This document shows positions 1 to 64,000 of a DNA stretch of 64,000 nt, one piece after another; positions within the stretch are counted from its first letter, which is position 1; every line of letters begins with the position of its first letter. The notes below the pieces were generated by a model. It was given only the letters and a program-made list of their open reading frames with translations, was not told the origin of the DNA and did not search any database. The position numbers and the translations under genes are program-made. This DNA comes from Marinobacter panjinensis (GTDB taxonomy: Bacteria; Pseudomonadota; Gammaproteobacteria; Pseudomonadales; Oleiphilaceae): positions 2,728,001 to 2,792,000 of the forward strand of contig NZ_SZYH01000001.1 in the NCBI RefSeq assembly GCF_005298175.1. Reading direction: 5' to 3'.

Positions 1-151
1 GTACAATGCCGTCGCCCAGCTGTTGCTGAACTTCCAGAGTTGTCTCACCACCTTCAAGCAGCAGTGCGTCGTAAACGCCCGGAACGGAGTCACGTGGAAA
101 TTCCACGTCGATAACCGCGCCTATGATCTGAACGATATGTCCGCTACTCAT
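1..151 (-). CDS. atpD: ATP synthase F1 subunit beta, N-terminal 50 residues (cut by window edge)
   Basis: The first 50 codons of the catalytic beta subunit are present, and the rest lies outside the window. The peptide begins [20 protein letters not shown], the typical beta-barrel N-terminus of bacterial AtpD. The ATP-binding P-loop is not visible. The gene follows atpG by 55 bases on the same strand, the standard atpIBEFHAGDC order, so atpC is expected next. The ATG reads from 151 downwards. The fragment is identified by sequence and position, and its completeness cannot be judged. Confidence 0.95.
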
Positions 152-206
152 GCTCGGTTCCTCGTTATCTTGATAGTCAATAAAACCAGTAGGACTGTGG
201 GCAGGC

Positions 207-1067
207 TCAGACCGAAGCCGCGCCGCTCACAATCTCCGAAATTTCTTGCGTAATGGCTGCCTGACGAGCCTTGTTGTACGCCAGCTGGAGTTCGTTAATG
301 ATTTCGCCGGCGTTATCTGTCGCGCTCTTCATGGCAATCATCCGAGCAGCCTGCTCGCAGGCCAGATTCTCTACCACTCCCTGATACACTTGGGATTCGA
401 TATAGCGTGGCAGCAGCCCATCCAGGATGGGGCGTGAATCCGGCTCGTAGATGTAATCCCACTGGTGACCGATGTCCTCATCCTTGCCTTCCGGCAAGGG
501 CAGAAGCTGCTCTGCAATAGGCGCCTGGGTCATGGTGTTCACGAACTCGTTGTAGATGACATAGAGGCGATCAATCCTGCCTTCCTCAAACGAATCAAGC
601 ATGACCTTGACGTTACCAATCAGCTTCTCTGCACTCGGGCTGTCACCGATGTGAGTAAGCGCTGCGACCACGTTGCCGCCATAACTGCGGAAAAACGACG
701 CGCCCTTTTGCCCAATGGCGCAGATATCGGTCTCTACACCTTTTTCTTTCCATGCACGCATCTCACGAACGAGCAGCTTGAACGCGTTGTTGTTCAGTCC
801 ACCACAAAGCCCTCGATCCGAGGACACCACGATGTAACCGACACGCTTGACGTCACGCTCTTTCATGAACGGATGCACGTAATCCTTGTTGGATTTGGCA
901 ATATGTCCGATTGCCTGCCGCATCTTTTCCGCATAGGGCCGCGTGGCCCGCATGCGTTCCTGAGCCTTACGCATCTTACTCGCAGCCACCATTTCCATGG
1001 CGCTGGTAATCTTCTGCGTGCTCTTGATGCTTCCGATCTGGTTACGTATTTCTTTTCCGACGGCCAT
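207..1067 (-). CDS. atpG: ATP synthase F1 subunit gamma
   Basis: This is the central rotor shaft of F1, coupling proton flow through Fo to catalysis in the alpha3beta3 head. The 286-residue length is normal for gammaproteobacteria. The N-terminus ([20 protein letters not shown]) and C-terminus ([15 protein letters not shown]) form the two long antiparallel coiled-coil helices typical of the family, and the middle carries the family signature [13 protein letters not shown]. It lies between atpA and atpD in the ATP synthase operon. A GC-rich hairpin sits in the 66-base gap to atpA. Confidence 0.98.
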
Positions 1068-1109
1068 AAGTCACTGCCTTTTCAAGTTAGACACTCATGT
1101 GGACCAACG

Positions 1110-1127
1110 GGCCCGCCGCAGCGGGCC
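1110..1127 (-). other. GC-rich intercistronic hairpin between atpA and atpG
   Basis: GGCCCGC and GCGGGCC are separated by a four-base CGCA loop, giving a perfect seven-pair stem. No T-run follows on either strand, so it does not look like an intrinsic terminator. In an operon whose subunits are needed in unequal amounts (three alpha per gamma), such a stem could protect upstream atpA mRNA or mark a processing site. That role is inference only. Confidence 0.45.
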
Positions 1128-1133
1128 ACGGGC

Positions 1134-2678
1134 TTACCAGCTTTGAGTGGTCTTGAATTTCTCCAGAGCAGCTTTCAGGCTGGCGGCAACGTCGTCATCA
1201 AACTTGCCTTCTTCACCGATCTTGTCGAGCACGTCTTTCTGTTCGGCACGCATCCAGTCAAGCAATTGCGCTTCGAATTTCACCACGTTATTGACTTCGA
1301 CATCGTCCAGGAAGCCTTCGTTAGCTGCAAACAACACAGTACCCATTTCCGCAACGGTCATGGGGCTGTACTGGTTCTGTTTCATCAGCTCGGTAACGCG
1401 CTGACCGTGCTCCAGCTGGTTCCGGGTGGCTTCGTCCAGGTCCGATGCAAACTGGGCGAACGCCGCCAGTTCACGGTACTGGGCGAGTGCCAGACGGATA
1501 TTACCGCCAAGTTTCTTCATGATCTTGGTCTGGGCAGAACCACCAACCCGGGATACAGAGATACCGGCGTTCATTGCCGGTCGAATACCGGAGTTGAACA
1601 GGTTGGTTTCCAGGAAGATCTGACCATCGGTAATGGAGATTACGTTGGTCGGTACGAAAGCGGACACGTCACCGGCCTGGGTTTCAATGATCGGCAGTGC
1701 GGTCAACGAACCGGTCTTGCCTTTCACTTCACCGTTGGTCAGCTTTTCAACCTCGTCGGCATTGATCCGGGAGGCACGTTCCAGCAGGCGGGAGTGCAGG
1801 TAGAATACATCACCCGGATAGGCTTCACGGCCCGGCGGACGGCGCAGCAGCAGGGAAATCTGGCGATAGGCCACTGCCTGCTTGGACAGATCATCATAGA
1901 TGATCAGCGCGTCTTCGCCACGGTCACGGAAGTACTCACCCATGGAGGTACCGGAATAAGGTGCCAGGAACTGCATCGCAGCAGGATCGGCAGCACCGGC
2001 AGCGACCACGATGGTGTGGTCCATGGCGCCGTGCTCTTCCAGCTTGCGAACAACCGCTGCAATGGAAGACTGCTTCTGACCAACGGCCACGTAGATACAC
2101 TTGATGCCGGTGTTCTTCTGGTTGATGATCGCGTCGATGGCAACCGCGGTCTTACCGATCTGACGGTCACCGATGATCAGCTCACGCTGGCCACGGCCGA
2201 TCGGCACCATAGTGTCGATCGCTTTCAGACCAGTCTGTACCGGCTCATCAACGGATTGACGGGCAATAACACCGGGAGCGACTTTCTCTACCGGTGAAGT
2301 CAATGTGTTGCCCAGTTCGCCCTTGGCGTCGATCGGGTTACCCAGACCGTCAACAACACGGCCCAGCAGTTCCGGACCCACCGGAACTTCCAGGATACGA
2401 CCGGTGCAACGAACCTTCTGGCCTTCAGCCAGGTCTTCGTAGTCACCCAGTACCACGGCACCAACGGAGTCACGCTCCAGGTTCAGCGCCATACCGAAAA
2501 TACCGTTGGCGAATTCTATCATCTCACCGTACATAACGTCGGCAAGACCATGAATCAGTACGATACCGTCAGAAACGGAGAGGATCGTACCTTCGTTCTT
2601 TGCTTCCGAAGAGATATCGAGCTTTTCGATTCTCTTCTTGATGATGTCACTGATCTCGGATGGATTCAGTTGCTGCAT
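1134..2678 (-). CDS. atpA: ATP synthase F1 subunit alpha
   Basis: This is the non-catalytic nucleotide-binding subunit of F1. The chosen start gives 514 residues beginning [20 protein letters not shown], the normal length and N-terminus for AtpA. An in-frame start 39 codons upstream would lie inside atpH and add non-family sequence, so it was rejected. The P-loop [15 protein letters not shown] lies near residue 170, and the signature [17 protein letters not shown] is near residues 365-380. It sits between atpH and atpG in the operon. Confidence 0.98.
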
Positions 2679-2706
2679 GCCTTTGTCCTCAAACCTTGTG
2701 CTGAAA

Positions 2707-3243
2707 TCAGGAGCCCACGGCGCTGGCCATTCTGGCCAGTTTGCCGCGAACCGAAGCGTCGATAACCAGGTCGCCTGTGCGTACAACCACCCCACCGATC
2801 AGTGTCTGATCAACCGAGGATTCAAGCTCGACCTTGCGCTCCAGTTTCCTGGACAGGGCGTCGATCATCTTCTGCTGCTGTTCGGCGGTCATTTCAAATG
2901 CCGTACTGATATTGATCTTCACCGTGCGCTCAAGATCGGCGCGGTGGAGACTGAACAGCTCCGAAATCGCTGGCAGCAGTGCCAGACGCTTGTTTTCAGC
3001 AAGAATCAACAGGAAATTTCTGAGTGCCTCAGGCAGCTGCTCTTCAAAACAGTCAGCGAAGAGTTCCGCCTTGCGTTGCTCAGACAGGCCCGGGTTGGCC
3101 AGGATGATCTTTACCTCTTGGTCAGCCGCAACCTGTGCGGCGAAAGCCAGCGCCTGATCCCACAGATCAACGGCGTTCTGGTCCTGCGCAGCATCAAAAA
3201 CGGCTTTCGCGTAGGGTCGGGCTAACGTAGTCAGTTCTGCCAT
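2707..3243 (-). CDS. atpH: ATP synthase F1 subunit delta
   Basis: The 178-residue delta subunit links the F1 head to the peripheral b-subunit stalk. The N-terminal helical domain starts [20 protein letters not shown], and the C-terminal part holds the family pattern [21 protein letters not shown]. It lies 28 bases upstream of atpA and 12 bases downstream of atpF. Length and order are normal. Confidence 0.97.
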
Positions 3244-3255
3244 GATGACCCTCTT

Positions 3256-3726
3256 TTAGAGTTCTGCGGCCAGCTTGTCCAGCATCTCGCTGTGAGCTTT
3301 GGCGTCGACAGAGGTTTCCAGGATCTTCTCGGCACCGGCAATGGCAATGGCTGCCACTTCTGCCCTGAGTGCGTCACGAGCCTGAACACGCTCCTGTTGA
3401 ATTTCCGCCCTGGCCTGCTCGATGAGTTTCTCGCCTTCTTTGCGAGCGTCATCCTTGGAGGCCTCAACGATCTGGGCGGCACGCTTGTTAGCCTGGTCAA
3501 TCAGAGCTGCGGACTCTTCCTTCGCCTTTTGCAGTTCCTTGGAGGCTTTTTCCTGCGCAAGTTCCAGATCGAGGGAAGCCCGATCTGCGGCAGAGAGGCC
3601 GTCGGCAATTTTCTTCTGGCGCGCACTCATGGCATCGGTAATCGGAGGCCATACATATTTGACGCAGAACCAGACGAAAATAGCGAAGGCGATCGTTTGC
3701 CCTATTAACGTAAGGTTTATATTCAC
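3256..3726 (-). CDS. atpF: ATP synthase Fo subunit b
   Basis: This 156-residue peripheral stalk subunit has one N-terminal membrane helix ([20 protein letters not shown] and following). A long charged, alanine-rich amphipathic helix forms the dimeric stator coiled coil. The length matches the usual 156 residues. It is 12 bases upstream of atpH, which agrees with tight co-translation of the stator subunits. A 98-base gap separates it from atpE. Confidence 0.97.
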
Positions 3727-3824
3727 GGCGGTGTACCTCTTGCTATTCGTTGCGTCCCGGTGTCCGTTAGAGCGGGGCGCCGCTTCAATTTAACAGAGCA
3801 GCGCCCGACAACCCTTCCGGCTGA

Positions 3825-4079
<255 letters not shown>

Positions 4080-4100
4080 TTAAGGGTTAATTTACGGGTA

Positions 4101-4970
<870 letters not shown>

Positions 4971-5363
4971 TCATCGCTGTGGTTGTGGCCGGATGAACCA
5001 ACGCAGAAGCGGGCTCAACGCAACCATCACAGCAAAAGTGAATAACAGAGCCGGCACATGTACAGGCTCCATTAAGATGAAAACGGCCGCGAAAAAGACG
5101 GCGGTCAGGGCCAGCTTGACGGTCTCAGCCCTGAACATGTTGCCCACCACCAGGTGCGCGTGCTGCGCTCCCTCAAACCGGTACATCCGGTGGGCAAAAT
5201 ACGCGTTTGGTATGACATAAATAAGACCGCCGACAAAAGCGGAATAACCTGCCAAACGACTTTCTGTAAACCAGACAAGACTCAATACGATAATGAGCCC
5301 GCCCTCGATTGCCAGCCACTGCAAAAATGGCAACCGGTTAATACGCTTTCTGGTCGGGGACAT
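4971..5363 (-). CDS. atpI: ATP synthase assembly protein I
   Basis: This small membrane protein heads the operon and assists c-ring assembly in related bacteria. The chosen ATG gives 130 residues starting MSPTRKRINRLPFLQWLAIE. Four hydrophobic segments follow, with an FVGGLIYVIPNAYFAHRMYR core typical of the family. An in-frame start at 5543 would add 60 residues without family character and would lie upstream of the predicted promoter, so it was rejected. AtpI is poorly conserved, and identification relies partly on position. Confidence 0.88.
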   Translation of the reverse strand: MSPTRKRINRLPFLQWLAIEGGLIIVLSLVWFTESRLAGYSAFVGGLIYVIPNAYFAHRMYRFEGAQHAHLVVGNMFRAETVKLALTAVFFAAVFILMEPVHVPALLFTFAVMVALSPLLRWFIRPQPQR

Positions 5364-5445
5364 GGAACCAGCCTGAAAAATGTACCTGAGTACGTGAAAC
5401 CTGCTTCCTGTCACACCCTGTCCGGAGTTAATGCAAGCGCGCGAA

Positions 5446-5474
5446 ATTATATGTGTTAACCGGTAGGTGTTCAA
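5446..5474 (-). promoter_or_regulatory. Probable sigma70 promoter of the atp operon
   Basis: On the minus strand TTGAAC is followed after exactly 17 bases by TATAAT, a near-consensus -35/-10 pair. It lies about 80 bases upstream of the atpI start, with no other gene between. Just upstream, at 5538-5550, is a short palindrome (ACACAA, G, TTGTGT) that could be an operator. No matching regulator was identified. Transcription start is predicted near 5439. Confidence 0.7.
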
Positions 5475-5624
5475 CAGAAGCGGCGGGAAAATTTGATGGA
5501 AAAATAGCCAGTTTTCACGGCATATCCCATCAATATCACACAAGTTGTGTTGTTAAACAATTCGGATCACGACATGTGGTGTTTTAGGGCCGTGTCAGTA
5601 CTTTCGCACTATCGACTAATGACA

Positions 5625-6497
5625 CTACTTGATGTGGCCCAGGATACCATCCAGCTCGTCCAGTGAGGTATATTCAATCACCAGCTTGCCTTTTCCACGC
5701 TGACCATGGTCGATAGACACCCGTGCCCCCAGGCGTTCAGCAAGGTCATCCTGCAGTGCACGGATATTGGGGTCCACCTCTCCCTTGGCCTTTTTACGGC
5801 CCGGGATTTCCTGCTGCACCCGGCGAACCAGGGCTTCGGTCTGGCGAACAGACAGGGATTTGGCCACCACCTGTTTCGCCACCTGCATCTGCTGTTCCGG
5901 CTGCAGTGTCAGCATGGCGCGGCCATGGCCCATTTCCAGGTCGCCGTGTTCCAGCATTACCCGCACATCTTCGGACAAGCTGATCAGCCGCAGCAGGTTG
6001 GTGATGGTGGTTCTGGACTTGCCAACCGCCTCCGCCACCTGGGCCTGGGTCAGCCCGAATTCGTCCTGCAGGCGCTGCAGTGCAAAAGCTTCTTCGATGG
6101 GATTGAGATTCTCGCGCTGGATGTTCTCGATCAGCGCCATGGCGATGGCGGCATCATCCGGTACGTCACGAATGATGGCGGGGATGCTGTCGAGTTCGGC
6201 CATCTGGGTAGCGCGCCAGCGGCGTTCGCCGGCGATCAGCTCGAACCGGCCTTCGGCGATCGGGCGCACGACGACCGGTTGCATCACGCCCTGTTGACGA
6301 ATGGAATCCGCCAGTTCCTGCAGGGCCGCCGGGTCCATATCCCGGCGGGGCTGAAACCGGCCACGCTGGATCAGGTCAATCGGGACGTCCCGCAGCTCGC
6401 CGTCGTGGTCCTTCAGCTCCTGGTCCAGATTGACCTTGGAGCCCTGCAACAGGGCGCCTAGTCCGCGCTCACCCAGTCCTCGTTTCTTCGCCGCCAT
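5625..6497 (-). CDS. parB: Chromosome partitioning protein ParB
   Basis: This ParB/Spo0J-family CTPase and DNA-binding protein spreads from parS to organise the origin region for segregation. The start used gives 290 residues beginning MAAKKRGLGERGLGALL. In-frame ATGs at 6509 and 6536 are alternatives. Visible are the ParB/Srx CTP-binding core with GERRWRAT (near residue 105), the helix-turn-helix with LTQAQVAEAVGKSRTTITNL, and a C-terminal dimerisation segment. It lies downstream of parA on the same strand. Two perfect candidate targets lie in recF at 29566 and 30202. Confidence 0.96.
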   Translation of the reverse strand: MAAKKRGLGERGLGALLQGSKVNLDQELKDHDGELRDVPIDLIQRGRFQPRRDMDPAALQELADSIRQQGVMQPVVVRPIAEGRFELIAGERRWRATQMAELDSIPAIIRDVPDDAAIAMALIENIQRENLNPIEEAFALQRLQDEFGLTQAQVAEAVGKSRTTITNLLRLISLSEDVRVMLEHGDLEMGHGRAMLTLQPEQQMQVAKQVVAKSLSVRQTEALVRRVQQEIPGRKKAKGEVDPNIRALQDDLAERLGARVSIDHGQRGKGKLVIEYTSLDELDGILGHIK

Positions 6498-6548
6498 GGT
6501 ATTTGTCATTCTTCCCGATGAAACATCTGTGTGCAAAGGAGGGGTAGT

Positions 6549-7343
6549 TTACACGGCAACGGCCGCGGATGTCTTTTGTGAACCATGCCTGCGAACCATT
6601 TCCCCGGCAAGGGCGAGATAAGCTATCGCGCCCTTGGAGGTGCGGTCGTATTTCAGCGCCGGCAGGCCGTAACTGGGTGCTTCTGCCAGCCGTACGTTGC
6701 GGGGAATCACGGCCTTGTAGACCTTGTCGCCGAAAAACTCGCTGAGCTGGCCGGAGACGTCCAGAGTCAGGCTGTTACGCGGGTCATACATGGTCCGCAA
6801 TATGCCTTCCACCTGCAGGTCCGGATTAACGGTTTCCTGAATCTGTTCAACCGTGTTCATCAACGCCGCCAGGCCTTCCAGAGCATAGTACTCACACTGC
6901 ATGGGGATCAGCACGGTGTCTGCCGCCGAGAGCGCGTTAACGGTCAGCAGGCTGAGGGAAGGCGGGCAATCAATAAGGATGTAATCGTAATTCTCCCGCA
7001 CCTTGTTCAGAGCCAGACGCAGACGGTGTTCGCGGCCGATTTCGTTCATCAGCTCCACCTCTGCGGCAGTGAGATCACCGTTGGCGGGGAGGATATCAAA
7101 ACCAGAGGCTTCCGCCCGGAAAATCACCTCGGCGGCGGTGGCCCGCTTGGTGAGCATGTCATAACCGGAGCGCTCCAGGGCATTCTTGTCCACACCGCTG
7201 CCCATGGTGGCATTGCCCTGGGGATCCATATCCACCAGCAACACGCGGCGCTTGGTTGCGGCCAGGGAGGCAGCCAGGTTGACGCAGGTGGTGGTTTTCC
7301 CAACACCGCCTTTCTGATTGGTCACTGCAATCACACGCGCCAT
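6549..7343 (-). CDS. parA: Chromosome partitioning ATPase ParA
   Basis: This Walker-type (deviant P-loop) ATPase drives chromosome origin segregation with ParB. The start gives 264 residues opening MARVIAVTNQKGGVGKTT, the canonical N-terminus, and a strong AGGAGG ribosome site precedes it. A longer in-frame start at 7457 lies inside rsmG and was rejected. The KGGVGKTT deviant Walker A, DMDPQGNAT (A') and IDCPPSLSLL (Walker B) motifs are intact. The gene begins two bases after the rsmG stop, and parB follows. Confidence 0.97.
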   Translation of the reverse strand: MARVIAVTNQKGGVGKTTTCVNLAASLAATKRRVLLVDMDPQGNATMGSGVDKNALERSGYDMLTKRATAAEVIFRAEASGFDILPANGDLTAAEVELMNEIGREHRLRLALNKVRENYDYILIDCPPSLSLLTVNALSAADTVLIPMQCEYYALEGLAALMNTVEQIQETVNPDLQVEGILRTMYDPRNSLTLDVSGQLSEFFGDKVYKAVIPRNVRLAEAPSYGLPALKYDRTSKGAIAYLALAGEMVRRHGSQKTSAAVAV

Positions 7344-7345
7344 GA

Positions 7346-8008
7346 CTAGCCTCCTGTCTTGAAATTCTTGTGGCCGGAATCCCGCCCGATCACCAGCAGG
7401 TGCCGGTCTCCGTCCGAGCCGGGTACCGATAACGAGTGCCGGGACTTTACCTGCCAACCCGATGGCAGTGCAGCCACCTCATCATCCGGAAACTGGCCTT
7501 TCATGGCAAGGAACTCGCCCTCATCCGCCAGCAAATGACCGCACCAGTCGACCAGGTTGTCCAGTGCCGTGAACGCCCGGCTGCTGATCTGCCGGTACTG
7601 AATGGCGGGATCACAGCTTTCTGCCCGACCATGAATAATATCCACGTTCTTCAGGCCCAGTTCCAGAACGCACTGGGTCAGGAACCGGGTTTTCTTGCTG
7701 TTACTGTCCAGCAGGGTAAAGCGCTTTTGGGGCAAGGCAATGGCCAGGGGAATGCCCGGCAGCCCGCCACCGGCGCCCACATCCAGCAGGTGATCGGCGG
7801 TGACGAAAGGCAGGATGCTCAGGCTGTCCAGCAACTGGCGCGACACCATCTCCCGCGGCTCCCGCACCGCGGTCAGGTTGTAAGCGCGGTTCCACTTGTT
7901 CAGCAAAGCCAGAAACGCCAGCAGCTGTTGCTGGCAGGCGTCATCAAGCTCCAGTTCAAGATCTGCCAGGCCCTGGGCAAGCTGGCGTTGCCAGAGTGCA
8001 TCGATCAT
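7346..8008 (-). CDS. rsmG: 16S rRNA (guanine(527)-N(7))-methyltransferase RsmG
   Basis: This SAM-dependent methyltransferase modifies G527 of 16S rRNA; its loss gives low-level streptomycin resistance in E. coli. The 220-residue protein has the conserved NKWNRAYNLTAVR region, the SAM-binding motif LLDVGAGGGLPGIPLAI (about residues 70-86) and the SRAFTALDNLV segment. The order mnmG-rsmG-parA-parB is the classical one near bacterial origins. Confidence 0.97.
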   Translation of the reverse strand: MIDALWQRQLAQGLADLELELDDACQQQLLAFLALLNKWNRAYNLTAVREPREMVSRQLLDSLSILPFVTADHLLDVGAGGGLPGIPLAIALPQKRFTLLDSNSKKTRFLTQCVLELGLKNVDIIHGRAESCDPAIQYRQISSRAFTALDNLVDWCGHLLADEGEFLAMKGQFPDDEVAALPSGWQVKSRHSLSVPGSDGDRHLLVIGRDSGHKNFKTGG

Positions 8009-8016
8009 GGTCGCAC

Positions 8017-9903
8017 TCAGGCGGATTGCTTGCGCAGAAGATCACGCTTCTTGAGATGAACCAGAACCTGGGAAATCGCCGCCGGGGTCACACCCTGGAT
8101 GCGTGAAGCCTGCGCCACGGTTTCCGGCCGGACTTCCTTGAGCTTCTGTCTTATCTCATTGGACAGGCCGCCGATAGCGTCAAAATCGATGTCGTCCGGC
8201 AGGCGGGTGTTTTCATTCCTGCGCAGGCGCTCGATTTCATCGGTCTGACGGGAGATGTAACCCTCGTACTTGATCTCGATTTCCACCTGGTCCGCAACAA
8301 CGGGATCGTCGGCAATGCCATCTGCCATCCGGGCAATATGGCTGTAGTTGATTTCCGGGCGACGCAGCAGTTCCGCCAGGGTCTGGTCCCGGTTCATGGG
8401 CTGGCGCAGATGGTTGTTGGCTGCATCGCCACCCGGGGTACCCGGATGGATTCGCGTGGTTTCCAGGCGATTGCGTTCGGCGGCAATGGCGTCGCGTTTG
8501 GTATTGAAAGCCTGCCAGCGATGCTCATCCACCAGCCCCAGCTTGTGGCCGGTTTCGGTCAGACGCAGATCGGCGTTGTCTTCCCGCAGGATCAGCCGGT
8601 ATTCAGCACGGCTGGTAAACATGCGGTAGGGCTCGGAGGTACCCATGGTGATCAGGTCATCGACCAGTACACCCAGATAGGCCTCGTCACGACGGGGATA
8701 CCATTCGTCCCGCTCCTGGGCACGCAGTGCCGCGTTGATACCCGCCAGCAGGCCCTGGGCACCGGCTTCTTCGTAGCCGGTGGTGCCGTTGATCTGGCCG
8801 GCAAAGTACAGCCCCTGTATGAACTTGGTTTCCAGGGTATGGCGCAGGTCCTGCGGGTTCAGGAAATCGTACTCAATGGCATAACCGGGCCGGGTAATGT
8901 GGGCATTCTCGAAACCGGGAATGGTACGCACGGCCGCCAGCTGGATATCAAACGGCAGGCTGGTGGAGATACCGTTGGGGTACAGCTCGTTGGTGGTCAG
9001 CCCTTCCGGCTCCACGAATATCTGGTGCGAGTCCTTGTCGGCAAAGCGGTTGACCTTGTCTTCGATGGACGGGCAGTAACGGGGCCCGATGCCTTCGATG
9101 TTGCCGGCAAACATGGGCGAGCGGTCAAAGCCGCTGCGGATGATGTCGTGAGTCTGCTCGGTGGTTCGGGTGACATAGCAGCACACCTGCTCGGGGTGCT
9201 GCTCGCGGGAACCCAGGAATGACATCACCGGTGCCGGGTCATCGCCCCATTGCTCCTGCATCACGGAAAAATCCACACTGCGGGCGTCGATACGGGGCGG
9301 GGTACCGGTTTTCAGGCGCCCGACATTGAATGGCAGCTCACGCAGGCGCTGGGCGAGGGCGTTGGCAGGCGCATCGCCGGCGCGACCACCGGAGTGTTGC
9401 TGCATACCGATGTGGATAACGCCACCGAGGAAGGTACCGGTGGTCAGCACCACGGTCGGCGCACGGAAACGGATACCGGACTGGGTCACCACGCCGGTGA
9501 TGCGTTCACCCTCAACAATCAGGTCATCGGCAGCCTGCTGGAACAGGGTCAGGTTGGGCTGGTTCTCCAGGATTTCTCGAATGGCCGCCTTGTACAGCAC
9601 CCGGTCCGCCTGGGCACGGGTAGCTCGAACCGCCGGGCCCTTGCGGGAATTGAGCACGCGGAACTGGATACCGGCCTTGTCGGTGGCCATCGCCATGGCG
9701 CCACCAAGCGCATCGATTTCTTTCACCAGGTGGCTTTTGCCAATACCACCAATCGCCGGGTTACAGGACATCTGGCCCAGGGTTTCAATGTTATGGGTCA
9801 GCAGCAGGGTTCGGGAACCCATGCGTGCAGCCGCCAGCGCGGCTTCAGTGCCGGCATGGCCACCACCAATGACAATTACATCGAATCGGGTCGGATAATC
9901 CAC
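8017..9903 (-). CDS. mnmG: tRNA uridine-5-carboxymethylaminomethyl modification enzyme MnmG (GidA)
   Basis: This FAD-dependent enzyme works with MnmE (encoded at 20.5-21.9 kb) to install cmnm5 groups on the wobble uridine of tRNAs. At 628 residues it is full length. The N-terminal dinucleotide-binding fold [17 protein letters not shown] (about residues 13-29), the [13 protein letters not shown] motif with a conserved cysteine, and the C-terminal helical domain with GYISRQ are all present. It lies eight bases upstream of rsmG. Its 412-base upstream gap holds DnaA boxes and a hairpin. Confidence 0.98.
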
Positions 9904-9945
9904 AACATCACCTCGGCAAACGGGGTATCAAAAAATTCGGGGTAT

Positions 9946-9969
9946 AAAAAACAGCCTGAAAATCAGGGC
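9946..9969 (-). terminator. Terminator-like hairpin in the mnmG leader
   Basis: Read on the minus strand, a stem built from GCCCTGA and TCAGGC with a short T loop is followed by CTG and a run of six Ts. The arms carry one unpaired base. It could end transcripts arriving from the RND operon (stop at 10316) or attenuate mnmG transcription. A possible -10 element (TATACT, complement of 9974-9979) lies just upstream of it, so both readings remain open. Confidence 0.42.
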
Positions 9970-10168
9970 GGGGAGTATAACGCCTCACCCGGCAAATTGC
10001 AGTCAGAATGTGCAAATTTTAACCAGACTGGATGGCAGGGAAAACCCTGACCCGCCCCCTCAGATAGGTTCGAGGGTTCCACGTCACGTTTCACAGATGG
10101 GGGAAAATACGAAATCCGAAAAATTTCAGCGGCTTGTAGAACTCTTCTCAGAAAACTTTTCAAGAAAG

Positions 10169-10331
10169 TTATCCACATTCCCAGAGTGCCGTCAGAGGGC
10201 CTGAAACACCAATTAAGCGCTTGTTTTTAAAAGAGTGTTATAGTTTTAACCAGAGCTTATCCGAAGGTTATCCAATAATTTATCCACAACCTGTCCCGCT
10301 TCAGGCCCTGCACATTCAGAATTTATCCATC
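10169..10331. other. DnaA-box cluster upstream of mnmG (possible second origin element)
   Basis: Perfect 9-mer boxes TTATCCACA lie at 10169-10177 and 10280-10288. Relaxed boxes are TTATCCGAA (10257-10265), TTATCCAAT (10268-10276) and TTATCCATC (10323-10331, inside the 3' end of the pump gene). A moderately AT-rich stretch (10210-10250) lies between them. The position next to mnmG mirrors the E. coli oriC context. The rest of the 9904-10315 gap shows the mnmG leader hairpin, a half parS-like GTTCCACGT at 10076-10084, and no gene. Confidence 0.55.
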
Positions 10332-13300
10332 TCCTTTGATTGCGGCGCGGCAGCTACCCCGCGGCCGCCGGCGGAATGACTGGCCTGTTTCTCGAGTTCA
10401 AGCTCAACGGCATTGGTGGACTTGGCGAACCGTGCCAACAAGTTATAGAGCACGGGAATAATGAACAGGGTCAGGGTGGTGGCAAAGATCAGCCCGCCAA
10501 GGATGACAATGCCGATGGACGCGCGGCTTTCAGCGCCTGCACCGGTTGCCAGCACAAGCGGCACCGCCCCGAAGACGGTGGAAATCGTCGTCATCAATAC
10601 CGGACGGAAGCGCAGTATTGCACCTTCCAGGATGGCCTCACGCACTTCGTAACCTTTATCCCGCAGCTGGTTGGCAAACTCCACAATCAGTATCCCGTTC
10701 TTGGCCATCAGCCCCAGCAACATGATGATACCTATCTGGCTGTAGATATTCAGAGTAATGCCGGAGAAAAACAGCGCATAGAGCGCGCCGGTCACCGCCA
10801 GCGGCACCGAGAGCATGATGATAATCGGGTGAATCCAGCTTTCGAACTGCGCTGCCAGCACCAGGAAGACAATCACGAAAGCCAGCCCGAAAGTAACGTA
10901 GATCGCCGCCGAGGAATCCTGGAACTCCCGGCTCAGGCCTTTGTAACTGACCCGTGCCTCAGGCGGCAGGTTATCCACCGCCAGGTTGTTGAGGTAGGTC
11001 AGCGCCGAGCCCAGATCATAGCCGTCTGCAAGGGAGCCGCTGATAACCACCGCAGGCAAACGGTCAATCCGCCGCAGATCAGGATTTGCCCCCACTTCTT
11101 CAATGGTTACCAGTGCTTCCAGGGGAATCAGGTCGCCACCCTGTCGTGGTCGCACAAATACGCGCCCGAGATCGTTGGGTGTGGCCCGGTCGATTTCCGA
11201 CGCCTGCACGATAACATCGTACTCCCGGCCACGATCCAGATAGGTCGTTACCTGCCGTGAAGCCAGCATGGTTTGCAGGGTCAGACCCACGTCTTCCACC
11301 GTTACGTCAAGATCCGCAGCCCGCTCCCGATCAATGGTGACATTCAGTTCCGGGCGGGTGAGCTCGAAGTCGGTTTCCAGGCTTAGGAGGTTGGGATTTT
11401 CCTTCGCCCGTTCAACGATCTCCTCACTCCAGGCCTGCACTGATTCGTAATCCGAGCCACCAATGACAAACTCCACCGGTTGATTGAAGCCGCGCTGGCC
11501 CAGGCCCGGGGGATTGACCGCCACGGACCGCACGCCGGGAATACTCTCCAGTTTTCCGCGCAACTCGCTGGTGATTTCCTGCTGCTTGATCTCCCGCTCG
11601 TCCCAGGGCGCCAGGCCCATGATCATGAAGGCATTGTCCGCTTCGTTGCGGAACCCGACGATGGAGAGCAGCCGGTTGGCACTGCCGTCCTCCAGGTAGG
11701 GCAGCAACAGCTTTTCGGCCTTGAGGACATGGTGGTCGGTGTATTGCACCGTGGAACCCCGAGGTGCGCTGGTAGGCATGATGATGATACCGCGGTCTTC
11801 GGTAGGAGCCAGTTCCTGAGGTAGTTTCGGGAATACCACCACCGCCATGATCAGCCCCACCGTACCAAGGCCCAGCAACAGTCCCGGCTGGCGCAGGGAG
11901 AACCGCAGGATTCGGGCATAGCCATTGGTAAGCCCGTTAAGGGCTCGCTCGCTGGCAGCCCACAGGCGATGACCTTCTTCGGTTTCGGGACTGTGTTTCA
12001 GCCACTTGGAACACAGCATTGGCGTCAGGGTAAGCGCCACGATGCTGGACACCACCACGGCCGCCGCCAGAGTGAAGCCGAATTCGGCAAACAGACGGCC
12101 AACGTTGCCCCCCATGAAAGAGATAGGCACGAACACGGCAATCAGCGTCAGGGTGGTGGCAATAACCGCAAACGCCACCTGACGCGCACCACGATAGGCC
12201 GCCAACAGGGGCGGTTCACCGTCGTCTATGCGCCGCTGGATGTTCTCAAGCATAACGATGGCATCGTCCACCACCAGGCCGATGGCAAGAATCACCGCCA
12301 GCAGGGTCAGCACGTTGATGGAGAACCCGAGCGCGCCCAGACCGATAAACGCCCCGATGACAGCAACCGGTATGGTCACCGCCGGAATCAGTGTCGCTCG
12401 CCAGGAACGCAGGAACATGAAGATAACGAGGATGACCAGAGACACTGCAATGGCCAGGGTGACGATAACCTCCTTGATTGAGGCGCGGATAAAGATGGAT
12501 TCGTCATAGCTTTCAGCGATGGTAACCTCAGGAGGGAGGGTATCGCGGATCCGGTCCAGTTCCGCCCTGACCAAATCCGACACCGCCACGGTGTTGGACT
12601 TGGACTGGCGAATGACACCCATACCAATGGCGGTCTGACCGTTGGCCCGCAAGCGGCTGGTGTCAGACTCAACGCCCATCTGCACATTGGCCACCTCGCC
12701 GAGTCGCAGCAGATCGTTGCCGTCACGACGAATCACCAGATTGCGGAATTCCTCCACCTCCGACAGGCGTCCCTTGGCGCGCACCGTGAAGTCGCGGGTG
12801 GCGGATTCCACCGAGCCGGCGGGCAGTTCCACGTTGTTTGATCGCAGCGCCTGCTCCACTTCCGAGACGGTTATGTCCCGTGCCGCCAGACGCTCCCGGT
12901 CCAGCCACACCCGGATGGCATAACGGCGCTCACCGCCAATACGAACATCGGCCACGCCATCAAGTACGGAAAGCCGGTCCGCCAGCACCCGGTCGGCGAA
13001 ATCGCTGAGCTCGGCACTGTCCCAGACATCACTGCGCAGGGTGATCCACATCATCGGGCGGGCATCGGAATCCGCTTTACTCACCACCGGTGGATCTGCT
13101 TCCTCGGGCAGGTCACTGGCCACCCGGGCAACCGCATCCCGGACATCATTGGCAGCAATATCCACATTGCGAGAGGTATTGAATTCGATGGAGGTACGGG
13201 ACTCACCCTGTTCGGTGCTGGATTCGATGGAGCGAATGCCCTCAATGCCACTGATAGCACCCTCAACCACCTGGGTGATCTGGGTATCCACCACTTCTGC

Positions 13301-13465
13301 CGCCGCGCCAATGTAATCGGTAGAAATGGAAACCACCGGCGGATCAATGTCTGGGTATTCGCGCACCGGCAGGCCCCGCAGGGCGGCAAGACCGAAAACC
13401 AGGATCAAGAGGCTGATAACGGTGGCGAAAACCGGCCGTTTGATGGAAATGTCCGAGAGAATCAT
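10316..13465 (-). CDS. RND family efflux pump inner-membrane permease
   Basis: This 1049-residue HAE1-type resistance-nodulation-division permease exports hydrophobic or amphipathic compounds using the proton gradient. It opens MILSDISIKRPVFATVISLL, and twelve membrane segments are arranged in two homologous halves with large periplasmic loops. The proton-relay pair is present as Asp400-Asp401 in GLVVDDAIVMLEN, matching the AcrB pair in family alignments. It is encoded three bases after the adaptor gene. No outer-membrane channel gene is in this window, so it probably uses a TolC-like protein encoded elsewhere. The substrate is unknown. Confidence 0.93.
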   Translation of the reverse strand: MILSDISIKRPVFATVISLLILVFGLAALRGLPVREYPDIDPPVVSISTDYIGAAAEVVDTQITQVVEGAISGIEGIRSIESSTEQGESRTSIEFNTSRNVDIAANDVRDAVARVASDLPEEADPPVVSKADSDARPMMWITLRSDVWDSAELSDFADRVLADRLSVLDGVADVRIGGERRYAIRVWLDRERLAARDITVSEVEQALRSNNVELPAGSVESATRDFTVRAKGRLSEVEEFRNLVIRRDGNDLLRLGEVANVQMGVESDTSRLRANGQTAIGMGVIRQSKSNTVAVSDLVRAELDRIRDTLPPEVTIAESYDESIFIRASIKEVIVTLAIAVSLVILVIFMFLRSWRATLIPAVTIPVAVIGAFIGLGALGFSINVLTLLAVILAIGLVVDDAIVMLENIQRRIDDGEPPLLAAYRGARQVAFAVIATTLTLIAVFVPISFMGGNVGRLFAEFGFTLAAAVVVSSIVALTLTPMLCSKWLKHSPETEEGHRLWAASERALNGLTNGYARILRFSLRQPGLLLGLGTVGLIMAVVVFPKLPQELAPTEDRGIIIMPTSAPRGSTVQYTDHHVLKAEKLLLPYLEDGSANRLLSIVGFRNEADNAFMIMGLAPWDEREIKQQEITSELRGKLESIPGVRSVAVNPPGLGQRGFNQPVEFVIGGSDYESVQAWSEEIVERAKENPNLLSLETDFELTRPELNVTIDRERAADLDVTVEDVGLTLQTMLASRQVTTYLDRGREYDVIVQASEIDRATPNDLGRVFVRPRQGGDLIPLEALVTIEEVGANPDLRRIDRLPAVVISGSLADGYDLGSALTYLNNLAVDNLPPEARVSYKGLSREFQDSSAAIYVTFGLAFVIVFLVLAAQFESWIHPIIIMLSVPLAVTGALYALFFSGITLNIYSQIGIIMLLGLMAKNGILIVEFANQLRDKGYEVREAILEGAILRFRPVLMTTISTVFGAVPLVLATGAGAESRASIGIVILGGLIFATTLTLFIIPVLYNLLARFAKSTNAVELELEKQASHSAGGRGVAAAPQSKEMDKF

Positions 13466-13468
13466 GGA

Positions 13469-14563
13469 TCAGGACTCCCGGGACCTGGCAAATCGGTTTT
13501 CCGGAATCGCCTTGTCGTCATCCACCACATCAATACGCTCGCCACTGCTGAGGCGGTCCTGGCCGGTGATTATCACCCGGTCCTCCCGGGACAGTCCCGC
13601 GGACACTTCCACCCAGCCCGGGGACCTCGAGCCCAGGGCGACTGAGACCCGGCGGGCAACACCATCCTCTGCAATAAAGACATACTTGTCGGCACCGCGA
13701 ATCATCACCGCCTGCTCGGGGATCACCAGCGCTTCCCGTTCCCGCAGGGTCAGGTTAGCGCCCATGAACTGCCCCGGGCGCAGTTTGCCATCGGGATTGT
13801 CGATCACCGCCCGCACCGGTAACGTTCGGCTGAGTTCGTTGATCCGCGTGCCCAGTTCCACCAGTTCACCCTTGAAACTCTCATCGGGATAAGCCGGCGA
13901 GGTTCCACGAACCCTCTGCCCGATCTGTATCTGGCCGAGAAAGCGCTCGGGTATGGAAAAGCCCAGCTCCATGCGATCTGTTGAATCGAGGGTGGCAACC
14001 GAGGTTCCGGCAGCAAGATAGGTACCGAGGCTGATATCGCTGAGACCGATCACACCCTCAAAAGGCGCTTCAATCCGGTGGTTGTCGAGACGGATCCGGG
14101 CTGATTCCCGCTGGGCCTCAGCCACATCCATGGCCGTGCGGAGCTCATCCACCTGGGACCGGGAAATACTGTTGTTGGCCTGCAGCCGTTGTGCCCGTTC
14201 AAACTGACGCCGGGCATCCGCCAGGGTGGCTTCCGCCACCTGCAGATCGGCCCTGGCCTGACGATCATCAAGGCGAAGCAACAACTGGCCGCGACTGACC
14301 CGCTTGCTGCTGTCGAGGTTCATTTCCACCACGCGGCCGCTAACCTCGGTAGTCAGTTCAACCTGCTCAAGGGCCCGCAGGTTACCGACGGCGTTTACGG
14401 AATCCCGTACCAGCTCCATGCCGGGGCTGATCGCGTTCACCTTGCTTGCGCGGCGTTCCGTCTGTGCACTCTCAGAGTCTTCCTGGGCCAAGTAGTGCCA
14501 GGAAAAAGCGCCTCCAGCGGCCAGGACTACCAGTACCAGGGCGATCAGCCATTGCTTAACCAT
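13469..14563 (-). CDS. RND efflux periplasmic adaptor (membrane fusion protein)
   Basis: This 364-residue adaptor bridges the inner-membrane pump to an outer-membrane channel. One N-terminal membrane anchor (about residues 5-22) is present. No lipobox cysteine is seen, so it is anchored by the helix and not by lipid. The lipoyl half-motifs flank a coiled-coil hairpin rich in alanine, arginine and glutamine (about residues 105-160), followed by beta-barrel and membrane-proximal domains. It lies three bases upstream of the pump gene in a two-gene operon. Confidence 0.92.
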   Translation of the reverse strand: MVKQWLIALVLVVLAAGGAFSWHYLAQEDSESAQTERRASKVNAISPGMELVRDSVNAVGNLRALEQVELTTEVSGRVVEMNLDSSKRVSRGQLLLRLDDRQARADLQVAEATLADARRQFERAQRLQANNSISRSQVDELRTAMDVAEAQRESARIRLDNHRIEAPFEGVIGLSDISLGTYLAAGTSVATLDSTDRMELGFSIPERFLGQIQIGQRVRGTSPAYPDESFKGELVELGTRINELSRTLPVRAVIDNPDGKLRPGQFMGANLTLREREALVIPEQAVMIRGADKYVFIAEDGVARRVSVALGSRSPGWVEVSAGLSREDRVIITGQDRLSSGERIDVVDDDKAIPENRFARSRES

Positions 14564-14585
14564 AATCGTCTCATTCAGAGTGTTG

Positions 14586-15146
14586 TTACTTCCTGCTGAT
14601 CACCAGCACAATTTCGCCCACTTCGATTCCCCACTTACTCATGGTGGTCTGGTTAATCAATGTGTCGGGTGTGATCAGGTACATCCAGTCATCCATGCGG
14701 ACGTCAATGGTGCCGTCACCGTATGACACCCGCAGGACATAATTCATATTGATGGCGTTACCCTGCCATCGCATGGTGCCTGGCTCCACCACATCCCCGG
14801 CATCAGCGTGCAGGGCACCGTTGTCCGGTGTCAGCGTCCAGACCCGGGTCTGCACCTCGCCATCGTCAAAGCGGAATTCTTCATCCAGCGTGCCAACACC
14901 GTTGCTGTCCCAGCTGGCGGAAATATCCGCATCAAACGTACGGATCACCTCGCCTGAGAAATTCTTGACCACCCCCCGGGCGTAAAGTTCGCCGGTGAAG
15001 AATTCCTGGGGCGTCAGTACCGGCTCACGATCCTTGTAGTCTTCCAGCGCTGGCCCGGCACAGCCAACGAGCAGGGCTGTGGATAACAATAACCACAGAC
15101 AGCGGGGCAAACCAGTAATGGCCATCAATCCGGCTGAACTTTGCAT
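14586..15146 (-). CDS. DUF3833-family lipoprotein
   Basis: The 186-residue protein has a lipoprotein signal: a hydrophobic stretch LWLLLSTALLVGC precedes the lipidated Cys, followed by AGPALEDY. The remainder matches the character of the DUF3833 family: a beta-rich lipocalin-like fold with a DGTIDVRMDDWMYLI segment. The start at 15146 has an AGGAG ribosome site ten bases upstream, and longer in-frame starts lack one. It precedes the adaptor gene by 22 bases on the same strand, so co-transcription with the efflux pair is possible. The molecular function is not known. Confidence 0.8.
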   Translation of the reverse strand: MQSSAGLMAITGLPRCLWLLLSTALLVGCAGPALEDYKDREPVLTPQEFFTGELYARGVVKNFSGEVIRTFDADISASWDSNGVGTLDEEFRFDDGEVQTRVWTLTPDNGALHADAGDVVEPGTMRWQGNAINMNYVLRVSYGDGTIDVRMDDWMYLITPDTLINQTTMSKWGIEVGEIVLVISRK

Positions 15147-15389
15147 GACTTTTACACTCCTGGACGGTTCGGAATCGGTTACGGGCTCCACAAATACGCC
15201 AGCCGCATCGTTATCGATCATTACCGAACCCGCCCTGACCAGCTCCGTCATTTCAGCCAATTGTCCATTCTGACACCGGCAATAGCGATTTCCGTCAATG
15301 GCAGGTTGCCGGCAATGCCGTAAAACATAAAGCAACGGAAGGCTGATGACCTTCGCCAACGCTGCAAACAGAACCACAGAGGTATTGCC

Positions 15390-17210
15390 ATGCCGGTTTA
15401 CAAGGCGCCCCTGCGCGACATGAAATTTCTGCTCAACGAGGTGTTCGACTACCCCGGACACTATACCCGGCTCCAGAGCGGCGAAAACGCCACCCCCGAT
15501 ATCGTTGACGCCATACTCAACGAGTGCGGCCGGTTTTGTGAAGAGGTGCTGAGCCCGCTCTACCAGAGCGGTGACGAAGAAGGCTGTAACCTGGAAAATG
15601 GTGAAGTTACCACCCCGAAGGGCTATCCCGAGGCCTATCAGCAATACGCCATGGGCGGGTGGCAGGGTCTCTCAGCACCGGAGGAATATGGTGGTCAGGG
15701 TCTCCCCGCTTCCATGGGACTGTTAAAACAGGAAATGATGGGAACCGCCAACTGGCCTTTCTCCATGTACCCCGGCCTGTCCATGGGCGCCATGAACACC
15801 ATTTTCCTCCACGGCAGTGAGGAACAGAAACAGGCTTACCTGACACCGCTTACCGAAGGCCGCTGGGGTGGCACCATGTGCCTCACGGAACCCCAGTGCG
15901 GCACGGATCTCGGACAGATCAGAACCAGAGCGCAGCCTCAGAAAGATGGCAGCTACAAGCTTTCCGGTACCAAGATTTTTATTTCGTCCGGTGACCATGA
16001 CCTGACCGAAAACATTGTCCACATTGTGCTGGCGCGTTTACCCGACGCTCCCAAGGGCACCCGGGGTATCAGCCTGTTTATCGTGCCCAAATTCCTGCCG
16101 GACGGTGACGGTGATGTTGGCGAGCGCAACGGTGTGACCTGCGCCAGTCTGGAAAAGAAAATGGGCATCAAGGCGTCGGCCACCTGTGTACTGAATTTCG
16201 ACGACGCCACCGGCTTTCTGATCGGCCCGGAGAACGAAGGCCTGAACTGCATGTTCACCTTTATGAACACCGCCCGTATCGGTACCGCCATCCAGGGTGT
16301 GGGGCCGGCGGAGCTGTCTTACCAGTGGGCTCTGGCCTACGCCAAAGAGCGCCGCTCCATGCGGGCGCTGTCTGGCAAAAAAGAACCGGACCAACCAGCA
16401 GATGCGCTTATTCACCACGCCGACGTTCGCCGTATGTTGCTGACCCAGAAAGCCATCGCCGAGGGAGGCCGAGCGATGCTGTATTACGCCGCCCGCCTGG
16501 CGGACCATATGGTGGAAGGCCACACCACCGGCGACGACAAAAAGGCCGAGGCCTACGACGACAAGCTGGGCTTCCTTACCCCGATATTGAAAGGCTTCTT
16601 GACCGAACTGGGTAATGAAGCCGCCAACCTGGGCGTACAGGTTTTCGGCGGCCACGGTTACATCCGTGAACACGGTATGGAGCAGATTGTCCGGGACACC
16701 CGTATTGCCACACTTTATGAGGGCACCACCGGTATCCAGGCACTGGACCTGTTGGGCCGTAAGGTATTGCTGATGACCCGGGGCGGGGCAGTCAGGGAGT
16801 TCACCCTCAGGGTTGCCAACTTTGCCCGCAAGACCCTGACTGATAAACGGGTGCGTCCTTTCGCCGTAGAGTTGCTCAAACTGACCGCCCAGTGGAATCT
16901 GTTGACGGTTCGCCTGATGCTGGCCGCCCGCAAGGACCGCGACATGGTCAGCTCGGCCGCCAATGACTTCCTGATGTACAGCGGTTACGTCACCATGGCT
17001 TACATGTGGGCTCGCATGGCCGCCGTCGCCTCCGACAAACTCGACAAGGGCGGGGCCGACTCGGAAGAGTTCTATCGCGCCAAGCTGGCGACGGCGGAAT
17101 TCTACTATGAGCGTCTGTTGCCCAGAGCCCAGGCCCATGCCACCAGCATGCTCAGCCCCAGCAAAAACCTGATGCAGCTGGGTGCGGAGGATATGAGTTT
17201 TATCGGCTAA
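15390..17210 (+). CDS. Acyl-CoA dehydrogenase, long form with C-terminal domain
   Basis: The 606-residue FAD-dependent acyl-CoA dehydrogenase carries out the first oxidation step of fatty acid beta-oxidation. The N-terminal helical domain, the middle beta domain (MCLTEPQCGTDLGQIRTRA, about residues 165-183) and the C-terminal helical domain are visible. The YEGTTGIQALDLLGRK segment carries the catalytic glutamate of this family. About 130 extra C-terminal residues match the large bacterial form that handles medium or long chains. It stands alone on the plus strand, divergent from the lipoprotein, and overlaps the next minus-strand gene tail-to-tail by 11 bases. Confidence 0.93.
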   Translation: MPVYKAPLRDMKFLLNEVFDYPGHYTRLQSGENATPDIVDAILNECGRFCEEVLSPLYQSGDEEGCNLENGEVTTPKGYPEAYQQYAMGGWQGLSAPEEYGGQGLPASMGLLKQEMMGTANWPFSMYPGLSMGAMNTIFLHGSEEQKQAYLTPLTEGRWGGTMCLTEPQCGTDLGQIRTRAQPQKDGSYKLSGTKIFISSGDHDLTENIVHIVLARLPDAPKGTRGISLFIVPKFLPDGDGDVGERNGVTCASLEKKMGIKASATCVLNFDDATGFLIGPENEGLNCMFTFMNTARIGTAIQGVGPAELSYQWALAYAKERRSMRALSGKKEPDQPADALIHHADVRRMLLTQKAIAEGGRAMLYYAARLADHMVEGHTTGDDKKAEAYDDKLGFLTPILKGFLTELGNEAANLGVQVFGGHGYIREHGMEQIVRDTRIATLYEGTTGIQALDLLGRKVLLMTRGGAVREFTLRVANFARKTLTDKRVRPFAVELLKLTAQWNLLTVRLMLAARKDRDMVSSAANDFLMYSGYVTMAYMWARMAAVASDKLDKGGADSEEFYRAKLATAEFYYERLLPRAQAHATSMLSPSKNLMQLGAEDMSFIG

Positions 17211-19545
17211 ACGTTCTGGGCATGCCGAAATAATCTCCCTGAGAAAAGTCGATGCCCAAATCGCATACCCGCTCCTGAACGGCCTCATTGTGGACAAATT
17301 CAGCCACCGTGCGGATGTTGAGGCTGCGGGCAAACTGGACAATGCCGCTGGTCACAAGAAACGCGGTGTGATCCTCATGAAGGTTGCAGATCAGGCTGCC
17401 GTCGATTTTTATGTAGTCGACGTTCAGGCTCAGCAAGTGGGAAAAATTGGAGTAGCCGGTGCCAAAATCATCAATGGCAATGTGACAGCCGAAAGGCTTT
17501 ACCTGTTCGATAAAGTGACGGATTTCATCGTAATTGGTAATACCGTCGGATTCCAGAATCTCGAATATCACCCGGTTGCCGATGCCGTAATGGTCCAGTG
17601 CCTCCAGTATCCGGCTCACAGTTTCTGAATCGGTGATGTCGCCGTATGAGAGATTGATAGAAAACTCCTCATCCCGATGGGAAAAACACGCGAAACACTT
17701 CTCGATCATTAACACCGTGATTCTGCGATTCAGACGCAAACGATCGGCAATTTTCACGAACTGGCCAGCACTGATCACACGTCCGTCCGGCTCCACCATC
17801 CGCACCAGACATTCGTATTTGGTCACACGCTGCTGCTGATTGTCGTGAATTGGCTGGAACCAGGGCACCAGGCGGTCATCGTCAATAGCCGCTTTCAGCC
17901 GGTTGGCCCAGTAGAGGTTGGCCTCGTAATTCTCTTCAACTCCCACCGACGGGTCGTATAGCAGATGATGGCGGTTCTGCTCCCGGGCCTGCAGCACCGC
18001 CACCTTGGCCTGGCTGACCAGTTGGTCGGCGGCATCCCCACTCTTCCGGTTTCTTCTGACGGCCATTCCGATCGTGACGTCCAGGGTCAGTGGCTGCTGC
18101 TGCCAATATATCCGCTCTCCATTAACCAGGTGGCGTAGTTGCCCGGCCAACTCGTGGATGGGTTGCTCTTCAAGCAACGGAACGAGAATTGCGAACTCGT
18201 CACCCGGTAGCCGGTAAACCCGCAACACATCCCGTGCCTGCTCATGATTGAAAGCCGTCAAACGCGTGGCAATTGCCAGCAATACATGGTCACCACAGAC
18301 ATTACCGAACAGGCTGTTGATTTCGTTAAAACGGTCCAGATTGATGATCAACAGTGAGACACCACCACGGGTCTGCAAATCCCGTAACAGGCGTACCCGA
18401 TTGGGCAATCCGGTAAGCTCGTCGGTGTAGGATGCCTGCAGTTCCCGGATCAGCTGGATAATCCGGTACAGCAGGTACAGGCTCAGAAGCAGCATCGCTG
18501 AAACGGTACCGACGAGAATACGCTGGTTGGTCCGCTCCATGGGCCGCAGTACTGCATTGATCTCATCCACTGGCACGCCGGCGCCGTAGACCATGCCACC
18601 GGCCGTGGCGGCATAATACAGCTCGTAGGCATCATCACCCACCGTGAGCTTGCGGGTGGTAAGGGCTCTGGCTCCAAAATCGGTATCGCCTGCCAGTTCA
18701 AGCGCAAGAATGGCATCAATCAGAGCCTGCTCCTCCCGGGTATCCTCACCTTTGCTGAGGCTCGACAGATTGCGGTTGTTCCTGTCGTTGAGAAAAGTAA
18801 AGCTGTGCTCGGTGACGGTGATGCGACTGACAACCTCTATGATCTGTTCAGCTGTCCAGGCCGTTGTTGCCAAACCCAGCAGATTGCTCCGCGGGTCGTA
18901 CATCGGGCTTGCCAGGGTCAGTACTACGCGTTCGGTGTTGAGATCGTAATAGATCGCGGACCAGTATACTTCGCCTGCGTTGTCCGGAGTCGATGCCCAT
19001 TCTGACCCGAGGGTGCGACTGAACCAGGCTGCATTACGGTAGTTCCGGAGCCGGCTTTCCATATCCAGCCGTTTCAGCGCCGGGTCATCAGCGTTCCGGA
19101 TAAAGTACGGCATATAACCCTCGCCGGGGCCAGAAAAGACACCGGGTTCAAACCACACGCCGCCGCCGGCGGCCCCCTCAAAATCCTGCAAATGGTCTCT
19201 GAGGGCGTTTTCCAGACGGGCCCGGAGAATGGAACGGTCAGTCTCGGACAGATCGCTCTCTGCCAGTGAATGAAAGCTCTCTCCGACATTTGCCAGAGTC
19301 GTTGTATAACCGGCCAGTGCTGACTGACGTGCGTTGATGCGCATCAGACCGGCACTGACGACTTCATGAATCTGCTGACGCCGGAGCTCGGACAGCGCTT
19401 CCTGAGAGTAATTGAGGTTCAGGCGGGACAGCAACATCATGCCGGCCACAAAGACCAGTATCAACAGGCCCAATAACCACATGACCGACTGTCGGGAAGA
19501 CGGGTTTTTCCAGTAAGGCGGGCGGCGGGGAAACGTTCCCGGCAT
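17200..19545 (-). CDS. Cache-sensor protein with degenerate GGDEF and EAL domains (putative c-di-GMP phosphodiesterase)
   Basis: The 781-residue inner-membrane signalling protein has a transmembrane helix at about 21-40, a large periplasmic Cache-like sensor to about 340, a second helix at about 343-363, then GGDEF and EAL domains. The GGDEF motif reads LPGDEF (446-451), so cyclase activity is unlikely. The EAL motif reads ECLVR (578-582), which keeps the metal-binding glutamate, and DDFGTG (692-697) is intact. Phosphodiesterase activity is therefore plausible. The ligand is unknown. The Sel1 lipoprotein gene lies 24 bases upstream. Confidence 0.9.
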   Translation of the reverse strand: MPGTFPRRPPYWKNPSSRQSVMWLLGLLILVFVAGMMLLSRLNLNYSQEALSELRRQQIHEVVSAGLMRINARQSALAGYTTTLANVGESFHSLAESDLSETDRSILRARLENALRDHLQDFEGAAGGGVWFEPGVFSGPGEGYMPYFIRNADDPALKRLDMESRLRNYRNAAWFSRTLGSEWASTPDNAGEVYWSAIYYDLNTERVVLTLASPMYDPRSNLLGLATTAWTAEQIIEVVSRITVTEHSFTFLNDRNNRNLSSLSKGEDTREEQALIDAILALELAGDTDFGARALTTRKLTVGDDAYELYYAATAGGMVYGAGVPVDEINAVLRPMERTNQRILVGTVSAMLLLSLYLLYRIIQLIRELQASYTDELTGLPNRVRLLRDLQTRGGVSLLIINLDRFNEINSLFGNVCGDHVLLAIATRLTAFNHEQARDVLRVYRLPGDEFAILVPLLEEQPIHELAGQLRHLVNGERIYWQQQPLTLDVTIGMAVRRNRKSGDAADQLVSQAKVAVLQAREQNRHHLLYDPSVGVEENYEANLYWANRLKAAIDDDRLVPWFQPIHDNQQQRVTKYECLVRMVEPDGRVISAGQFVKIADRLRLNRRITVLMIEKCFACFSHRDEEFSINLSYGDITDSETVSRILEALDHYGIGNRVIFEILESDGITNYDEIRHFIEQVKPFGCHIAIDDFGTGYSNFSHLLSLNVDYIKIDGSLICNLHEDHTAFLVTSGIVQFARSLNIRTVAEFVHNEAVQERVCDLGIDFSQGDYFGMPRTFSR

Positions 19546-19569
19546 GAAAAGATATCCTTCGGCGGAGAA

Positions 19570-20424
19570 TCAGGTACCGTCGGCGGGTGTTTGTTCCCGG
19601 TAACGCTCAAGCGCTAGGCGGGCGTCCTTATGCCCCAGGTCAGCTGCCTTGTCATACCAGTATACGGCCTGCTCCGGATTTTGCTCGACTCCACGTCCGG
19701 ACGCATACATCTGGCCCAGAAGATAGGATGCCGGGCCCGATACCAGCGCCGCTTTTTGCGCCCATTCCAGGGCACCGGCGTAATCTTCAAAGGCGTGGGC
19801 AATCATTGCCATATTTGCCTGGGAGCGTGGATCTCCGTTCTCGGCAAATTCGCGGCAGGCTACCTTCGCAGCACTGAAGTTGCGAATGGTGGTCAGCAGG
19901 TAACAGTCACTGAGTGACTGTTCGCGTACTTTTTCGGGCTGGGGGTCGGGCCTGGAGCTTTCTTCGTTGTCATCGGCAACAGCCACCGTTGGCGGTGGTT
20001 CGTTTTGCTGATTCTGCTTTACCCGCTCGGCAAACGCATTCACGTCGGCCGGGCAGGAATAGTTATATCCGGCACGGTAGCGGGAAAGTGTCTGTTCTGT
20101 CGCTGGTTCACCGGCATAATCTTCGGCAATAACCTGGCAGCGGCGATCCCGTTCATGCCGGATTTGCGTGATCACTGGTTCATGATCGGCGTTATCACCA
20201 TGCGCTTTCAGGTAATCCGTAAGCGGGTCGATATAGGGCTGGGCAAACAGTGCCTGACGCTGACGCTCGTAAGGTTCTTCTTCAGGTTGGGTAACGATCG
20301 TCTCTACCGGTTCCTCGGCCCGGGTCTGATCATCCGGCCACGCTTCGAACAAACGTTCGCTATCGATGCCAGCGCATCCCGACAGGATCAATATGGTCAG
20401 AACAGAAATATACCAACGATGCAT
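19570..20424 (-). CDS. Lipoprotein with Sel1-like repeat
   Basis: The 284-residue protein begins MHRWYISVLTILILSGC, with a lipobox and lipidated Cys17. The N-terminal half is acidic and low in complexity. The C-terminal part holds tetratricopeptide-like Sel1 repeats (SYLLGQMYASGRGVEQNPEQ, about 228-250, then AVYWYDKAADLGHKDARLAL). Such repeats mediate protein-protein contacts at the envelope. It is encoded 24 bases upstream of the EAL receptor in the same direction, which suggests a functional pair, but this is inference. Confidence 0.82.
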   Translation of the reverse strand: MHRWYISVLTILILSGCAGIDSERLFEAWPDDQTRAEEPVETIVTQPEEEPYERQRQALFAQPYIDPLTDYLKAHGDNADHEPVITQIRHERDRRCQVIAEDYAGEPATEQTLSRYRAGYNYSCPADVNAFAERVKQNQQNEPPPTVAVADDNEESSRPDPQPEKVREQSLSDCYLLTTIRNFSAAKVACREFAENGDPRSQANMAMIAHAFEDYAGALEWAQKAALVSGPASYLLGQMYASGRGVEQNPEQAVYWYDKAADLGHKDARLALERYREQTPADGT

Positions 20425-20502
20425 TGAAACCTTTTAGCCGTTTTCGGCAATGGAGCGTCCAGTCTCATGTGGAGGAGCACTGACTCAAAGGTTTCCCTGT
20501 GC

Positions 20503-21873
20503 TTATTTACCTATACAAAAGCTACTGAAGATCTTACCAAGCAACTCATCCGGTGTCATCGCACCGGTAATTTCTCCCAGGGCATCCTGGGCGGCCCGCA
20601 GGTCCTCTGCCAGCAGCTCGCCGGCGCCGAAGCCCTGCAACTGCGCTTCGCCCTGGCGCATGAAGTCCTGTGCCCGTTCCAACGCATCCAGATGACGGCG
20701 CCGGGCAATAAAGCCCCCCTCCGTGGTACTGGCAAACCCCATACACTGCTTCAGATGGTCCCGCAAAACCTCAAGTCCATCGGCGGATCGGGCGGCGATG
20801 CGGATAACGGGTGCCGCCTCCGCATCTGGCTGCTCAAAACCGACAGATTCACCTGTCAGATCCACCTTGTTCCGGATCACCGTCAGGGGAGCACTCTGAG
20901 GCAGCTGGTCAATGAAGTCCGGCCATAACCGGTGAGGCTCGGTTTCCGGTGTGGTGGTGGCATCCACCATCAGCAGTATGCGGTCGGCCTGGCGGATTTC
21001 TTCCCAGGCCCGGGCAATACCGATCTGTTCCACTTCATCAGGGCTGTCCCGCAGGCCAGCGGTATCAATAATGTGCAGGGGCATGCCATCGATATGAATG
21101 TGTTCCCGCAGAACATCCCGGGTTGTGCCCTCCACCGCCGTAACAATGGCCGCTTCTCGCCCTGCCAGGGCATTAAGCAGGCTGGATTTACCGGCGTTGG
21201 GGCGGCCGGCAATCACCACTTTCATGCCATCCCTGAGAATCGTGCCTTGCTGGGCTTCCGCCAGAATAACCTGTAAATCCTGAATAATCGTCTGCAGATC
21301 CTTGGCGACCTTGCCATCGGCCAGGAAATCGATTTCCTCTTCGGGAAAATCAATGGCGGCTTCAACGTAGATACGGAGGTGAGTAACCGCTTCCACCAGG
21401 GCGTCGATGCGGCGGGAAAACACGCCCTGTAATGACCGGACAGCGCAGCGCGCCGCCTGTTCGGAACTGCTTTCGATCAGGTCGGCGATGGCTTCTGCCT
21501 GAGTCAGGTCGAGTTTGTCGTTGAGGAAGGCCCTTTCGGAAAACTCACCGGGCCGGGCGAGGCGGGCTCCCAGTTCACAGACGGTTCTCAATAGCAGGTC
21601 CAGGATAACGGTACCGCCGTGTCCCTGGAGCTCAAACACATCCTCGCCGGTAAACGAATGCGGGTTGGGGAAAAACAGTCCTATACCCTCATCAATCAGC
21701 TCACCATCGGAATCCAGGAACGGCCCGTAGTGGGCATAGCGGGGCTTCGGCTTGAAACCCAGCATTTGGCGGGCAATGGCCGCTGCCTCCGGACCGGACA
21801 CACGCACAATTCCCACACCGGACTGGCCCGGCGCAGTGGCAATGGCGGCAATGGTATCGGTGGCATTGAACAT
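20503..21873 (-). CDS. mnmE: tRNA modification GTPase MnmE (TrmE)
   Basis: This GTPase is the partner of MnmG in wobble-uridine modification. The 456-residue protein shows the N-terminal tetrahydrofolate-binding domain, a helical domain, and an inserted G domain with P-loop [14 protein letters not shown] (from residue 223) and [16 protein letters not shown]. The invariant C-terminal CIGK motif (453-456) is present. It lies downstream of yidC, the usual rpmH-rnpA-yidD-yidC-mnmE order. Confidence 0.98.
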
Positions 21874-21944
21874 CTTGTTGTCCCCTGAAACAACAGAGGC
21901 CCCTTGAAGGAGCCTCTGTGATTACTGGTCTGGATTGCGCCTGA

Positions 21945-23657
21945 TCAGCTCTTCTTGGTGGCCATTTCCGCTTCAATCTTGCGGGTAATGTACCACTGCT
22001 GGCTGATGGAGAGGATGTTGTTAACGAGCCAGTACAGTACCAGACCTGCCGGGAACCACAGGAAGAAGACCGTAAAGACCAGCGGCATCATCTTCATGAT
22101 CTTGGCCTGCATCGGGTCCGGCGGTGTCGGGTTCAGGCTCATCTGCAGCATCATGCTGGCACCCATCAGGATCGGCAGGATGAAGTAGGGGTCCATCACT
22201 GACAGATCGTGAATCCACAGCATAAAGGGCGCGTGGCGCAGTTGCACGCTCTCGAACAGAACCCAGTACAGGGAAATGAACACCGGCATCTGTACCAGTA
22301 TCGGCAGGCAGCCGCCAAGGGGGTTTATCTTTTCCCTTTTGTACAGAGCCATCATTTCCTGGGACATCCGTTGCCGGTCGTCACCGTAGAGTTCTTTCAA
22401 TCGGGTCAGCTGTGGAGCGACTGCCCGCATTCTTGCCATCGAGCGATAGCTGGTGGCCGAGAGTTTGAAGAACACCGCCTTGACCAGAACTGTCAGCAGT
22501 ATGATCGCAACACCCCAGTTGCCCACCAGGCCATAGAACCAGTCAAGAATGATGAACAGTGGTAATGCGATGAAGAACAGGAAACCGAAATCGACCGTGC
22601 GGTCCAGGTTCGGAGCCACGTTCTCCAGTCGTTCAATGATCTTGGGTCCGACATAGGCGCGGGCAGATACCTCCGCGGTTTCTCCAGGCTCGACCTGTGT
22701 GGCGGGATAGACAAACCCCATTACATGAAGTTGCCCGCGCTGCGTGGACTGGAACTGTGCGGGTTGATCCCGTTCCGGTATCCAGGCGGCCAGAAAGTAG
22801 TGCTGGAGGAACGCCAGCCAGCCATTGGTGACTGACTGATTAACCGGTTCTTCTGTCAGATCATCAAAATCGTACTTCTCATAGGGGTCTTCCGGGGTGC
22901 TGACAACCATACCCAGAAACGCCCTGATACCCAGGCTGTTCTGTGCTGTCGGATCCGGAGCCTGATCCCTGACGATCTTGCCGGTCATGTTGGCTTTCCA
23001 GACATCGTCTGACTGGTTATTGATCAGATAGCGTACATCGATCTCATAGCTGTCACGGGCAAACCGGTACTGTTTGGTAATTTCCACATTGTTATCGGTG
23101 GAGTAGGTCAGATCTACCGTCAGCGAGTCTTCGCCATCCTGGAGCTGGTATTCGGTTGCAGAGACATCGTAGACCGGTGCACCACCGTTACGTTTGCTGT
23201 CGATGCCATCGCGGCCAATGAGACCGCTTTCCATGATGTAGGTGCGTCTATTGGTATTGGTCAGGATCCGCAGGGACTCTTTGCTGTCCAGAGAACGGTC
23301 ATACTGGAGCAGGGAACTCTCGATCAGGTTACCGCCCACCCGGTCTATCTTCAGTTCATAGACGTCGGTGCGAACCGTAATCAGTTGGTCACTGACATCA
23401 ACCGAACCATTGTCGGTTGCTGCAATAGCCTGGCTCTCACCTTCCGGTGTCGTGAACTCTTCACCGGAGACGCCAGAGCCGCTTGCCGCTTCTGCCGGCA
23501 GTGTCATGTCTTCGCCATCACCGGATAGGGTGCCGGCACTGGTCTGTTCGGCAACCTGCTCTGTTTGCGGCTGGTTATAGTCTTCGTTCCAGGCAAGCAC
23601 CATCATATAACTGACAATGGCAAGGCCGGCAAATAATACAACGCGTTGAATATCCAT
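21945..23657 (-). CDS. yidC: Membrane protein insertase YidC
   Basis: This inner-membrane insertase acts alone or with SecYEG on proteins such as AtpE. At 570 residues it is the long Gram-negative form: an N-terminal signal-anchor (MDIQRVVLFAGLAIVSYMMV), a large periplasmic beta-sandwich domain (P1), and a conserved five-helix core. The core contains SYRSMARMRAVAPQLTRLKE and the hydrophilic-groove arginine helix. The periplasmic linker near residues 30-90 is unusually acidic and rich in Gly, Glu and Thr. The gene follows yidD by four bases. Confidence 0.98.
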   Translation of the reverse strand: MDIQRVVLFAGLAIVSYMMVLAWNEDYNQPQTEQVAEQTSAGTLSGDGEDMTLPAEAASGSGVSGEEFTTPEGESQAIAATDNGSVDVSDQLITVRTDVYELKIDRVGGNLIESSLLQYDRSLDSKESLRILTNTNRRTYIMESGLIGRDGIDSKRNGGAPVYDVSATEYQLQDGEDSLTVDLTYSTDNNVEITKQYRFARDSYEIDVRYLINNQSDDVWKANMTGKIVRDQAPDPTAQNSLGIRAFLGMVVSTPEDPYEKYDFDDLTEEPVNQSVTNGWLAFLQHYFLAAWIPERDQPAQFQSTQRGQLHVMGFVYPATQVEPGETAEVSARAYVGPKIIERLENVAPNLDRTVDFGFLFFIALPLFIILDWFYGLVGNWGVAIILLTVLVKAVFFKLSATSYRSMARMRAVAPQLTRLKELYGDDRQRMSQEMMALYKREKINPLGGCLPILVQMPVFISLYWVLFESVQLRHAPFMLWIHDLSVMDPYFILPILMGASMMLQMSLNPTPPDPMQAKIMKMMPLVFTVFFLWFPAGLVLYWLVNNILSISQQWYITRKIEAEMATKKS

Positions 23658-23661
23658 AAAC

Positions 23662-23955
23662 TTACTGTTTGGTCTGGTTAGTGTTATGGGTTTGGCTGGC
23701 CGGCCCGCAGCAGGTGGTAGGCATTACCTCGCTGCAGACTTCAGTGCCCGGAACGGGATCATACCCGCCTTTTGCCCACGGATGACACCTCAGAAGGCGT
23801 TTCACGGAAAGAAAAAGGCCTTTAACAGCGCCATGGGCGGTTATGGCTTCGACAGCATATTGCGAACAGGTTGGATAGTGACGGCAGTGGCTGGCCATCA
23901 TCGGGCTGATTGCGTACTGGTAGACTCGGATGGGCAGGAGCAACAGTTTGCGCAT
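23662..23955 (-). CDS. yidD: Membrane protein insertion efficiency factor YidD
   Basis: This small peripheral membrane protein aids YidC-dependent insertion. The 97 residues contain the family core [20 protein letters not shown] with conserved cysteines, and [13 protein letters not shown]. Its start codon shares one base with the rnpA stop, so translational coupling is likely. The C-terminal tail, rich in Cys, Thr and Asn, is not conserved in the family. Confidence 0.96.
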
Positions 23956-24311
23956 TAACCCGTTCCTTTTCTTCTGAGACGCGACCAGAGCTCCGTCAGG
24001 ATAGCATTGAGCGTTGCGTTATCCAGCTCTGCCAGCCCTCGCCGCCCCAGTACTACGATGTCCATCGCAGGGTAGTCAGTCTGGTGCCTGAAGGTTTCCC
24101 GAACCCGGCGCTTAACGCGATTGCGCTGCACAGCGAGTTTAAGATTCTTCTTTGAAAACACCAGGCCGATCCTGGCGTGTCCCAGAGTATTGGGTGTCGC
24201 CAGGATCAGAAAATTCCGATGCGGAACCCTGATTTGAACGTCATCGAAGACTTTGCCGTAATCACCTGGTTTGAGCAGCCGGGACGATTTTGGAAAGGTC
24301 AAAGCCTTCAT
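23955..24311 (-). CDS. rnpA: Ribonuclease P protein component
   Basis: This basic 118-residue protein subunit of RNase P assists the catalytic RNA in 5' maturation of tRNAs. It carries the RNR signature as [16 protein letters not shown] (about residues 62-77) and the KKNLKLA region. It lies 15 bases downstream of rpmH and overlaps yidD by one base. The RNA component gene (rnpB) is not in this window. Confidence 0.97.
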
Positions 24312-24326
24312 CAGGCGGTCAATGTC

Positions 24327-24461
24327 TTACGCAGACAGACGGGCACGGCCCTTTGCACGGCGACGGGAGATAACCTTGCGGCCGTTGGCAGTCGCCATGC
24401 GGGCACGGAAACCGTGAACGCGCTTACGCTTCAGTACGCTTGGTTGAAACGTTCTTTTCAT
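24327..24461 (-). CDS. rpmH: 50S ribosomal protein L34
   Basis: This 44-residue basic ribosomal protein begins [20 protein letters not shown] and ends in the [10 protein letters not shown] tail; both are diagnostic for L34. It is the first gene of the rpmH-rnpA-yidD-yidC-mnmE string and lies directly beside the origin gap. A sigma70-like promoter lies about 75 bases upstream. Confidence 0.98.
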
Positions 24462-24536
24462 GGTGTCGATCTCACATTACGGGGTATTGGAAATTCAATG
24501 ATTGACTGGAAAATGATCAGCCAAAACAGGAGCGGC

Positions 24537-24565
24537 ATTCTATGCAATGTGGGAGAGGAATTCAA
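24537..24565 (-). promoter_or_regulatory. Probable sigma70 promoter of rpmH
   Basis: On the minus strand TTGAAT is separated by exactly 17 bases from TAGAAT. The pair lies about 75 bases upstream of the rpmH start, with no other gene between. In many gammaproteobacteria rpmH has a strong promoter in this position. Confidence 0.6.
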
Positions 24566-24649
24566 TGCTTATCGAATGCGCCATTCGCTTATCCGGATTG
24601 GGGTCGAGCGGGGCGGTCGTGTAATAGATTCAGTAGGTCTTTTTTAATC

Positions 24650-25000
24650 TCTTTAAGGATTATTATTACTGTTATTACACAAGCTGTTTTCTGTGGACAA
24701 GGCCGGAAATGTTAGCGGTAATAGTCAATTGGGCGATTCACAAGACGGTTGACAAGTACCACTGAACCCTGTGGATAAGCGTGGCAGGAAATGTGGGTAA
24801 GATCGGTGCCTGTCATGCGGGTGAGTTATCCACTGTCTGATTGGGGGTTGTGCACAGGGTTGGGGCCGGTTTGCGAACAGGGGGCTGTGGGTAACTTTCG
24901 GTGCATTGTTTTCTGTACACAAGCCTGTAGGTAAGTCTGTAAAAAATTGAAAATAAACAATTTAAATTTCCACAGGCTGTTTATTAAATTGTTTTGACCC
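24650..25000. other. oriC: Probable chromosomal replication origin (oriC) in the rpmH-dnaA gap
   Basis: The 642-base gap 24462-25103 holds a perfect inverted DnaA box TGTGGATAA (24770-24778). Five one-mismatch boxes are TGTGGACAA (24692), TGTGGGTAA (24792 and 24886), TTATCCACT (24826) and TTGTGCACA (24848). They are followed by a very AT-rich stretch at about 24938-24997 that could be the unwinding element. Genes on both sides are transcribed away from this point. The arrangement resembles Pseudomonas-type origins between rpmH and dnaA. No gene is seen in the gap apart from the rpmH promoter. Confidence 0.85.
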
Positions 25001-25103
25001 TTTCACTTGAGGGGGGCTCAGGTTAGAATCTTCGGTCATCTCTCTCATCGGGTCCTGGAGATCCGTTACGAGTAATTTCTGAGGCATCGGAGGCAATGCT
25101 GTC

Positions 25104-26552
25104 GTGCCGAATAATATCTGGCATCAGTGTCTGGAAGTACTCCGGGACGAGTTTCCCGCTCAGCAATTCAACACCTGGCTCAGGCCCTTGCAGTCTGATC
25201 ACCGCGAGGGCCAGTTGATGCTGTTTGCGCCAAACCGCTTTGTGATGGACTGGGTTAACGAGAAATACCTCAGACGAATTGAAGAAGTATTGAAAGATCT
25301 TCACGGAGGCCAGGCCCCGTTGGTGAATATGAAAGTGGGTTCGGCACCTAAAATGGCGGACCTGGTGGTTCGTTCGGAAACAGCGGCTAGCGGGGCGGCG
25401 TCCGAACAGGAAGGCTCCAGTACGGTGACGGAAGAGGAAAGGGGCATTGCGGCCACGGCAAACCCACGGTCTGCAAAGCTAAAAAGCGGGGATAATCGCC
25501 GCTCGGTGCAGGTGGAAGGGGATATCAAGCACCAGAGCTTTCTCAATGAAGGCTTTACCTTTGATACCTTCGTGGAGGGCAAATCCAACCAGCTTGCCAG
25601 GGCGGCATCCATGCAGGTTGCGGAAAATCCCGGTGGCGCCTATAACCCGTTGTTTCTCTATGGTGGCGTGGGCCTCGGTAAAACCCACCTGATGCATGCC
25701 ATTGGCAACGATATCGTGCGTCGCAATCCCAGGGCAAAGGTAGCGTATCTGCGTTCGGAGCGGTTTGTGGCGGATATGGTCAAGGCGCTGCAGCTTAACG
25801 CGATCAATGAGTTCAAGCGGTATTACCGGTCTGTGGATGCCCTGCTGATTGATGACATCCAGTTTTTTGCCCGCAAGGAACGTTCCCAGGAAGAATTTTT
25901 CCATACCTTCAATGCGTTGCTTGAAGGCGGGCAGCAAGTCATCGTTACCTGTGACCGTTTTCCGAAAGAAATTGTGGATATGGAAGAGCGGCTCAAGTCC
26001 CGATTTGGCTGGGGCCTCACGGTAATGGTCGAGCCGCCGGAACTGGAAACCCGGGTTGCGATACTGATGAAAAAGGCTGAGCAGGTAAACGTGAAACTCA
26101 GTAGCGAAGCGGCCTTTTTTATTGCCCAGAAGATCCGGTCAAATGTCCGGGAGCTAGAAGGGGCGCTACGTCTGGTGATAGCGAATGCTCACTTCACCGG
26201 TTCGGAAATTACTCCACCGTTTATTCGTGAGAGCCTCAAGGACTTGCTGGCGCTGCACGAAAAACAGGTGAGTATCGATAATATTCAACGCACGGTGGCA
26301 GAGTACTACAAGATCAAGGTGTCCGATCTGTTGTCGAAACGACGCACTCGTACGATCACCCGCCCACGGCAGGTTGCCATGTCTCTTTCCAAAGAGCTCA
26401 CCAATCACAGCCTGCCGGAAATAGGTGATGCGTTTGGTGGCCGTGATCACACCACGGTGCTGCACGCTTGCAAGAAGATTGTGGAACTCCAGGAGACAGA
26501 TCCCGGTATCCGCGAGGATTATCAGAACTTTATGCGGTTGCTTACAACCTGA
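25104..26552 (+). CDS. dnaA: Chromosomal replication initiator protein DnaA
   Basis: This AAA+ initiator binds DnaA boxes and melts the origin. It starts at GTG and has 482 residues. Domain I opens [20 protein letters not shown], domain II is a variable linker (about 85-145), and domain III has P-loop [17 protein letters not shown] and Walker [10 protein letters not shown]. Domain IV carries the DnaA signature [15 protein letters not shown]. An upstream ATG at 25097 is out of frame. A GGAGG ribosome site precedes the GTG. Confidence 0.98.
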
Positions 26553-26609
26553 CCGGTTCTGTGAACAACCAATAAACATTCACCTTCCAATAAAAGAATG
26601 CTGAGTGCC

Positions 26610-27713
26610 ATGAAACTGACGATCAGCCGAGAATCCCTGCTTACCCCGCTGCAGTCCATAGCTGGTGTGGTGGAACGAAAACAGACAATGCCGGTACTGT
26701 CCAACGTGTTGCTGGTGGCGGAAGACAATTCCCTGACCCTTACCGGAACCAATATGGAAGTGGAACTGGTGGGACGTGTGTCCCCGGTGCATGTGGACCA
26801 GCCGGGGCGTATAACTGTTCCGGCGCGGAAGTTGTCCGATATCTGCCGAGCGCTGGGCGAGGAGTCTCCCATCGAACTGGCTCTGGAAGGCGATCGGTTG
26901 CACCTGCGATGTGGCGCCAGCCACTTCACCCTGTCGACGCTGCCTGCAGAGCATTTTCCCAATGTCGAGGACGAAGCGGAAAGCTTCCGGCTTGAGCTCC
27001 CCCAGAAGGAACTCAGCCGAATGTTCGATGCTACGGCCTTTGCCATGGCGCAACAGGATGTCCGTTACTATCTCAACGGCCTGTTGCTGGAAGTGGACAA
27101 GGATCATGTCCGCACGGTGGCGACAGATGGCCATCGCCTTGCCATGGCGCATTTCGATCTGCCCACCGGGTGCCCCGAGCCCAGGCAGGTGATCGTGCCC
27201 CGTAAGGGTGTGCTGGAGCTCTCCCGACTGCTGGACGATGTGGAAACGCCGGTTACCCTGGTGATCGGGGATAACCATCTGCGAGCGACGGTCGGCTCCT
27301 ACACGTTTACCTCCAAGCTGATCGAGGGCAAATTTCCCGACTACAACCGGGTCATTCCCCGTGGTGGCGACAAGGTCGTATTGGCGGATCGGGCCACGCT
27401 CAAGAATACCCTGCAGCGCGCCGGGATTCTTTCCCATGAAAATATCCGCGGTGTGCGGCTGAACCTTGCGCCCAATGAGTTGCAGGTGTTCGCCAACAAC
27501 CCGGATCAGGAACAGGCCGAAGATGCATTGCCGGTGGAGTATCAGGGCGAATCACTGCAGATCGGATTTAATGTAGGCTACCTGGTGGATGTTATGAACG
27601 CGCTGGAGGAAGACCAGGTGAAGATTACCCTGGCAAACCCCAACAGCAGCGCGTTGATAGAAGCGCAGAATGACAACCGCTGCCTTTACGTTGTGATGCC
27701 GATGCGGCTCTAG
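26610..27713 (+). CDS. dnaN: DNA polymerase III subunit beta (sliding clamp)
   Basis: This ring-shaped processivity clamp has 367 residues opening MKLTISRESLLTPLQSIAGV. An in-frame ATG four codons earlier was not used because family members begin at MKLT. Three clamp domains of about 120 residues are present, and the C-terminus ends in the family pattern YVVMPMRL. It lies 57 bases after dnaA and is probably co-transcribed with it. Unusually, the next gene is an ABC1 kinase and not recF. Confidence 0.98.
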   Translation: MKLTISRESLLTPLQSIAGVVERKQTMPVLSNVLLVAEDNSLTLTGTNMEVELVGRVSPVHVDQPGRITVPARKLSDICRALGEESPIELALEGDRLHLRCGASHFTLSTLPAEHFPNVEDEAESFRLELPQKELSRMFDATAFAMAQQDVRYYLNGLLLEVDKDHVRTVATDGHRLAMAHFDLPTGCPEPRQVIVPRKGVLELSRLLDDVETPVTLVIGDNHLRATVGSYTFTSKLIEGKFPDYNRVIPRGGDKVVLADRATLKNTLQRAGILSHENIRGVRLNLAPNELQVFANNPDQEQAEDALPVEYQGESLQIGFNVGYLVDVMNALEEDQVKITLANPNSSALIEAQNDNRCLYVVMPMRL

Positions 27714-27744
27714 CAGACAATGTTTACGGAATAAGGAAGAAAAC

Positions 27745-29016
27745 ATGGGAACGGTGACGAACAGTCTCAAGGGTGCCTTTCGAATCGGTCAGACTATGTC
27801 CGTACTCGGGCGAGCCGGTGCGAATTGGGTTCGTGGCGACCGTCCGCCTGCTCCGCGGTTACTCAGGCAGACGTTTGAATCTCTGGGAGCGACCTATATC
27901 AAACTGGGTCAGTTCATTGCCAGTTCACCCACCTTCTTTCCCAAGGAATACGTTGAGGAATTCCAGCATTGCCTGGACCGCACGCCTAATCTGCCGTTCA
28001 GCGTGATCAGGAAGATCATCCGGGATGAACTCGGGCGTCCCCTTGAAGAGGTGTATTCCGATATTGATCCGGTGGCGCTGGCCTCGGCTTCCATCGCGCA
28101 GGTTCACGCTGCAAAGCTGGTTACCGGCGAAGACGTGGTGATCAAGGTACAGAAACCCGGTGTGGAAAATATTCTGCTCACGGATCTGAATTTCCTGTAC
28201 CTGTCCGCGAGGATTCTGGAAACGCTGGCTCCCAAACTGTCCTGGACGTCGTTGTCCGGCATCGTCGAGGAAATCCAGCGCACCATGATGGAAGAGTGTG
28301 ACTTCATCAAGGAAGCCAATAATCTCAAGGTGTTCCGGGAATTCCTGCTCAACACCCACAACGAGGACGCCACTGTTCCGGTGGTGTATGAAAGCTGTAG
28401 CACCCGACGGATCCTCACCATGGAGCGGTTCCATGGTGTTCCGCTGACCGACCTGGAAAGTATCCGGGGTTACGCGCGGGATCCGGAGCGAACTCTGATC
28501 ACCGCCATGAATACCTGGTTCTCAAGCCTGACCCAATGTGAGTTTTTTCACGCCGATGTCCATGCCGGCAACCTGATGGTATTGAAGGATGGCAGAGTCG
28601 GCTTTATCGACTTCGGCATTGTTGGCCGGATCCGTCCGGATACCTGGCAGGCCGTCAGCGATTTTATTTCATCTGTGATGGTCGGAAACTTTGATGGCAT
28701 GGCAGACGCCATGATCCGTATCGGTATTACTCATCAGAAGGTTCAGGCCAGTGAATTGGCTAACGACCTTCGTCGCCTCTACCAGCAAATGGACACGATG
28801 GTGCCGGACGAAGTGCCGTATCAGCCTGATCAGGCCGAAGACGACGTCAACAATATCCTGATGGATATGGTGCGGATCGGCGAGGGTCACGGGCTGCATT
28901 TCCCACGGGAATTCGCCTTGCTGCTTAAACAGTTCCTGTACTTCGACCGTTACGTTCACATACTGGCGCCGGAAATGGACGTCTTCATGGACGAGCGGCT
29001 GACGATGTTGCATTAA
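27745..29016 (+). CDS. AarF/ABC1/UbiB-family protein kinase-like protein
   Basis: The 423-residue atypical kinase-fold protein has the family KxGQ motif (YIKLGQFIAS, about residue 50), an alanine-rich nucleotide loop (LASASIAQVHAA) in place of a glycine loop, and the lysine in VVIKVQKPGV. The catalytic HADVHAGNL and the metal-binding FIDFGIVG are also present. Family members support ubiquinone synthesis or lipid functions. The C-terminal membrane hairpin of true UbiB is not evident, so this is probably a paralogue and no symbol is assigned. An AAGGAAG ribosome site precedes the ATG, and a terminator follows. Confidence 0.88.
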   Translation: MGTVTNSLKGAFRIGQTMSVLGRAGANWVRGDRPPAPRLLRQTFESLGATYIKLGQFIASSPTFFPKEYVEEFQHCLDRTPNLPFSVIRKIIRDELGRPLEEVYSDIDPVALASASIAQVHAAKLVTGEDVVIKVQKPGVENILLTDLNFLYLSARILETLAPKLSWTSLSGIVEEIQRTMMEECDFIKEANNLKVFREFLLNTHNEDATVPVVYESCSTRRILTMERFHGVPLTDLESIRGYARDPERTLITAMNTWFSSLTQCEFFHADVHAGNLMVLKDGRVGFIDFGIVGRIRPDTWQAVSDFISSVMVGNFDGMADAMIRIGITHQKVQASELANDLRRLYQQMDTMVPDEVPYQPDQAEDDVNNILMDMVRIGEGHGLHFPREFALLLKQFLYFDRYVHILAPEMDVFMDERLTMLH

Positions 29017-29047
29017 TCGCGTTCATCAACAAGGTTTTGTACACTGG

Positions 29048-29080
29048 GGCAGCGTCGCCGAATGGCACGCTGCCTTTTTT
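29048..29080 (+). terminator. Intrinsic terminator after the ABC1 kinase gene
   Basis: GGCAGCGT and ACGCTGCC form a perfect eight-pair stem with an eleven-base loop, followed directly by six Ts. It lies 31 bases after the kinase stop and 35 bases before recF. It therefore separates dnaA-dnaN-kinase from recF-gyrB, at least partly. Confidence 0.8.
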
Positions 29081-29114
29081 GTTCCGTCTCCAGGCTGATA
29101 ACTTATCGTGACTT

Positions 29115-30239
29115 ATGGCGCTCGTTAAACTGCAAACGGAACATTTCCGCAACCTCTCTCCCGCACCGGTCAGCTTCTCTCCTTCGATCAATCTTCTGTA
29201 CGGTGAAAACGGCAGTGGAAAAACCAGTGTGCTGGAGGCCATTGGTTATCTTGGTCTTGGGCGATCATTTCGTGTGGGCCGGCACCAGGCGGTGGTCAGT
29301 CATGGTCAGCAGAAGCTCACGGTTTTCGGTGGCCTGGATATGGGAATGGCGGACGGCGGTCGCTCGGTGCCCGGCGAGCTCAGCCATCGCGTAGGCATCT
29401 CCCGGGATGTGTTGGCAAAGGAGACAACGCTTCGTGTGGATGGTGAGGCGGTGAGGAATCTTTCATCGCTGGCATTGCACCTTCCGGTGTCGGTGATCGA
29501 TCCAGGTGTATTCGATATTGTGGCAGGTGGGCCCGGCAAACGACGACAGTTTCTTGATTGGGCGGTGTTCCACGTGGAACATTCCTTTGCGTCGGTCTGG
29601 CAACAGTGTCAAAGAGTCACATCACAGCGGAATCAAATCCTCAGAACTGGTAGAATAGACGATGCTCTGATGAAGGTCTGGGACTCACAGTACACGGAGT
29701 TGGCAGAGCGTCTGACAAAAGCACGGAAAGAAACCTTTCGTCTGTTCACAACGGCCTTTGATAGCTTGCTCGGCGAGATAGACGCGCCGTGGGTAGATGG
29801 GCTTAAGCTCGACTTTTATGCGGGCTGGGATTCATCGAAATCCCTGTTTGATGTGTTAAAGGCCCATCGCGAACAGGAACGGAAAATGGGTCATACGTTG
29901 TATGGTCCCAATCGTGCCGATATACGGTTGCGATTCCAGGGTCGCCCGGTGTCAGAAACCTTCTCCAGGGGTCAACAAAAGACTCTGGTCATATTGATGA
30001 AGATTGCTCAGGGCATGGTACTGAGCAATCTCGGTAAACAGGTCACATTTCTGCTGGACGACATCAATGCAGAACTGGATGTGGGGCACCGGGCCATGCT
30101 TGCCCAGAAGCTCTACGAATTACGATGTCAGGTTTTTCTGACATCGATAGAGCCGCCCCGACCTGAAGAGCTATGGCAGAACACCATGCCGGAATACCGA
30201 TTGTTCCACGTGGAACATGGAAAATTGACGGAAGAATAG
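29115..30239 (+). CDS. recF: DNA replication and repair protein RecF
   Basis: This SMC-like ATPase loads RecA at gaps. The 374 residues contain Walker A GENGSGKTSVLEAIGYLGLG (about residues 34-53), the SFRVGRH segment, and the ABC-like signature SRGQQKTLVILMKIAQG. Walker B LLDDINAELD is also present. The coding sequence also contains two perfect parS palindromes, each translated as FHVEH. Confidence 0.97.
   Translation: MALVKLQTEHFRNLSPAPVSFSPSINLLYGENGSGKTSVLEAIGYLGLGRSFRVGRHQAVVSHGQQKLTVFGGLDMGMADGGRSVPGELSHRVGISRDVLAKETTLRVDGEAVRNLSSLALHLPVSVIDPGVFDIVAGGPGKRRQFLDWAVFHVEHSFASVWQQCQRVTSQRNQILRTGRIDDALMKVWDSQYTELAERLTKARKETFRLFTTAFDSLLGEIDAPWVDGLKLDFYAGWDSSKSLFDVLKAHREQERKMGHTLYGPNRADIRLRFQGRPVSETFSRGQQKTLVILMKIAQGMVLSNLGKQVTFLLDDINAELDVGHRAMLAQKLYELRCQVFLTSIEPPRPEELWQNTMPEYRLFHVEHGKLTEE
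29566..29581. promoter_or_regulatory. parS: parS centromere site 1 (within recF)
   Basis: TGTTCCACGTGGAACA is a perfect 16-bp palindrome identical to the parS sequence known from Pseudomonas. It is located in the recF coding sequence, about 4.7 kb from the centre of the proposed oriC. It is the expected target of the ParB encoded at 5625-6497. Confidence 0.92.
30202..30217. promoter_or_regulatory. parS: parS centromere site 2 (3' end of recF)
   Basis: This is a second identical perfect 16-bp parS palindrome, 636 bases from the first, in the last codons of recF. It again encodes FHVEH. Two close sites near the origin would give a strong ParB nucleation zone. Confidence 0.92.
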
Positions 30240-30255
30240 AATAAGGCCCGGATGA

Positions 30256-32739
<2,484 letters not shown>

Positions 32740-32788
32740 TGCTACAAAGCCAGGATATCAAGGTACCCTGAGCTTTGGTCAGGGTTAC

Positions 32789-32818
32789 AAAAAAGGCGGC
32801 CAGTTGGCCGCCTTTTTT
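32789..32818 (+). terminator. Strong bidirectional terminator after gyrB
   Basis: GGCGGCC and GGCCGCC form a perfect seven-pair stem with a four-base loop, flanked by six As and six Ts. It can end transcription from both sides: gyrB on the plus strand and the convergent membrane-protein gene on the minus strand. Confidence 0.93.
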
Positions 32819-32854
32819 ATTGAAATCAATAAGTTGTAGATCGTGCGCTAATTG

Positions 32855-33622
32855 TTATGGATCTTGACGACCGGATGCAGAATCCGAGGATTTGCTGTCA
32901 TGCTGAGCCGCTAGATGCGGCGCCATGACTTCTTCAAGGGTATAGCCGGTGAGCCGGCGAATGGAGCGCCACAGATAATAGAAAATGGCGATCATCATAA
33001 TCATCGACGGAATGGCAATCATCGGATAACTCACCAGCGTCATACGCCCCAGTTCTTCGTTGAAGGCCTGAGTGCCGGAGGGGCTGGTCACTATCCACTT
33101 GGCCAGTACGAAGTTCATGATCGACGAAAACAGAAACGTCAGGCTGAAGAAGTAGCTGGCCTTGAGCAACCGTGCTTCGAACTCGGCCTCGCTTCCCCTC
33201 TCCTTCAGCACTGCCTGAATCTTTTCGACGTCCAGTACGGTGGGGTTGTACAGCAGTGTTTTCACCAGCGGGTATTTGGTGCGGGTGGAGACGAGTACCG
33301 CAATACCGATCACCGCAGGAACAGCGGCTTCCTTGATAGCCAGCCAGCCGGCATCCAGTTCCATCAGCCCGATACCGCCGGTGAGGCCAACACTGATAAC
33401 GCCCAGCACCGCGATAAAGTTGTACTTGCGGTAGCGCACCAGCTCGAACAGGCCCCAGCCCAGCGGAAACGCAAGCCCGATCACCAGTGCCATGACACTT
33501 CCCAGGTATTCATCACCGCTCAACTTCATAAGAATGACAGAGGGAATGATGATACTGACAAGCAGGTCTACCCAGGGCCTGGGTTTGTGTGTCGGTTTTG
33601 ACGGGTTTGCCGGGGAGTTCAT
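32855..33622 (-). CDS. VC0807-family integral membrane protein
   Basis: This 255-residue multi-pass membrane protein has about six hydrophobic segments (for example LVSIIIPSVILMKL, VMALVIGLAFPLGWGLFELV, FIAVLGVISVGLTGGIGLM and MIAIPSMIMMIAIFYYLW). The pattern and length match the uncharacterised family known as VC0807. The C-terminus is polar (KSSDSASGRQDP). It stands alone and converges on the gyrB terminator. No function is known. The 245 bases upstream (33623-33867) hold no recognisable gene. Confidence 0.75.
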   Translation of the reverse strand: MNSPANPSKPTHKPRPWVDLLVSIIIPSVILMKLSGDEYLGSVMALVIGLAFPLGWGLFELVRYRKYNFIAVLGVISVGLTGGIGLMELDAGWLAIKEAAVPAVIGIAVLVSTRTKYPLVKTLLYNPTVLDVEKIQAVLKERGSEAEFEARLLKASYFFSLTFLFSSIMNFVLAKWIVTSPSGTQAFNEELGRMTLVSYPMIAIPSMIMMIAIFYYLWRSIRRLTGYTLEEVMAPHLAAQHDSKSSDSASGRQDP

Positions 33623-33867
33623 AGATCAGCCTGATGGTTCGGGAGAGTGATGCCGGTAAGAATCCAGCATACCGAAAAAGTGTTCAGGCAGTATACGATG
33701 AAACCGCCACTAACCGAAGGCCAGTCGAACCAGCCAGGGGGAGGAGTTGCAACGTTTATGTGGCGCATGGTGGTGTGTCATGTAACTGCAACACGCTTTC
33801 TGACGGGATCGGTTAAGCTGACAGCCGTTGCCCCGTCGGGCTTCAGGGACAGACTTAAGGAGGGAGC

Positions 33868-34608
33868 ATGAAGATCATTGCATTTTACAGCTTGAAAGGC
33901 GGCGTCGGTAAAACCGCGGCGGCTGTAAACATTGCTTACCTGGCCAGTCAGGCCGGTATCCCCACTCTGTTGTGGGACCTGGACCCCCAGGGTGCCGCAA
34001 GCTGGTACCTGGCCGGTAGCAACGAGATCAAGGGCCGGAAACTGGCCGCACTGATGGACGGCAAAACCCCGATTGGCAAGTTCATTCGCGAGAGTGCCTA
34101 TCCTGACCTGGACTTTATTCCCGCCCACAACAGTTTCCGCAACCTGGATGTCCGTCTGGACAAGGATGACACCAACAATACCCTGAAGAACTGGCTGGCA
34201 CCGCTGTCGGAGGAAACCAGCCTGGTGGTGCTGGACTGTCCACCCTCCATGTCGCGGTTATCCGAGCAGGTGTTGAAGACCGCGGACGGCGTATTTGTAC
34301 CGGTAGTGCCCACCTGGCTTGCGCTGAACAGCTGGCACCAGCTTCAGGCCTTCGCGAAGGACAAGAAACTCAAACCCGGCCGTTTGCATCCGTTCTTCTC
34401 CATGGTGGACCGGCGCAAGAACCTGCACCGGGAAATGGTCATCAATCGCAAAAAGCATCTTGAAGGCGGGATGAATACCCTCATTCCCAATGCCAGTGTG
34501 GTGGAGAAAATGGGCGAAAGCGGCCAGCCGGTTGAACTGATGGACCGGTCCTCGGCTGCCGCTGACGCCTATCGTCGGCTTTGGAAGGAAATCCGTAAGC
34601 TACTTTAG
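33868..34608 (+). CDS. Orphan ParA/MinD-like ATPase
   Basis: The 246-residue deviant Walker ATPase begins MKIIAFYSLKGGVGKTAAAV, with the KGGVGKT motif, DLDPQGAAS and LDCPPSMS. Unlike parA at 6.5 kb it has no ParB partner gene beside it. It differs in sequence (for example in the RKNLHREMVINRK segment), so it is a separate subfamily. Such orphans position cellular cargo or act in plasmid-like partition. A cargo cannot be deduced here. It overlaps the gabT stop tail-to-tail by four bases. Confidence 0.85.
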   Translation: MKIIAFYSLKGGVGKTAAAVNIAYLASQAGIPTLLWDLDPQGAASWYLAGSNEIKGRKLAALMDGKTPIGKFIRESAYPDLDFIPAHNSFRNLDVRLDKDDTNNTLKNWLAPLSEETSLVVLDCPPSMSRLSEQVLKTADGVFVPVVPTWLALNSWHQLQAFAKDKKLKPGRLHPFFSMVDRRKNLHREMVINRKKHLEGGMNTLIPNASVVEKMGESGQPVELMDRSSAAADAYRRLWKEIRKLL

Positions 34609-35879
34609 CCTATTTCTTTCAACGCCTGCTCAACGATCCCCAGGCCTTCCTCGAGAATGTTGTCCTCGATGGTTACCGGCATCAGGAAGCGGATGGTATT
34701 ACCGTACATTCCGCAACTGAGCAGGATCAGGCCATTTTCCTTGGCTTTCTTGGTCACCGCTGCCGCGAAGTCCGCTCTTGGTTCCTTGCTGGTCTTGTCT
34801 GTCACCAGCTCAATAGCGGCCATGGGACCGAGGTTGCGGACGTTGTCCACATGCGGGAACTGCTCCTGCCACTGGTCAAAACGCTTGCGCAGCGTGTCAC
34901 CCAGGCGCTGGCTCTTGCCCAGGATGTCCTCTTCCTTGAACACGTCAAGTACGGCCAGGGCGGCTGCACAGGCAGTGGGGCTGCCGGTGTAAGTGCCACC
35001 GAGGGAGTTCGGGCCAGAGGCGTCCATGTGCTTGTCGGTGCCCACAATGGCGGAGATCGGCATGCCGTCGGCCATGCTCTTGGCCATGGTCATCATGTCC
35101 GGCTCAATACCGCTGTGTTCAATGGCAAACATCTTGCCCGTGCGTCCGAAGCCACTCTGGACTTCGTCAACAATCATCAGGATGCCGTGCTCGTCGCAGA
35201 TCTCGCGAATGGCCTTCAGGAAGCTTGGCGGTGCGGCGTAGAAACCGCCCTCGCCCAGCACCGGCTCAATAATGATCGCAGCCGTGTCCTTGCCCGGAGA
35301 ATCCGCTTTCATGGTCATCTTGAGGCCGCGAAGCGCTTCGTCTTCACTGACACCGTGGTACGGCACCGGGTAAGGCGCGCGGAAGACGGTACCCGGCATC
35401 GGGCCGAAATCTGTCTGATAGGGCGCTGCCTTGCCGTTCATGGCCATGGTGTAGAGGGTGCGGCCGTGGTAACCGCCATCGAAACAGATCACGTTACTGC
35501 GACCCGTAGCGGCACGGGCGATTTTTACGGCGTTCTCGAGCGCCTCGGCGCCACTGTTGGCCAGCATGACCTTGGCGTGGCCACGGACCGGCGCAATGCC
35601 GCTCAGCTTCTCAGCGAGCCTGACATAGCCCTCATAGGGCATCACGGTCTGGCAGGTGTGCATCAGCTTGTCCAGCTGCCCTTTCACTGCCTCAACCACT
35701 TTGGGGTGACGATGGCCGATATTCAATACACCAATGCCGCCAGCGAAGTCGATCATCCGCTTGCCATCAGCATCCCAGAGCTCGGCATTGGTCGCATGGT
35801 CGGCAAACTGCTCATTGGGGCTGGCAGCACCGGCCGCGACATAACGTTCTTTGAGTGCCTGCAATTCTTTGTTCGTCAC
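34605..35879 (-). CDS. gabT: 4-aminobutyrate aminotransferase
   Basis: This PLP-dependent class-III aminotransferase converts GABA and 2-oxoglutarate to succinate semialdehyde and glutamate. The 424 residues include LANSGAEALENAVKIARA (about 106-123), Asp238 in IVDEVQSGFGRTGK and the PLP lysine Lys267 in TMAKSMADGMP. Length and motifs fit GabT closely. No gabD is adjacent. Its product line would connect with 4-aminobutyrate released by the cluster at 48.7-60.6 kb if that cluster works as proposed. Confidence 0.9.
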   Translation of the reverse strand: MTNKELQALKERYVAAGAASPNEQFADHATNAELWDADGKRMIDFAGGIGVLNIGHRHPKVVEAVKGQLDKLMHTCQTVMPYEGYVRLAEKLSGIAPVRGHAKVMLANSGAEALENAVKIARAATGRSNVICFDGGYHGRTLYTMAMNGKAAPYQTDFGPMPGTVFRAPYPVPYHGVSEDEALRGLKMTMKADSPGKDTAAIIIEPVLGEGGFYAAPPSFLKAIREICDEHGILMIVDEVQSGFGRTGKMFAIEHSGIEPDMMTMAKSMADGMPISAIVGTDKHMDASGPNSLGGTYTGSPTACAAALAVLDVFKEEDILGKSQRLGDTLRKRFDQWQEQFPHVDNVRNLGPMAAIELVTDKTSKEPRADFAAAVTKKAKENGLILLSCGMYGNTIRFLMPVTIEDNILEEGLGIVEQALKEIG

Positions 35880-35959
35880 TTTGCTCTCCTCGAATTCGGT
35901 TTAGTTCTGTCAGCATACACGAAATGATGGCCCGGTTTGAAAACCCGACCCTGATGTTT

Positions 35960-37768
35960 CTACGTACTCCAGCTCCCCATGTCTTCCCGGAACTGAAGTT
36001 CCGCCAGGCGCCGATACAGGGGATTGCGTGCCACCAGGTCGTCGTGTTTGCCGATATCCTGAAGAATGCCGGCTTCCAGGACAATGATACGATCGGCGTG
36101 TCTCACGGTCGCCAGCCGGTGCGCAATGACCAGTGTTGTGCGGTCAGACATCAACCCCGGCATTGCCTGCTGAATCAGGTGTTCGCTTTCAGCATCCAGT
36201 GCGCTGGTGGCCTCATCCAATAATAGTATAGGCGCATCCGCGAGCAATGCCCTGGCAATCGCAAGCCGCTGTTTCTGCCCGCCGGAGAGCCCCAGCCCGG
36301 TGTCTCCCAGGGCTGTTTCGTATCCTTGGGGGAGTTTGCGAATGAATTCATCGGCATGGGCAATACGGGCGGCTTCCACCATGGCATCGTCGCTGGCATC
36401 GGGGCGGGCGTAGCGAATGTTGTCGGCAATGGTGCCGTGGAACAGTGCCGGGTTCTGGGGCACCAGGGCAAAGCATCGTCGCAGGTCATCAAGCGCTACC
36501 TGGCGGCTGTCGGTATCGTCGATCAGGATCTGCCCCGTGTCGGGATCGTAGAACCGCAACAACAGGTCAAACAGCGTCGACTTGCCCGCCCCTGACGGAC
36601 CGACCAGCGCAACGGTTTCCCCGGCGCGGATGCTGAGCGAGAGATCCTTCAGAACCTGGATATCGGGCCGGGAGGGATAGGAAAAACTCAGATTGTTGAA
36701 TTCGATGTCGCCACGAATCTTTTCGGGCAACGCCCGGGATGCGGTGATTTGCATGGGGATCTCACTGGGCGTCTGTAACAGTTCAAAGATCCGCGCCGCC
36801 GCCCCGGCCGCTCGCTGCAACTCGCCAATCACCTCGCTGATCGCTCCTGCCGCCAGCCCCACCAGCAGGCTGTAGAACACAAACGCCGCCAGTTCCCCGG
36901 GGCTGGTACGCCCGGAAATCACATCCAGCCCGCCAATCCAGATCACCACCCCGATGGCGCCCATCACCAGGGTAATGGCAATAGTTGTCAACCAGGCCCG
37001 CTGGCGAATCCGCACCCGTGCAATGTCGAAGGCATTCTCCGCCACACGGGCAAAGAACCGGCGGTCATGGGGTTGATGATTGAACGCCTGCACCGTCTTG
37101 ATCTGGGTAAGGTTTTCACCCACGTAACTGCCCACTTCCGCAACCCGGTCCTGGCTCAGCCTGGAAAGCTGCCTGACACGACGCCCGTAGACCAGGATCG
37201 GAATGATCACCAGCGGAAAGCCCAGGATGATAATGCTGGCCAGCTTGGCATTGGTGACAAACAGCAGAATCAGCCCACCTACCAGCATCAGCGTGTTGCG
37301 CAAGGCAATGGATACCGTGGAGCCGATCACGGACTGCAGCACGGTGGTATCGGCCGTAAACCGAGACTGAATCTCCAGGCTGCGGTTTTTCTCATAGAAG
37401 CCTGGGTGAAGGTCAATCAGGTGATTGAACACCTGCTTGCGAATATCGGCCACTACCCGTTCGCCGATCCAGGACACGAGGTAGAATCGAGCGAAGGACC
37501 CGATTGCCAGCCCGATCACCAGTACAAAAAATAGCCCTACAGCTCTGGACAACATGGCTGGAGACTGCGTGGCAAGGCCCTGGTCCACAAGAATCCGCAG
37601 CCCCTGGCCAAGGCCAAGCGTGATTCCAGCCGTAATTACCAGGGCTATGAGGGCACCTGCAACGGCCCTGCGGTAGGGACTGATGAAATTGACGACCAGT
37701 TTCAGGGCCTTGCGATGACGGGTGTTGATGATGTGCCTCCAGTTTGGCAGTACTGTAAACTTCGACAA
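35960..37768 (-). CDS. ABC half-transporter, membrane domain fused to ATPase (MsbA-like exporter)
   Basis: The 602-residue protein has six N-terminal membrane helices (about residues 25-310) and a C-terminal nucleotide-binding domain with Walker A GPSGAGKSTLFDLLLRF. The signature [20 protein letters not shown] and Walker [13 protein letters not shown] follow. It resembles lipid or multidrug exporters of the ABCB type. The start appears to be TTG at 37768, only 25 bases from the divergent neighbour's TTG, and its ribosome site is poor, so the N-terminus is uncertain. The substrate is unknown. Confidence 0.85.
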   Translation of the reverse strand: MSKFTVLPNWRHIINTRHRKALKLVVNFISPYRRAVAGALIALVITAGITLGLGQGLRILVDQGLATQSPAMLSRAVGLFFVLVIGLAIGSFARFYLVSWIGERVVADIRKQVFNHLIDLHPGFYEKNRSLEIQSRFTADTTVLQSVIGSTVSIALRNTLMLVGGLILLFVTNAKLASIIILGFPLVIIPILVYGRRVRQLSRLSQDRVAEVGSYVGENLTQIKTVQAFNHQPHDRRFFARVAENAFDIARVRIRQRAWLTTIAITLVMGAIGVVIWIGGLDVISGRTSPGELAAFVFYSLLVGLAAGAISEVIGELQRAAGAAARIFELLQTPSEIPMQITASRALPEKIRGDIEFNNLSFSYPSRPDIQVLKDLSLSIRAGETVALVGPSGAGKSTLFDLLLRFYDPDTGQILIDDTDSRQVALDDLRRCFALVPQNPALFHGTIADNIRYARPDASDDAMVEAARIAHADEFIRKLPQGYETALGDTGLGLSGGQKQRLAIARALLADAPILLLDEATSALDAESEHLIQQAMPGLMSDRTTLVIAHRLATVRHADRIIVLEAGILQDIGKHDDLVARNPLYRRLAELQFREDMGSWST

Positions 37769-37793
37769 CTCCCAATTCTGACAGGAAAACCAA

Positions 37794-39599
37794 TTGCGCG
37801 CCTACGCCGATAACGACTACCCCGCAGACCATAAACCGGACTGGAAAGTCATTTCTGGCCTCTGGCCTTATCTGGCGGAATTCCGTGGCCGTGTGCTGCT
37901 GGCTTTGGGGTTTCTGATAATTTCCAAGCTGGCGACGGTCGCCACACCGGTTGCCCTGAAATACATCGTCGACTACCTGGACCAGAATAAAGGTGGCGAG
38001 ATACTGCTGTGGATTCCGGTTTTACTGGTGGTGGCCTACGGCCTGCTCCGTTTTGGCAGCACCCTCTTCAGTGAACTGCGGGATGCGGTGTTCGCGCGAG
38101 TGGCGGAACGTGCCATGCGGCGAGTGTCCCTGCGGGTTTTCGAACACCTGCATAACCGGGAACTGGCGTTTCATCTGGACCGGAAAACCGGTGGCCTGGC
38201 CCGGGATATTGAGCGGGGCACCAATGGCATCAGCTTCCTGCTGCGTTTTACCCTCTTCAACATCGTGCCCACGCTGCTGGAAATCCTGCTGGTCGCCGGC
38301 ATCCTGTTTGTGGTGTTCAACGTCGGTTATGTACTGGCGATCCTGGTGGCCGTGGTGGTGTATGTGGTGTTTTCCATCAAAGTCACCGAATGGCGTACCA
38401 AGTATGTCCGTGAGGCCAATGCCCGCGATAACCAGTCCAACTCCCGGGCGATAGACAGCCTGCTCAACTACGAGACGGTCAAGTACTTCAACAACGAGAA
38501 GTTCGAAGCCAGGCTGTACGACGAGGATCTGCACGACTGGGAGCAGGCCCGCTTGAAAAACCGGTTGTCCCTGGCGGCCCTGAACGCGGGCCAGGCCTTT
38601 ATCATTGGCCTGGCGATGATTGTCATCATGGCCATGGCAGTTCGGGAAGTGGCCAGTGGTGAGATTACCCTGGGTGATTTCACCATGATCAACGCCTACC
38701 TGTTGCAGCTCTTTATCCCCCTGAACGCGCTGGGCTTTGTGTATCGGGAGATCCGTCAGGCGCTGGTGAACGTGGAGCGGCTGTTCGGACTGCTGGGTGA
38801 CGAACCGGTGATTGAGGATGCGCCCGACGCCAGAGCCCTGGTGGTGGATAAAGGCGAGGTTCGTTTTGACCATGTGCACTTTGCCTATCGACAGGATCGT
38901 CAGATCCTCCAGGATGTGAGTTTTTCGATCCCGGCCGGGCACACGGTAGCGGTGGTGGGTGCCAGTGGCGCGGGCAAGTCCACGCTCGCCCGCCTGTTGT
39001 TCCGATTCTACGATGTCGATCAGGGCAGTATCTCCATCGATGGCCAGGATATTCGCAGCGTTACTCAGGATAGCCTGCGCGCCGCCATAGGCGTGGTGCC
39101 CCAGGACACGGTACTGTTCAACGATACCCTATACCGCAACCTGGCCTATGGCCGGCCCGAGGCCAGTGAAGAAGACGTTTACCGGGCCGCTCGCATGGCG
39201 CATCTGGACGGCTTTATCGACAGCCTGCCGGATGGCTATCAAACCCAGGTCGGTGAGCGTGGGCTGAAACTTTCCGGCGGTGAGAAACAACGGGTAGCGA
39301 TTGCCCGGGTGATCCTCAAGAACCCGCCGGTGCTGATTCTGGACGAGGCCACGTCGTCGCTGGACTCGCTGTCTGAGCAGGCCATCCTGGGAGCGTTGAA
39401 GGAAGTCAGCCGTCAGCGCACGTCGCTGGTGATTGCCCACCGTTTGTCCACCACCCGTGATGCCGACACCATTCTGGTGATGGACGGTGGCCGCATTGTT
39501 GAAAGTGGGCACCACAACGACCTGCTTGCCCGCAATGGCCACTACGCCCATCTATGGGCGCAGCAACATCGAAGCGGCGACGATGACCATGAAGCCTGA
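37794..39599 (+). CDS. ABC half-transporter, ATM1/HMT1-like
   Basis: The 601-residue exporter has membrane helices to about residue 300 and an ATPase domain with Walker A GASGAGKSTLARLLFRF. The signature [19 protein letters not shown] and Walker B VLILDEATSSLD follow. The RDIERGTNGISFLLRFTLFN segment near residue 138 and the LLNYETVKYFNNEKFE segment near residue 222 are typical of the ATM1 group, which exports glutathione-linked metal or sulfur species. It uses a TTG start with AGGA eight bases upstream. It is transcribed divergently from the other half-transporter. Confidence 0.86.
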   Translation: MRAYADNDYPADHKPDWKVISGLWPYLAEFRGRVLLALGFLIISKLATVATPVALKYIVDYLDQNKGGEILLWIPVLLVVAYGLLRFGSTLFSELRDAVFARVAERAMRRVSLRVFEHLHNRELAFHLDRKTGGLARDIERGTNGISFLLRFTLFNIVPTLLEILLVAGILFVVFNVGYVLAILVAVVVYVVFSIKVTEWRTKYVREANARDNQSNSRAIDSLLNYETVKYFNNEKFEARLYDEDLHDWEQARLKNRLSLAALNAGQAFIIGLAMIVIMAMAVREVASGEITLGDFTMINAYLLQLFIPLNALGFVYREIRQALVNVERLFGLLGDEPVIEDAPDARALVVDKGEVRFDHVHFAYRQDRQILQDVSFSIPAGHTVAVVGASGAGKSTLARLLFRFYDVDQGSISIDGQDIRSVTQDSLRAAIGVVPQDTVLFNDTLYRNLAYGRPEASEEDVYRAARMAHLDGFIDSLPDGYQTQVGERGLKLSGGEKQRVAIARVILKNPPVLILDEATSSLDSLSEQAILGALKEVSRQRTSLVIAHRLSTTRDADTILVMDGGRIVESGHHNDLLARNGHYAHLWAQQHRSGDDDHEA

Positions 39600-39696
39600 C
39601 CGCTGACTCAACCCTGATGTACCGGAGCTCCAGAAAGAATCTGCTATGCCCAGACGTCCGTATTGTCTAAAATATGATCAATAAGGGGGTGCTGCC

Positions 39697-40137
39697 ATGG
39701 GCAATAACCGCTTGGGCATCAGCAAGAGAGTCACCGCCATGCTGCTGGCCAGCCTGGCTCTGGTGATACTTTGGTCATCGCAGCCCCTGGCCGGTGATAC
39801 CGATGAGGAGATTCAGGACACCATACTCCGCCAGATCGAAGCCTTCGCCAACAACGATCAGGAACAGGCCTGGGCCCATGCTTCCGAGGGGATCAAGCGC
39901 CGCTTCAAATCTTCCCAGGTGTTTATTGACATGGTCCGGGAAGCCTATCCCGCCGTGCACAGCGCTACCGCGATAGAATTTACCAAGCGTGTACCTCACG
40001 GCAGCTTTGAAATTCAGGTGGTGAAATTGCAGGGGCCTGAGGGTAAACGCTGGGATGCGTACTACCGCATGGTGATGACGGAGGGCGCCTGGAAGATTGC
40101 AGGTGTTCGCCTGGAACCCGCAGAACTCAGTATCTGA
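39697..40137 (+). CDS. DUF4864-family secreted protein
   Basis: The 146-residue protein has an N-terminal signal peptide (VTAMLLASLALVILWSSQPL, then AGD) and no lipobox. The mature part starts IQDTILRQIEAFANNDQEQA and continues into a compact alpha-beta domain like NTF2-fold proteins of the DUF4864 family. No catalytic residues can be named. It follows the ABC transporter gene by 97 bases on the same strand, but a shared role is not established. Confidence 0.75.
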   Translation: MGNNRLGISKRVTAMLLASLALVILWSSQPLAGDTDEEIQDTILRQIEAFANNDQEQAWAHASEGIKRRFKSSQVFIDMVREAYPAVHSATAIEFTKRVPHGSFEIQVVKLQGPEGKRWDAYYRMVMTEGAWKIAGVRLEPAELSI

Positions 40138-40165
40138 GTCAGTCTGGCCAGCGGAGTCCGCATGG

Positions 40166-42697
40166 TCAGGCCTGGGGTTGTTTCCGTAACGACGATTCCA
40201 GGTTCTTGGTTTCGGTAATATCCACCAGGGTGATGACCACGCCATCAATCATATTGTCCACCCTGCGGTAGGGTATGATCCTGACCGAAAACCAGCGGTC
40301 GTCGTTGGTGGTAATCTGCTTTTCGCTGACCGCCAGGGTATCCAGGGTCTGCCGGGCGTCTTCCCGCAGGTCCGGATACCGGAGACTGGTGGTCAGGTCG
40401 CCGATCGGGCGGCCTATGTCGCTTTCGCGCAGGTTGACGATGGCTGCAGTCCGCTCGGTATAGCGCCGTACGTTCAGGTCCTGATCCAGGAACAGAACCG
40501 CAATTTCGATGCTGTTGAGCACGTTCTGCATATCGCTTTGTGCAAGCGCGAGGTCGTCCAGCTTGGTTTGCAGTTCTGTATTAATGGTTTGCAGTTCTTC
40601 GTTCATCGACTGCATTTCTTCCTTGGACGTTGTCAGCTCTTCATTGGCAGACTGCAACTCTTCGTTGGTGGACTGAAGCTCTTCGTTGGACGCCTGCAGT
40701 TCTTCCCGGGTCTGTTTTGCCTGCTTCCGCAGACTTTCAATTTCCTTTTGATACCGCTGGGTTTCCGCAGCGTAGTCCGATTCGGCGGCCGAGGCAGATT
40801 TGCGGCGCCGTGAGGGCGGGGGTGTGGGTGCGTCGCGGAATACTACCATGGTCATGCCCTTCAGGGCGTCAGGTTCACGGAGGGCCTGAATGGTCACGTC
40901 AACGGCCTGTGTGCCGGAGCCGGTCTGTACCACTACCCCGCTGAGCTCAAGCGGTTCCGCCTGATCCGATGCCTGTTGCAGGGCGTTATAAAGGTGTTCG
41001 CGCAGACCTTCCCGGGCCATGGCATGGATGTTCCAGTTGGCCTTTCCGGCAGCAGGTTCCAGATACTTGCCGGTACGGCCGCTGATATAAACAATATCCG
41101 CTTCTGCGTTGAGCACGACAGCAGCCGGTGCATAGACCTGTAGCAGCACATGATCCGCGGCGGATTGCAGGTTGTTGGTAGCCTCCTGAGGGAGGTCCTG
41201 GTTGGATCGCACGGAGTGCTCCTTGTCAAAGGTGGACATCGGTGGGAACGATTTTAGCAAGAAGTTATAGTGCCGAAAGGAGTTGAAAGGTTTGCATCGG
41301 TACAGGCGCATTTTAGGCTTCAGCGGTGCAAACAGATGATTCAGCCGGCCGATGGTTTCCGAACTGCCCAGCATCAACAATCCGTTCGGGCGGAGGCTGT
41401 AGTGGAACAAGGGCAGTATCCGCCGTTGCAGCGACGCGTCGAAATAAATCAGCAGGTTGCGGCAGGTAATCATATCCAGCTTGGTAAATGGCGGATCAAG
41501 GATGACATCGTGCGGGGCAAACAATACCTTGTCACGTATCGACGGGCTTATCTGGTAATAGTTGCTGTGCCTGGTGAAAAAACGCGTCAGTCGGTCTTCC
41601 GATACAGTGTCTTGAATACTCAGTGGATACTGCCCCTGTCGCGCCTGGGCAATGGCTTCAGGACTGATATCGGAGGCAAAAATCTGCAGGTTCTGCGTTC
41701 GCCTCGGTTCAATGCGGTCCAGCACCTCGGTGAACGCCATGGCCAGCGAATAAGCCTCTTCCCCGGTTGAGCAGCCCACCACCCAGGCTCTCAGCGTCTG
41801 GTCCGGGGGTTGCGCAGTGATCAGTTCTGGCAGGCCGGTTTCTATCAGGTAGTCCCAGGTTTCCGGATCCCGGAAAAACTGGGTAACGCCGATCAACAGT
41901 TCCCGGAATAACAGCTGAACTTCCTGTTTGTTATCGGCAAGAAAGTGGCTGTAATCGGCCAGATCCGCAATCCCATGGATGGCCATGCGGCGCTCGATCC
42001 GACGGTGAAGGGTCGAGGGTTTGTAGAGCGAAAAGTCATGCCGGGTGTGCTTTTGCAGCACGCGGATGATCGGGTCCAGTTGTGTCAGAGATCTGAGGCC
42101 CCGTTGGTCAGCAGGATGGGGGCCTTTACCGGGTTCGGGCACACGCCGGACATACGCCAGGATACGATCCGGTAATTCGTCAGCCGGTGCCACAATATCG
42201 GCACAGTCCGCGGCTATCGCACTCTTGGGCATGGCATCGAACTGGGCCGTGTCGGGACTCTCAACCACGGTCAGCCCGCCGGTGGCCTTTATGGCCTGCA
42301 GCCCCAGGGTGCCGTCTGAGCCCATGCCGGAAAGCACAACGGCAATGGCCCGCTCGCTGTGGGCGCTGGCCAGCGATGAAAACAGCACATTGATGGGCAG
42401 GCGCATTCCCCGGGATTCCTCTGGCTGCTCCAGCTTCAGGGTTTCATCAAGCACCCGGAGTTCCCGATTCGGCGGGATGACATAAATTGAATCGGCGCGA
42501 ATGGGCATGTTCTGCTGCGCTTCATGCACCGGCATTTCGGTATAGCGTTGCAGCAGTTCCGGCAGCAGTGCTTTCTGGGTCGGGTCCAGGTGTTGCACGA
42601 CCAGAAATGCCATGCCGGTATCGCAAGGCGTATTGCGGAAAAAGTCTTCGAATGACGCCAGGCCACCAGCGGAGGCGCCGATACCTACGATACGCAT
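40166..42697 (-). CDS. CheB-CheR-PAS fusion protein
   Basis: This 843-residue multidomain protein lacks a histidine kinase domain. Residues 1-185 form a CheB-like methylesterase with catalytic Ser9 (GIGASAGG), His36 and Asp128 (SGMGSDGT). Residues about 205-470 form a CheR-like SAM methyltransferase (VVGCSTGEEAYSLAMAF, MITCRNLLIYFD). A coiled coil built from repeats of ELQSTNEELQSANEEL follows at about 640-710, then a C-terminal PAS domain. Such fusions sense signals and modify partners outside classical chemotaxis. Its ATG shares one base with the stop of the upstream PAS gene (TGATG), implying translational coupling. Confidence 0.9.
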   Translation of the reverse strand: MRIVGIGASAGGLASFEDFFRNTPCDTGMAFLVVQHLDPTQKALLPELLQRYTEMPVHEAQQNMPIRADSIYVIPPNRELRVLDETLKLEQPEESRGMRLPINVLFSSLASAHSERAIAVVLSGMGSDGTLGLQAIKATGGLTVVESPDTAQFDAMPKSAIAADCADIVAPADELPDRILAYVRRVPEPGKGPHPADQRGLRSLTQLDPIIRVLQKHTRHDFSLYKPSTLHRRIERRMAIHGIADLADYSHFLADNKQEVQLLFRELLIGVTQFFRDPETWDYLIETGLPELITAQPPDQTLRAWVVGCSTGEEAYSLAMAFTEVLDRIEPRRTQNLQIFASDISPEAIAQARQGQYPLSIQDTVSEDRLTRFFTRHSNYYQISPSIRDKVLFAPHDVILDPPFTKLDMITCRNLLIYFDASLQRRILPLFHYSLRPNGLLMLGSSETIGRLNHLFAPLKPKMRLYRCKPFNSFRHYNFLLKSFPPMSTFDKEHSVRSNQDLPQEATNNLQSAADHVLLQVYAPAAVVLNAEADIVYISGRTGKYLEPAAGKANWNIHAMAREGLREHLYNALQQASDQAEPLELSGVVVQTGSGTQAVDVTIQALREPDALKGMTMVVFRDAPTPPPSRRRKSASAAESDYAAETQRYQKEIESLRKQAKQTREELQASNEELQSTNEELQSANEELTTSKEEMQSMNEELQTINTELQTKLDDLALAQSDMQNVLNSIEIAVLFLDQDLNVRRYTERTAAIVNLRESDIGRPIGDLTTSLRYPDLREDARQTLDTLAVSEKQITTNDDRWFSVRIIPYRRVDNMIDGVVITLVDITETKNLESSLRKQPQA

Positions 42698-43299
42698 CAG
42701 AACCTGTCAGAGTTATTCGTGGCTTCAGTCAGGATCATCAGAATGCTGTCACCATCAGCCGCAGGCTTTGCGCTGATTGTCACGTGCCTGTGGTCCGGGA
42801 GTTCAACCGTTGCATTCGCTGAGCTCTGTTCCCAGGGATTCCTGAACAGTGGGTTCACAACAGCTTCCTGGCCGGGTGCCAGAAGTGCGCTCAGGGCCAT
42901 ACCGGCAAGATTCGTGGTGGAATCGCCGAAAAGCACGCCGGCAGCCTCGTTGACTTCAATGATGGCACCGTCGTTGGCCAGAATCAGATAGGCGGCCGGT
43001 GCCTGTTCATAGAGTGACCGGTAATGGCCCCGCTCCTCTCTGAGTTCATGTTCATTGGCCTCAATCTGTTCGTAGAGAAGATCAAGCTCCACCTGATACG
43101 TCTGCAGCTCATGGAGTAACTTGACGGCGTCGGCGGCCGCTTCGGGGTTGCTGGCACGCTCGTACAGCAGTTTCAGTGCATCCACACCCAGTGTGCCGCC
43201 TCGGCTGGGTGGCGGTACTCCGTGGTCGAGCAGGTCCTTGGCGCTGCGTCGCAGCCGATCATGGCTTGCGGCATTCGGGTATTTGTGTGTGTCTTCCAT
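42697..43299 (-). CDS. Single PAS-domain protein coupled to CheB-CheR
   Basis: The 200-residue cytoplasmic protein has an N-terminal helical part with a coiled coil (LLHELQTYQVELDLLYEQIE, about 60-80) followed by a PAS domain (LYEQAPAAYLILANDGAIIE). An exact AGGAGG ribosome site sits six bases before the ATG at 43299, and a longer in-frame start at 43416 lacks one. It has no output domain, so it probably works as a sensory partner of the CheB-CheR fusion. The stop overlaps the next start by one base. Confidence 0.85.
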   Translation of the reverse strand: MEDTHKYPNAASHDRLRRSAKDLLDHGVPPPSRGGTLGVDALKLLYERASNPEAAADAVKLLHELQTYQVELDLLYEQIEANEHELREERGHYRSLYEQAPAAYLILANDGAIIEVNEAAGVLFGDSTTNLAGMALSALLAPGQEAVVNPLFRNPWEQSSANATVELPDHRHVTISAKPAADGDSILMILTEATNNSDRF

Positions 43300-43536
43300 C
43301 TGGCCTCCTTGTAGATGCCTCTCAAAATGCGCATCAAAAACTGGCGCCTGAGGTACGTCAATCAAGTCTACGCCACCTTGAGGTAGCGGGATAGCTAGCG
43401 TCGAGTGTATACCCAAAGATGCTCATATTGTGTGCGTTAGCGAACGGACTGTAGTCGTGTCAGGCCTCAATGCTAAATAGTGTAAATACAAGGAATCAAA
43501 CTATGACAACGCACTTGATCCGGCGGGCCACTGAAC

Positions 43537-43683
43537 ATGGTCAGTGAGGCGATTGCCAATGCCGAACTGGAAGAGGCAAACCGTCATCTGGCCATGTACC
43601 GGATCAAGGAACTGATCCAGAAGCCTGTCGACCGTCTCAGTAGTTGGAGTAGCCTGAAGCCAGGCGGTCAGTTTCCCGCTTGA
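43537..43683 (+). CDS. Small open frame of 48 residues (uncertain)
   Basis: The frame encodes a predicted amphipathic helix (AIANAELEEANRHLAMYRIK) and uses codons like the neighbouring genes. No clear ribosome site is present, and its 3' end runs 47 bases into the convergent Crp-family gene. It may be a real small protein, a remnant of a larger gene, or chance. The surrounding gap 43300-43636 shows nothing else recognisable. Confidence 0.3.
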   Translation: MVSEAIANAELEEANRHLAMYRIKELIQKPVDRLSSWSSLKPGGQFPA

Positions 43684-44359
43684 CCACGGCGTAACATTCG
43701 CAGGACAGTGCCTCGAGCCCTGGCCGGTCAGTCACGTTTATATGGCCGCGACGATATTGGATAATCCCCAGGTCCTGCAGTTTGCCAGCCGCTTCGGTGA
43801 CGCCCTCACGGCGGACACCCAGCATGTTGGCGATGAGTTCCTGGGTCATTGTCAACTGGTTATCCGGGAGGCGATCCAGGGATAACAGCAGCCAGCGACA
43901 CAGTTGCTGGTCAATTGAGTGGTGACGATTACACACAGCCGTCTGGGACATCTGGGTGATCAGCGACTGGGTGTAGCGCAGGGTAAGCACCCGTACCTCG
44001 GGGCTGAAGTCAAACTCATTCTTGAGTTCCTGAGCGGGCATTCGGTAAGCGTAGCCCTTGCTTTGTACAACCGTTCGGCTGGGGGTACTGTCTCCGCCCA
44101 TAAATACGGCAATGCCTGCCATTCCCTCTTTCCCGACCACCGAAATTTCGGCGGACGAGCCGTTCATCATGACGTAAAGCAGCGAAATAATGCAGTTGGT
44201 CGGAAAATAGACAAATTCAATGGCCTGGCCGGATTCGTAAATGACGTCACCCAGTTTCATTTCAACCAGTTTGAGTTTGGGGAAAATCCGCTTTTTGGCG
44301 GTGTCCGGCAAGGCGGACAGCAATTGATTCTGTTCGTGGAAGACAGATGATTCGGACAT
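43637..44359 (-). CDS. Crp/Fnr-family transcriptional regulator
   Basis: The 240-residue regulator has an N-terminal cyclic-nucleotide-binding fold (about 20-140) and a C-terminal winged helix (LTMTQELIANMLGVRREGVTEAAG, about 168-191). The Fnr-type N-terminal cysteine cluster is absent, so iron-sulfur oxygen sensing is unlikely. The ligand is unknown. It is a single gene, transcribed toward the PAS gene with a 337-base gap. Confidence 0.88.
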   Translation of the reverse strand: MSESSVFHEQNQLLSALPDTAKKRIFPKLKLVEMKLGDVIYESGQAIEFVYFPTNCIISLLYVMMNGSSAEISVVGKEGMAGIAVFMGGDSTPSRTVVQSKGYAYRMPAQELKNEFDFSPEVRVLTLRYTQSLITQMSQTAVCNRHHSIDQQLCRWLLLSLDRLPDNQLTMTQELIANMLGVRREGVTEAAGKLQDLGIIQYRRGHINVTDRPGLEALSCECYAVVKRETDRLASGYSNY

Positions 44360-44489
44360 ACCACCTCCCTGGCGGAGCCATCATGAATAGTTACATCACG
44401 CTAACACGAAACACACATCCAGACTGAAAGAATATCAGATTCGAGCAGCATCTCCTGATGGTAAACCATCCATCAGCGCCCGGTGTCCC

Positions 44490-46859
44490 CTAGGAATCGG
44501 GACTGTTGGCTCGAGTACTCCAGGTAAAGTGGCTTGCCCATTCCAGCGCTTTTTCCAGCGGCATCGGCCTGCTGTAGAAAAAGCCCTGCCCCAGCTCGCA
44601 CCCCAGCTCCATCAATTTAGCTTCCACCGGAGCGGATTCAATGCCTTCCGCGACGAGGCGGCGCTGGAAACTCTGGGACAAACTGACAATGGCGCTGACA
44701 ATCATAAAGTTATCATTGTTATCCAGCATATCCATGACAAAGGACCTGTCGATCTTGATTTCCTGTGCAGGCAGACGGCGGAAGAGATCCAGCGAGGAGT
44801 AACCGGTGCCGAAATCATCAAGTGACATGTCCACGCCCAGGTCACGGCAGGCCTGCAGATTCTCCAGTACCCTGTGGGTATCGTCCAGGGCGGTGGTTTC
44901 GAGAATTTCGAGAATCAGGTTGGAGCGGATGTCGTGGGGGCAATCGCCAAGGGCGCTGGCAAGGTCATCACGGAAATCCGGGCCCAGAAAATGGGAGGGG
45001 CTGAGGTTAACACTCACAGTATACGGAAGCCGGCTGTCCGCAAATTCCTGTAAGCGTGTGATAGCTTCGCGAATAACAAAGTTACCGACACTGCGGGCGT
45101 ATTCCGTGTATTCAATGTGTTCGAGGAAGTAATCAGGACTCAGCAGCCCTTGCACAGGGTGGTTCCAGCGTATCAGTGCCTCGAAACCCTCAAGGCAGTG
45201 TCTGGTGAAACTGACCTTGGGCTGATAGTAGAGTTCGAGCTGGCCGAGCCTGATGGCATCGCCGATCTGCTCGATGACTTTTACCCGTTCCTTGCGGGAA
45301 AAGTGGGAGTCCAGATCGAACAGGGTGTAAGTGTTCTTGCCGGCTTCCTTGGCGGCATACATGGCCTGGTCAGCATGGCGTATCAGCAGGTCGGCGTCGG
45401 CGTCATCATCCGGGTAGATGGTCACACCCATACTGGCTGAAAGGTTCAGTATATGATGGCGGTAGTTGATCGGCCGCCTGATGGCCTCCAGCAGCCGGGC
45501 ATAAACCCGCGCATCATCGACATCCCGAAGTATGGCCACAAACTCGTCACCTCCCAGACGGGCAACGATATCGTGGGCGCGAATGCTCGATAACAGCCTC
45601 TGGGCGATGGATTTAAGTACCGCATCACCCACGGCGTGGCCGTGCAGGTCGTTGATTTCCTTGAAACCGTCGAGATCAATAAAACAGACAGACACCAGGC
45701 CCTCTCGCTGTTTGGCCTCAAACAGCTCCTGCTCAAACAGGGCTGTCAGTCTGCGCCGGTTTGGCAGCCCGGTAAGTGCGTCAAAGTTGGCAGCCTGCTC
45801 GAGACTCTTCTGGTGTTCGCGTTTCTCCTGGTAGAGCCGCTTGCGCTCGATCAGGTTGCCTACGGTTTGCAGCAGAGGTTCAAGCTCTTCGGCGAGCCTG
45901 GCGGTGTAACCGCCCAGGCGGTTGGCAAGACCAATGAGGCCGATCTGTCTGTCCCCGGAAAACACCGGGATGCCAATATACGCTGTGATGGGTGGATGGC
46001 CGCTGGGCAAGCCTCCCCGGCGGGGATCGGTTTCAAGGTCGTTGGAGACGATGACTTCCCCGGTCACCATGGGTTTGCCCAGAATATTGTCGAGACGATC
46101 GAAAATCAGCCCTCGTCGCTCCACTTCCTGATACAGCGCCTGCGTTTCCGGGCTCCAGGCGATATTGGTAATGGCCCCGATCTTCAGATAGGGGATCTGA
46201 TTGTCATGGCGGAGCACTTCGCCGATGAAGCCGAACTGGCTGCCGGTCAAGGACAGCAGGTCGCTCAGCATTTGTTCGAACGCCGCCCGCTCATTGTCGC
46301 TGGTCAGAAAAACGTTCTGCGCCCGGTGGATGGCCCGGCTGAGGTGCGACACATGGACATAGTCATGATCGGTGGTTGCCAGGTAGGCTCGCTCCAGTTC
46401 GTCCTCGACAATGCTGGCAAGGCTTCGCAGCACATCCAGGTCAACCTCGTTGAGCTGCCGGGGCTTGTCGTCAATGATACAGAGAGTGCCGATTTTGAAA
46501 CCGCCGGGCTCGCGCACGGGCATCCCGGCGTAGAAGCGGATGAATGGCTCGCCGGTAACCAGTGGATTCTTGCTGAAGCGGGGGTCTTCGGCAGCGTCTG
46601 CTACCAGCAGGATTTTGTCCTGTTGTATGGCGTAGTCACAGAACGCCACCGATCGCGGCGTTTCCGGGGTATCCAGACCCTGCCGGGATTTGAACCACTG
46701 GCGCTCATTGTCGACGATCGTAAAAAGCGCGATCTTCACCTGATAGTACTGCCGCGCAATTCGCGTCAGCCGCTCGAAACGTTCTTCCGGCGGCGTGTCA
46801 AGAATACCCAGGCGATTCAGGGCTGCGAGCCTGCGTTTTTCAATGTTCGAGGAGGTCAT
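44490..46859 (-). CDS. GAF-GAF-GGDEF-EAL c-di-GMP signalling protein
   Basis: The 789-residue soluble protein has two tandem GAF domains (about 25-160 and 175-340), then GGDEF and EAL domains. GGDEF is intact at 436-440, with an RxxD inhibitory site (RAHD, 427-430) five residues before it. EALIRW (560-565) and SLDDFGTGYSSLDLF are also intact, so both cyclase and phosphodiesterase activities are possible. The start MTSSNIEKRRLAALNRLGIL has a GGAGA ribosome site. A longer frame to 46922 lacks one. Confidence 0.9.
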   Translation of the reverse strand: MTSSNIEKRRLAALNRLGILDTPPEERFERLTRIARQYYQVKIALFTIVDNERQWFKSRQGLDTPETPRSVAFCDYAIQQDKILLVADAAEDPRFSKNPLVTGEPFIRFYAGMPVREPGGFKIGTLCIIDDKPRQLNEVDLDVLRSLASIVEDELERAYLATTDHDYVHVSHLSRAIHRAQNVFLTSDNERAAFEQMLSDLLSLTGSQFGFIGEVLRHDNQIPYLKIGAITNIAWSPETQALYQEVERRGLIFDRLDNILGKPMVTGEVIVSNDLETDPRRGGLPSGHPPITAYIGIPVFSGDRQIGLIGLANRLGGYTARLAEELEPLLQTVGNLIERKRLYQEKREHQKSLEQAANFDALTGLPNRRRLTALFEQELFEAKQREGLVSVCFIDLDGFKEINDLHGHAVGDAVLKSIAQRLLSSIRAHDIVARLGGDEFVAILRDVDDARVYARLLEAIRRPINYRHHILNLSASMGVTIYPDDDADADLLIRHADQAMYAAKEAGKNTYTLFDLDSHFSRKERVKVIEQIGDAIRLGQLELYYQPKVSFTRHCLEGFEALIRWNHPVQGLLSPDYFLEHIEYTEYARSVGNFVIREAITRLQEFADSRLPYTVSVNLSPSHFLGPDFRDDLASALGDCPHDIRSNLILEILETTALDDTHRVLENLQACRDLGVDMSLDDFGTGYSSLDLFRRLPAQEIKIDRSFVMDMLDNNDNFMIVSAIVSLSQSFQRRLVAEGIESAPVEAKLMELGCELGQGFFYSRPMPLEKALEWASHFTWSTRANSPDS

Positions 46860-46970
46860 CAACCAGTCTCCGCAAAAGGCCGCGTTACCTGATGTTCGGA
46901 TGTGTTTTGGAATATCACTCACTATTGTCCTGAACTAGACTGAATGCAAAACAATAAACGGGAAATGTCC

Positions 46971-48548
46971 ATGACAATACGCAATTTCTGGGGTTGGGGT
47001 AACGAGGAAAGCGCATTTGATGACCAGCAGATTGGCCAGCTTCGCCATCTGGTCGGTAGGCAGTTTGGAGGCGTGGAACTGACCTGCCAGGCCCCACCGA
47101 CGTTGGCCGACCTGGCTATGCCGGAACCCCGGTTGCAGCCTCCGCAATCATTGTTGCCCATTATTTCCACGGACCGCCGGGATCGGGCCAGCCACACCTA
47201 CGGCAAATCCTTCCGGGACATTGTGCGGGGCCTGGAGGGGGATTACCGCTGCGCGCCGGACCTCATTGCCCGCCCGTCCACCGAACAGGAACTGCTGGAC
47301 GTGCTGGACTACGCCAGCCGCTGCGGTGCTGCCGTAATTCCCTACGGCGGCGGCTCCAGTGTGGTGGGTGGAACCGAGCCCCGCTACGAGGGTGACTGGG
47401 CGGGTACCATTACCGTCGACATGGAGAGCTTCAGCCGCATCCTCGAGGTGGACCGGACGTCCCGGGCAGCCCATATAGAGGGTGGCATCTACGGGCCCGC
47501 CCTCGAGGACGGTTTGCGTCCCCATGGTTTTACCCTGCGGCATTTCCCTCAGTCTTTCGAGTTCTCGACCCTGGGTGGCTGGATCGCCACCCGCTCTGGC
47601 GGCCACTTCGCCACGCTCTATACCCACATTGACGACCTGGTGGAAGCCACCCGTGTGGTAACACCCAGGGGATCGCTGGAAACCAGGAGACTGCCGGGCT
47701 CGGGCGCCGGCCCTTCGCCGGACCGACTGTTTCTGGGCTCCGAAGGCATTCTCGGCTTCGTGACATCGGCGTGGATGCGCTTGCAGGCCAGGCCGGAGTT
47801 CAGGGCCACCCGAACAGTGCATTTCGGAGACTTTTTCCAGGGCGCGGAAGCGGTTCGCCGGTTGTCCCAGTCCGGCCTTTACCCCACCAATTGCCGGCTA
47901 ATCGATGCCCGTGAAGCCCTGATCAACGGTATCGGTAATGGTAGTAAGCACTTACTTATTATCGGCTTCGAATCTGCTGACCATCCGGTGGATGCTTGGT
48001 TGGAGCGGGCCCTGGAAATTGTCGCCGACGCTGGCGGATCGGTTCAGGCCAGCCGGGAGCAGACGCCTGATAAAGGTCAGGCCGGTGACTGGCGCCAGCA
48101 ATTTATCCGCGCGCCCTACATGCGGGATGCACTGATTCGCCTGGGGCTGGTGGCGGAAACCTTCGAAACCGCGATTACCTGGGACAGGTTCGAAGCCTTC
48201 CACCAGGGCGTCAGCGAGACTGTGAACCGGGTTACCCGTGAGGTTTGCGGCAAGGCGTTTGTCACCTGCCGTTTCACCCACGTCTATCCCGACGGCCCCG
48301 CGCCCTACTACACCGTGATTGCCCCGGGCCGGCGTGGTGACCAGGTAAAACAGTGGGACGAGATCAAGCTGGCGGTGATGGAAACCCTGATCGACCTGGG
48401 TGGCACCATTACCCATCACCATGCTGTGGGCCGTGATCACCGGCCCGGCTATGATCGCCAGCGGCCGGAGCTGTTTGCTGATGTGCTGCGTTCAGCCAAA
48501 CAGACGTTGGACCCTGATGGTCTGTTGAACCCGGGGGTGCTGATATAG
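46971..48548 (+). CDS. FAD-binding oxidase, alkyldihydroxyacetonephosphate synthase-like
   Basis: The 525-residue protein belongs to the FAD_binding_4 (VAO) flavoprotein superfamily. The FAD loop PYGGGSSVVGG (about 125-135), the FEFSTLGGWIATRSGGH segment and the C-terminal THHHAVGRDHRPGYD motif resemble the ether-lipid enzyme AGPS, in which the histidines are catalytic. Ether-lipid synthesis in this organism is inference only; a glycolate- or lactate-oxidase role is less likely given the triple histidine. Starts at 46944 and 46965 are alternatives. Confidence 0.8.
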   Translation: MTIRNFWGWGNEESAFDDQQIGQLRHLVGRQFGGVELTCQAPPTLADLAMPEPRLQPPQSLLPIISTDRRDRASHTYGKSFRDIVRGLEGDYRCAPDLIARPSTEQELLDVLDYASRCGAAVIPYGGGSSVVGGTEPRYEGDWAGTITVDMESFSRILEVDRTSRAAHIEGGIYGPALEDGLRPHGFTLRHFPQSFEFSTLGGWIATRSGGHFATLYTHIDDLVEATRVVTPRGSLETRRLPGSGAGPSPDRLFLGSEGILGFVTSAWMRLQARPEFRATRTVHFGDFFQGAEAVRRLSQSGLYPTNCRLIDAREALINGIGNGSKHLLIIGFESADHPVDAWLERALEIVADAGGSVQASREQTPDKGQAGDWRQQFIRAPYMRDALIRLGLVAETFETAITWDRFEAFHQGVSETVNRVTREVCGKAFVTCRFTHVYPDGPAPYYTVIAPGRRGDQVKQWDEIKLAVMETLIDLGGTITHHHAVGRDHRPGYDRQRPELFADVLRSAKQTLDPDGLLNPGVLI

Positions 48549-48554
48549 TCCTCA

Positions 48555-48586
48555 GGCTTCCGGGTAGGCAACCCGGCCTTCAAGCC
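48555..48586. other. Hairpin between convergent genes
   Basis: CCGGGT and ACCCGG form a six-pair stem around a five-base loop, with outer GGCTT and AAGCC arms extending it. It lies 7 bases after the flavoenzyme stop and about 80 bases after the end of the DadA-like gene on the other strand. It may be a factor-assisted bidirectional stop, but no T-run is present. Confidence 0.4.
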
Positions 48587-48668
48587 ATGTTGACGTGGCC
48601 CTGGGGATTTACCGCGCCGGAGTCCGGAGATTAAACGGTCGCAATCCTCGGCCAGGCGCGAATCGGCA

Positions 48669-49943
48669 CTAATCAAACCGCTGCGGACTGAAGGGCTTCA
48701 GGGGCACGGCCGTCTTTTCGCCATCGATCAGTTGGGCTGTCAGTTGCGCCGCGGCGGCAGAGAAGGTCCAGCCGAAGGTGCCATGACCAGTGTTGAGGTA
48801 AAGGTTCCGCTCCCGGCCGGCGCCGATTATCGGCGGGCCATCGGGGGTCATGGGCCGAAACCCCGTCCAGGCCTCGGCCGATTTCAGGTCGGCGGCGCCG
48901 GGGAAGCGCGAGTCGATGGCCTTGCGCAGAGTCGCGAGCCGGCGTTCGGGGATCTGCCGGTTGTAGCCGGCCAGCTCGACAAAGCCGGTCACCCGCATAC
49001 GGGTCCCCAAACGGGTGGCGGCGACCTTGTACAGGTCGTCGACAAGGGTCGACCGTGGGGCCCGTTCAGGGTCGATCAGGGGCGCGGTCAACGAATAGCC
49101 TTTGACCGGATAGCTGGGCACGCGTAAGCGAAAGTGGCTGGCGAACTCGTTGGAATCGGTCCCCGCACAGAGGACAAAGGCATCCGCAGCTAAAGACTCT
49201 CTGGGCGCACCGCTGGCGTTGGCGGCAAGAGTCAGTGCGCACAGCCGGCCCTGTTCACGGACAACACCAGTCACTTCTGTCTCATAAAGAAAGCGAACGC
49301 CCTCGGCTTCGCAGGCTTTCGCGATACCTTGGGTGAAGCGGTGGCAATCGCCAGTACCGTCTTCGGTCACCTGCAAGGCACCTTTGAGCGGTCCGCTGCG
49401 GGCCAGCCCAGGCTCGCACTCATAGGTTTCCTCAGGGTCGAGCAGTTGATGGGCAATGCCCATCTCATGGAGCAAGGCGGCCTTGGCCTGCAAGCCCTGT
49501 AAGCTCTCCTCACTGCTCGCTAGCTCAATCAGACCGCCGCGGTCGCCATCAAAGTCCAGCTCCAAGTTTTCCTCCAAAGACTGGAAACACTCGCGGCTGT
49601 AGGCGCCAAGTCTGAGCATTGCCCTTTTATTGGCATCGAAGAGGCCTGGAGTCATGGCGTAGCGCCAGGTCGCCACCAGAAAGCGCAGGGTCGCCAGGGA
49701 CGGCGGTATGTGCATCTTCAGCGGGCCATCCCGCTGCATCAGCCACGGCAGTGCCTTCTTAATCATGGCCGGCGAGGCCCAGGGGTATACGGAGCCATAG
49801 CTACGCTGTCCGGCGTTGGCCCGGCTGGTTTCCAGTCCCGCTTGACCCAGGCGTTCAATGACGGTGACTTTATGGCCACGCAGGCTAAGGGCTTGGGCGG
49901 TTGTGGCACCCACAACACCTGCGCCAATGACTGCTATGTGCAT
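48669..49943 (-). CDS. DadA-like FAD-dependent D-amino acid dehydrogenase
   Basis: The 424-residue flavoprotein starts MHIAVIGAGVVGATTAQALS, the FAD Rossmann motif. The segments NAGQRSYGSVYPWASP, YPVKGYSLT and EAWTGFRPMTPDGPPIIG are typical of DadA-type dehydrogenases that oxidise D-amino acids or cyclic imino acids to imines and pass electrons to the respiratory chain. It is the last gene of the cluster, 22 bases after the ornithine-cyclodeaminase-family gene. The RidA encoded two genes upstream would hydrolyse the imine product. The exact substrate is unknown. Confidence 0.88.
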   Translation of the reverse strand: MHIAVIGAGVVGATTAQALSLRGHKVTVIERLGQAGLETSRANAGQRSYGSVYPWASPAMIKKALPWLMQRDGPLKMHIPPSLATLRFLVATWRYAMTPGLFDANKRAMLRLGAYSRECFQSLEENLELDFDGDRGGLIELASSEESLQGLQAKAALLHEMGIAHQLLDPEETYECEPGLARSGPLKGALQVTEDGTGDCHRFTQGIAKACEAEGVRFLYETEVTGVVREQGRLCALTLAANASGAPRESLAADAFVLCAGTDSNEFASHFRLRVPSYPVKGYSLTAPLIDPERAPRSTLVDDLYKVAATRLGTRMRVTGFVELAGYNRQIPERRLATLRKAIDSRFPGAADLKSAEAWTGFRPMTPDGPPIIGAGRERNLYLNTGHGTFGWTFSAAAAQLTAQLIDGEKTAVPLKPFSPQRFD

Positions 49944-49965
49944 CGCGCTTGCTCCCGAATCACCA

Positions 49966-50907
49966 TCACGAGTCGCCACCCAGGCTTTGCCACACCTGGA
50001 TAGCGGCTGCCAGATCTTCCAGTGAAGCACCGACGGATTTGAACACGGTGATCGCCTCGTCGCTGCTGCGTCCTGCACGCTCACCGCGCAGTAGCTGCGA
50101 CATGTCGGCTCGAATATCGGAAAAATCGAATGCACCTTCGTCCACGGCCTGGAGAATGTCCCCAGCCTCGCCTTTAGCGCCGGCATGGGTGTCGACAAAG
50201 ACCTCGCCCCGGCGCAGGCAAGTCGCATCCGCTTCGCGCATGTTCGGCTTGAAGGCACCGACCAGATCGAGATGGCTGCCGGTCTTGAGCCAGGCGCCTT
50301 TGATAAGCGGGATGGAGGAAAGGGTGGCGCAACTGATGATGTCAGCCTGGGACGAAGCGGTTGCCAGGTCGGTTACTACCTGGGTGTCGAAACGGTCGGC
50401 ATAGTGCTCAGCCAAGGCTCGGGCCTTATCCGGGTTGCGTCCCCATATTCTGACCCGAGTGATCGGCCGGACGGCAGCATGGGCCTCGATCAGCATGGGC
50501 GCAAGCTTCCCGGTGCCGACCATAAGCAGGCTGGAGGCTTCTTTCCGGGCCAACTCCCTGCAGGCTAATGCCGAGGCTGCCGCTGTGCGCCGCCGGGTCA
50601 GCTCGCTGCCGTCCATGCAGGCCAGAGGCCGACCATGTGCGCCCTCGCTGAGCAGATAGACGCCAGAAATCGCAGGCAAACCATGGGCCGAATTCTGGGG
50701 AAATACATTGACCATTTTCACGCCGATGTAACCGCGCGCCTGCCAAGCCGGCATCAGCAGCATGGTTGCCTCGCCATCCTCCCGATTCATGCTGTGGTGA
50801 TGGCGCGGCGGTGCCTCCACACCGTCGCGAAAAGCCTCACCGATGCTGTCGATCAGTGCCGGCCACGACAACGCTTGGGCAACCTGTTCGGCGCTAATAA
50901 CACGCAT
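49966..50907 (-). CDS. Ornithine cyclodeaminase/mu-crystallin family protein
   Basis: The 313-residue NAD(P)-binding protein opens MRVISAEQVAQALSWPALID. It has the HHHSMNREDGEATMLLMPAW substrate region, a VGTGKLAPMLIEAH Rossmann motif (about 129-142) and DLVGAFKPNMREAD. Family members include ornithine cyclodeaminase, cyclic imino acid reductases, iminosuccinate reductase and the ectoine gene product EutC, so the reaction cannot be fixed from sequence. Next to RidA and DadA, reduction of an imine intermediate is plausible. Confidence 0.85.
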   Translation of the reverse strand: MRVISAEQVAQALSWPALIDSIGEAFRDGVEAPPRHHHSMNREDGEATMLLMPAWQARGYIGVKMVNVFPQNSAHGLPAISGVYLLSEGAHGRPLACMDGSELTRRRTAAASALACRELARKEASSLLMVGTGKLAPMLIEAHAAVRPITRVRIWGRNPDKARALAEHYADRFDTQVVTDLATASSQADIISCATLSSIPLIKGAWLKTGSHLDLVGAFKPNMREADATCLRRGEVFVDTHAGAKGEAGDILQAVDEGAFDFSDIRADMSQLLRGERAGRSSDEAITVFKSVGASLEDLAAAIQVWQSLGGDS

Positions 50908-50908
50908 C

Positions 50909-51265
50909 TCAAGTCTCCTGTAAGGCGGCGATCACCATGATCTCGACCTTCCATTCCGGCTTCGCCAGTTTGGATTCCACACAGGCGCGCACGGGAGGGC
51001 GGCCATCCACTACCCAGGCATCCCATGCGGCGTTCATTTCAGCGAACTCGGCCATGTCGGTTACCCATATGGTGGCCGACAGTAGGTGGGATTTGTCGGT
51101 GCCGGCCTTGGCCAGCATCTGGTCAATGCCCTGCAAAATCTGTTCAGTCTGGCCGCGCATGCCAGCGCTGGCATCCGCGGCTACCTGGCCAGCCAGATAG
51201 ACAGTATTCCCATGCACGACGGCCTGGCTCATTCGTTGGTTGCTGTCAATGTAACGATCGGTCAT
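50909..51265 (-). CDS. RidA-family enamine/imine deaminase
   Basis: The 118-residue protein has the YjgF/YER057c/UK114 fold, with the RPPVRACVESKLAKPEWKVE segment carrying the conserved arginine and glutamate. It hydrolyses reactive imino acids released by PLP enzymes or flavin dehydrogenases. The start is set at 51265 because AGGGTG lies six bases upstream; a GTG three codons earlier is possible. It sits one base from the ornithine-cyclodeaminase-family gene. Confidence 0.88.
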   Translation of the reverse strand: MTDRYIDSNQRMSQAVVHGNTVYLAGQVAADASAGMRGQTEQILQGIDQMLAKAGTDKSHLLSATIWVTDMAEFAEMNAAWDAWVVDGRPPVRACVESKLAKPEWKVEIMVIAALQET

Positions 51266-51305
51266 AAATTTCACCCTATTGGTTCGGAAAAAGACATTGA
51301 GGTGG

Positions 51306-52343
51306 TTAACCCCATTGAAAGCCCTTTAAAAAAGCGGCCAGATTATCACTGAGACTGTCGGTCGGGTATCCGCCCTCCTGAACAATCACTTTTGGACCTT
51401 TTACCTGGGCCAGGCGTTGCCCAATGCGGTAAAAGTCTTCGGTTTCCAGGGTCATTCCGGCCAGGGGGTCGTCCTTGTGAGCATCGAGCCCGAGCGCGAT
51501 GACAATAGCCTGGGGTTTGAACTCAGCCAGAGCAGACAACAGCTGTGACAGCGCCTGCAGGAACGCAATGCCATCTGCACCCAGAGGCAGCGGCATGTTG
51601 CAGTTATAGCCCTTGCCTTCGCCCGCCCCTACCTCTTGTGCTGCGCCCCAGTAAAATGGGTAGAAATCGGCAGGGTTGACATGCACCGAGCCCGTCCATA
51701 CATCGTCTCTTTCCCAGAAGATGTCCTGGGTGCCATTACCATGGTGCAAGTCGACATCGACGATGGCCACGCGATCGTAACGTTCACGCAAGACAGTTGC
51801 TGCCAATGCCGTATTATTCAAAAAACAGAAGCCTCCTGCCCGTTCCGGCCCGGCATGGTGGCCCGGTGGTCGGCACAAGGCGTAACTGACCGACTCGCCT
51901 TGGAGCACGGCATCAGCCGCGGCCTGAGCCGTCGTGGCGCTGGCGAGAATACCGGAGTAGCTACCTTCGTCCATCGGGCAGGCCATGTCGTGCATGTGCC
52001 AACCTGCCTGGCCCACGATATGCCGCGGGTAGAAACTGGCATGACCACAGGGGTGCACGTTGGGTGCAACGACATCGGAGGCTGCGGGCAAGGCTCGCCA
52101 GCGTTCGACGACGCCCTCCAGGAAAACAAGGTATCGGGTGGTATGAATGCGCTCGAGTCTGTCGAGCAACAGCGGATCACTGGCAAGCGGTGGCAGCAGA
52201 CTCAGGCTGGCGCCCGCAGCTTCAACCGCTTCTTTCAGTCGCTCGGCGCGCACCGGTTGCTCTGGCGACGGGGCGGGTTGTCCACGCAGAAAAAAAAGTT
52301 TGGGGGCATGGTTATTTTGTGTCTCATGATAAAAGCATTTCAC
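51306..52343 (-). CDS. HDAC-fold deacetylase, acetylpolyamine amidohydrolase-like
   Basis: The 345-residue zinc-dependent amidohydrolase is of the class II histone deacetylase type. The active-site histidines are His162-His163 (RPPGHHAG), the zinc ligands are Asp198 and His200 (DVDLHHGNGTQ) and Asp287 (LGLDAHKDDP), and the tyrosine lies in QEGGYPTD. Bacterial relatives remove acetyl groups from acetylated polyamines or small acetamido compounds. The start is GTG at 52343, which matches family N-termini. It follows the importer ATPase by ten bases, so the imported solute is probably the N-acetylated substrate or its precursor. Confidence 0.88.
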   Translation of the reverse strand: MKCFYHETQNNHAPKLFFLRGQPAPSPEQPVRAERLKEAVEAAGASLSLLPPLASDPLLLDRLERIHTTRYLVFLEGVVERWRALPAASDVVAPNVHPCGHASFYPRHIVGQAGWHMHDMACPMDEGSYSGILASATTAQAAADAVLQGESVSYALCRPPGHHAGPERAGGFCFLNNTALAATVLRERYDRVAIVDVDLHHGNGTQDIFWERDDVWTGSVHVNPADFYPFYWGAAQEVGAGEGKGYNCNMPLPLGADGIAFLQALSQLLSALAEFKPQAIVIALGLDAHKDDPLAGMTLETEDFYRIGQRLAQVKGPKVIVQEGGYPTDSLSDNLAAFLKGFQWG

Positions 52344-52353
52344 AGAGCACCGC

Positions 52354-53139
52354 CTAGTGGTTATTGCCGAGGTGTTTTTGCAGGAAGTTGCGCGTGCGTT
52401 CCTGGTCCGGGTTACTGAACAGTTTGTCCGGCGTGCACTCTTCAACCACAACACCGCCATCCATGAACAGGGCCCAGTCTGAAACATCCCGTGCAAAGCC
52501 CATTTCGTGAGTCACGATGAGCATGGTCATTTGCTCATCGGCGAGGCTACGCATTACCAGGTTTACTTCTTCGACCAGTTCCGGATCCAGGGCCGAGGTG
52601 GCTTCGTCAAACAACATCACCTTGGGTTTCATTGCCAATGCCCGGGCAATGGCGACGCGCTGTTTCTGACCACCCGACAACCAGTTCGGAAACACATCGG
52701 CTTTCTCGGCAAGGCCCACCCGTTCAAGCTGTTCCATGCCAAGGTCACGAGCGGTTTTATTATCCATGCCTTTGAGCTTGCGCGGTGCCAGGGTGACGTT
52801 ATCGATGGTCGACAGGTGCGGAAACAGATTGAAGTGCTGAAACACCATGCCCATGTTCTGGCGGATGTTGTTGATGTGCCGTTCAAAGGCAAGCCCTTTC
52901 ATGTCGGGCCGGTTAACCTGCACACCATCGAGCAGGATGATCCCTTCATCAATCACCTCCAGATGATTGACCGATCGCAGTAGCGTGCTTTTACCGGAAC
53001 CGGACGGACCAATGATGGAAATAATCTTACCGCGATTGACGGTCAGATCGATCCCTTTCAGAACTTCGAGGTCGCCAAAGCGCTTGTGCACATTGCGAAC
53101 TTCTACCATGGGTTTTTCTGCATTGTTTTCTGTGCTCAT
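52354..53139 (-). CDS. Polar amino acid ABC importer, ATPase subunit
   Basis: The 261-residue nucleotide-binding protein has Walker [15 protein letters not shown], signature [20 protein letters not shown] and Walker [20 protein letters not shown]. It is of the GlnQ/HisP group. It is co-directed with two permeases and a binding protein. The gap to the next permease is 38 bases. Confidence 0.92.
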
Positions 53140-53177
53140 AAATAAGCTCCAGTTTTATAATTCTGTACAGGGACGAT

Positions 53178-53831
53178 TCAGCGGCGATAGGCGGTCTGCC
53201 TTTCCAGCCATGCCTGACCCAGCTCCATGAGAATATTGATCACGTAATACATCATGGCGATAACAATAAAGAACTCGAACGGCCTGAATGACACACTGAT
53301 CGCATACTGGGAGGCATACACCAGTTCAGCCACACCGATTGCAGACAACACCGAGGTATCCTTAACCATTAAAATCATATTGTTGCCCAACTGGGGGATC
53401 GAGCGAATCAACGCCTGTGGCACAATAATGTACAAAATGGTGTTCCAATGCCCGAAGCCCAGTGACCGGGAGGCCTCATATTGCCCACCTGACACCGACT
53501 TGATGGTGGCGATGAAAATATCGGCATTGTAAGCCATGTAGTGAAAACCAAGCCCCAGGATGCCCACCACGATGGCCGGAATCAGGATCCATTCGCCCAA
53601 TCCAAAGTACAGGAAGTACAGTTGCAGCAGCAGCGGTGTCGTCATGAACAGCCAGATAAAAAAGCGTAACGGCCAACTCACTACCTTGTTGGTGTAGATG
53701 GATATCACCGCGACAATAAGCCCACCCACGATTGACATGAAGGCCACAACGATGGCTATCAAAGACGCCACGCCCACGCCTTTCAGCAAGGTTGGGAAGT
53801 AGGTAATAACGGGAGTAAAATCAAATTCCAT
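53178..53831 (-). CDS. Polar amino acid ABC importer, permease 1
   Basis: The 217-residue HisM/GlnP-type permease has about five membrane helices and the EAA loop (GQYEASRSLGFGHWNTILYI, about 122-141) that docks the ATPase. It pairs with the preceding permease as a heterodimer. Confidence 0.92.
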   Translation of the reverse strand: MEFDFTPVITYFPTLLKGVGVASLIAIVVAFMSIVGGLIVAVISIYTNKVVSWPLRFFIWLFMTTPLLLQLYFLYFGLGEWILIPAIVVGILGLGFHYMAYNADIFIATIKSVSGGQYEASRSLGFGHWNTILYIIVPQALIRSIPQLGNNMILMVKDTSVLSAIGVAELVYASQYAISVSFRPFEFFIVIAMMYYVINILMELGQAWLERQTAYRR

Positions 53832-53843
53832 CAGTGCTGCCTC

Positions 53844-54506
53844 CTATTGGGTGGTGTATCGGGTTGCGCGACGATAGGCCAACTCGATGATACCCATCAC
53901 CGCATAGATGATGACGATGTACATCAGGGCACTGAGGGCAAAAATTTCCAGCGGCTTATAGGTCGACCCAATCAGACGCTGCGCCTGATAAGTCAATTCA
54001 ACCACGGAGATAATGGAGACCAGTGAGGAGTTCTTGACAAGAACAATGGCCAGCACACCCACGGAACGAATCATCAGACTTGCCGCTTGCGGCAGCACAA
54101 TAAATACCATTGTCCGTACTTTGCCAAAACCCAATGATCGGGCGGCTTCGCTTTGCCCCTTGTCGACCGATTCAATGGAGCCGCGAATTGCCTCACTCAT
54201 ATAGGCGCCAATATTAAACGCCCCAACAACGACACCACAGGTGATGGGGTCTAGCCGCAAGCCGAGACTCGGGCCGCCATAAAACACCAGCAACAATTGC
54301 ACGAAATAGGGGGTCCCGCGAACCACACTGATATAACCGCGGGCAAACCAGCGGATAGGAGCGAAGCGGAAGGTCTGTAAAAACACCAGCCCACAGGCGA
54401 CAAAGAAGCCAAAGAAAATTGCACGGGAAGAAATATCGATCGTAACCCAGGCCGCCCTGATCAACAGAGGCGTAACCTCGACCATCAAGTCAAAATCCAT
54501 GGTCAA
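53844..54506 (-). CDS. Polar amino acid ABC importer, permease 2
   Basis: The 220-residue permease is paralogous to its neighbour. The EAA loop is GQSEAARSLGFGKVRTMVFI (about 118-137). It starts 12 bases before the other permease, and the pair forms the membrane channel. Confidence 0.92.
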   Translation of the reverse strand: MTMDFDLMVEVTPLLIRAAWVTIDISSRAIFFGFFVACGLVFLQTFRFAPIRWFARGYISVVRGTPYFVQLLLVFYGGPSLGLRLDPITCGVVVGAFNIGAYMSEAIRGSIESVDKGQSEAARSLGFGKVRTMVFIVLPQAASLMIRSVGVLAIVLVKNSSLVSIISVVELTYQAQRLIGSTYKPLEIFALSALMYIVIIYAVMGIIELAYRRATRYTTQ

Positions 54507-54616
54507 ACCCTTTTTGCTGTTATCGGTGACTCAACCTTCAAACGTCGAGCACAAGCGGCAGGTGTCACGGGAGGGCTCGTTACAACCAGTGCAGAGAGCC
54601 CGCCCGTAATCAGCCC

Positions 54617-55420
54617 TTACTCGATATTGACACCTTTGCCAATCCACTTGTCGACGATGTCCTGGTAAGTCCCATCTGCCTTGATTTCGGCCAGAGCAGC
54701 ATTGAGGGCTGCCTTCAGTTCGGGTTTGTTCTTCTGAATTGAGATCGCTGCGGGCCAGCGTGGCAGTTCACCGACGTCGACCATTTTTATAGGGAGTTCG
54801 TTCTCCTGCATCGCGACCAGAACCGGTACGTCATCAGCAATCATGGCATCAACGCGGCCTGTGGTCAGAGCGTTCATCATGTCAGGCAAGCCCTGGAAGG
54901 TCTGATTGCGCCATTTACCTTCGCCATTTTCGACCGCCCACTGGTTACCGGTTTCGCCCAGGGTGGAACCAACCTGCTTACCGGAGAGGTCGCCGATACT
55001 ACTGATATCATCCGTGCTTTCCTGTACCCAGACTGAAAGGCCTGCGCTGTAGTACGGGTCGGTAAAATCAACCGCTTTCTTGCGCTCTTCAGTGACGCTC
55101 ATGCTGCAAATGCATGCATCAAAGCGGCCACCCGCCAGGGCAGCAATAATGCCGTTCCAGGGGGATGATTGAATGTTAACCTCCACACCCATTTTTTCAG
55201 CCAGCGCCTCGGCAATGTCAACGTCGAAGCCCACTAGTTCACCCTGAGTGTTAACATAGCTGAAGGGAGGGTAGGCGCCGGAGTTGGCTACCTGAAAGAC
55301 GTCATCGCGAATTTCAGGCAGGTCACGCGCTTGGGTCGGCATTGCCACCATCGCTGTTGCACCAATAACCACGGCTGCGGCCGCCAGAGTTTGTGAAAAC
55401 TTTTTTGTAAGTGTCTTCAT
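54617..55420 (-). CDS. Polar amino acid ABC importer, periplasmic substrate-binding protein
   Basis: The 267-residue type II binding protein (SBP_bac_3) has a signal peptide (KKFSQTLAAAAVVIGATAMV, cleavage after about residue 31). The ligand-binding fold shows GFDVDIAEALAEKMGVEVNI and KKAVDFTDPYYSAGLSV. The family binds lysine, arginine, ornithine, glutamine and similar solutes. A 110-base gap follows it, and an unusual palindrome lies just upstream. Confidence 0.92.
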   Translation of the reverse strand: MKTLTKKFSQTLAAAAVVIGATAMVAMPTQARDLPEIRDDVFQVANSGAYPPFSYVNTQGELVGFDVDIAEALAEKMGVEVNIQSSPWNGIIAALAGGRFDACICSMSVTEERKKAVDFTDPYYSAGLSVWVQESTDDISSIGDLSGKQVGSTLGETGNQWAVENGEGKWRNQTFQGLPDMMNALTTGRVDAMIADDVPVLVAMQENELPIKMVDVGELPRWPAAISIQKNKPELKAALNAALAEIKADGTYQDIVDKWIGKGVNIE

Positions 55421-55450
55421 ATCCTTATTCCTGTTCAGACTTTATTAAAA

Positions 55451-55464
55451 CAATGCATGCATTG
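55451..55464. promoter_or_regulatory. Perfect 14-bp palindrome upstream of the binding-protein gene
   Basis: CAATGCATGCATTG is self-complementary. It is followed at once by an overlapping ATGCATTG copy (55464-55473). It lies 31 bases upstream of the binding-protein start. The CAATGCAT half recurs in the LysR-aminotransferase intergenic region (59558-59565). A shared operator is inferred. Confidence 0.5.
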
Positions 55465-55634
55465 ATGCATTGCACCTCTTCACATTGGTCAATGACCGTA
55501 CCTGTTGAGCTAGGATTGATTGTTGTCATCCATCCAGATTAATTGTTGTTTTGGCTCTCATGGTTGTTTCCTTGGTCACCTCTTACCAATATATTTTAGG
55601 GTTGCTTTACTCAAACACAGCGAGGCCATGCAGC

Positions 55635-56816
55635 TCAGACTCGTTCAATTAACAGGGCAATGCCCTGGCCACCGCCAATGCAGGCTGCGGCCACGCCGTA
55701 TCGGCCCTTCGTCACTTGCAGTGACCGCGCCAGGGTACCTGCCAGGCGAACCCCGGTTGCGCCCAGTGGGTGGCCAATGGCCAATGCGCCACCGTTTATG
55801 TTCAATTTTTTATCGTCAATGCCCAGTATTTGCCGGGCATACAGTGGCACAACGCTGAAGGCTTCGTTGATTTCCCACAGATCGATGTCATCGACAGTCA
55901 GCTGGTTTTGCATCAGCAACCGTTCTACAGCGGGCACGACACCCTGCCCCATCATTTCCGGCCTGGTGCCACGATCTACACAGGCCAGTACGCGCGCCAG
56001 CGGTGTCGCACCCGTCTCGTCAAGGGCTCCTTCAGACATCAACATCGCCAGCGAAGCGCCGCTGGTTAACGGCGAGCTATTGCCAGCGGTGATGTCGCCG
56101 GTCTCACTGAAGGCCGGTGACAGTTGTGCCAGCGCTTCAACCTGAGTGTCGGGGCGTATGCAGGCATCCTGTGAAAACGGATCCGACTCTGATGCAGTTA
56201 CCGGCATAATCTCGTCGGTAAAAAAACCCTGTTGCCGGGCAGCGTGGGCTCGCTGGTGCGAGCGACAGGCAAAGGCATCCATCTGCTCTCGGCTGATACC
56301 TGATGCTGTCGCCAACCGCTCTGCTGTCAAGCCCATGTTCAGCGCGACCGCCATATCATAGGTTTTGCCGTTACTAACAGGCAGTGTCGGCACACCCAAA
56401 ACGCCTTCCTTGAACAGGGCAGGCCCCATGGGTACACGCGTCATATGTTCATAGCCACCGGCCAGCGCTATGTCGGCAGCGCCGCACCCAATAGACATCA
56501 TGCCAAAGCGTAGTGCAGTGAGGCTGGAACCGCATTGTTGATCAATCATTCGCGTGGCGGCCTGGTCTCCCAGTTGACTTTGCATCAGCGGGTAACGCCC
56601 GCCGAAACTCCACTGTTCTTTTACGCCCAGAGCACAGCCCAGACTAAGATCATCAACCCGCTCAGGCGCAATGCCCGACGTTTCAAGGCTGTGATCAATC
56701 AGCAGCGCCATGAGTCGATCAGCAGGCCAGTCAGCCAGCGCATCAACGACAACTTTTTTCGGATGCGCCCGGCTGAACGCGGTGCGCTGGTAATGGGTCA
56801 GATAAACAGGCTTCAT
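55635..56816 (-). CDS. Thiolase family acyltransferase
   Basis: The 393-residue condensing/cleaving enzyme has nucleophile Cys95 (DQQCGSSLTAL), a His in GHPLGATGVR, and the second Cys in CIGGGQGIALLIERV. It cleaves 3-ketoacyl-CoA with CoA to acetyl-CoA and a shortened acyl-CoA. It overlaps the preceding CoA-transferase subunit by four bases (ATGA), so the two enzymes probably act in sequence. The 214 bases downstream hold the importer promoter region. Confidence 0.93.
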   Translation of the reverse strand: MKPVYLTHYQRTAFSRAHPKKVVVDALADWPADRLMALLIDHSLETSGIAPERVDDLSLGCALGVKEQWSFGGRYPLMQSQLGDQAATRMIDQQCGSSLTALRFGMMSIGCGAADIALAGGYEHMTRVPMGPALFKEGVLGVPTLPVSNGKTYDMAVALNMGLTAERLATASGISREQMDAFACRSHQRAHAARQQGFFTDEIMPVTASESDPFSQDACIRPDTQVEALAQLSPAFSETGDITAGNSSPLTSGASLAMLMSEGALDETGATPLARVLACVDRGTRPEMMGQGVVPAVERLLMQNQLTVDDIDLWEINEAFSVVPLYARQILGIDDKKLNINGGALAIGHPLGATGVRLAGTLARSLQVTKGRYGVAAACIGGGQGIALLIERV

Positions 56817-57460
56817 AGTGCCTTTCCCTCGATCGCGAAGGTCAGTTCTGCTTCAGTCAGCGCCTGTAAGTCGACATTGCTGATGTCGACCAGTTTTTCC
56901 CGCACTACCAGGCCCTGGTCGGTAACGTCGATTACAGCAAGGTCTGAAATGATTCGACTGACACAAGCTTTGGCAGTGAGCGGCAGCCGGCAGGTCTCAA
57001 GTATTTTGGGGAGTCCGTGTTTGTCGGTATGCGTGGTTAGCACGACGATCCGCTTTGTTTTTTGCGCCAGCTCCATGGCGCCACCTATACCCGGTGAGAA
57101 CTTGCCCGGAATTTTCCAGTTGGCGAGGTTACCGTGCGCGTCGACCTCGAAAGCGCCGATCATCGTCAGGTCCAGACGGGCCCGACGAATCATCGCGAAG
57201 GAGACGGCGCTGTCGAACAGGCTCGCGCCTTCGCGCAAAGAGACGTAGGCGCCGGAGGCGTCAATAAGAAAAGGGTCCATCGATTCCGGTTCAGCCTGTT
57301 TCCAGGCACAGAGAATGCCATTCTCCGAATGAATCTGGACATCAAAGTCATCCGGCAGGTAATGCATGACCTGCGTTGGCAGACCAATGCCCAGATTGAC
57401 GATGCTGCCCGGGGTGATCTCGATCACCGCCCTGCTCAAAATTCGTTCAACGGCGGACAT
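56813..57460 (-). CDS. CoA-transferase family I, subunit B
   Basis: The 215-residue subunit carries the catalytic glutamate (Glu46, in VQIHSENGIL) that forms the glutamyl-CoA thioester. The start MSAVERILSRAVIEITPGS was chosen over an in-frame upstream start that lies inside subunit A. It overlaps subunit A by 14 bases and the thiolase by four. Relatives transfer CoA to acetoacetate, 3-oxoadipate and similar 3-keto acids. Confidence 0.92.
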   Translation of the reverse strand: MSAVERILSRAVIEITPGSIVNLGIGLPTQVMHYLPDDFDVQIHSENGILCAWKQAEPESMDPFLIDASGAYVSLREGASLFDSAVSFAMIRRARLDLTMIGAFEVDAHGNLANWKIPGKFSPGIGGAMELAQKTKRIVVLTTHTDKHGLPKILETCRLPLTAKACVSRIISDLAVIDVTDQGLVVREKLVDISNVDLQALTEAELTFAIEGKAL

Positions 57461-58142
57461 GATGCTCCAGAATTCCGTAGTCTGAGGTGAGTGATTCCAG
57501 CCGTACGACGCAGTCGACAAAGGCGCCCGGTGTGTGCACGTGTTCAGGTTTGAAACGCCCGGGTGCGCCCAGGTCCGGTGTTTCGACAATCACGTGGTTC
57601 GCCGCCATGGCCATTAACGGGCTGAAGTTAATGGCCGAGCCCTGATACACCAGGTTGCCCAGCCAGTCGGCCTGAGCAGCATGAATAAGAGCAAAATCGG
57701 CTGGCAATGCCATTTCCACTTTGTAGGTTTTGCCCTGCCAGTCGAGCAGATCATCAGGCCGGGTGATCTCGGAATCCATACCAATATCGGTCAGGAACCC
57801 AAAGCTGCCGGAACCGGCGGTGCGGATCTTTTCCGCCAGCATGCCCTGGGGGTGAAACTCCACGTCTATATCGCCCCGGTTCAAATGATCGATCACGACT
57901 TTATTCAGGCCAATGTGAGTGGTGATCAGCTTACGCACCTGACCATTCTCAATCAGTCGACTCACACCGTGGCCGGCTTCGTTGGCATCGTTTTTGATGA
58001 GCGTAAGATCGGTTTGCCCCTGGCGCAGTAATTCATCGATCAAACTGAATGGCGTGCCCGGGTTGCCGAAACCACCGACCATGACCACTGCGCCTGAAGG
58101 GATGGTAGCGATGGCGTTTTCCAGGGTGCGGTTCTTTTTCAT
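57447..58142 (-). CDS. CoA-transferase family I, subunit A
   Basis: The 231-residue partner subunit has the glycine-rich oxyanion loop VGGFGNPGTPFSLIDELLRQ (about 22-41) and the FNPQ-like region represented by FHPQGMLAEKIR. It starts two bases after the aminotransferase stop. Its coupling with an aminotransferase and a thiolase suggests a 3-keto acid substrate. Confidence 0.92.
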   Translation of the reverse strand: MKKNRTLENAIATIPSGAVVMVGGFGNPGTPFSLIDELLRQGQTDLTLIKNDANEAGHGVSRLIENGQVRKLITTHIGLNKVVIDHLNRGDIDVEFHPQGMLAEKIRTAGSGSFGFLTDIGMDSEITRPDDLLDWQGKTYKVEMALPADFALIHAAQADWLGNLVYQGSAINFSPLMAMAANHVIVETPDLGAPGRFKPEHVHTPGAFVDCVVRLESLTSDYGILEHHVRR

Positions 58143-58144
58143 GA

Positions 58145-59479
58145 TCAGGCCGCCTGCTCTTTTGCGACCTGTTCGAAGTCAGCCAGACTGCCATCGAAAA
58201 GTGCAATAATGTCGTCGATATCTGCGGCGGTAACGGTCAACGGCGGCGTGACCAGAACATGATCCCCCTCAAGGCCGTTCAGGCAGCGCCTTGGGTAGAT
58301 CAGCAAGCCCCGCGCCTTGGCCAGCGCGGTGAGCCTATCGAAGGCGTTGAACGCAGCGGGGAAAGGTTGCTTGCTGACCTTGTCTTGCACCAACTCCACA
58401 CCCTGCAACAGGCCAATACCGCGCACATTGCCTATGCAATCGTATTTCTCGGCCAGCTGTTCGAGTTGCCGGCGCAAATAGGCGCCTTGCTCAGCGGCAT
58501 TGCTGACCAGCTTCTCCGAGTTCATTACCTCAATCACGGCAAGGCCGGTGGCACAGGCGAGCGGATTCCCGGCATAGGTATGACCATGCATAAAGCCTCC
58601 GCTTCGGCCCACTGCATCCACGAGTTCCCTGGTCGCCATCATGGCGGCAATGGGGTAATAGCCGGAGCCCATGCCCTTTGCCAGTGCCAGAATGTCGGGG
58701 GCTACGCCATAGTGCTGGTAAGCAAACCAGGCACCGGTGCGGCCCATACCACTGAGCACTTCGTCCATGATCAACAGGCAACCGTAGCGGTCACACAGGG
58801 CGCGCATTCCTTCCATGTAAGTCCGGGTGACCATACGGCCACCAGTGCTGGCACCGCCAACCGGCTCAAGCACAATGGCTGCGATGGTTTCCGGGCCCTC
58901 CGCTAGAATGGCGATTTCAGTCTGTCTCAGCACCGCTGCAATATGTTCTTCAACGCTCGATTCGCGGTAACGATACAGGTCTGGCGAGGGCACCTTGACT
59001 GAGCCAATGGTGATCGAGCGGTAGGGCGCTTCCAGAGGTTCGTACCCGGTTAGCCCCAGTGCGCCCATGGTGCTGCCGTGATACGACGGGCGCAGCGATA
59101 CAAACTTGCTACGTTCAGGCTGACCTTCGGCAACGAAATACTGAATCGCCAACTTGATCGCGCTCTCGACTGCTTCCGAACCACTGCCGACAAAAAAGAC
59201 TTTCTGCAGATCAGCGTCAGTCAGGTCAACCATTTTATTAGCCAGATCCAGTGCAACCTGGCTTTCAAACTGAGTGCGGTAGCTGAACGAAACCTTATCG
59301 AGTTGCTCGATCATGGCTCGTTTTACGGTGGGATGATTGTGGCCAATATTGCAGGTGATGGCTCCCGAGCACCCATCGATGTAACGACGCCCCGTGGTAT
59401 CCCAGATATAAATGCCATCGGCATGGCTGACCAGAGGCATGTCATTACTGGTCAGATAAAACAAAGCACTGTTGGACAT
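58145..59479 (-). CDS. Class-III PLP-dependent aminotransferase
   Basis: The 444-residue enzyme has Asp239 (IMDEVLSGMGRTG), PLP lysine Lys268 (LALAKGMGSGYYP) and the GSGSEAVESAIKLAIQY cofactor loop. It differs from gabT at 34.6 kb, so the two are not recent duplicates. The family acts on terminal or beta amino groups. As the first gene of the cluster, just before a CoA-transferase and thiolase, it probably makes a 3-keto acid from a 3-amino acid. An in-frame TTG at 59503 is a possible longer start. Confidence 0.9.
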   Translation of the reverse strand: MSNSALFYLTSNDMPLVSHADGIYIWDTTGRRYIDGCSGAITCNIGHNHPTVKRAMIEQLDKVSFSYRTQFESQVALDLANKMVDLTDADLQKVFFVGSGSEAVESAIKLAIQYFVAEGQPERSKFVSLRPSYHGSTMGALGLTGYEPLEAPYRSITIGSVKVPSPDLYRYRESSVEEHIAAVLRQTEIAILAEGPETIAAIVLEPVGGASTGGRMVTRTYMEGMRALCDRYGCLLIMDEVLSGMGRTGAWFAYQHYGVAPDILALAKGMGSGYYPIAAMMATRELVDAVGRSGGFMHGHTYAGNPLACATGLAVIEVMNSEKLVSNAAEQGAYLRRQLEQLAEKYDCIGNVRGIGLLQGVELVQDKVSKQPFPAAFNAFDRLTALAKARGLLIYPRRCLNGLEGDHVLVTPPLTVTAADIDDIIALFDGSLADFEQVAKEQAA

Positions 59480-59562
59480 GAGGTCGTCGATCCTTTGGGG
59501 CAAAACGATGTTTTTTTGAACGATTCCGCATTATAGGAACAGATAAAAATTAACTTCAATGC

Positions 59563-59580
59563 ATAATGTTTTTTCATTAT
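59563..59580. promoter_or_regulatory. LysR-type operator candidate between aminotransferase and regulator
   Basis: ATAATG and CATTAT form a perfect inverted repeat with a T6 spacer, which also contains a T-N11-A arrangement typical of LysR-type sites. The 156-base gap is much more AT-rich than its surroundings. It starts two bases inside the CAATGCAT motif shared with the importer promoter. Confidence 0.55.
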
Positions 59581-59635
59581 TTAATGATTTAAACTCATGT
59601 TTTAGCTCCGAAAGACGTCCACGAGGCCTGCCATC

Positions 59636-60562
59636 ATGAGTGAGATTAAACTTACTTCTTTGAAATCAATGATTATTTTTAAAACACTTTATGAGACGGG
59701 CAGCGCCACACAAACAGCAAAAGATTTGGGTATAACCCAGTCGGGCGTCAGTCGGTCACTGGCGCAGTTGGAAGAACATATTGGCATTGCGCTGTTCATG
59801 CGACACAAAAAACGACTGATTGTTCTGCCCGAGGCCGATGAGTTCTATGGTGAAGTTGTGGGGTTACTGGGTAATCTGGAAAACATGAATCACAGCATCG
59901 CTGCGCTAAGGGAATTTGGCGCTTCGCGCATACGCATCGCCTGTGCACCCGGTCTCGGTTTTGCCTATATACCCAAAACCATCGCCCGTGTTCTGAGCGA
60001 CAACCCGAAGTACAGTGTGTATCTCGATATTATGCCCAGCCCGGAGATAGTGCGTGCGGTTGAAGCCGGTTATTTTGATGTCGGATTCGTCACCCTGCCG
60101 GTGACCAGCCAGGCCCTGGTGGTGGATGAATTGATCTCAACCGAAGCGGTCTGCCTGCTGCCAAAAAACCACAGCCTGGCCAAAGCCAGTGTGATTACCA
60201 CAGAAGATCTGAAAGGCCAGCATCTGGTTATCCCCAACCAGCCCAACCTGGCAGCCGACCAGCTACTACTTCACCTGGCGGAAAAAAACATACGCATTGC
60301 CGGTAAAACCGAAGCCAACATCGCAGCTATATGCTCACTGGTTGCCAATGGCGTCGGCATCACACTGATCAACCCCATCACGGCCTATGACAATCAGGCA
60401 ATGCGCGATGACCTCTCGATCAAACCGTTCAAGCCTGCCTTTCATTATCGTTTTGGACTGGTGTACAAACAGAAATGGGCGAATAACCGGTTAATCAGCT
60501 TGCTCAAGGAGATGCTGCCGGAGTTGCCGGATCACCTGGTAGCAGAACGGCTTAAACCCTAA
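59636..60562 (+). CDS. LysR-family transcriptional regulator of the catabolic cluster
   Basis: The 308-residue regulator has an N-terminal winged helix (GSATQTAKDLGITQSGVSRS, about 22-41) and a C-terminal effector domain of the periplasmic-binding fold. It is divergent from the aminotransferase gene, the classical LysR arrangement. It probably controls the aminotransferase-CoA-transferase-thiolase operon, with the substrate or a breakdown product as inducer (inference). Confidence 0.92.
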   Translation: MSEIKLTSLKSMIIFKTLYETGSATQTAKDLGITQSGVSRSLAQLEEHIGIALFMRHKKRLIVLPEADEFYGEVVGLLGNLENMNHSIAALREFGASRIRIACAPGLGFAYIPKTIARVLSDNPKYSVYLDIMPSPEIVRAVEAGYFDVGFVTLPVTSQALVVDELISTEAVCLLPKNHSLAKASVITTEDLKGQHLVIPNQPNLAADQLLLHLAEKNIRIAGKTEANIAAICSLVANGVGITLINPITAYDNQAMRDDLSIKPFKPAFHYRFGLVYKQKWANNRLISLLKEMLPELPDHLVAERLKP

Positions 60563-60731
60563 CCCGAAGCTGAAAAGAGCCTACGGAGCCACGAAGGCGA
60601 AGTGGAAAGGGCACGATAGACCCGCTGCAGGGCCAAACGTCGTTTAGAAGCGAGTATGACGTTGTACAATGGACGGCTGGTGTTCAACTGAGCAGAAGTT
60701 GCTGAAGCAGGGAGTAATAAATGCGGGAAAG

Positions 60732-60773
60732 TGGTCGGCGTGGCAGGATTCGAACCTGCGACCCCTTCGTCCC
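60732..60773 (-). tRNA. 3' fragment of tRNA-Pro, probable attachment-site duplicate
   Basis: Read on the minus strand, the fragment contains the 3' side of the anticodon stem (CGAAG), the T arm (GCAGG, TTCGAAT, CCTGC), the acceptor 3' strand (CACGCCG), discriminator A and an encoded CCA. The anticodon-side sequence is close to E. coli proline tRNA with anticodon CGG. Upstream of it no 5' half is present. Such a remnant is the usual trace of an element integrated in a tRNA gene. Confidence 0.75.
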
Positions 60774-60795
60774 AATAGAAAGCCACTTGGCGAAC

Positions 60796-60824
60796 TTGCC
60801 CACGCAAAAACAGCAACCTACACT
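60796..60824 (+). promoter_or_regulatory. Possible promoter of the antitoxin gene
   Basis: TTGCCC and TACACT are separated by 17 bases. The last base of the -10 element is the first base of the 9-bp repeat array, so a repeat-binding protein would block initiation. Confidence 0.4.
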
Positions 60825-60859
60825 GCATGCATTGTATGCATTGTATGCATTGTATGCAT
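60824..60859 (+). repeat. Four 9-bp tandem repeats before the antitoxin gene
   Basis: The array is TGCATGCAT followed by three identical copies of TGTATGCAT. It ends directly at the AGGAGG ribosome site of the antitoxin. It may be an operator array for the ribbon-helix-helix protein, or a copy-number-variable spacer. Confidence 0.85.
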
Positions 60860-60873
60860 AGGAGGCCAACGCA

Positions 60874-61056
60874 ATGGCGATGCTGACTGTTCGCAATCTA
60901 CCCGAAGAAGTCCATAAGGCTCTGCGTGTGAAAGCAGCCATCAACGGCCGCAGTATGGAAGCAGAGGCCCGAGCGATTCTGAAGAATGCTGTGCTGGCCG
61001 ATGACCCGAGCCGACCTGCTGAGGCGGTCACCAGCGAAATGGTCAAAGCTCAGTAG
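60874..61056 (+). CDS. FitA-like ribbon-helix-helix antitoxin
   Basis: The 60-residue protein starts MAMLTVRNLPEEVHKALRVK and continues AAINGRSMEAEARAILKNAV, the FitA/VapB-type Arc-fold DNA-binding pattern. An AGGAGG ribosome site lies eight bases upstream. Normally a PIN-domain toxin (FitB/VapC) follows. Here the next 83 bases hold no gene and then a helicase begins, so the toxin appears to be missing. Confidence 0.82.
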   Translation: MAMLTVRNLPEEVHKALRVKAAINGRSMEAEARAILKNAVLADDPSRPAEAVTSEMVKAQ

Positions 61057-61139
61057 CATTATGCTCGTCCGTCCAAAAAGACGGGCCTTCTAAGTAAAAA
61101 ACAATAAACCAGGCCGGCATGCCCATAGGAGGGCAGACT

Positions 61140-64000
61140 TTGGAAATGATCGACAACATCAACCGCCTGCTGGGTGACGATCTGAAAGAAACGATCACAC
61201 CAGGTGCCCGCCTGAAAATCGCGGCTTCATGTTTCTCTATCTATGCATTCGAGGCACTCAAGGCCGAGCTGGCTGATGTGGAAAGCCTGCAGTTCGTGTT
61301 CACCGCGCCTACGTTTGTACCCACCGAAGTGACCGATCGCCTTAAAAAAGAGCGTCGGGAATTCTTTATCCCCAAATCCCAGCGTGAGAGCGGACTTTAC
61401 GGCACCGAGTTTGAAATCCAGCTGCGCAACAAGCTAACTCAGCGGGCGGTAGCGCGGGAGTGCGCTCAGTGGATACGCCAAAAAGCCAGGTTCCGCTCGA
61501 ATAAAACGAAGGCCCCCATGCAGTCCTTTGTCCATGTGGCCGGGGGTGATAGCCGTGTCGCCTATATGCCGGTCAATGGTTTTACCGCCGTGGATCTGGG
61601 TTACCAGCAAGGCAACGCTGTCTCCAACTTCGTTACCCGCATGGACGAGCCGGCCCACGCGCAAATGTACCTTCAATTATTCGACCAAATCTGGAGTGAC
61701 CCCGATAAGGTTGAGGACGTTACTAATGCCATTTGCGACCACATCGAGTCTGTCTACCAGGAGAACGGTCCCGAGCGTATCTACTTCATCATGCTCTACA
61801 ACATCTTCCATGACTTCCTGGAAGATGTAGATGAAGACGTGTTGCCCAACGACCTCACGGGATACCGGGAAAGCCTGGTCTGGAACAAACTGTTCAACTA
61901 CCAGAAAGATGCCGCAACCGGGATTATCAACAAGCTGGAAACCTACAGCGGCTGCATCCTTGCTGATAGTGTGGGGCTCGGCAAAACCTTTACCGCATTG
62001 GCCGTCGTCAAATATTACGAGCTGCGCAACAAATCGGTATTGGTACTGTGCCCAAAGAAGCTCGCGGACAACTGGCGCAACTTCAACAGCAATCTCACAA
62101 CGAACATCTTCGCCAAAGACCGCTTCAACTACGATGTGCTTTGCCACACCGACCTGTCGCGCACTGGCGGGGAATCCTTTGGCATTCCCTTGAACCGGGT
62201 CAACTGGGGCAACTACGACCTGGTCGTCATCGACGAGTCCCACAACTTCCGCAATAACGACGTTTATAAAGACCGGGAAACGCGATACCAGAAGCTGATG
62301 AACAAAGTCATCCGCGCCGGTGTAAAAACCAAAGTGCTGATGCTGTCAGCTACCCCGGTTAACAATCGCTTCAATGATCTGCGCAATCAACTGGCTTTGG
62401 CCTACGAGGGTCAGTCAGAAACACTTGGCAAACACCTAAAAACTGAAACCAGCGTAGAAGAGATCTTCCGTCGGGCTCAAAAGGCATTTAACGAGTGGTC
62501 CGCACTGCCACCGGAAGAGCGCACGGCAGCCACAATCCTGCGGGCTCTGGATTTCGACTTTTTCGAGCTCCTGGATAGCGTCACCATTGCCCGGTCACGG
62601 AAGCACATCCAGACCTTCTATGACACCACGGATATCGGGCCATTTCCGGAACGTCGAAAGCCATTATCGTTTCATTGTCCGATTACTGAGCGCACGGATG
62701 TCGCCGACCTCAACCATATTTTCACCGAGCTGTCCCTGCTCAAGCTGGCCGTGTATGCGCCCATTAGCTACATCCTGCCAAGCCGTATCCGCAAATACGA
62801 AGAACTGTACGACACCCAGGTCGAGGGCGGTAAAGGCAAGCTTCGCCAGGCTGATCGCGAACACAGCCTGCAGGCATTGATGACAACCAATCTCCTTAAG
62901 CGGTTGGAAAGCTCTGTCGCAGCCTTTCGATTAACGCTGGCATCCCTCAGAGCCAATATCACCCGCACCCTGGATGCTATAGAGGGGTTTGAGTCCAGTG
63001 GCCAGGCGATTCAGATTGGTGACTACCTGGATAACCCGGGCGGCTTTGATAGTGATGACGAAGATCTGAGCGGGCTGGACGAATTCACTGTCGGCAAAAA
63101 AGTACAGATCAGCCTCGCCGACATGGATCTGCCCTCCTGGCGCCATGACCTGGATGCCGATCTGCTCCTGATCGACGGGCTGCTGGAAGCCATGCGCAAA
63201 GTGACGCCGGCCGATGACGCCAAGCTCCAACACCTGCTAAAACTGATCAATGATAAGCTCGAAAATCCACTCAACCCCGGCAACCGCAAAGTTCTGATCT
63301 TCACCGCCTTTGCCGATACCGCCGACTATCTCTATGACAACCTGGCCCCCATGGCCCGGAAATTGGGGCTTCACGTCGGTAAAGTGACCGGATCGGCCGC
63401 GCCCAAGTCAACGCTGCACAAGGCCTACGATTTCCAGAGTCTGCTCACCCTGTTCTCGCCCCGCTCCAAGGAGAAGGCTATCGCACTCCCGAACGAGCCG
63501 GCTGAACTGGATATTCTGATTGGTACCGACTGCATTTCCGAAGGCCAGAACCTTCAGGACTGCGATTACCTGATCAACTACGACATTCACTGGAACCCCG
63601 TGCGCATTATCCAGCGCTTTGGCCGGATTGACCGCATCGGCTCGCCCAACCAGCAGATACAGCTGGTCAATTACTGGCCGGACATCAGCCTGGATGAGTA
63701 CATCAACCTCAAAGAGCGGGTGGAAAACCGCATGGTGATTGCGGATGTAACCGCCACCGGTGACGATAACGTGCTTACGGCCAAGTCCAGTGAAATTGCT
63801 TACCGGAAAGAGCAGCTCAAACGCATGCAGGAGGAAGTGATTGAACTGGAAGACGTCAAAGCCGGTGTGTCGATTACCGACCTGGGCCTCAATGACTTCC
63901 GCATGGACCTACTCAACTACGTGAAAGAGCACGGCGAGCTGGAAAACGTGCCCTTCGGCATGCACGCCCTTGTGCCAGCCCAACCGCAACTAGGCATAGA
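61140..64000 (+). CDS. SNF2-family helicase with PLD-like N-terminus (cut by window edge)
   Basis: At least 953 residues are visible and the frame is open at the window end. The N-terminal 120 residues resemble phospholipase D-like domains of helicases (IAASCFSIYAFEALKAELAD). Motif I is ADSVGLGKT (about 275), motif II DESH (about 365), motif III LSATPVNN, motif V GTDCISEGQNLQDCDYLINY (about 795) and motif VI QRFGRIDRIG (about 825). All are intact. Such proteins are common in defence islands. AGGAGGG lies six bases before the TTG at 61140; ATG at 61146 is an alternative. Confidence 0.88.
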   Translation, partial: MEMIDNINRLLGDDLKETITPGARLKIAASCFSIYAFEALKAELADVESLQFVFTAPTFVPTEVTDRLKKERREFFIPKSQRESGLYGTEFEIQLRNKLTQRAVARECAQWIRQKARFRSNKTKAPMQSFVHVAGGDSRVAYMPVNGFTAVDLGYQQGNAVSNFVTRMDEPAHAQMYLQLFDQIWSDPDKVEDVTNAICDHIESVYQENGPERIYFIMLYNIFHDFLEDVDEDVLPNDLTGYRESLVWNKLFNYQKDAATGIINKLETYSGCILADSVGLGKTFTALAVVKYYELRNKSVLVLCPKKLADNWRNFNSNLTTNIFAKDRFNYDVLCHTDLSRTGGESFGIPLNRVNWGNYDLVVIDESHNFRNNDVYKDRETRYQKLMNKVIRAGVKTKVLMLSATPVNNRFNDLRNQLALAYEGQSETLGKHLKTETSVEEIFRRAQKAFNEWSALPPEERTAATILRALDFDFFELLDSVTIARSRKHIQTFYDTTDIGPFPERRKPLSFHCPITERTDVADLNHIFTELSLLKLAVYAPISYILPSRIRKYEELYDTQVEGGKGKLRQADREHSLQALMTTNLLKRLESSVAAFRLTLASLRANITRTLDAIEGFESSGQAIQIGDYLDNPGGFDSDDEDLSGLDEFTVGKKVQISLADMDLPSWRHDLDADLLLIDGLLEAMRKVTPADDAKLQHLLKLINDKLENPLNPGNRKVLIFTAFADTADYLYDNLAPMARKLGLHVGKVTGSAAPKSTLHKAYDFQSLLTLFSPRSKEKAIALPNEPAELDILIGTDCISEGQNLQDCDYLINYDIHWNPVRIIQRFGRIDRIGSPNQQIQLVNYWPDISLDEYINLKERVENRMVIADVTATGDDNVLTAKSSEIAYRKEQLKRMQEEVIELEDVKAGVSITDLGLNDFRMDLLNYVKEHGELENVPFGMHALVPAQPQLGI

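Follow-up and report, generated by a model that had tools for sequence, protein, structure and literature searches.

The 3' fragment of a proline tRNA gene found in the 64-kb stretch of DNA analysed here (C1:2728001-2792000 of the 4.42-Mb genome; hereafter the window) is very probably the edge of an island integrated at tRNA-Pro(CGG), which now lacks its integrase and persists as a locked-in deletion derivative. We established directly both ends of the island, the native flank outside it, homologous complete elements in relatives, which segment is missing and precisely where the junction lies, and the absence of an integrase. With the integrase lost and a deletion endpoint within the att core, the island would most likely be unable to excise by itself; a foreign integrase might still excise it in trans. 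The features are listed in Table 1.

On the minus strand the remnant reads GGGACGAAGGGGTCGCAGGTTCGAATCCTGCCACGCCGACCA, 42 nt of tRNA-Pro(CGG) corresponding to tRNA positions 35-76, from the second anticodon base to the encoded CCA. The original prediction of a 3' portion running to CCA held, but the fragment begins slightly 5' of the anticodon stem from which it had been thought to start, inside the anticodon loop. No complete tRNA was detected by ARAGORN in the 64-kb window, and an Rfam scan of 59900-61500 gave no match. Exactly one other copy in the genome matches the remnant at 42 of 42 positions, on the same strand at C1:2805138-2805179, where it forms the 3' portion of an intact tRNA-Pro gene with anticodon CGG (C1:2805138-2805214, minus strand); the chance of such a 42-base exact match in a genome of this kind would be of the order of 10^-18. 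An intact minus-strand gene sharing these 42 bases had been expected outside the window, and it was found 16.4 kb to the right, separated from the remnant by 16,364 bp. Its neighbours, ORFs recognised by eye, are presumably glyS and glyQ. The 5' side of the remnant points to higher coordinates, where the element had been placed and where the island indeed lies between remnant and intact tRNA, and the antitoxin-like and helicase genes that had been assigned to the element are both inside it.

Outside the remnant, the DNA starts CTTTCCCGC, as it does after tRNA-Pro in island-free Marinobacter, which supports the reading of the remnant as the left edge of a tRNA-Pro island. The tRNA-Pro 3' sequence was present with at most 3 mismatches in all 36 congeners of the relatives search, and for 35 of these the DNA beyond CCA was read as well. 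In many of the 35 it starts with (C/T)TTTCCCGC or a near-identical sequence, and in most the native flank follows tRNA-Pro directly, that is, the insert is absent. The comparison with relatives lacking the island, which had been proposed beforehand, thus revealed uninterrupted tRNA-Pro sites. The genome G036 aligns with positions 60627-60773 over 148 bp at 80%, tRNA part included, and in G023 the native sequence resumes 44 bp after the tRNA. A strict empty site, with tRNA-Pro joined directly to the LysR flank of our genome, was not found in the relatives read.

Table 1 Features of the island and its edges. Positions are those of the window; window-equivalent positions continue its numbering to the right, and L011 denotes a locus with its own numbering.
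Feature	Position	Strand	Basis
Native chromosomal flank, once directly 3' of tRNA-Pro	60627..60731	.	Starts CTTTCCCGC like island-free relatives
tRNA-Pro(CGG) 3' remnant, 42 bp (attR core), island left edge	60732..60773	-	Exact match to intact gene
Deletion junction	60770..60774	.	Interior CTTTCTATT (higher coordinates) joined to att core GGGACGAAGG; overlap GGGA, 4 bp
ATGCATTGT-type direct repeats	60825..60859	+	Just upstream of FitA-like gene; read directly
FitA-like ribbon-helix-helix protein, 60 aa	60874..61056	+	PF22513, E 2.9e-20
SNF2-type helicase, 1097 aa	61119..64000, on to window-equivalent 64412	+	PF00271, PF00176
ORFs without assigned function	window-equivalent 70921-72533 and 73270-76441		
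AlpA-type gene	L011:12745-12969	-	
Intact tRNA-Pro(CGG)	window-equivalent 77138-77214 = L011:17138-17214	-	Exact 42-base match to remnant

The G+C content of the island is 50.1%, compared with 56.4% for the window. From the remnant rightwards, its cargo consists of genes for the FitA-like ribbon-helix-helix protein, the SNF2-type helicase, a DUF4391 protein, a type III Mod and a type III Res; beyond Res lie two ORFs without assigned function, the AlpA-type gene and then more such ORFs. The helicase is the first large gene of an operon that continues through DUF4391 and Mod to Res and ends at window-equivalent 70644, and the PADLOC models HKD+Snf2 (E 4.4e-121), MTase_III (E 1.7e-180) and REase_III (E 0) were matched. 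As in type III restriction-modification (RM) systems, the genes for the Mod methyltransferase and the Res helicase-nuclease are adjacent, and both match type III models of PADLOC along almost their entire length; unlike such systems, this operon adds the SNF2-type helicase, the DUF4391 protein and the FitA-like protein. The system probably still restricts incoming DNA. No PIN-type toxin gene was recognised next to the FitA-like gene in the ORF list, and the FitA-like protein, encoded directly upstream of the restriction operon, is possibly its regulator. In the alignment, the ATGCATTGT-type repeats comprise two more units here (18 bp longer) than in the relatives G084 and G123, and they could be an operator of the FitA-like gene with variable copy number.

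At the other end of the island, the DNA adjoining the intact tRNA consists of GATTTCAACGACTTAGGGCGC, a terminator-like hairpin with a T run, and then GGCTGGGTACAGGTTGGGTACA, and it is unlike the native flank. This element-end pattern matches 12 of 124 Marinobacter genomes, and the named matches all belong to Marinobacter (for example M. azerbaijanicus, M. gelidimuriae, M. guineae, M. maritimus and strain ELB17). In a few genomes (such as G124, G025 and G004), the gene that comes after the short terminator end appears to be a resident one, and the terminator end may be the normal tRNA-Pro flank elsewhere in the genus and the source from which the element took it. Tandem copies of the tRNA-Pro 3' fragment together with this terminator end occur in Marinobacter sp. 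ELB17 (L084:2513-6622) and in M. gelidimuriae (L086 and L114), which suggests stacked insertions at tRNA-Pro. Viral contigs were considered as a source of a helper element or a phage attP with the same end and gave no match.

Complete elements were found in G064, G084 and G123, where an intact tRNA-Pro with the same arm is paired with a 45-bp remnant, TTCGGGACGAAG to CCA, at distances of 16.5, 26.5 and 26.8 kb, respectively. In all three, an integrase of 453-455 aa is encoded about 220 bp inside the remnant, with 83-89% identity among them. Its domains, Arm-DNA-bind_3, Phage_int_M and Phage_integrase, are those of P4-type integrases; PF13356, PF22022 and PF00589 all scored above cut-off in G084 and G123, and PF22022 was at its cut-off in G064. 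TGGGTAC repeats are present at both ends of the complete elements. The restriction operon is common to G084 and G123, two of the three complete relatives. Compared with these two, Res is 96% identical, the helicase 97-98%, and two ORFs without assigned function 94-99%, whereas Mod is more diverged. The type III methyltransferase at L011:5181-7229 shows 50-67% aligned identity to those of G084 and G123, against 96-98% for Res and helicase, and this high divergence is as expected if target-recognition regions had been swapped. The element of G064 carries instead an EcoRII-like type II system, made up of an EcoRII-C nuclease, an AAA protein and two cytosine methylases. An island with the same tRNA-Pro end in G072 (L108, about 756-10291) has genes for PglX and BrxL and one that is AbiU-like; the stretch read there covers the tRNA end, not the distal end. 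In several other genomes with the element end, its vicinity showed no integrase match.

An integrase had been predicted at the right end of the island, beside the intact tRNA. A six-frame search of the genome for Phage_integrase (PF00589) gave six matches, none of them in the island, at that end or elsewhere, and a homologue of the lost integrase was found neither in the island nor at these six tyrosine-recombinase matches. The position was also wrong, as the integrase of the complete relatives adjoins the remnant, at the end that lies inside the window and has been deleted here. One tyrosine recombinase of the genome is split into two Phage_integrase matches (G000:C1:3076684-3077077) and is possibly the broken integrase of another element.

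Alignment of the island with that of G084 (92.6% over the last 4.8 kb) continues up to the remnant itself, and this endpoint of colinearity is interior in G084, whose own remnant follows 7.1 kb further on. The island is thus colinear with its relative up to the interior point CTATTGGGA and then passes into the anticodon-loop core of attR, GGGACGAAGG. The junction was defined by a three-way comparison of our genome (CTTTCTATTGGGACGAAGG), the G084 interior (CTTTCTATTGGGAAGGCGGG) and the G084 remnant end (GCCTTCGGGACGAAGG). About 7.1 kb is missing at the remnant end, including the integrase gene and the distal arm-type repeats; in G084, the corresponding segment encodes the integrase, a ParS/MbcA-type antitoxin-domain protein and a PLD-domain protein. 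Two TGGGTAC repeats at the tRNA end are kept here and the distal ones are gone, and the remnant retains 42 of the 45 bp of the core. In the printed sequences inspected, G084 and G123 are alike beyond the junction point, indicating that the short form is derived. From these other species, we infer an ancestor that would have carried an integrase.

These findings are best explained by the following course of events. An integrative island would have entered tRNA-Pro(CGG) with a crossover at the anticodon loop, which is among the subsites used for crossover by the integrases of tRNA islands (PMC4383910). Its entry would have displaced the tRNA 3' end as the 42-bp fragment, and the island's own copy of the 3' half, with the terminator, would have restored the tRNA at the other end. 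In its complete form, as seen in the three relatives, the element has its P4-type tyrosine integrase some 220 bp away from the remnant, and its restriction-modification cargo varies from element to element. About 7.1 kb at the remnant end would then have been deleted together with the integrase and the distal arm-type repeats.

How the deletion arose can be read in two ways, between which the chances are about even. The integrase may have deleted its own gene through recombination between the attR core and a pseudo-att site in the interior (CTATTGGGAAGG), a reading to which we give somewhat less than an even chance. In its favour, of about 7.1 kb it is the 7-bp anticodon-loop core that contains the distal breakpoint, and the interior partner ATTGGGA agrees with the core sequence TTCGGGA in 5 of 7 bases. 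However, over the 22-bp core site the resemblance of the pseudo-site is weak, at 12 of 22 positions, a score attained at 78 of 26,338 positions of the G084 element, and the breakpoint position is partly ascertained, as a deletion that removed the remnant would have escaped notice. If the integrase did make the deletion, a mobile defence island would have become a fixed chromosomal one in a single site-specific step. Alternatively, the deletion may have arisen with no part played by the integrase, through illegitimate recombination at the GGGA microhomology, which comes close to being an even bet. Deletions of this type are common, and the 4-base GGGA overlap at the junction fits this reading, but a random endpoint would rarely hit the att core exactly.

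Two further explanations concern the island itself. The integrase-less cassette might not be fixed but be mobile in trans through a helper integrase, like CIMEs or satellites; the element ends with no integrase match nearby in several other genomes and the tandem copies would agree with this. We consider it improbable, as the complete elements bring their own integrase, the arm-type repeats are gone from the remnant end in question, and a homologous integrase was not found in the same genome. A partial tRNA sequence standing alone in the window might suggest a chance or degenerate tRNA copy that has nothing to do with an island, yet this is refuted by the relatives, in which independent complete elements share the same ends, and the 100% identity, the sharp start in the anticodon loop, the native 3' flank and the correct orientation leave it hardly any probability. 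The fixed, integrase-less deletion derivative thus remains the preferred reading.

The architecture resembles that of Islander-type islands, with an intact tDNA at one end, a displaced 3' fragment in the same orientation at the other, and a crossover in the anticodon-loop (A) subsite (PMC4383910). The insert flanked by gene and fragment is absent from most relatives; it contains no integrase, unlike Islander-type islands, so that the Islander integrase filter would reject it, while the complete relatives would pass. Cis-mobilizable elements (CIMEs) are integrated elements that have lost their integration gene and kept recognisable ends (PMC5704250). The present island likewise lacks the integration gene and has recognisable ends, and relatives have tandem copies, but its remnant-side site lacks the arm-type repeats and 3 of the 45 core bases. 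Since that site is also without arms, we named the island a fixed deletion derivative rather than filing it as a CIME. Among the proteins scanned, which for the relatives cover part of the ORFs, no relaxase or conjugation family was found; nor were conjugation genes recognised in the complete relatives, so that an ICE or IME is at most a possible ancestor. Islands with P4-type integrases are similar in the integrase domain set of the relatives and in the AlpA-type gene kept here, but differ in that phage or satellite structural genes were not recognised. Identity to the relatives' integrase is about 24% for the phage integrases listed and stays below 30% for the best-listed phage and plasmid integrases.

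The island is ordinary in kind, and its junction is unusually clean. It offers a base-precise view, before and after, of a mobile anti-phage island turning fixed in the chromosome. Defence cargo at the tRNA-Pro(CGG) site in Marinobacter varies by species (type III RM, EcoRII-like type II, and a PglX and BrxL set), and surveys that demand an integrase would overlook such islands. The architecture is already well known, so the general interest is modest.

A further difference between genomes adjoins the native flank. Past tRNA-Pro, the sequences of G007 and G023 rejoin our window at about 48.6 kb, and the cluster of LysR, aminotransferase, CoA-transferase, thiolase and ABC-transporter genes at about 48600-60570 (to 60.6 kb) is missing from their tRNA-Pro site. 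The LysR relatives that were read as candidates for this cluster beside an empty tRNA-Pro had no tRNA-Pro sequence within about 1.5 kb, the closest among the loci read being that of G095 (94%). No third tRNA remnant or att repeat was found near 48.6 kb, the left end of the cluster. The LysR cluster seems to reflect an event of its own, in which this spot underwent a second lineage-specific insertion or rearrangement.
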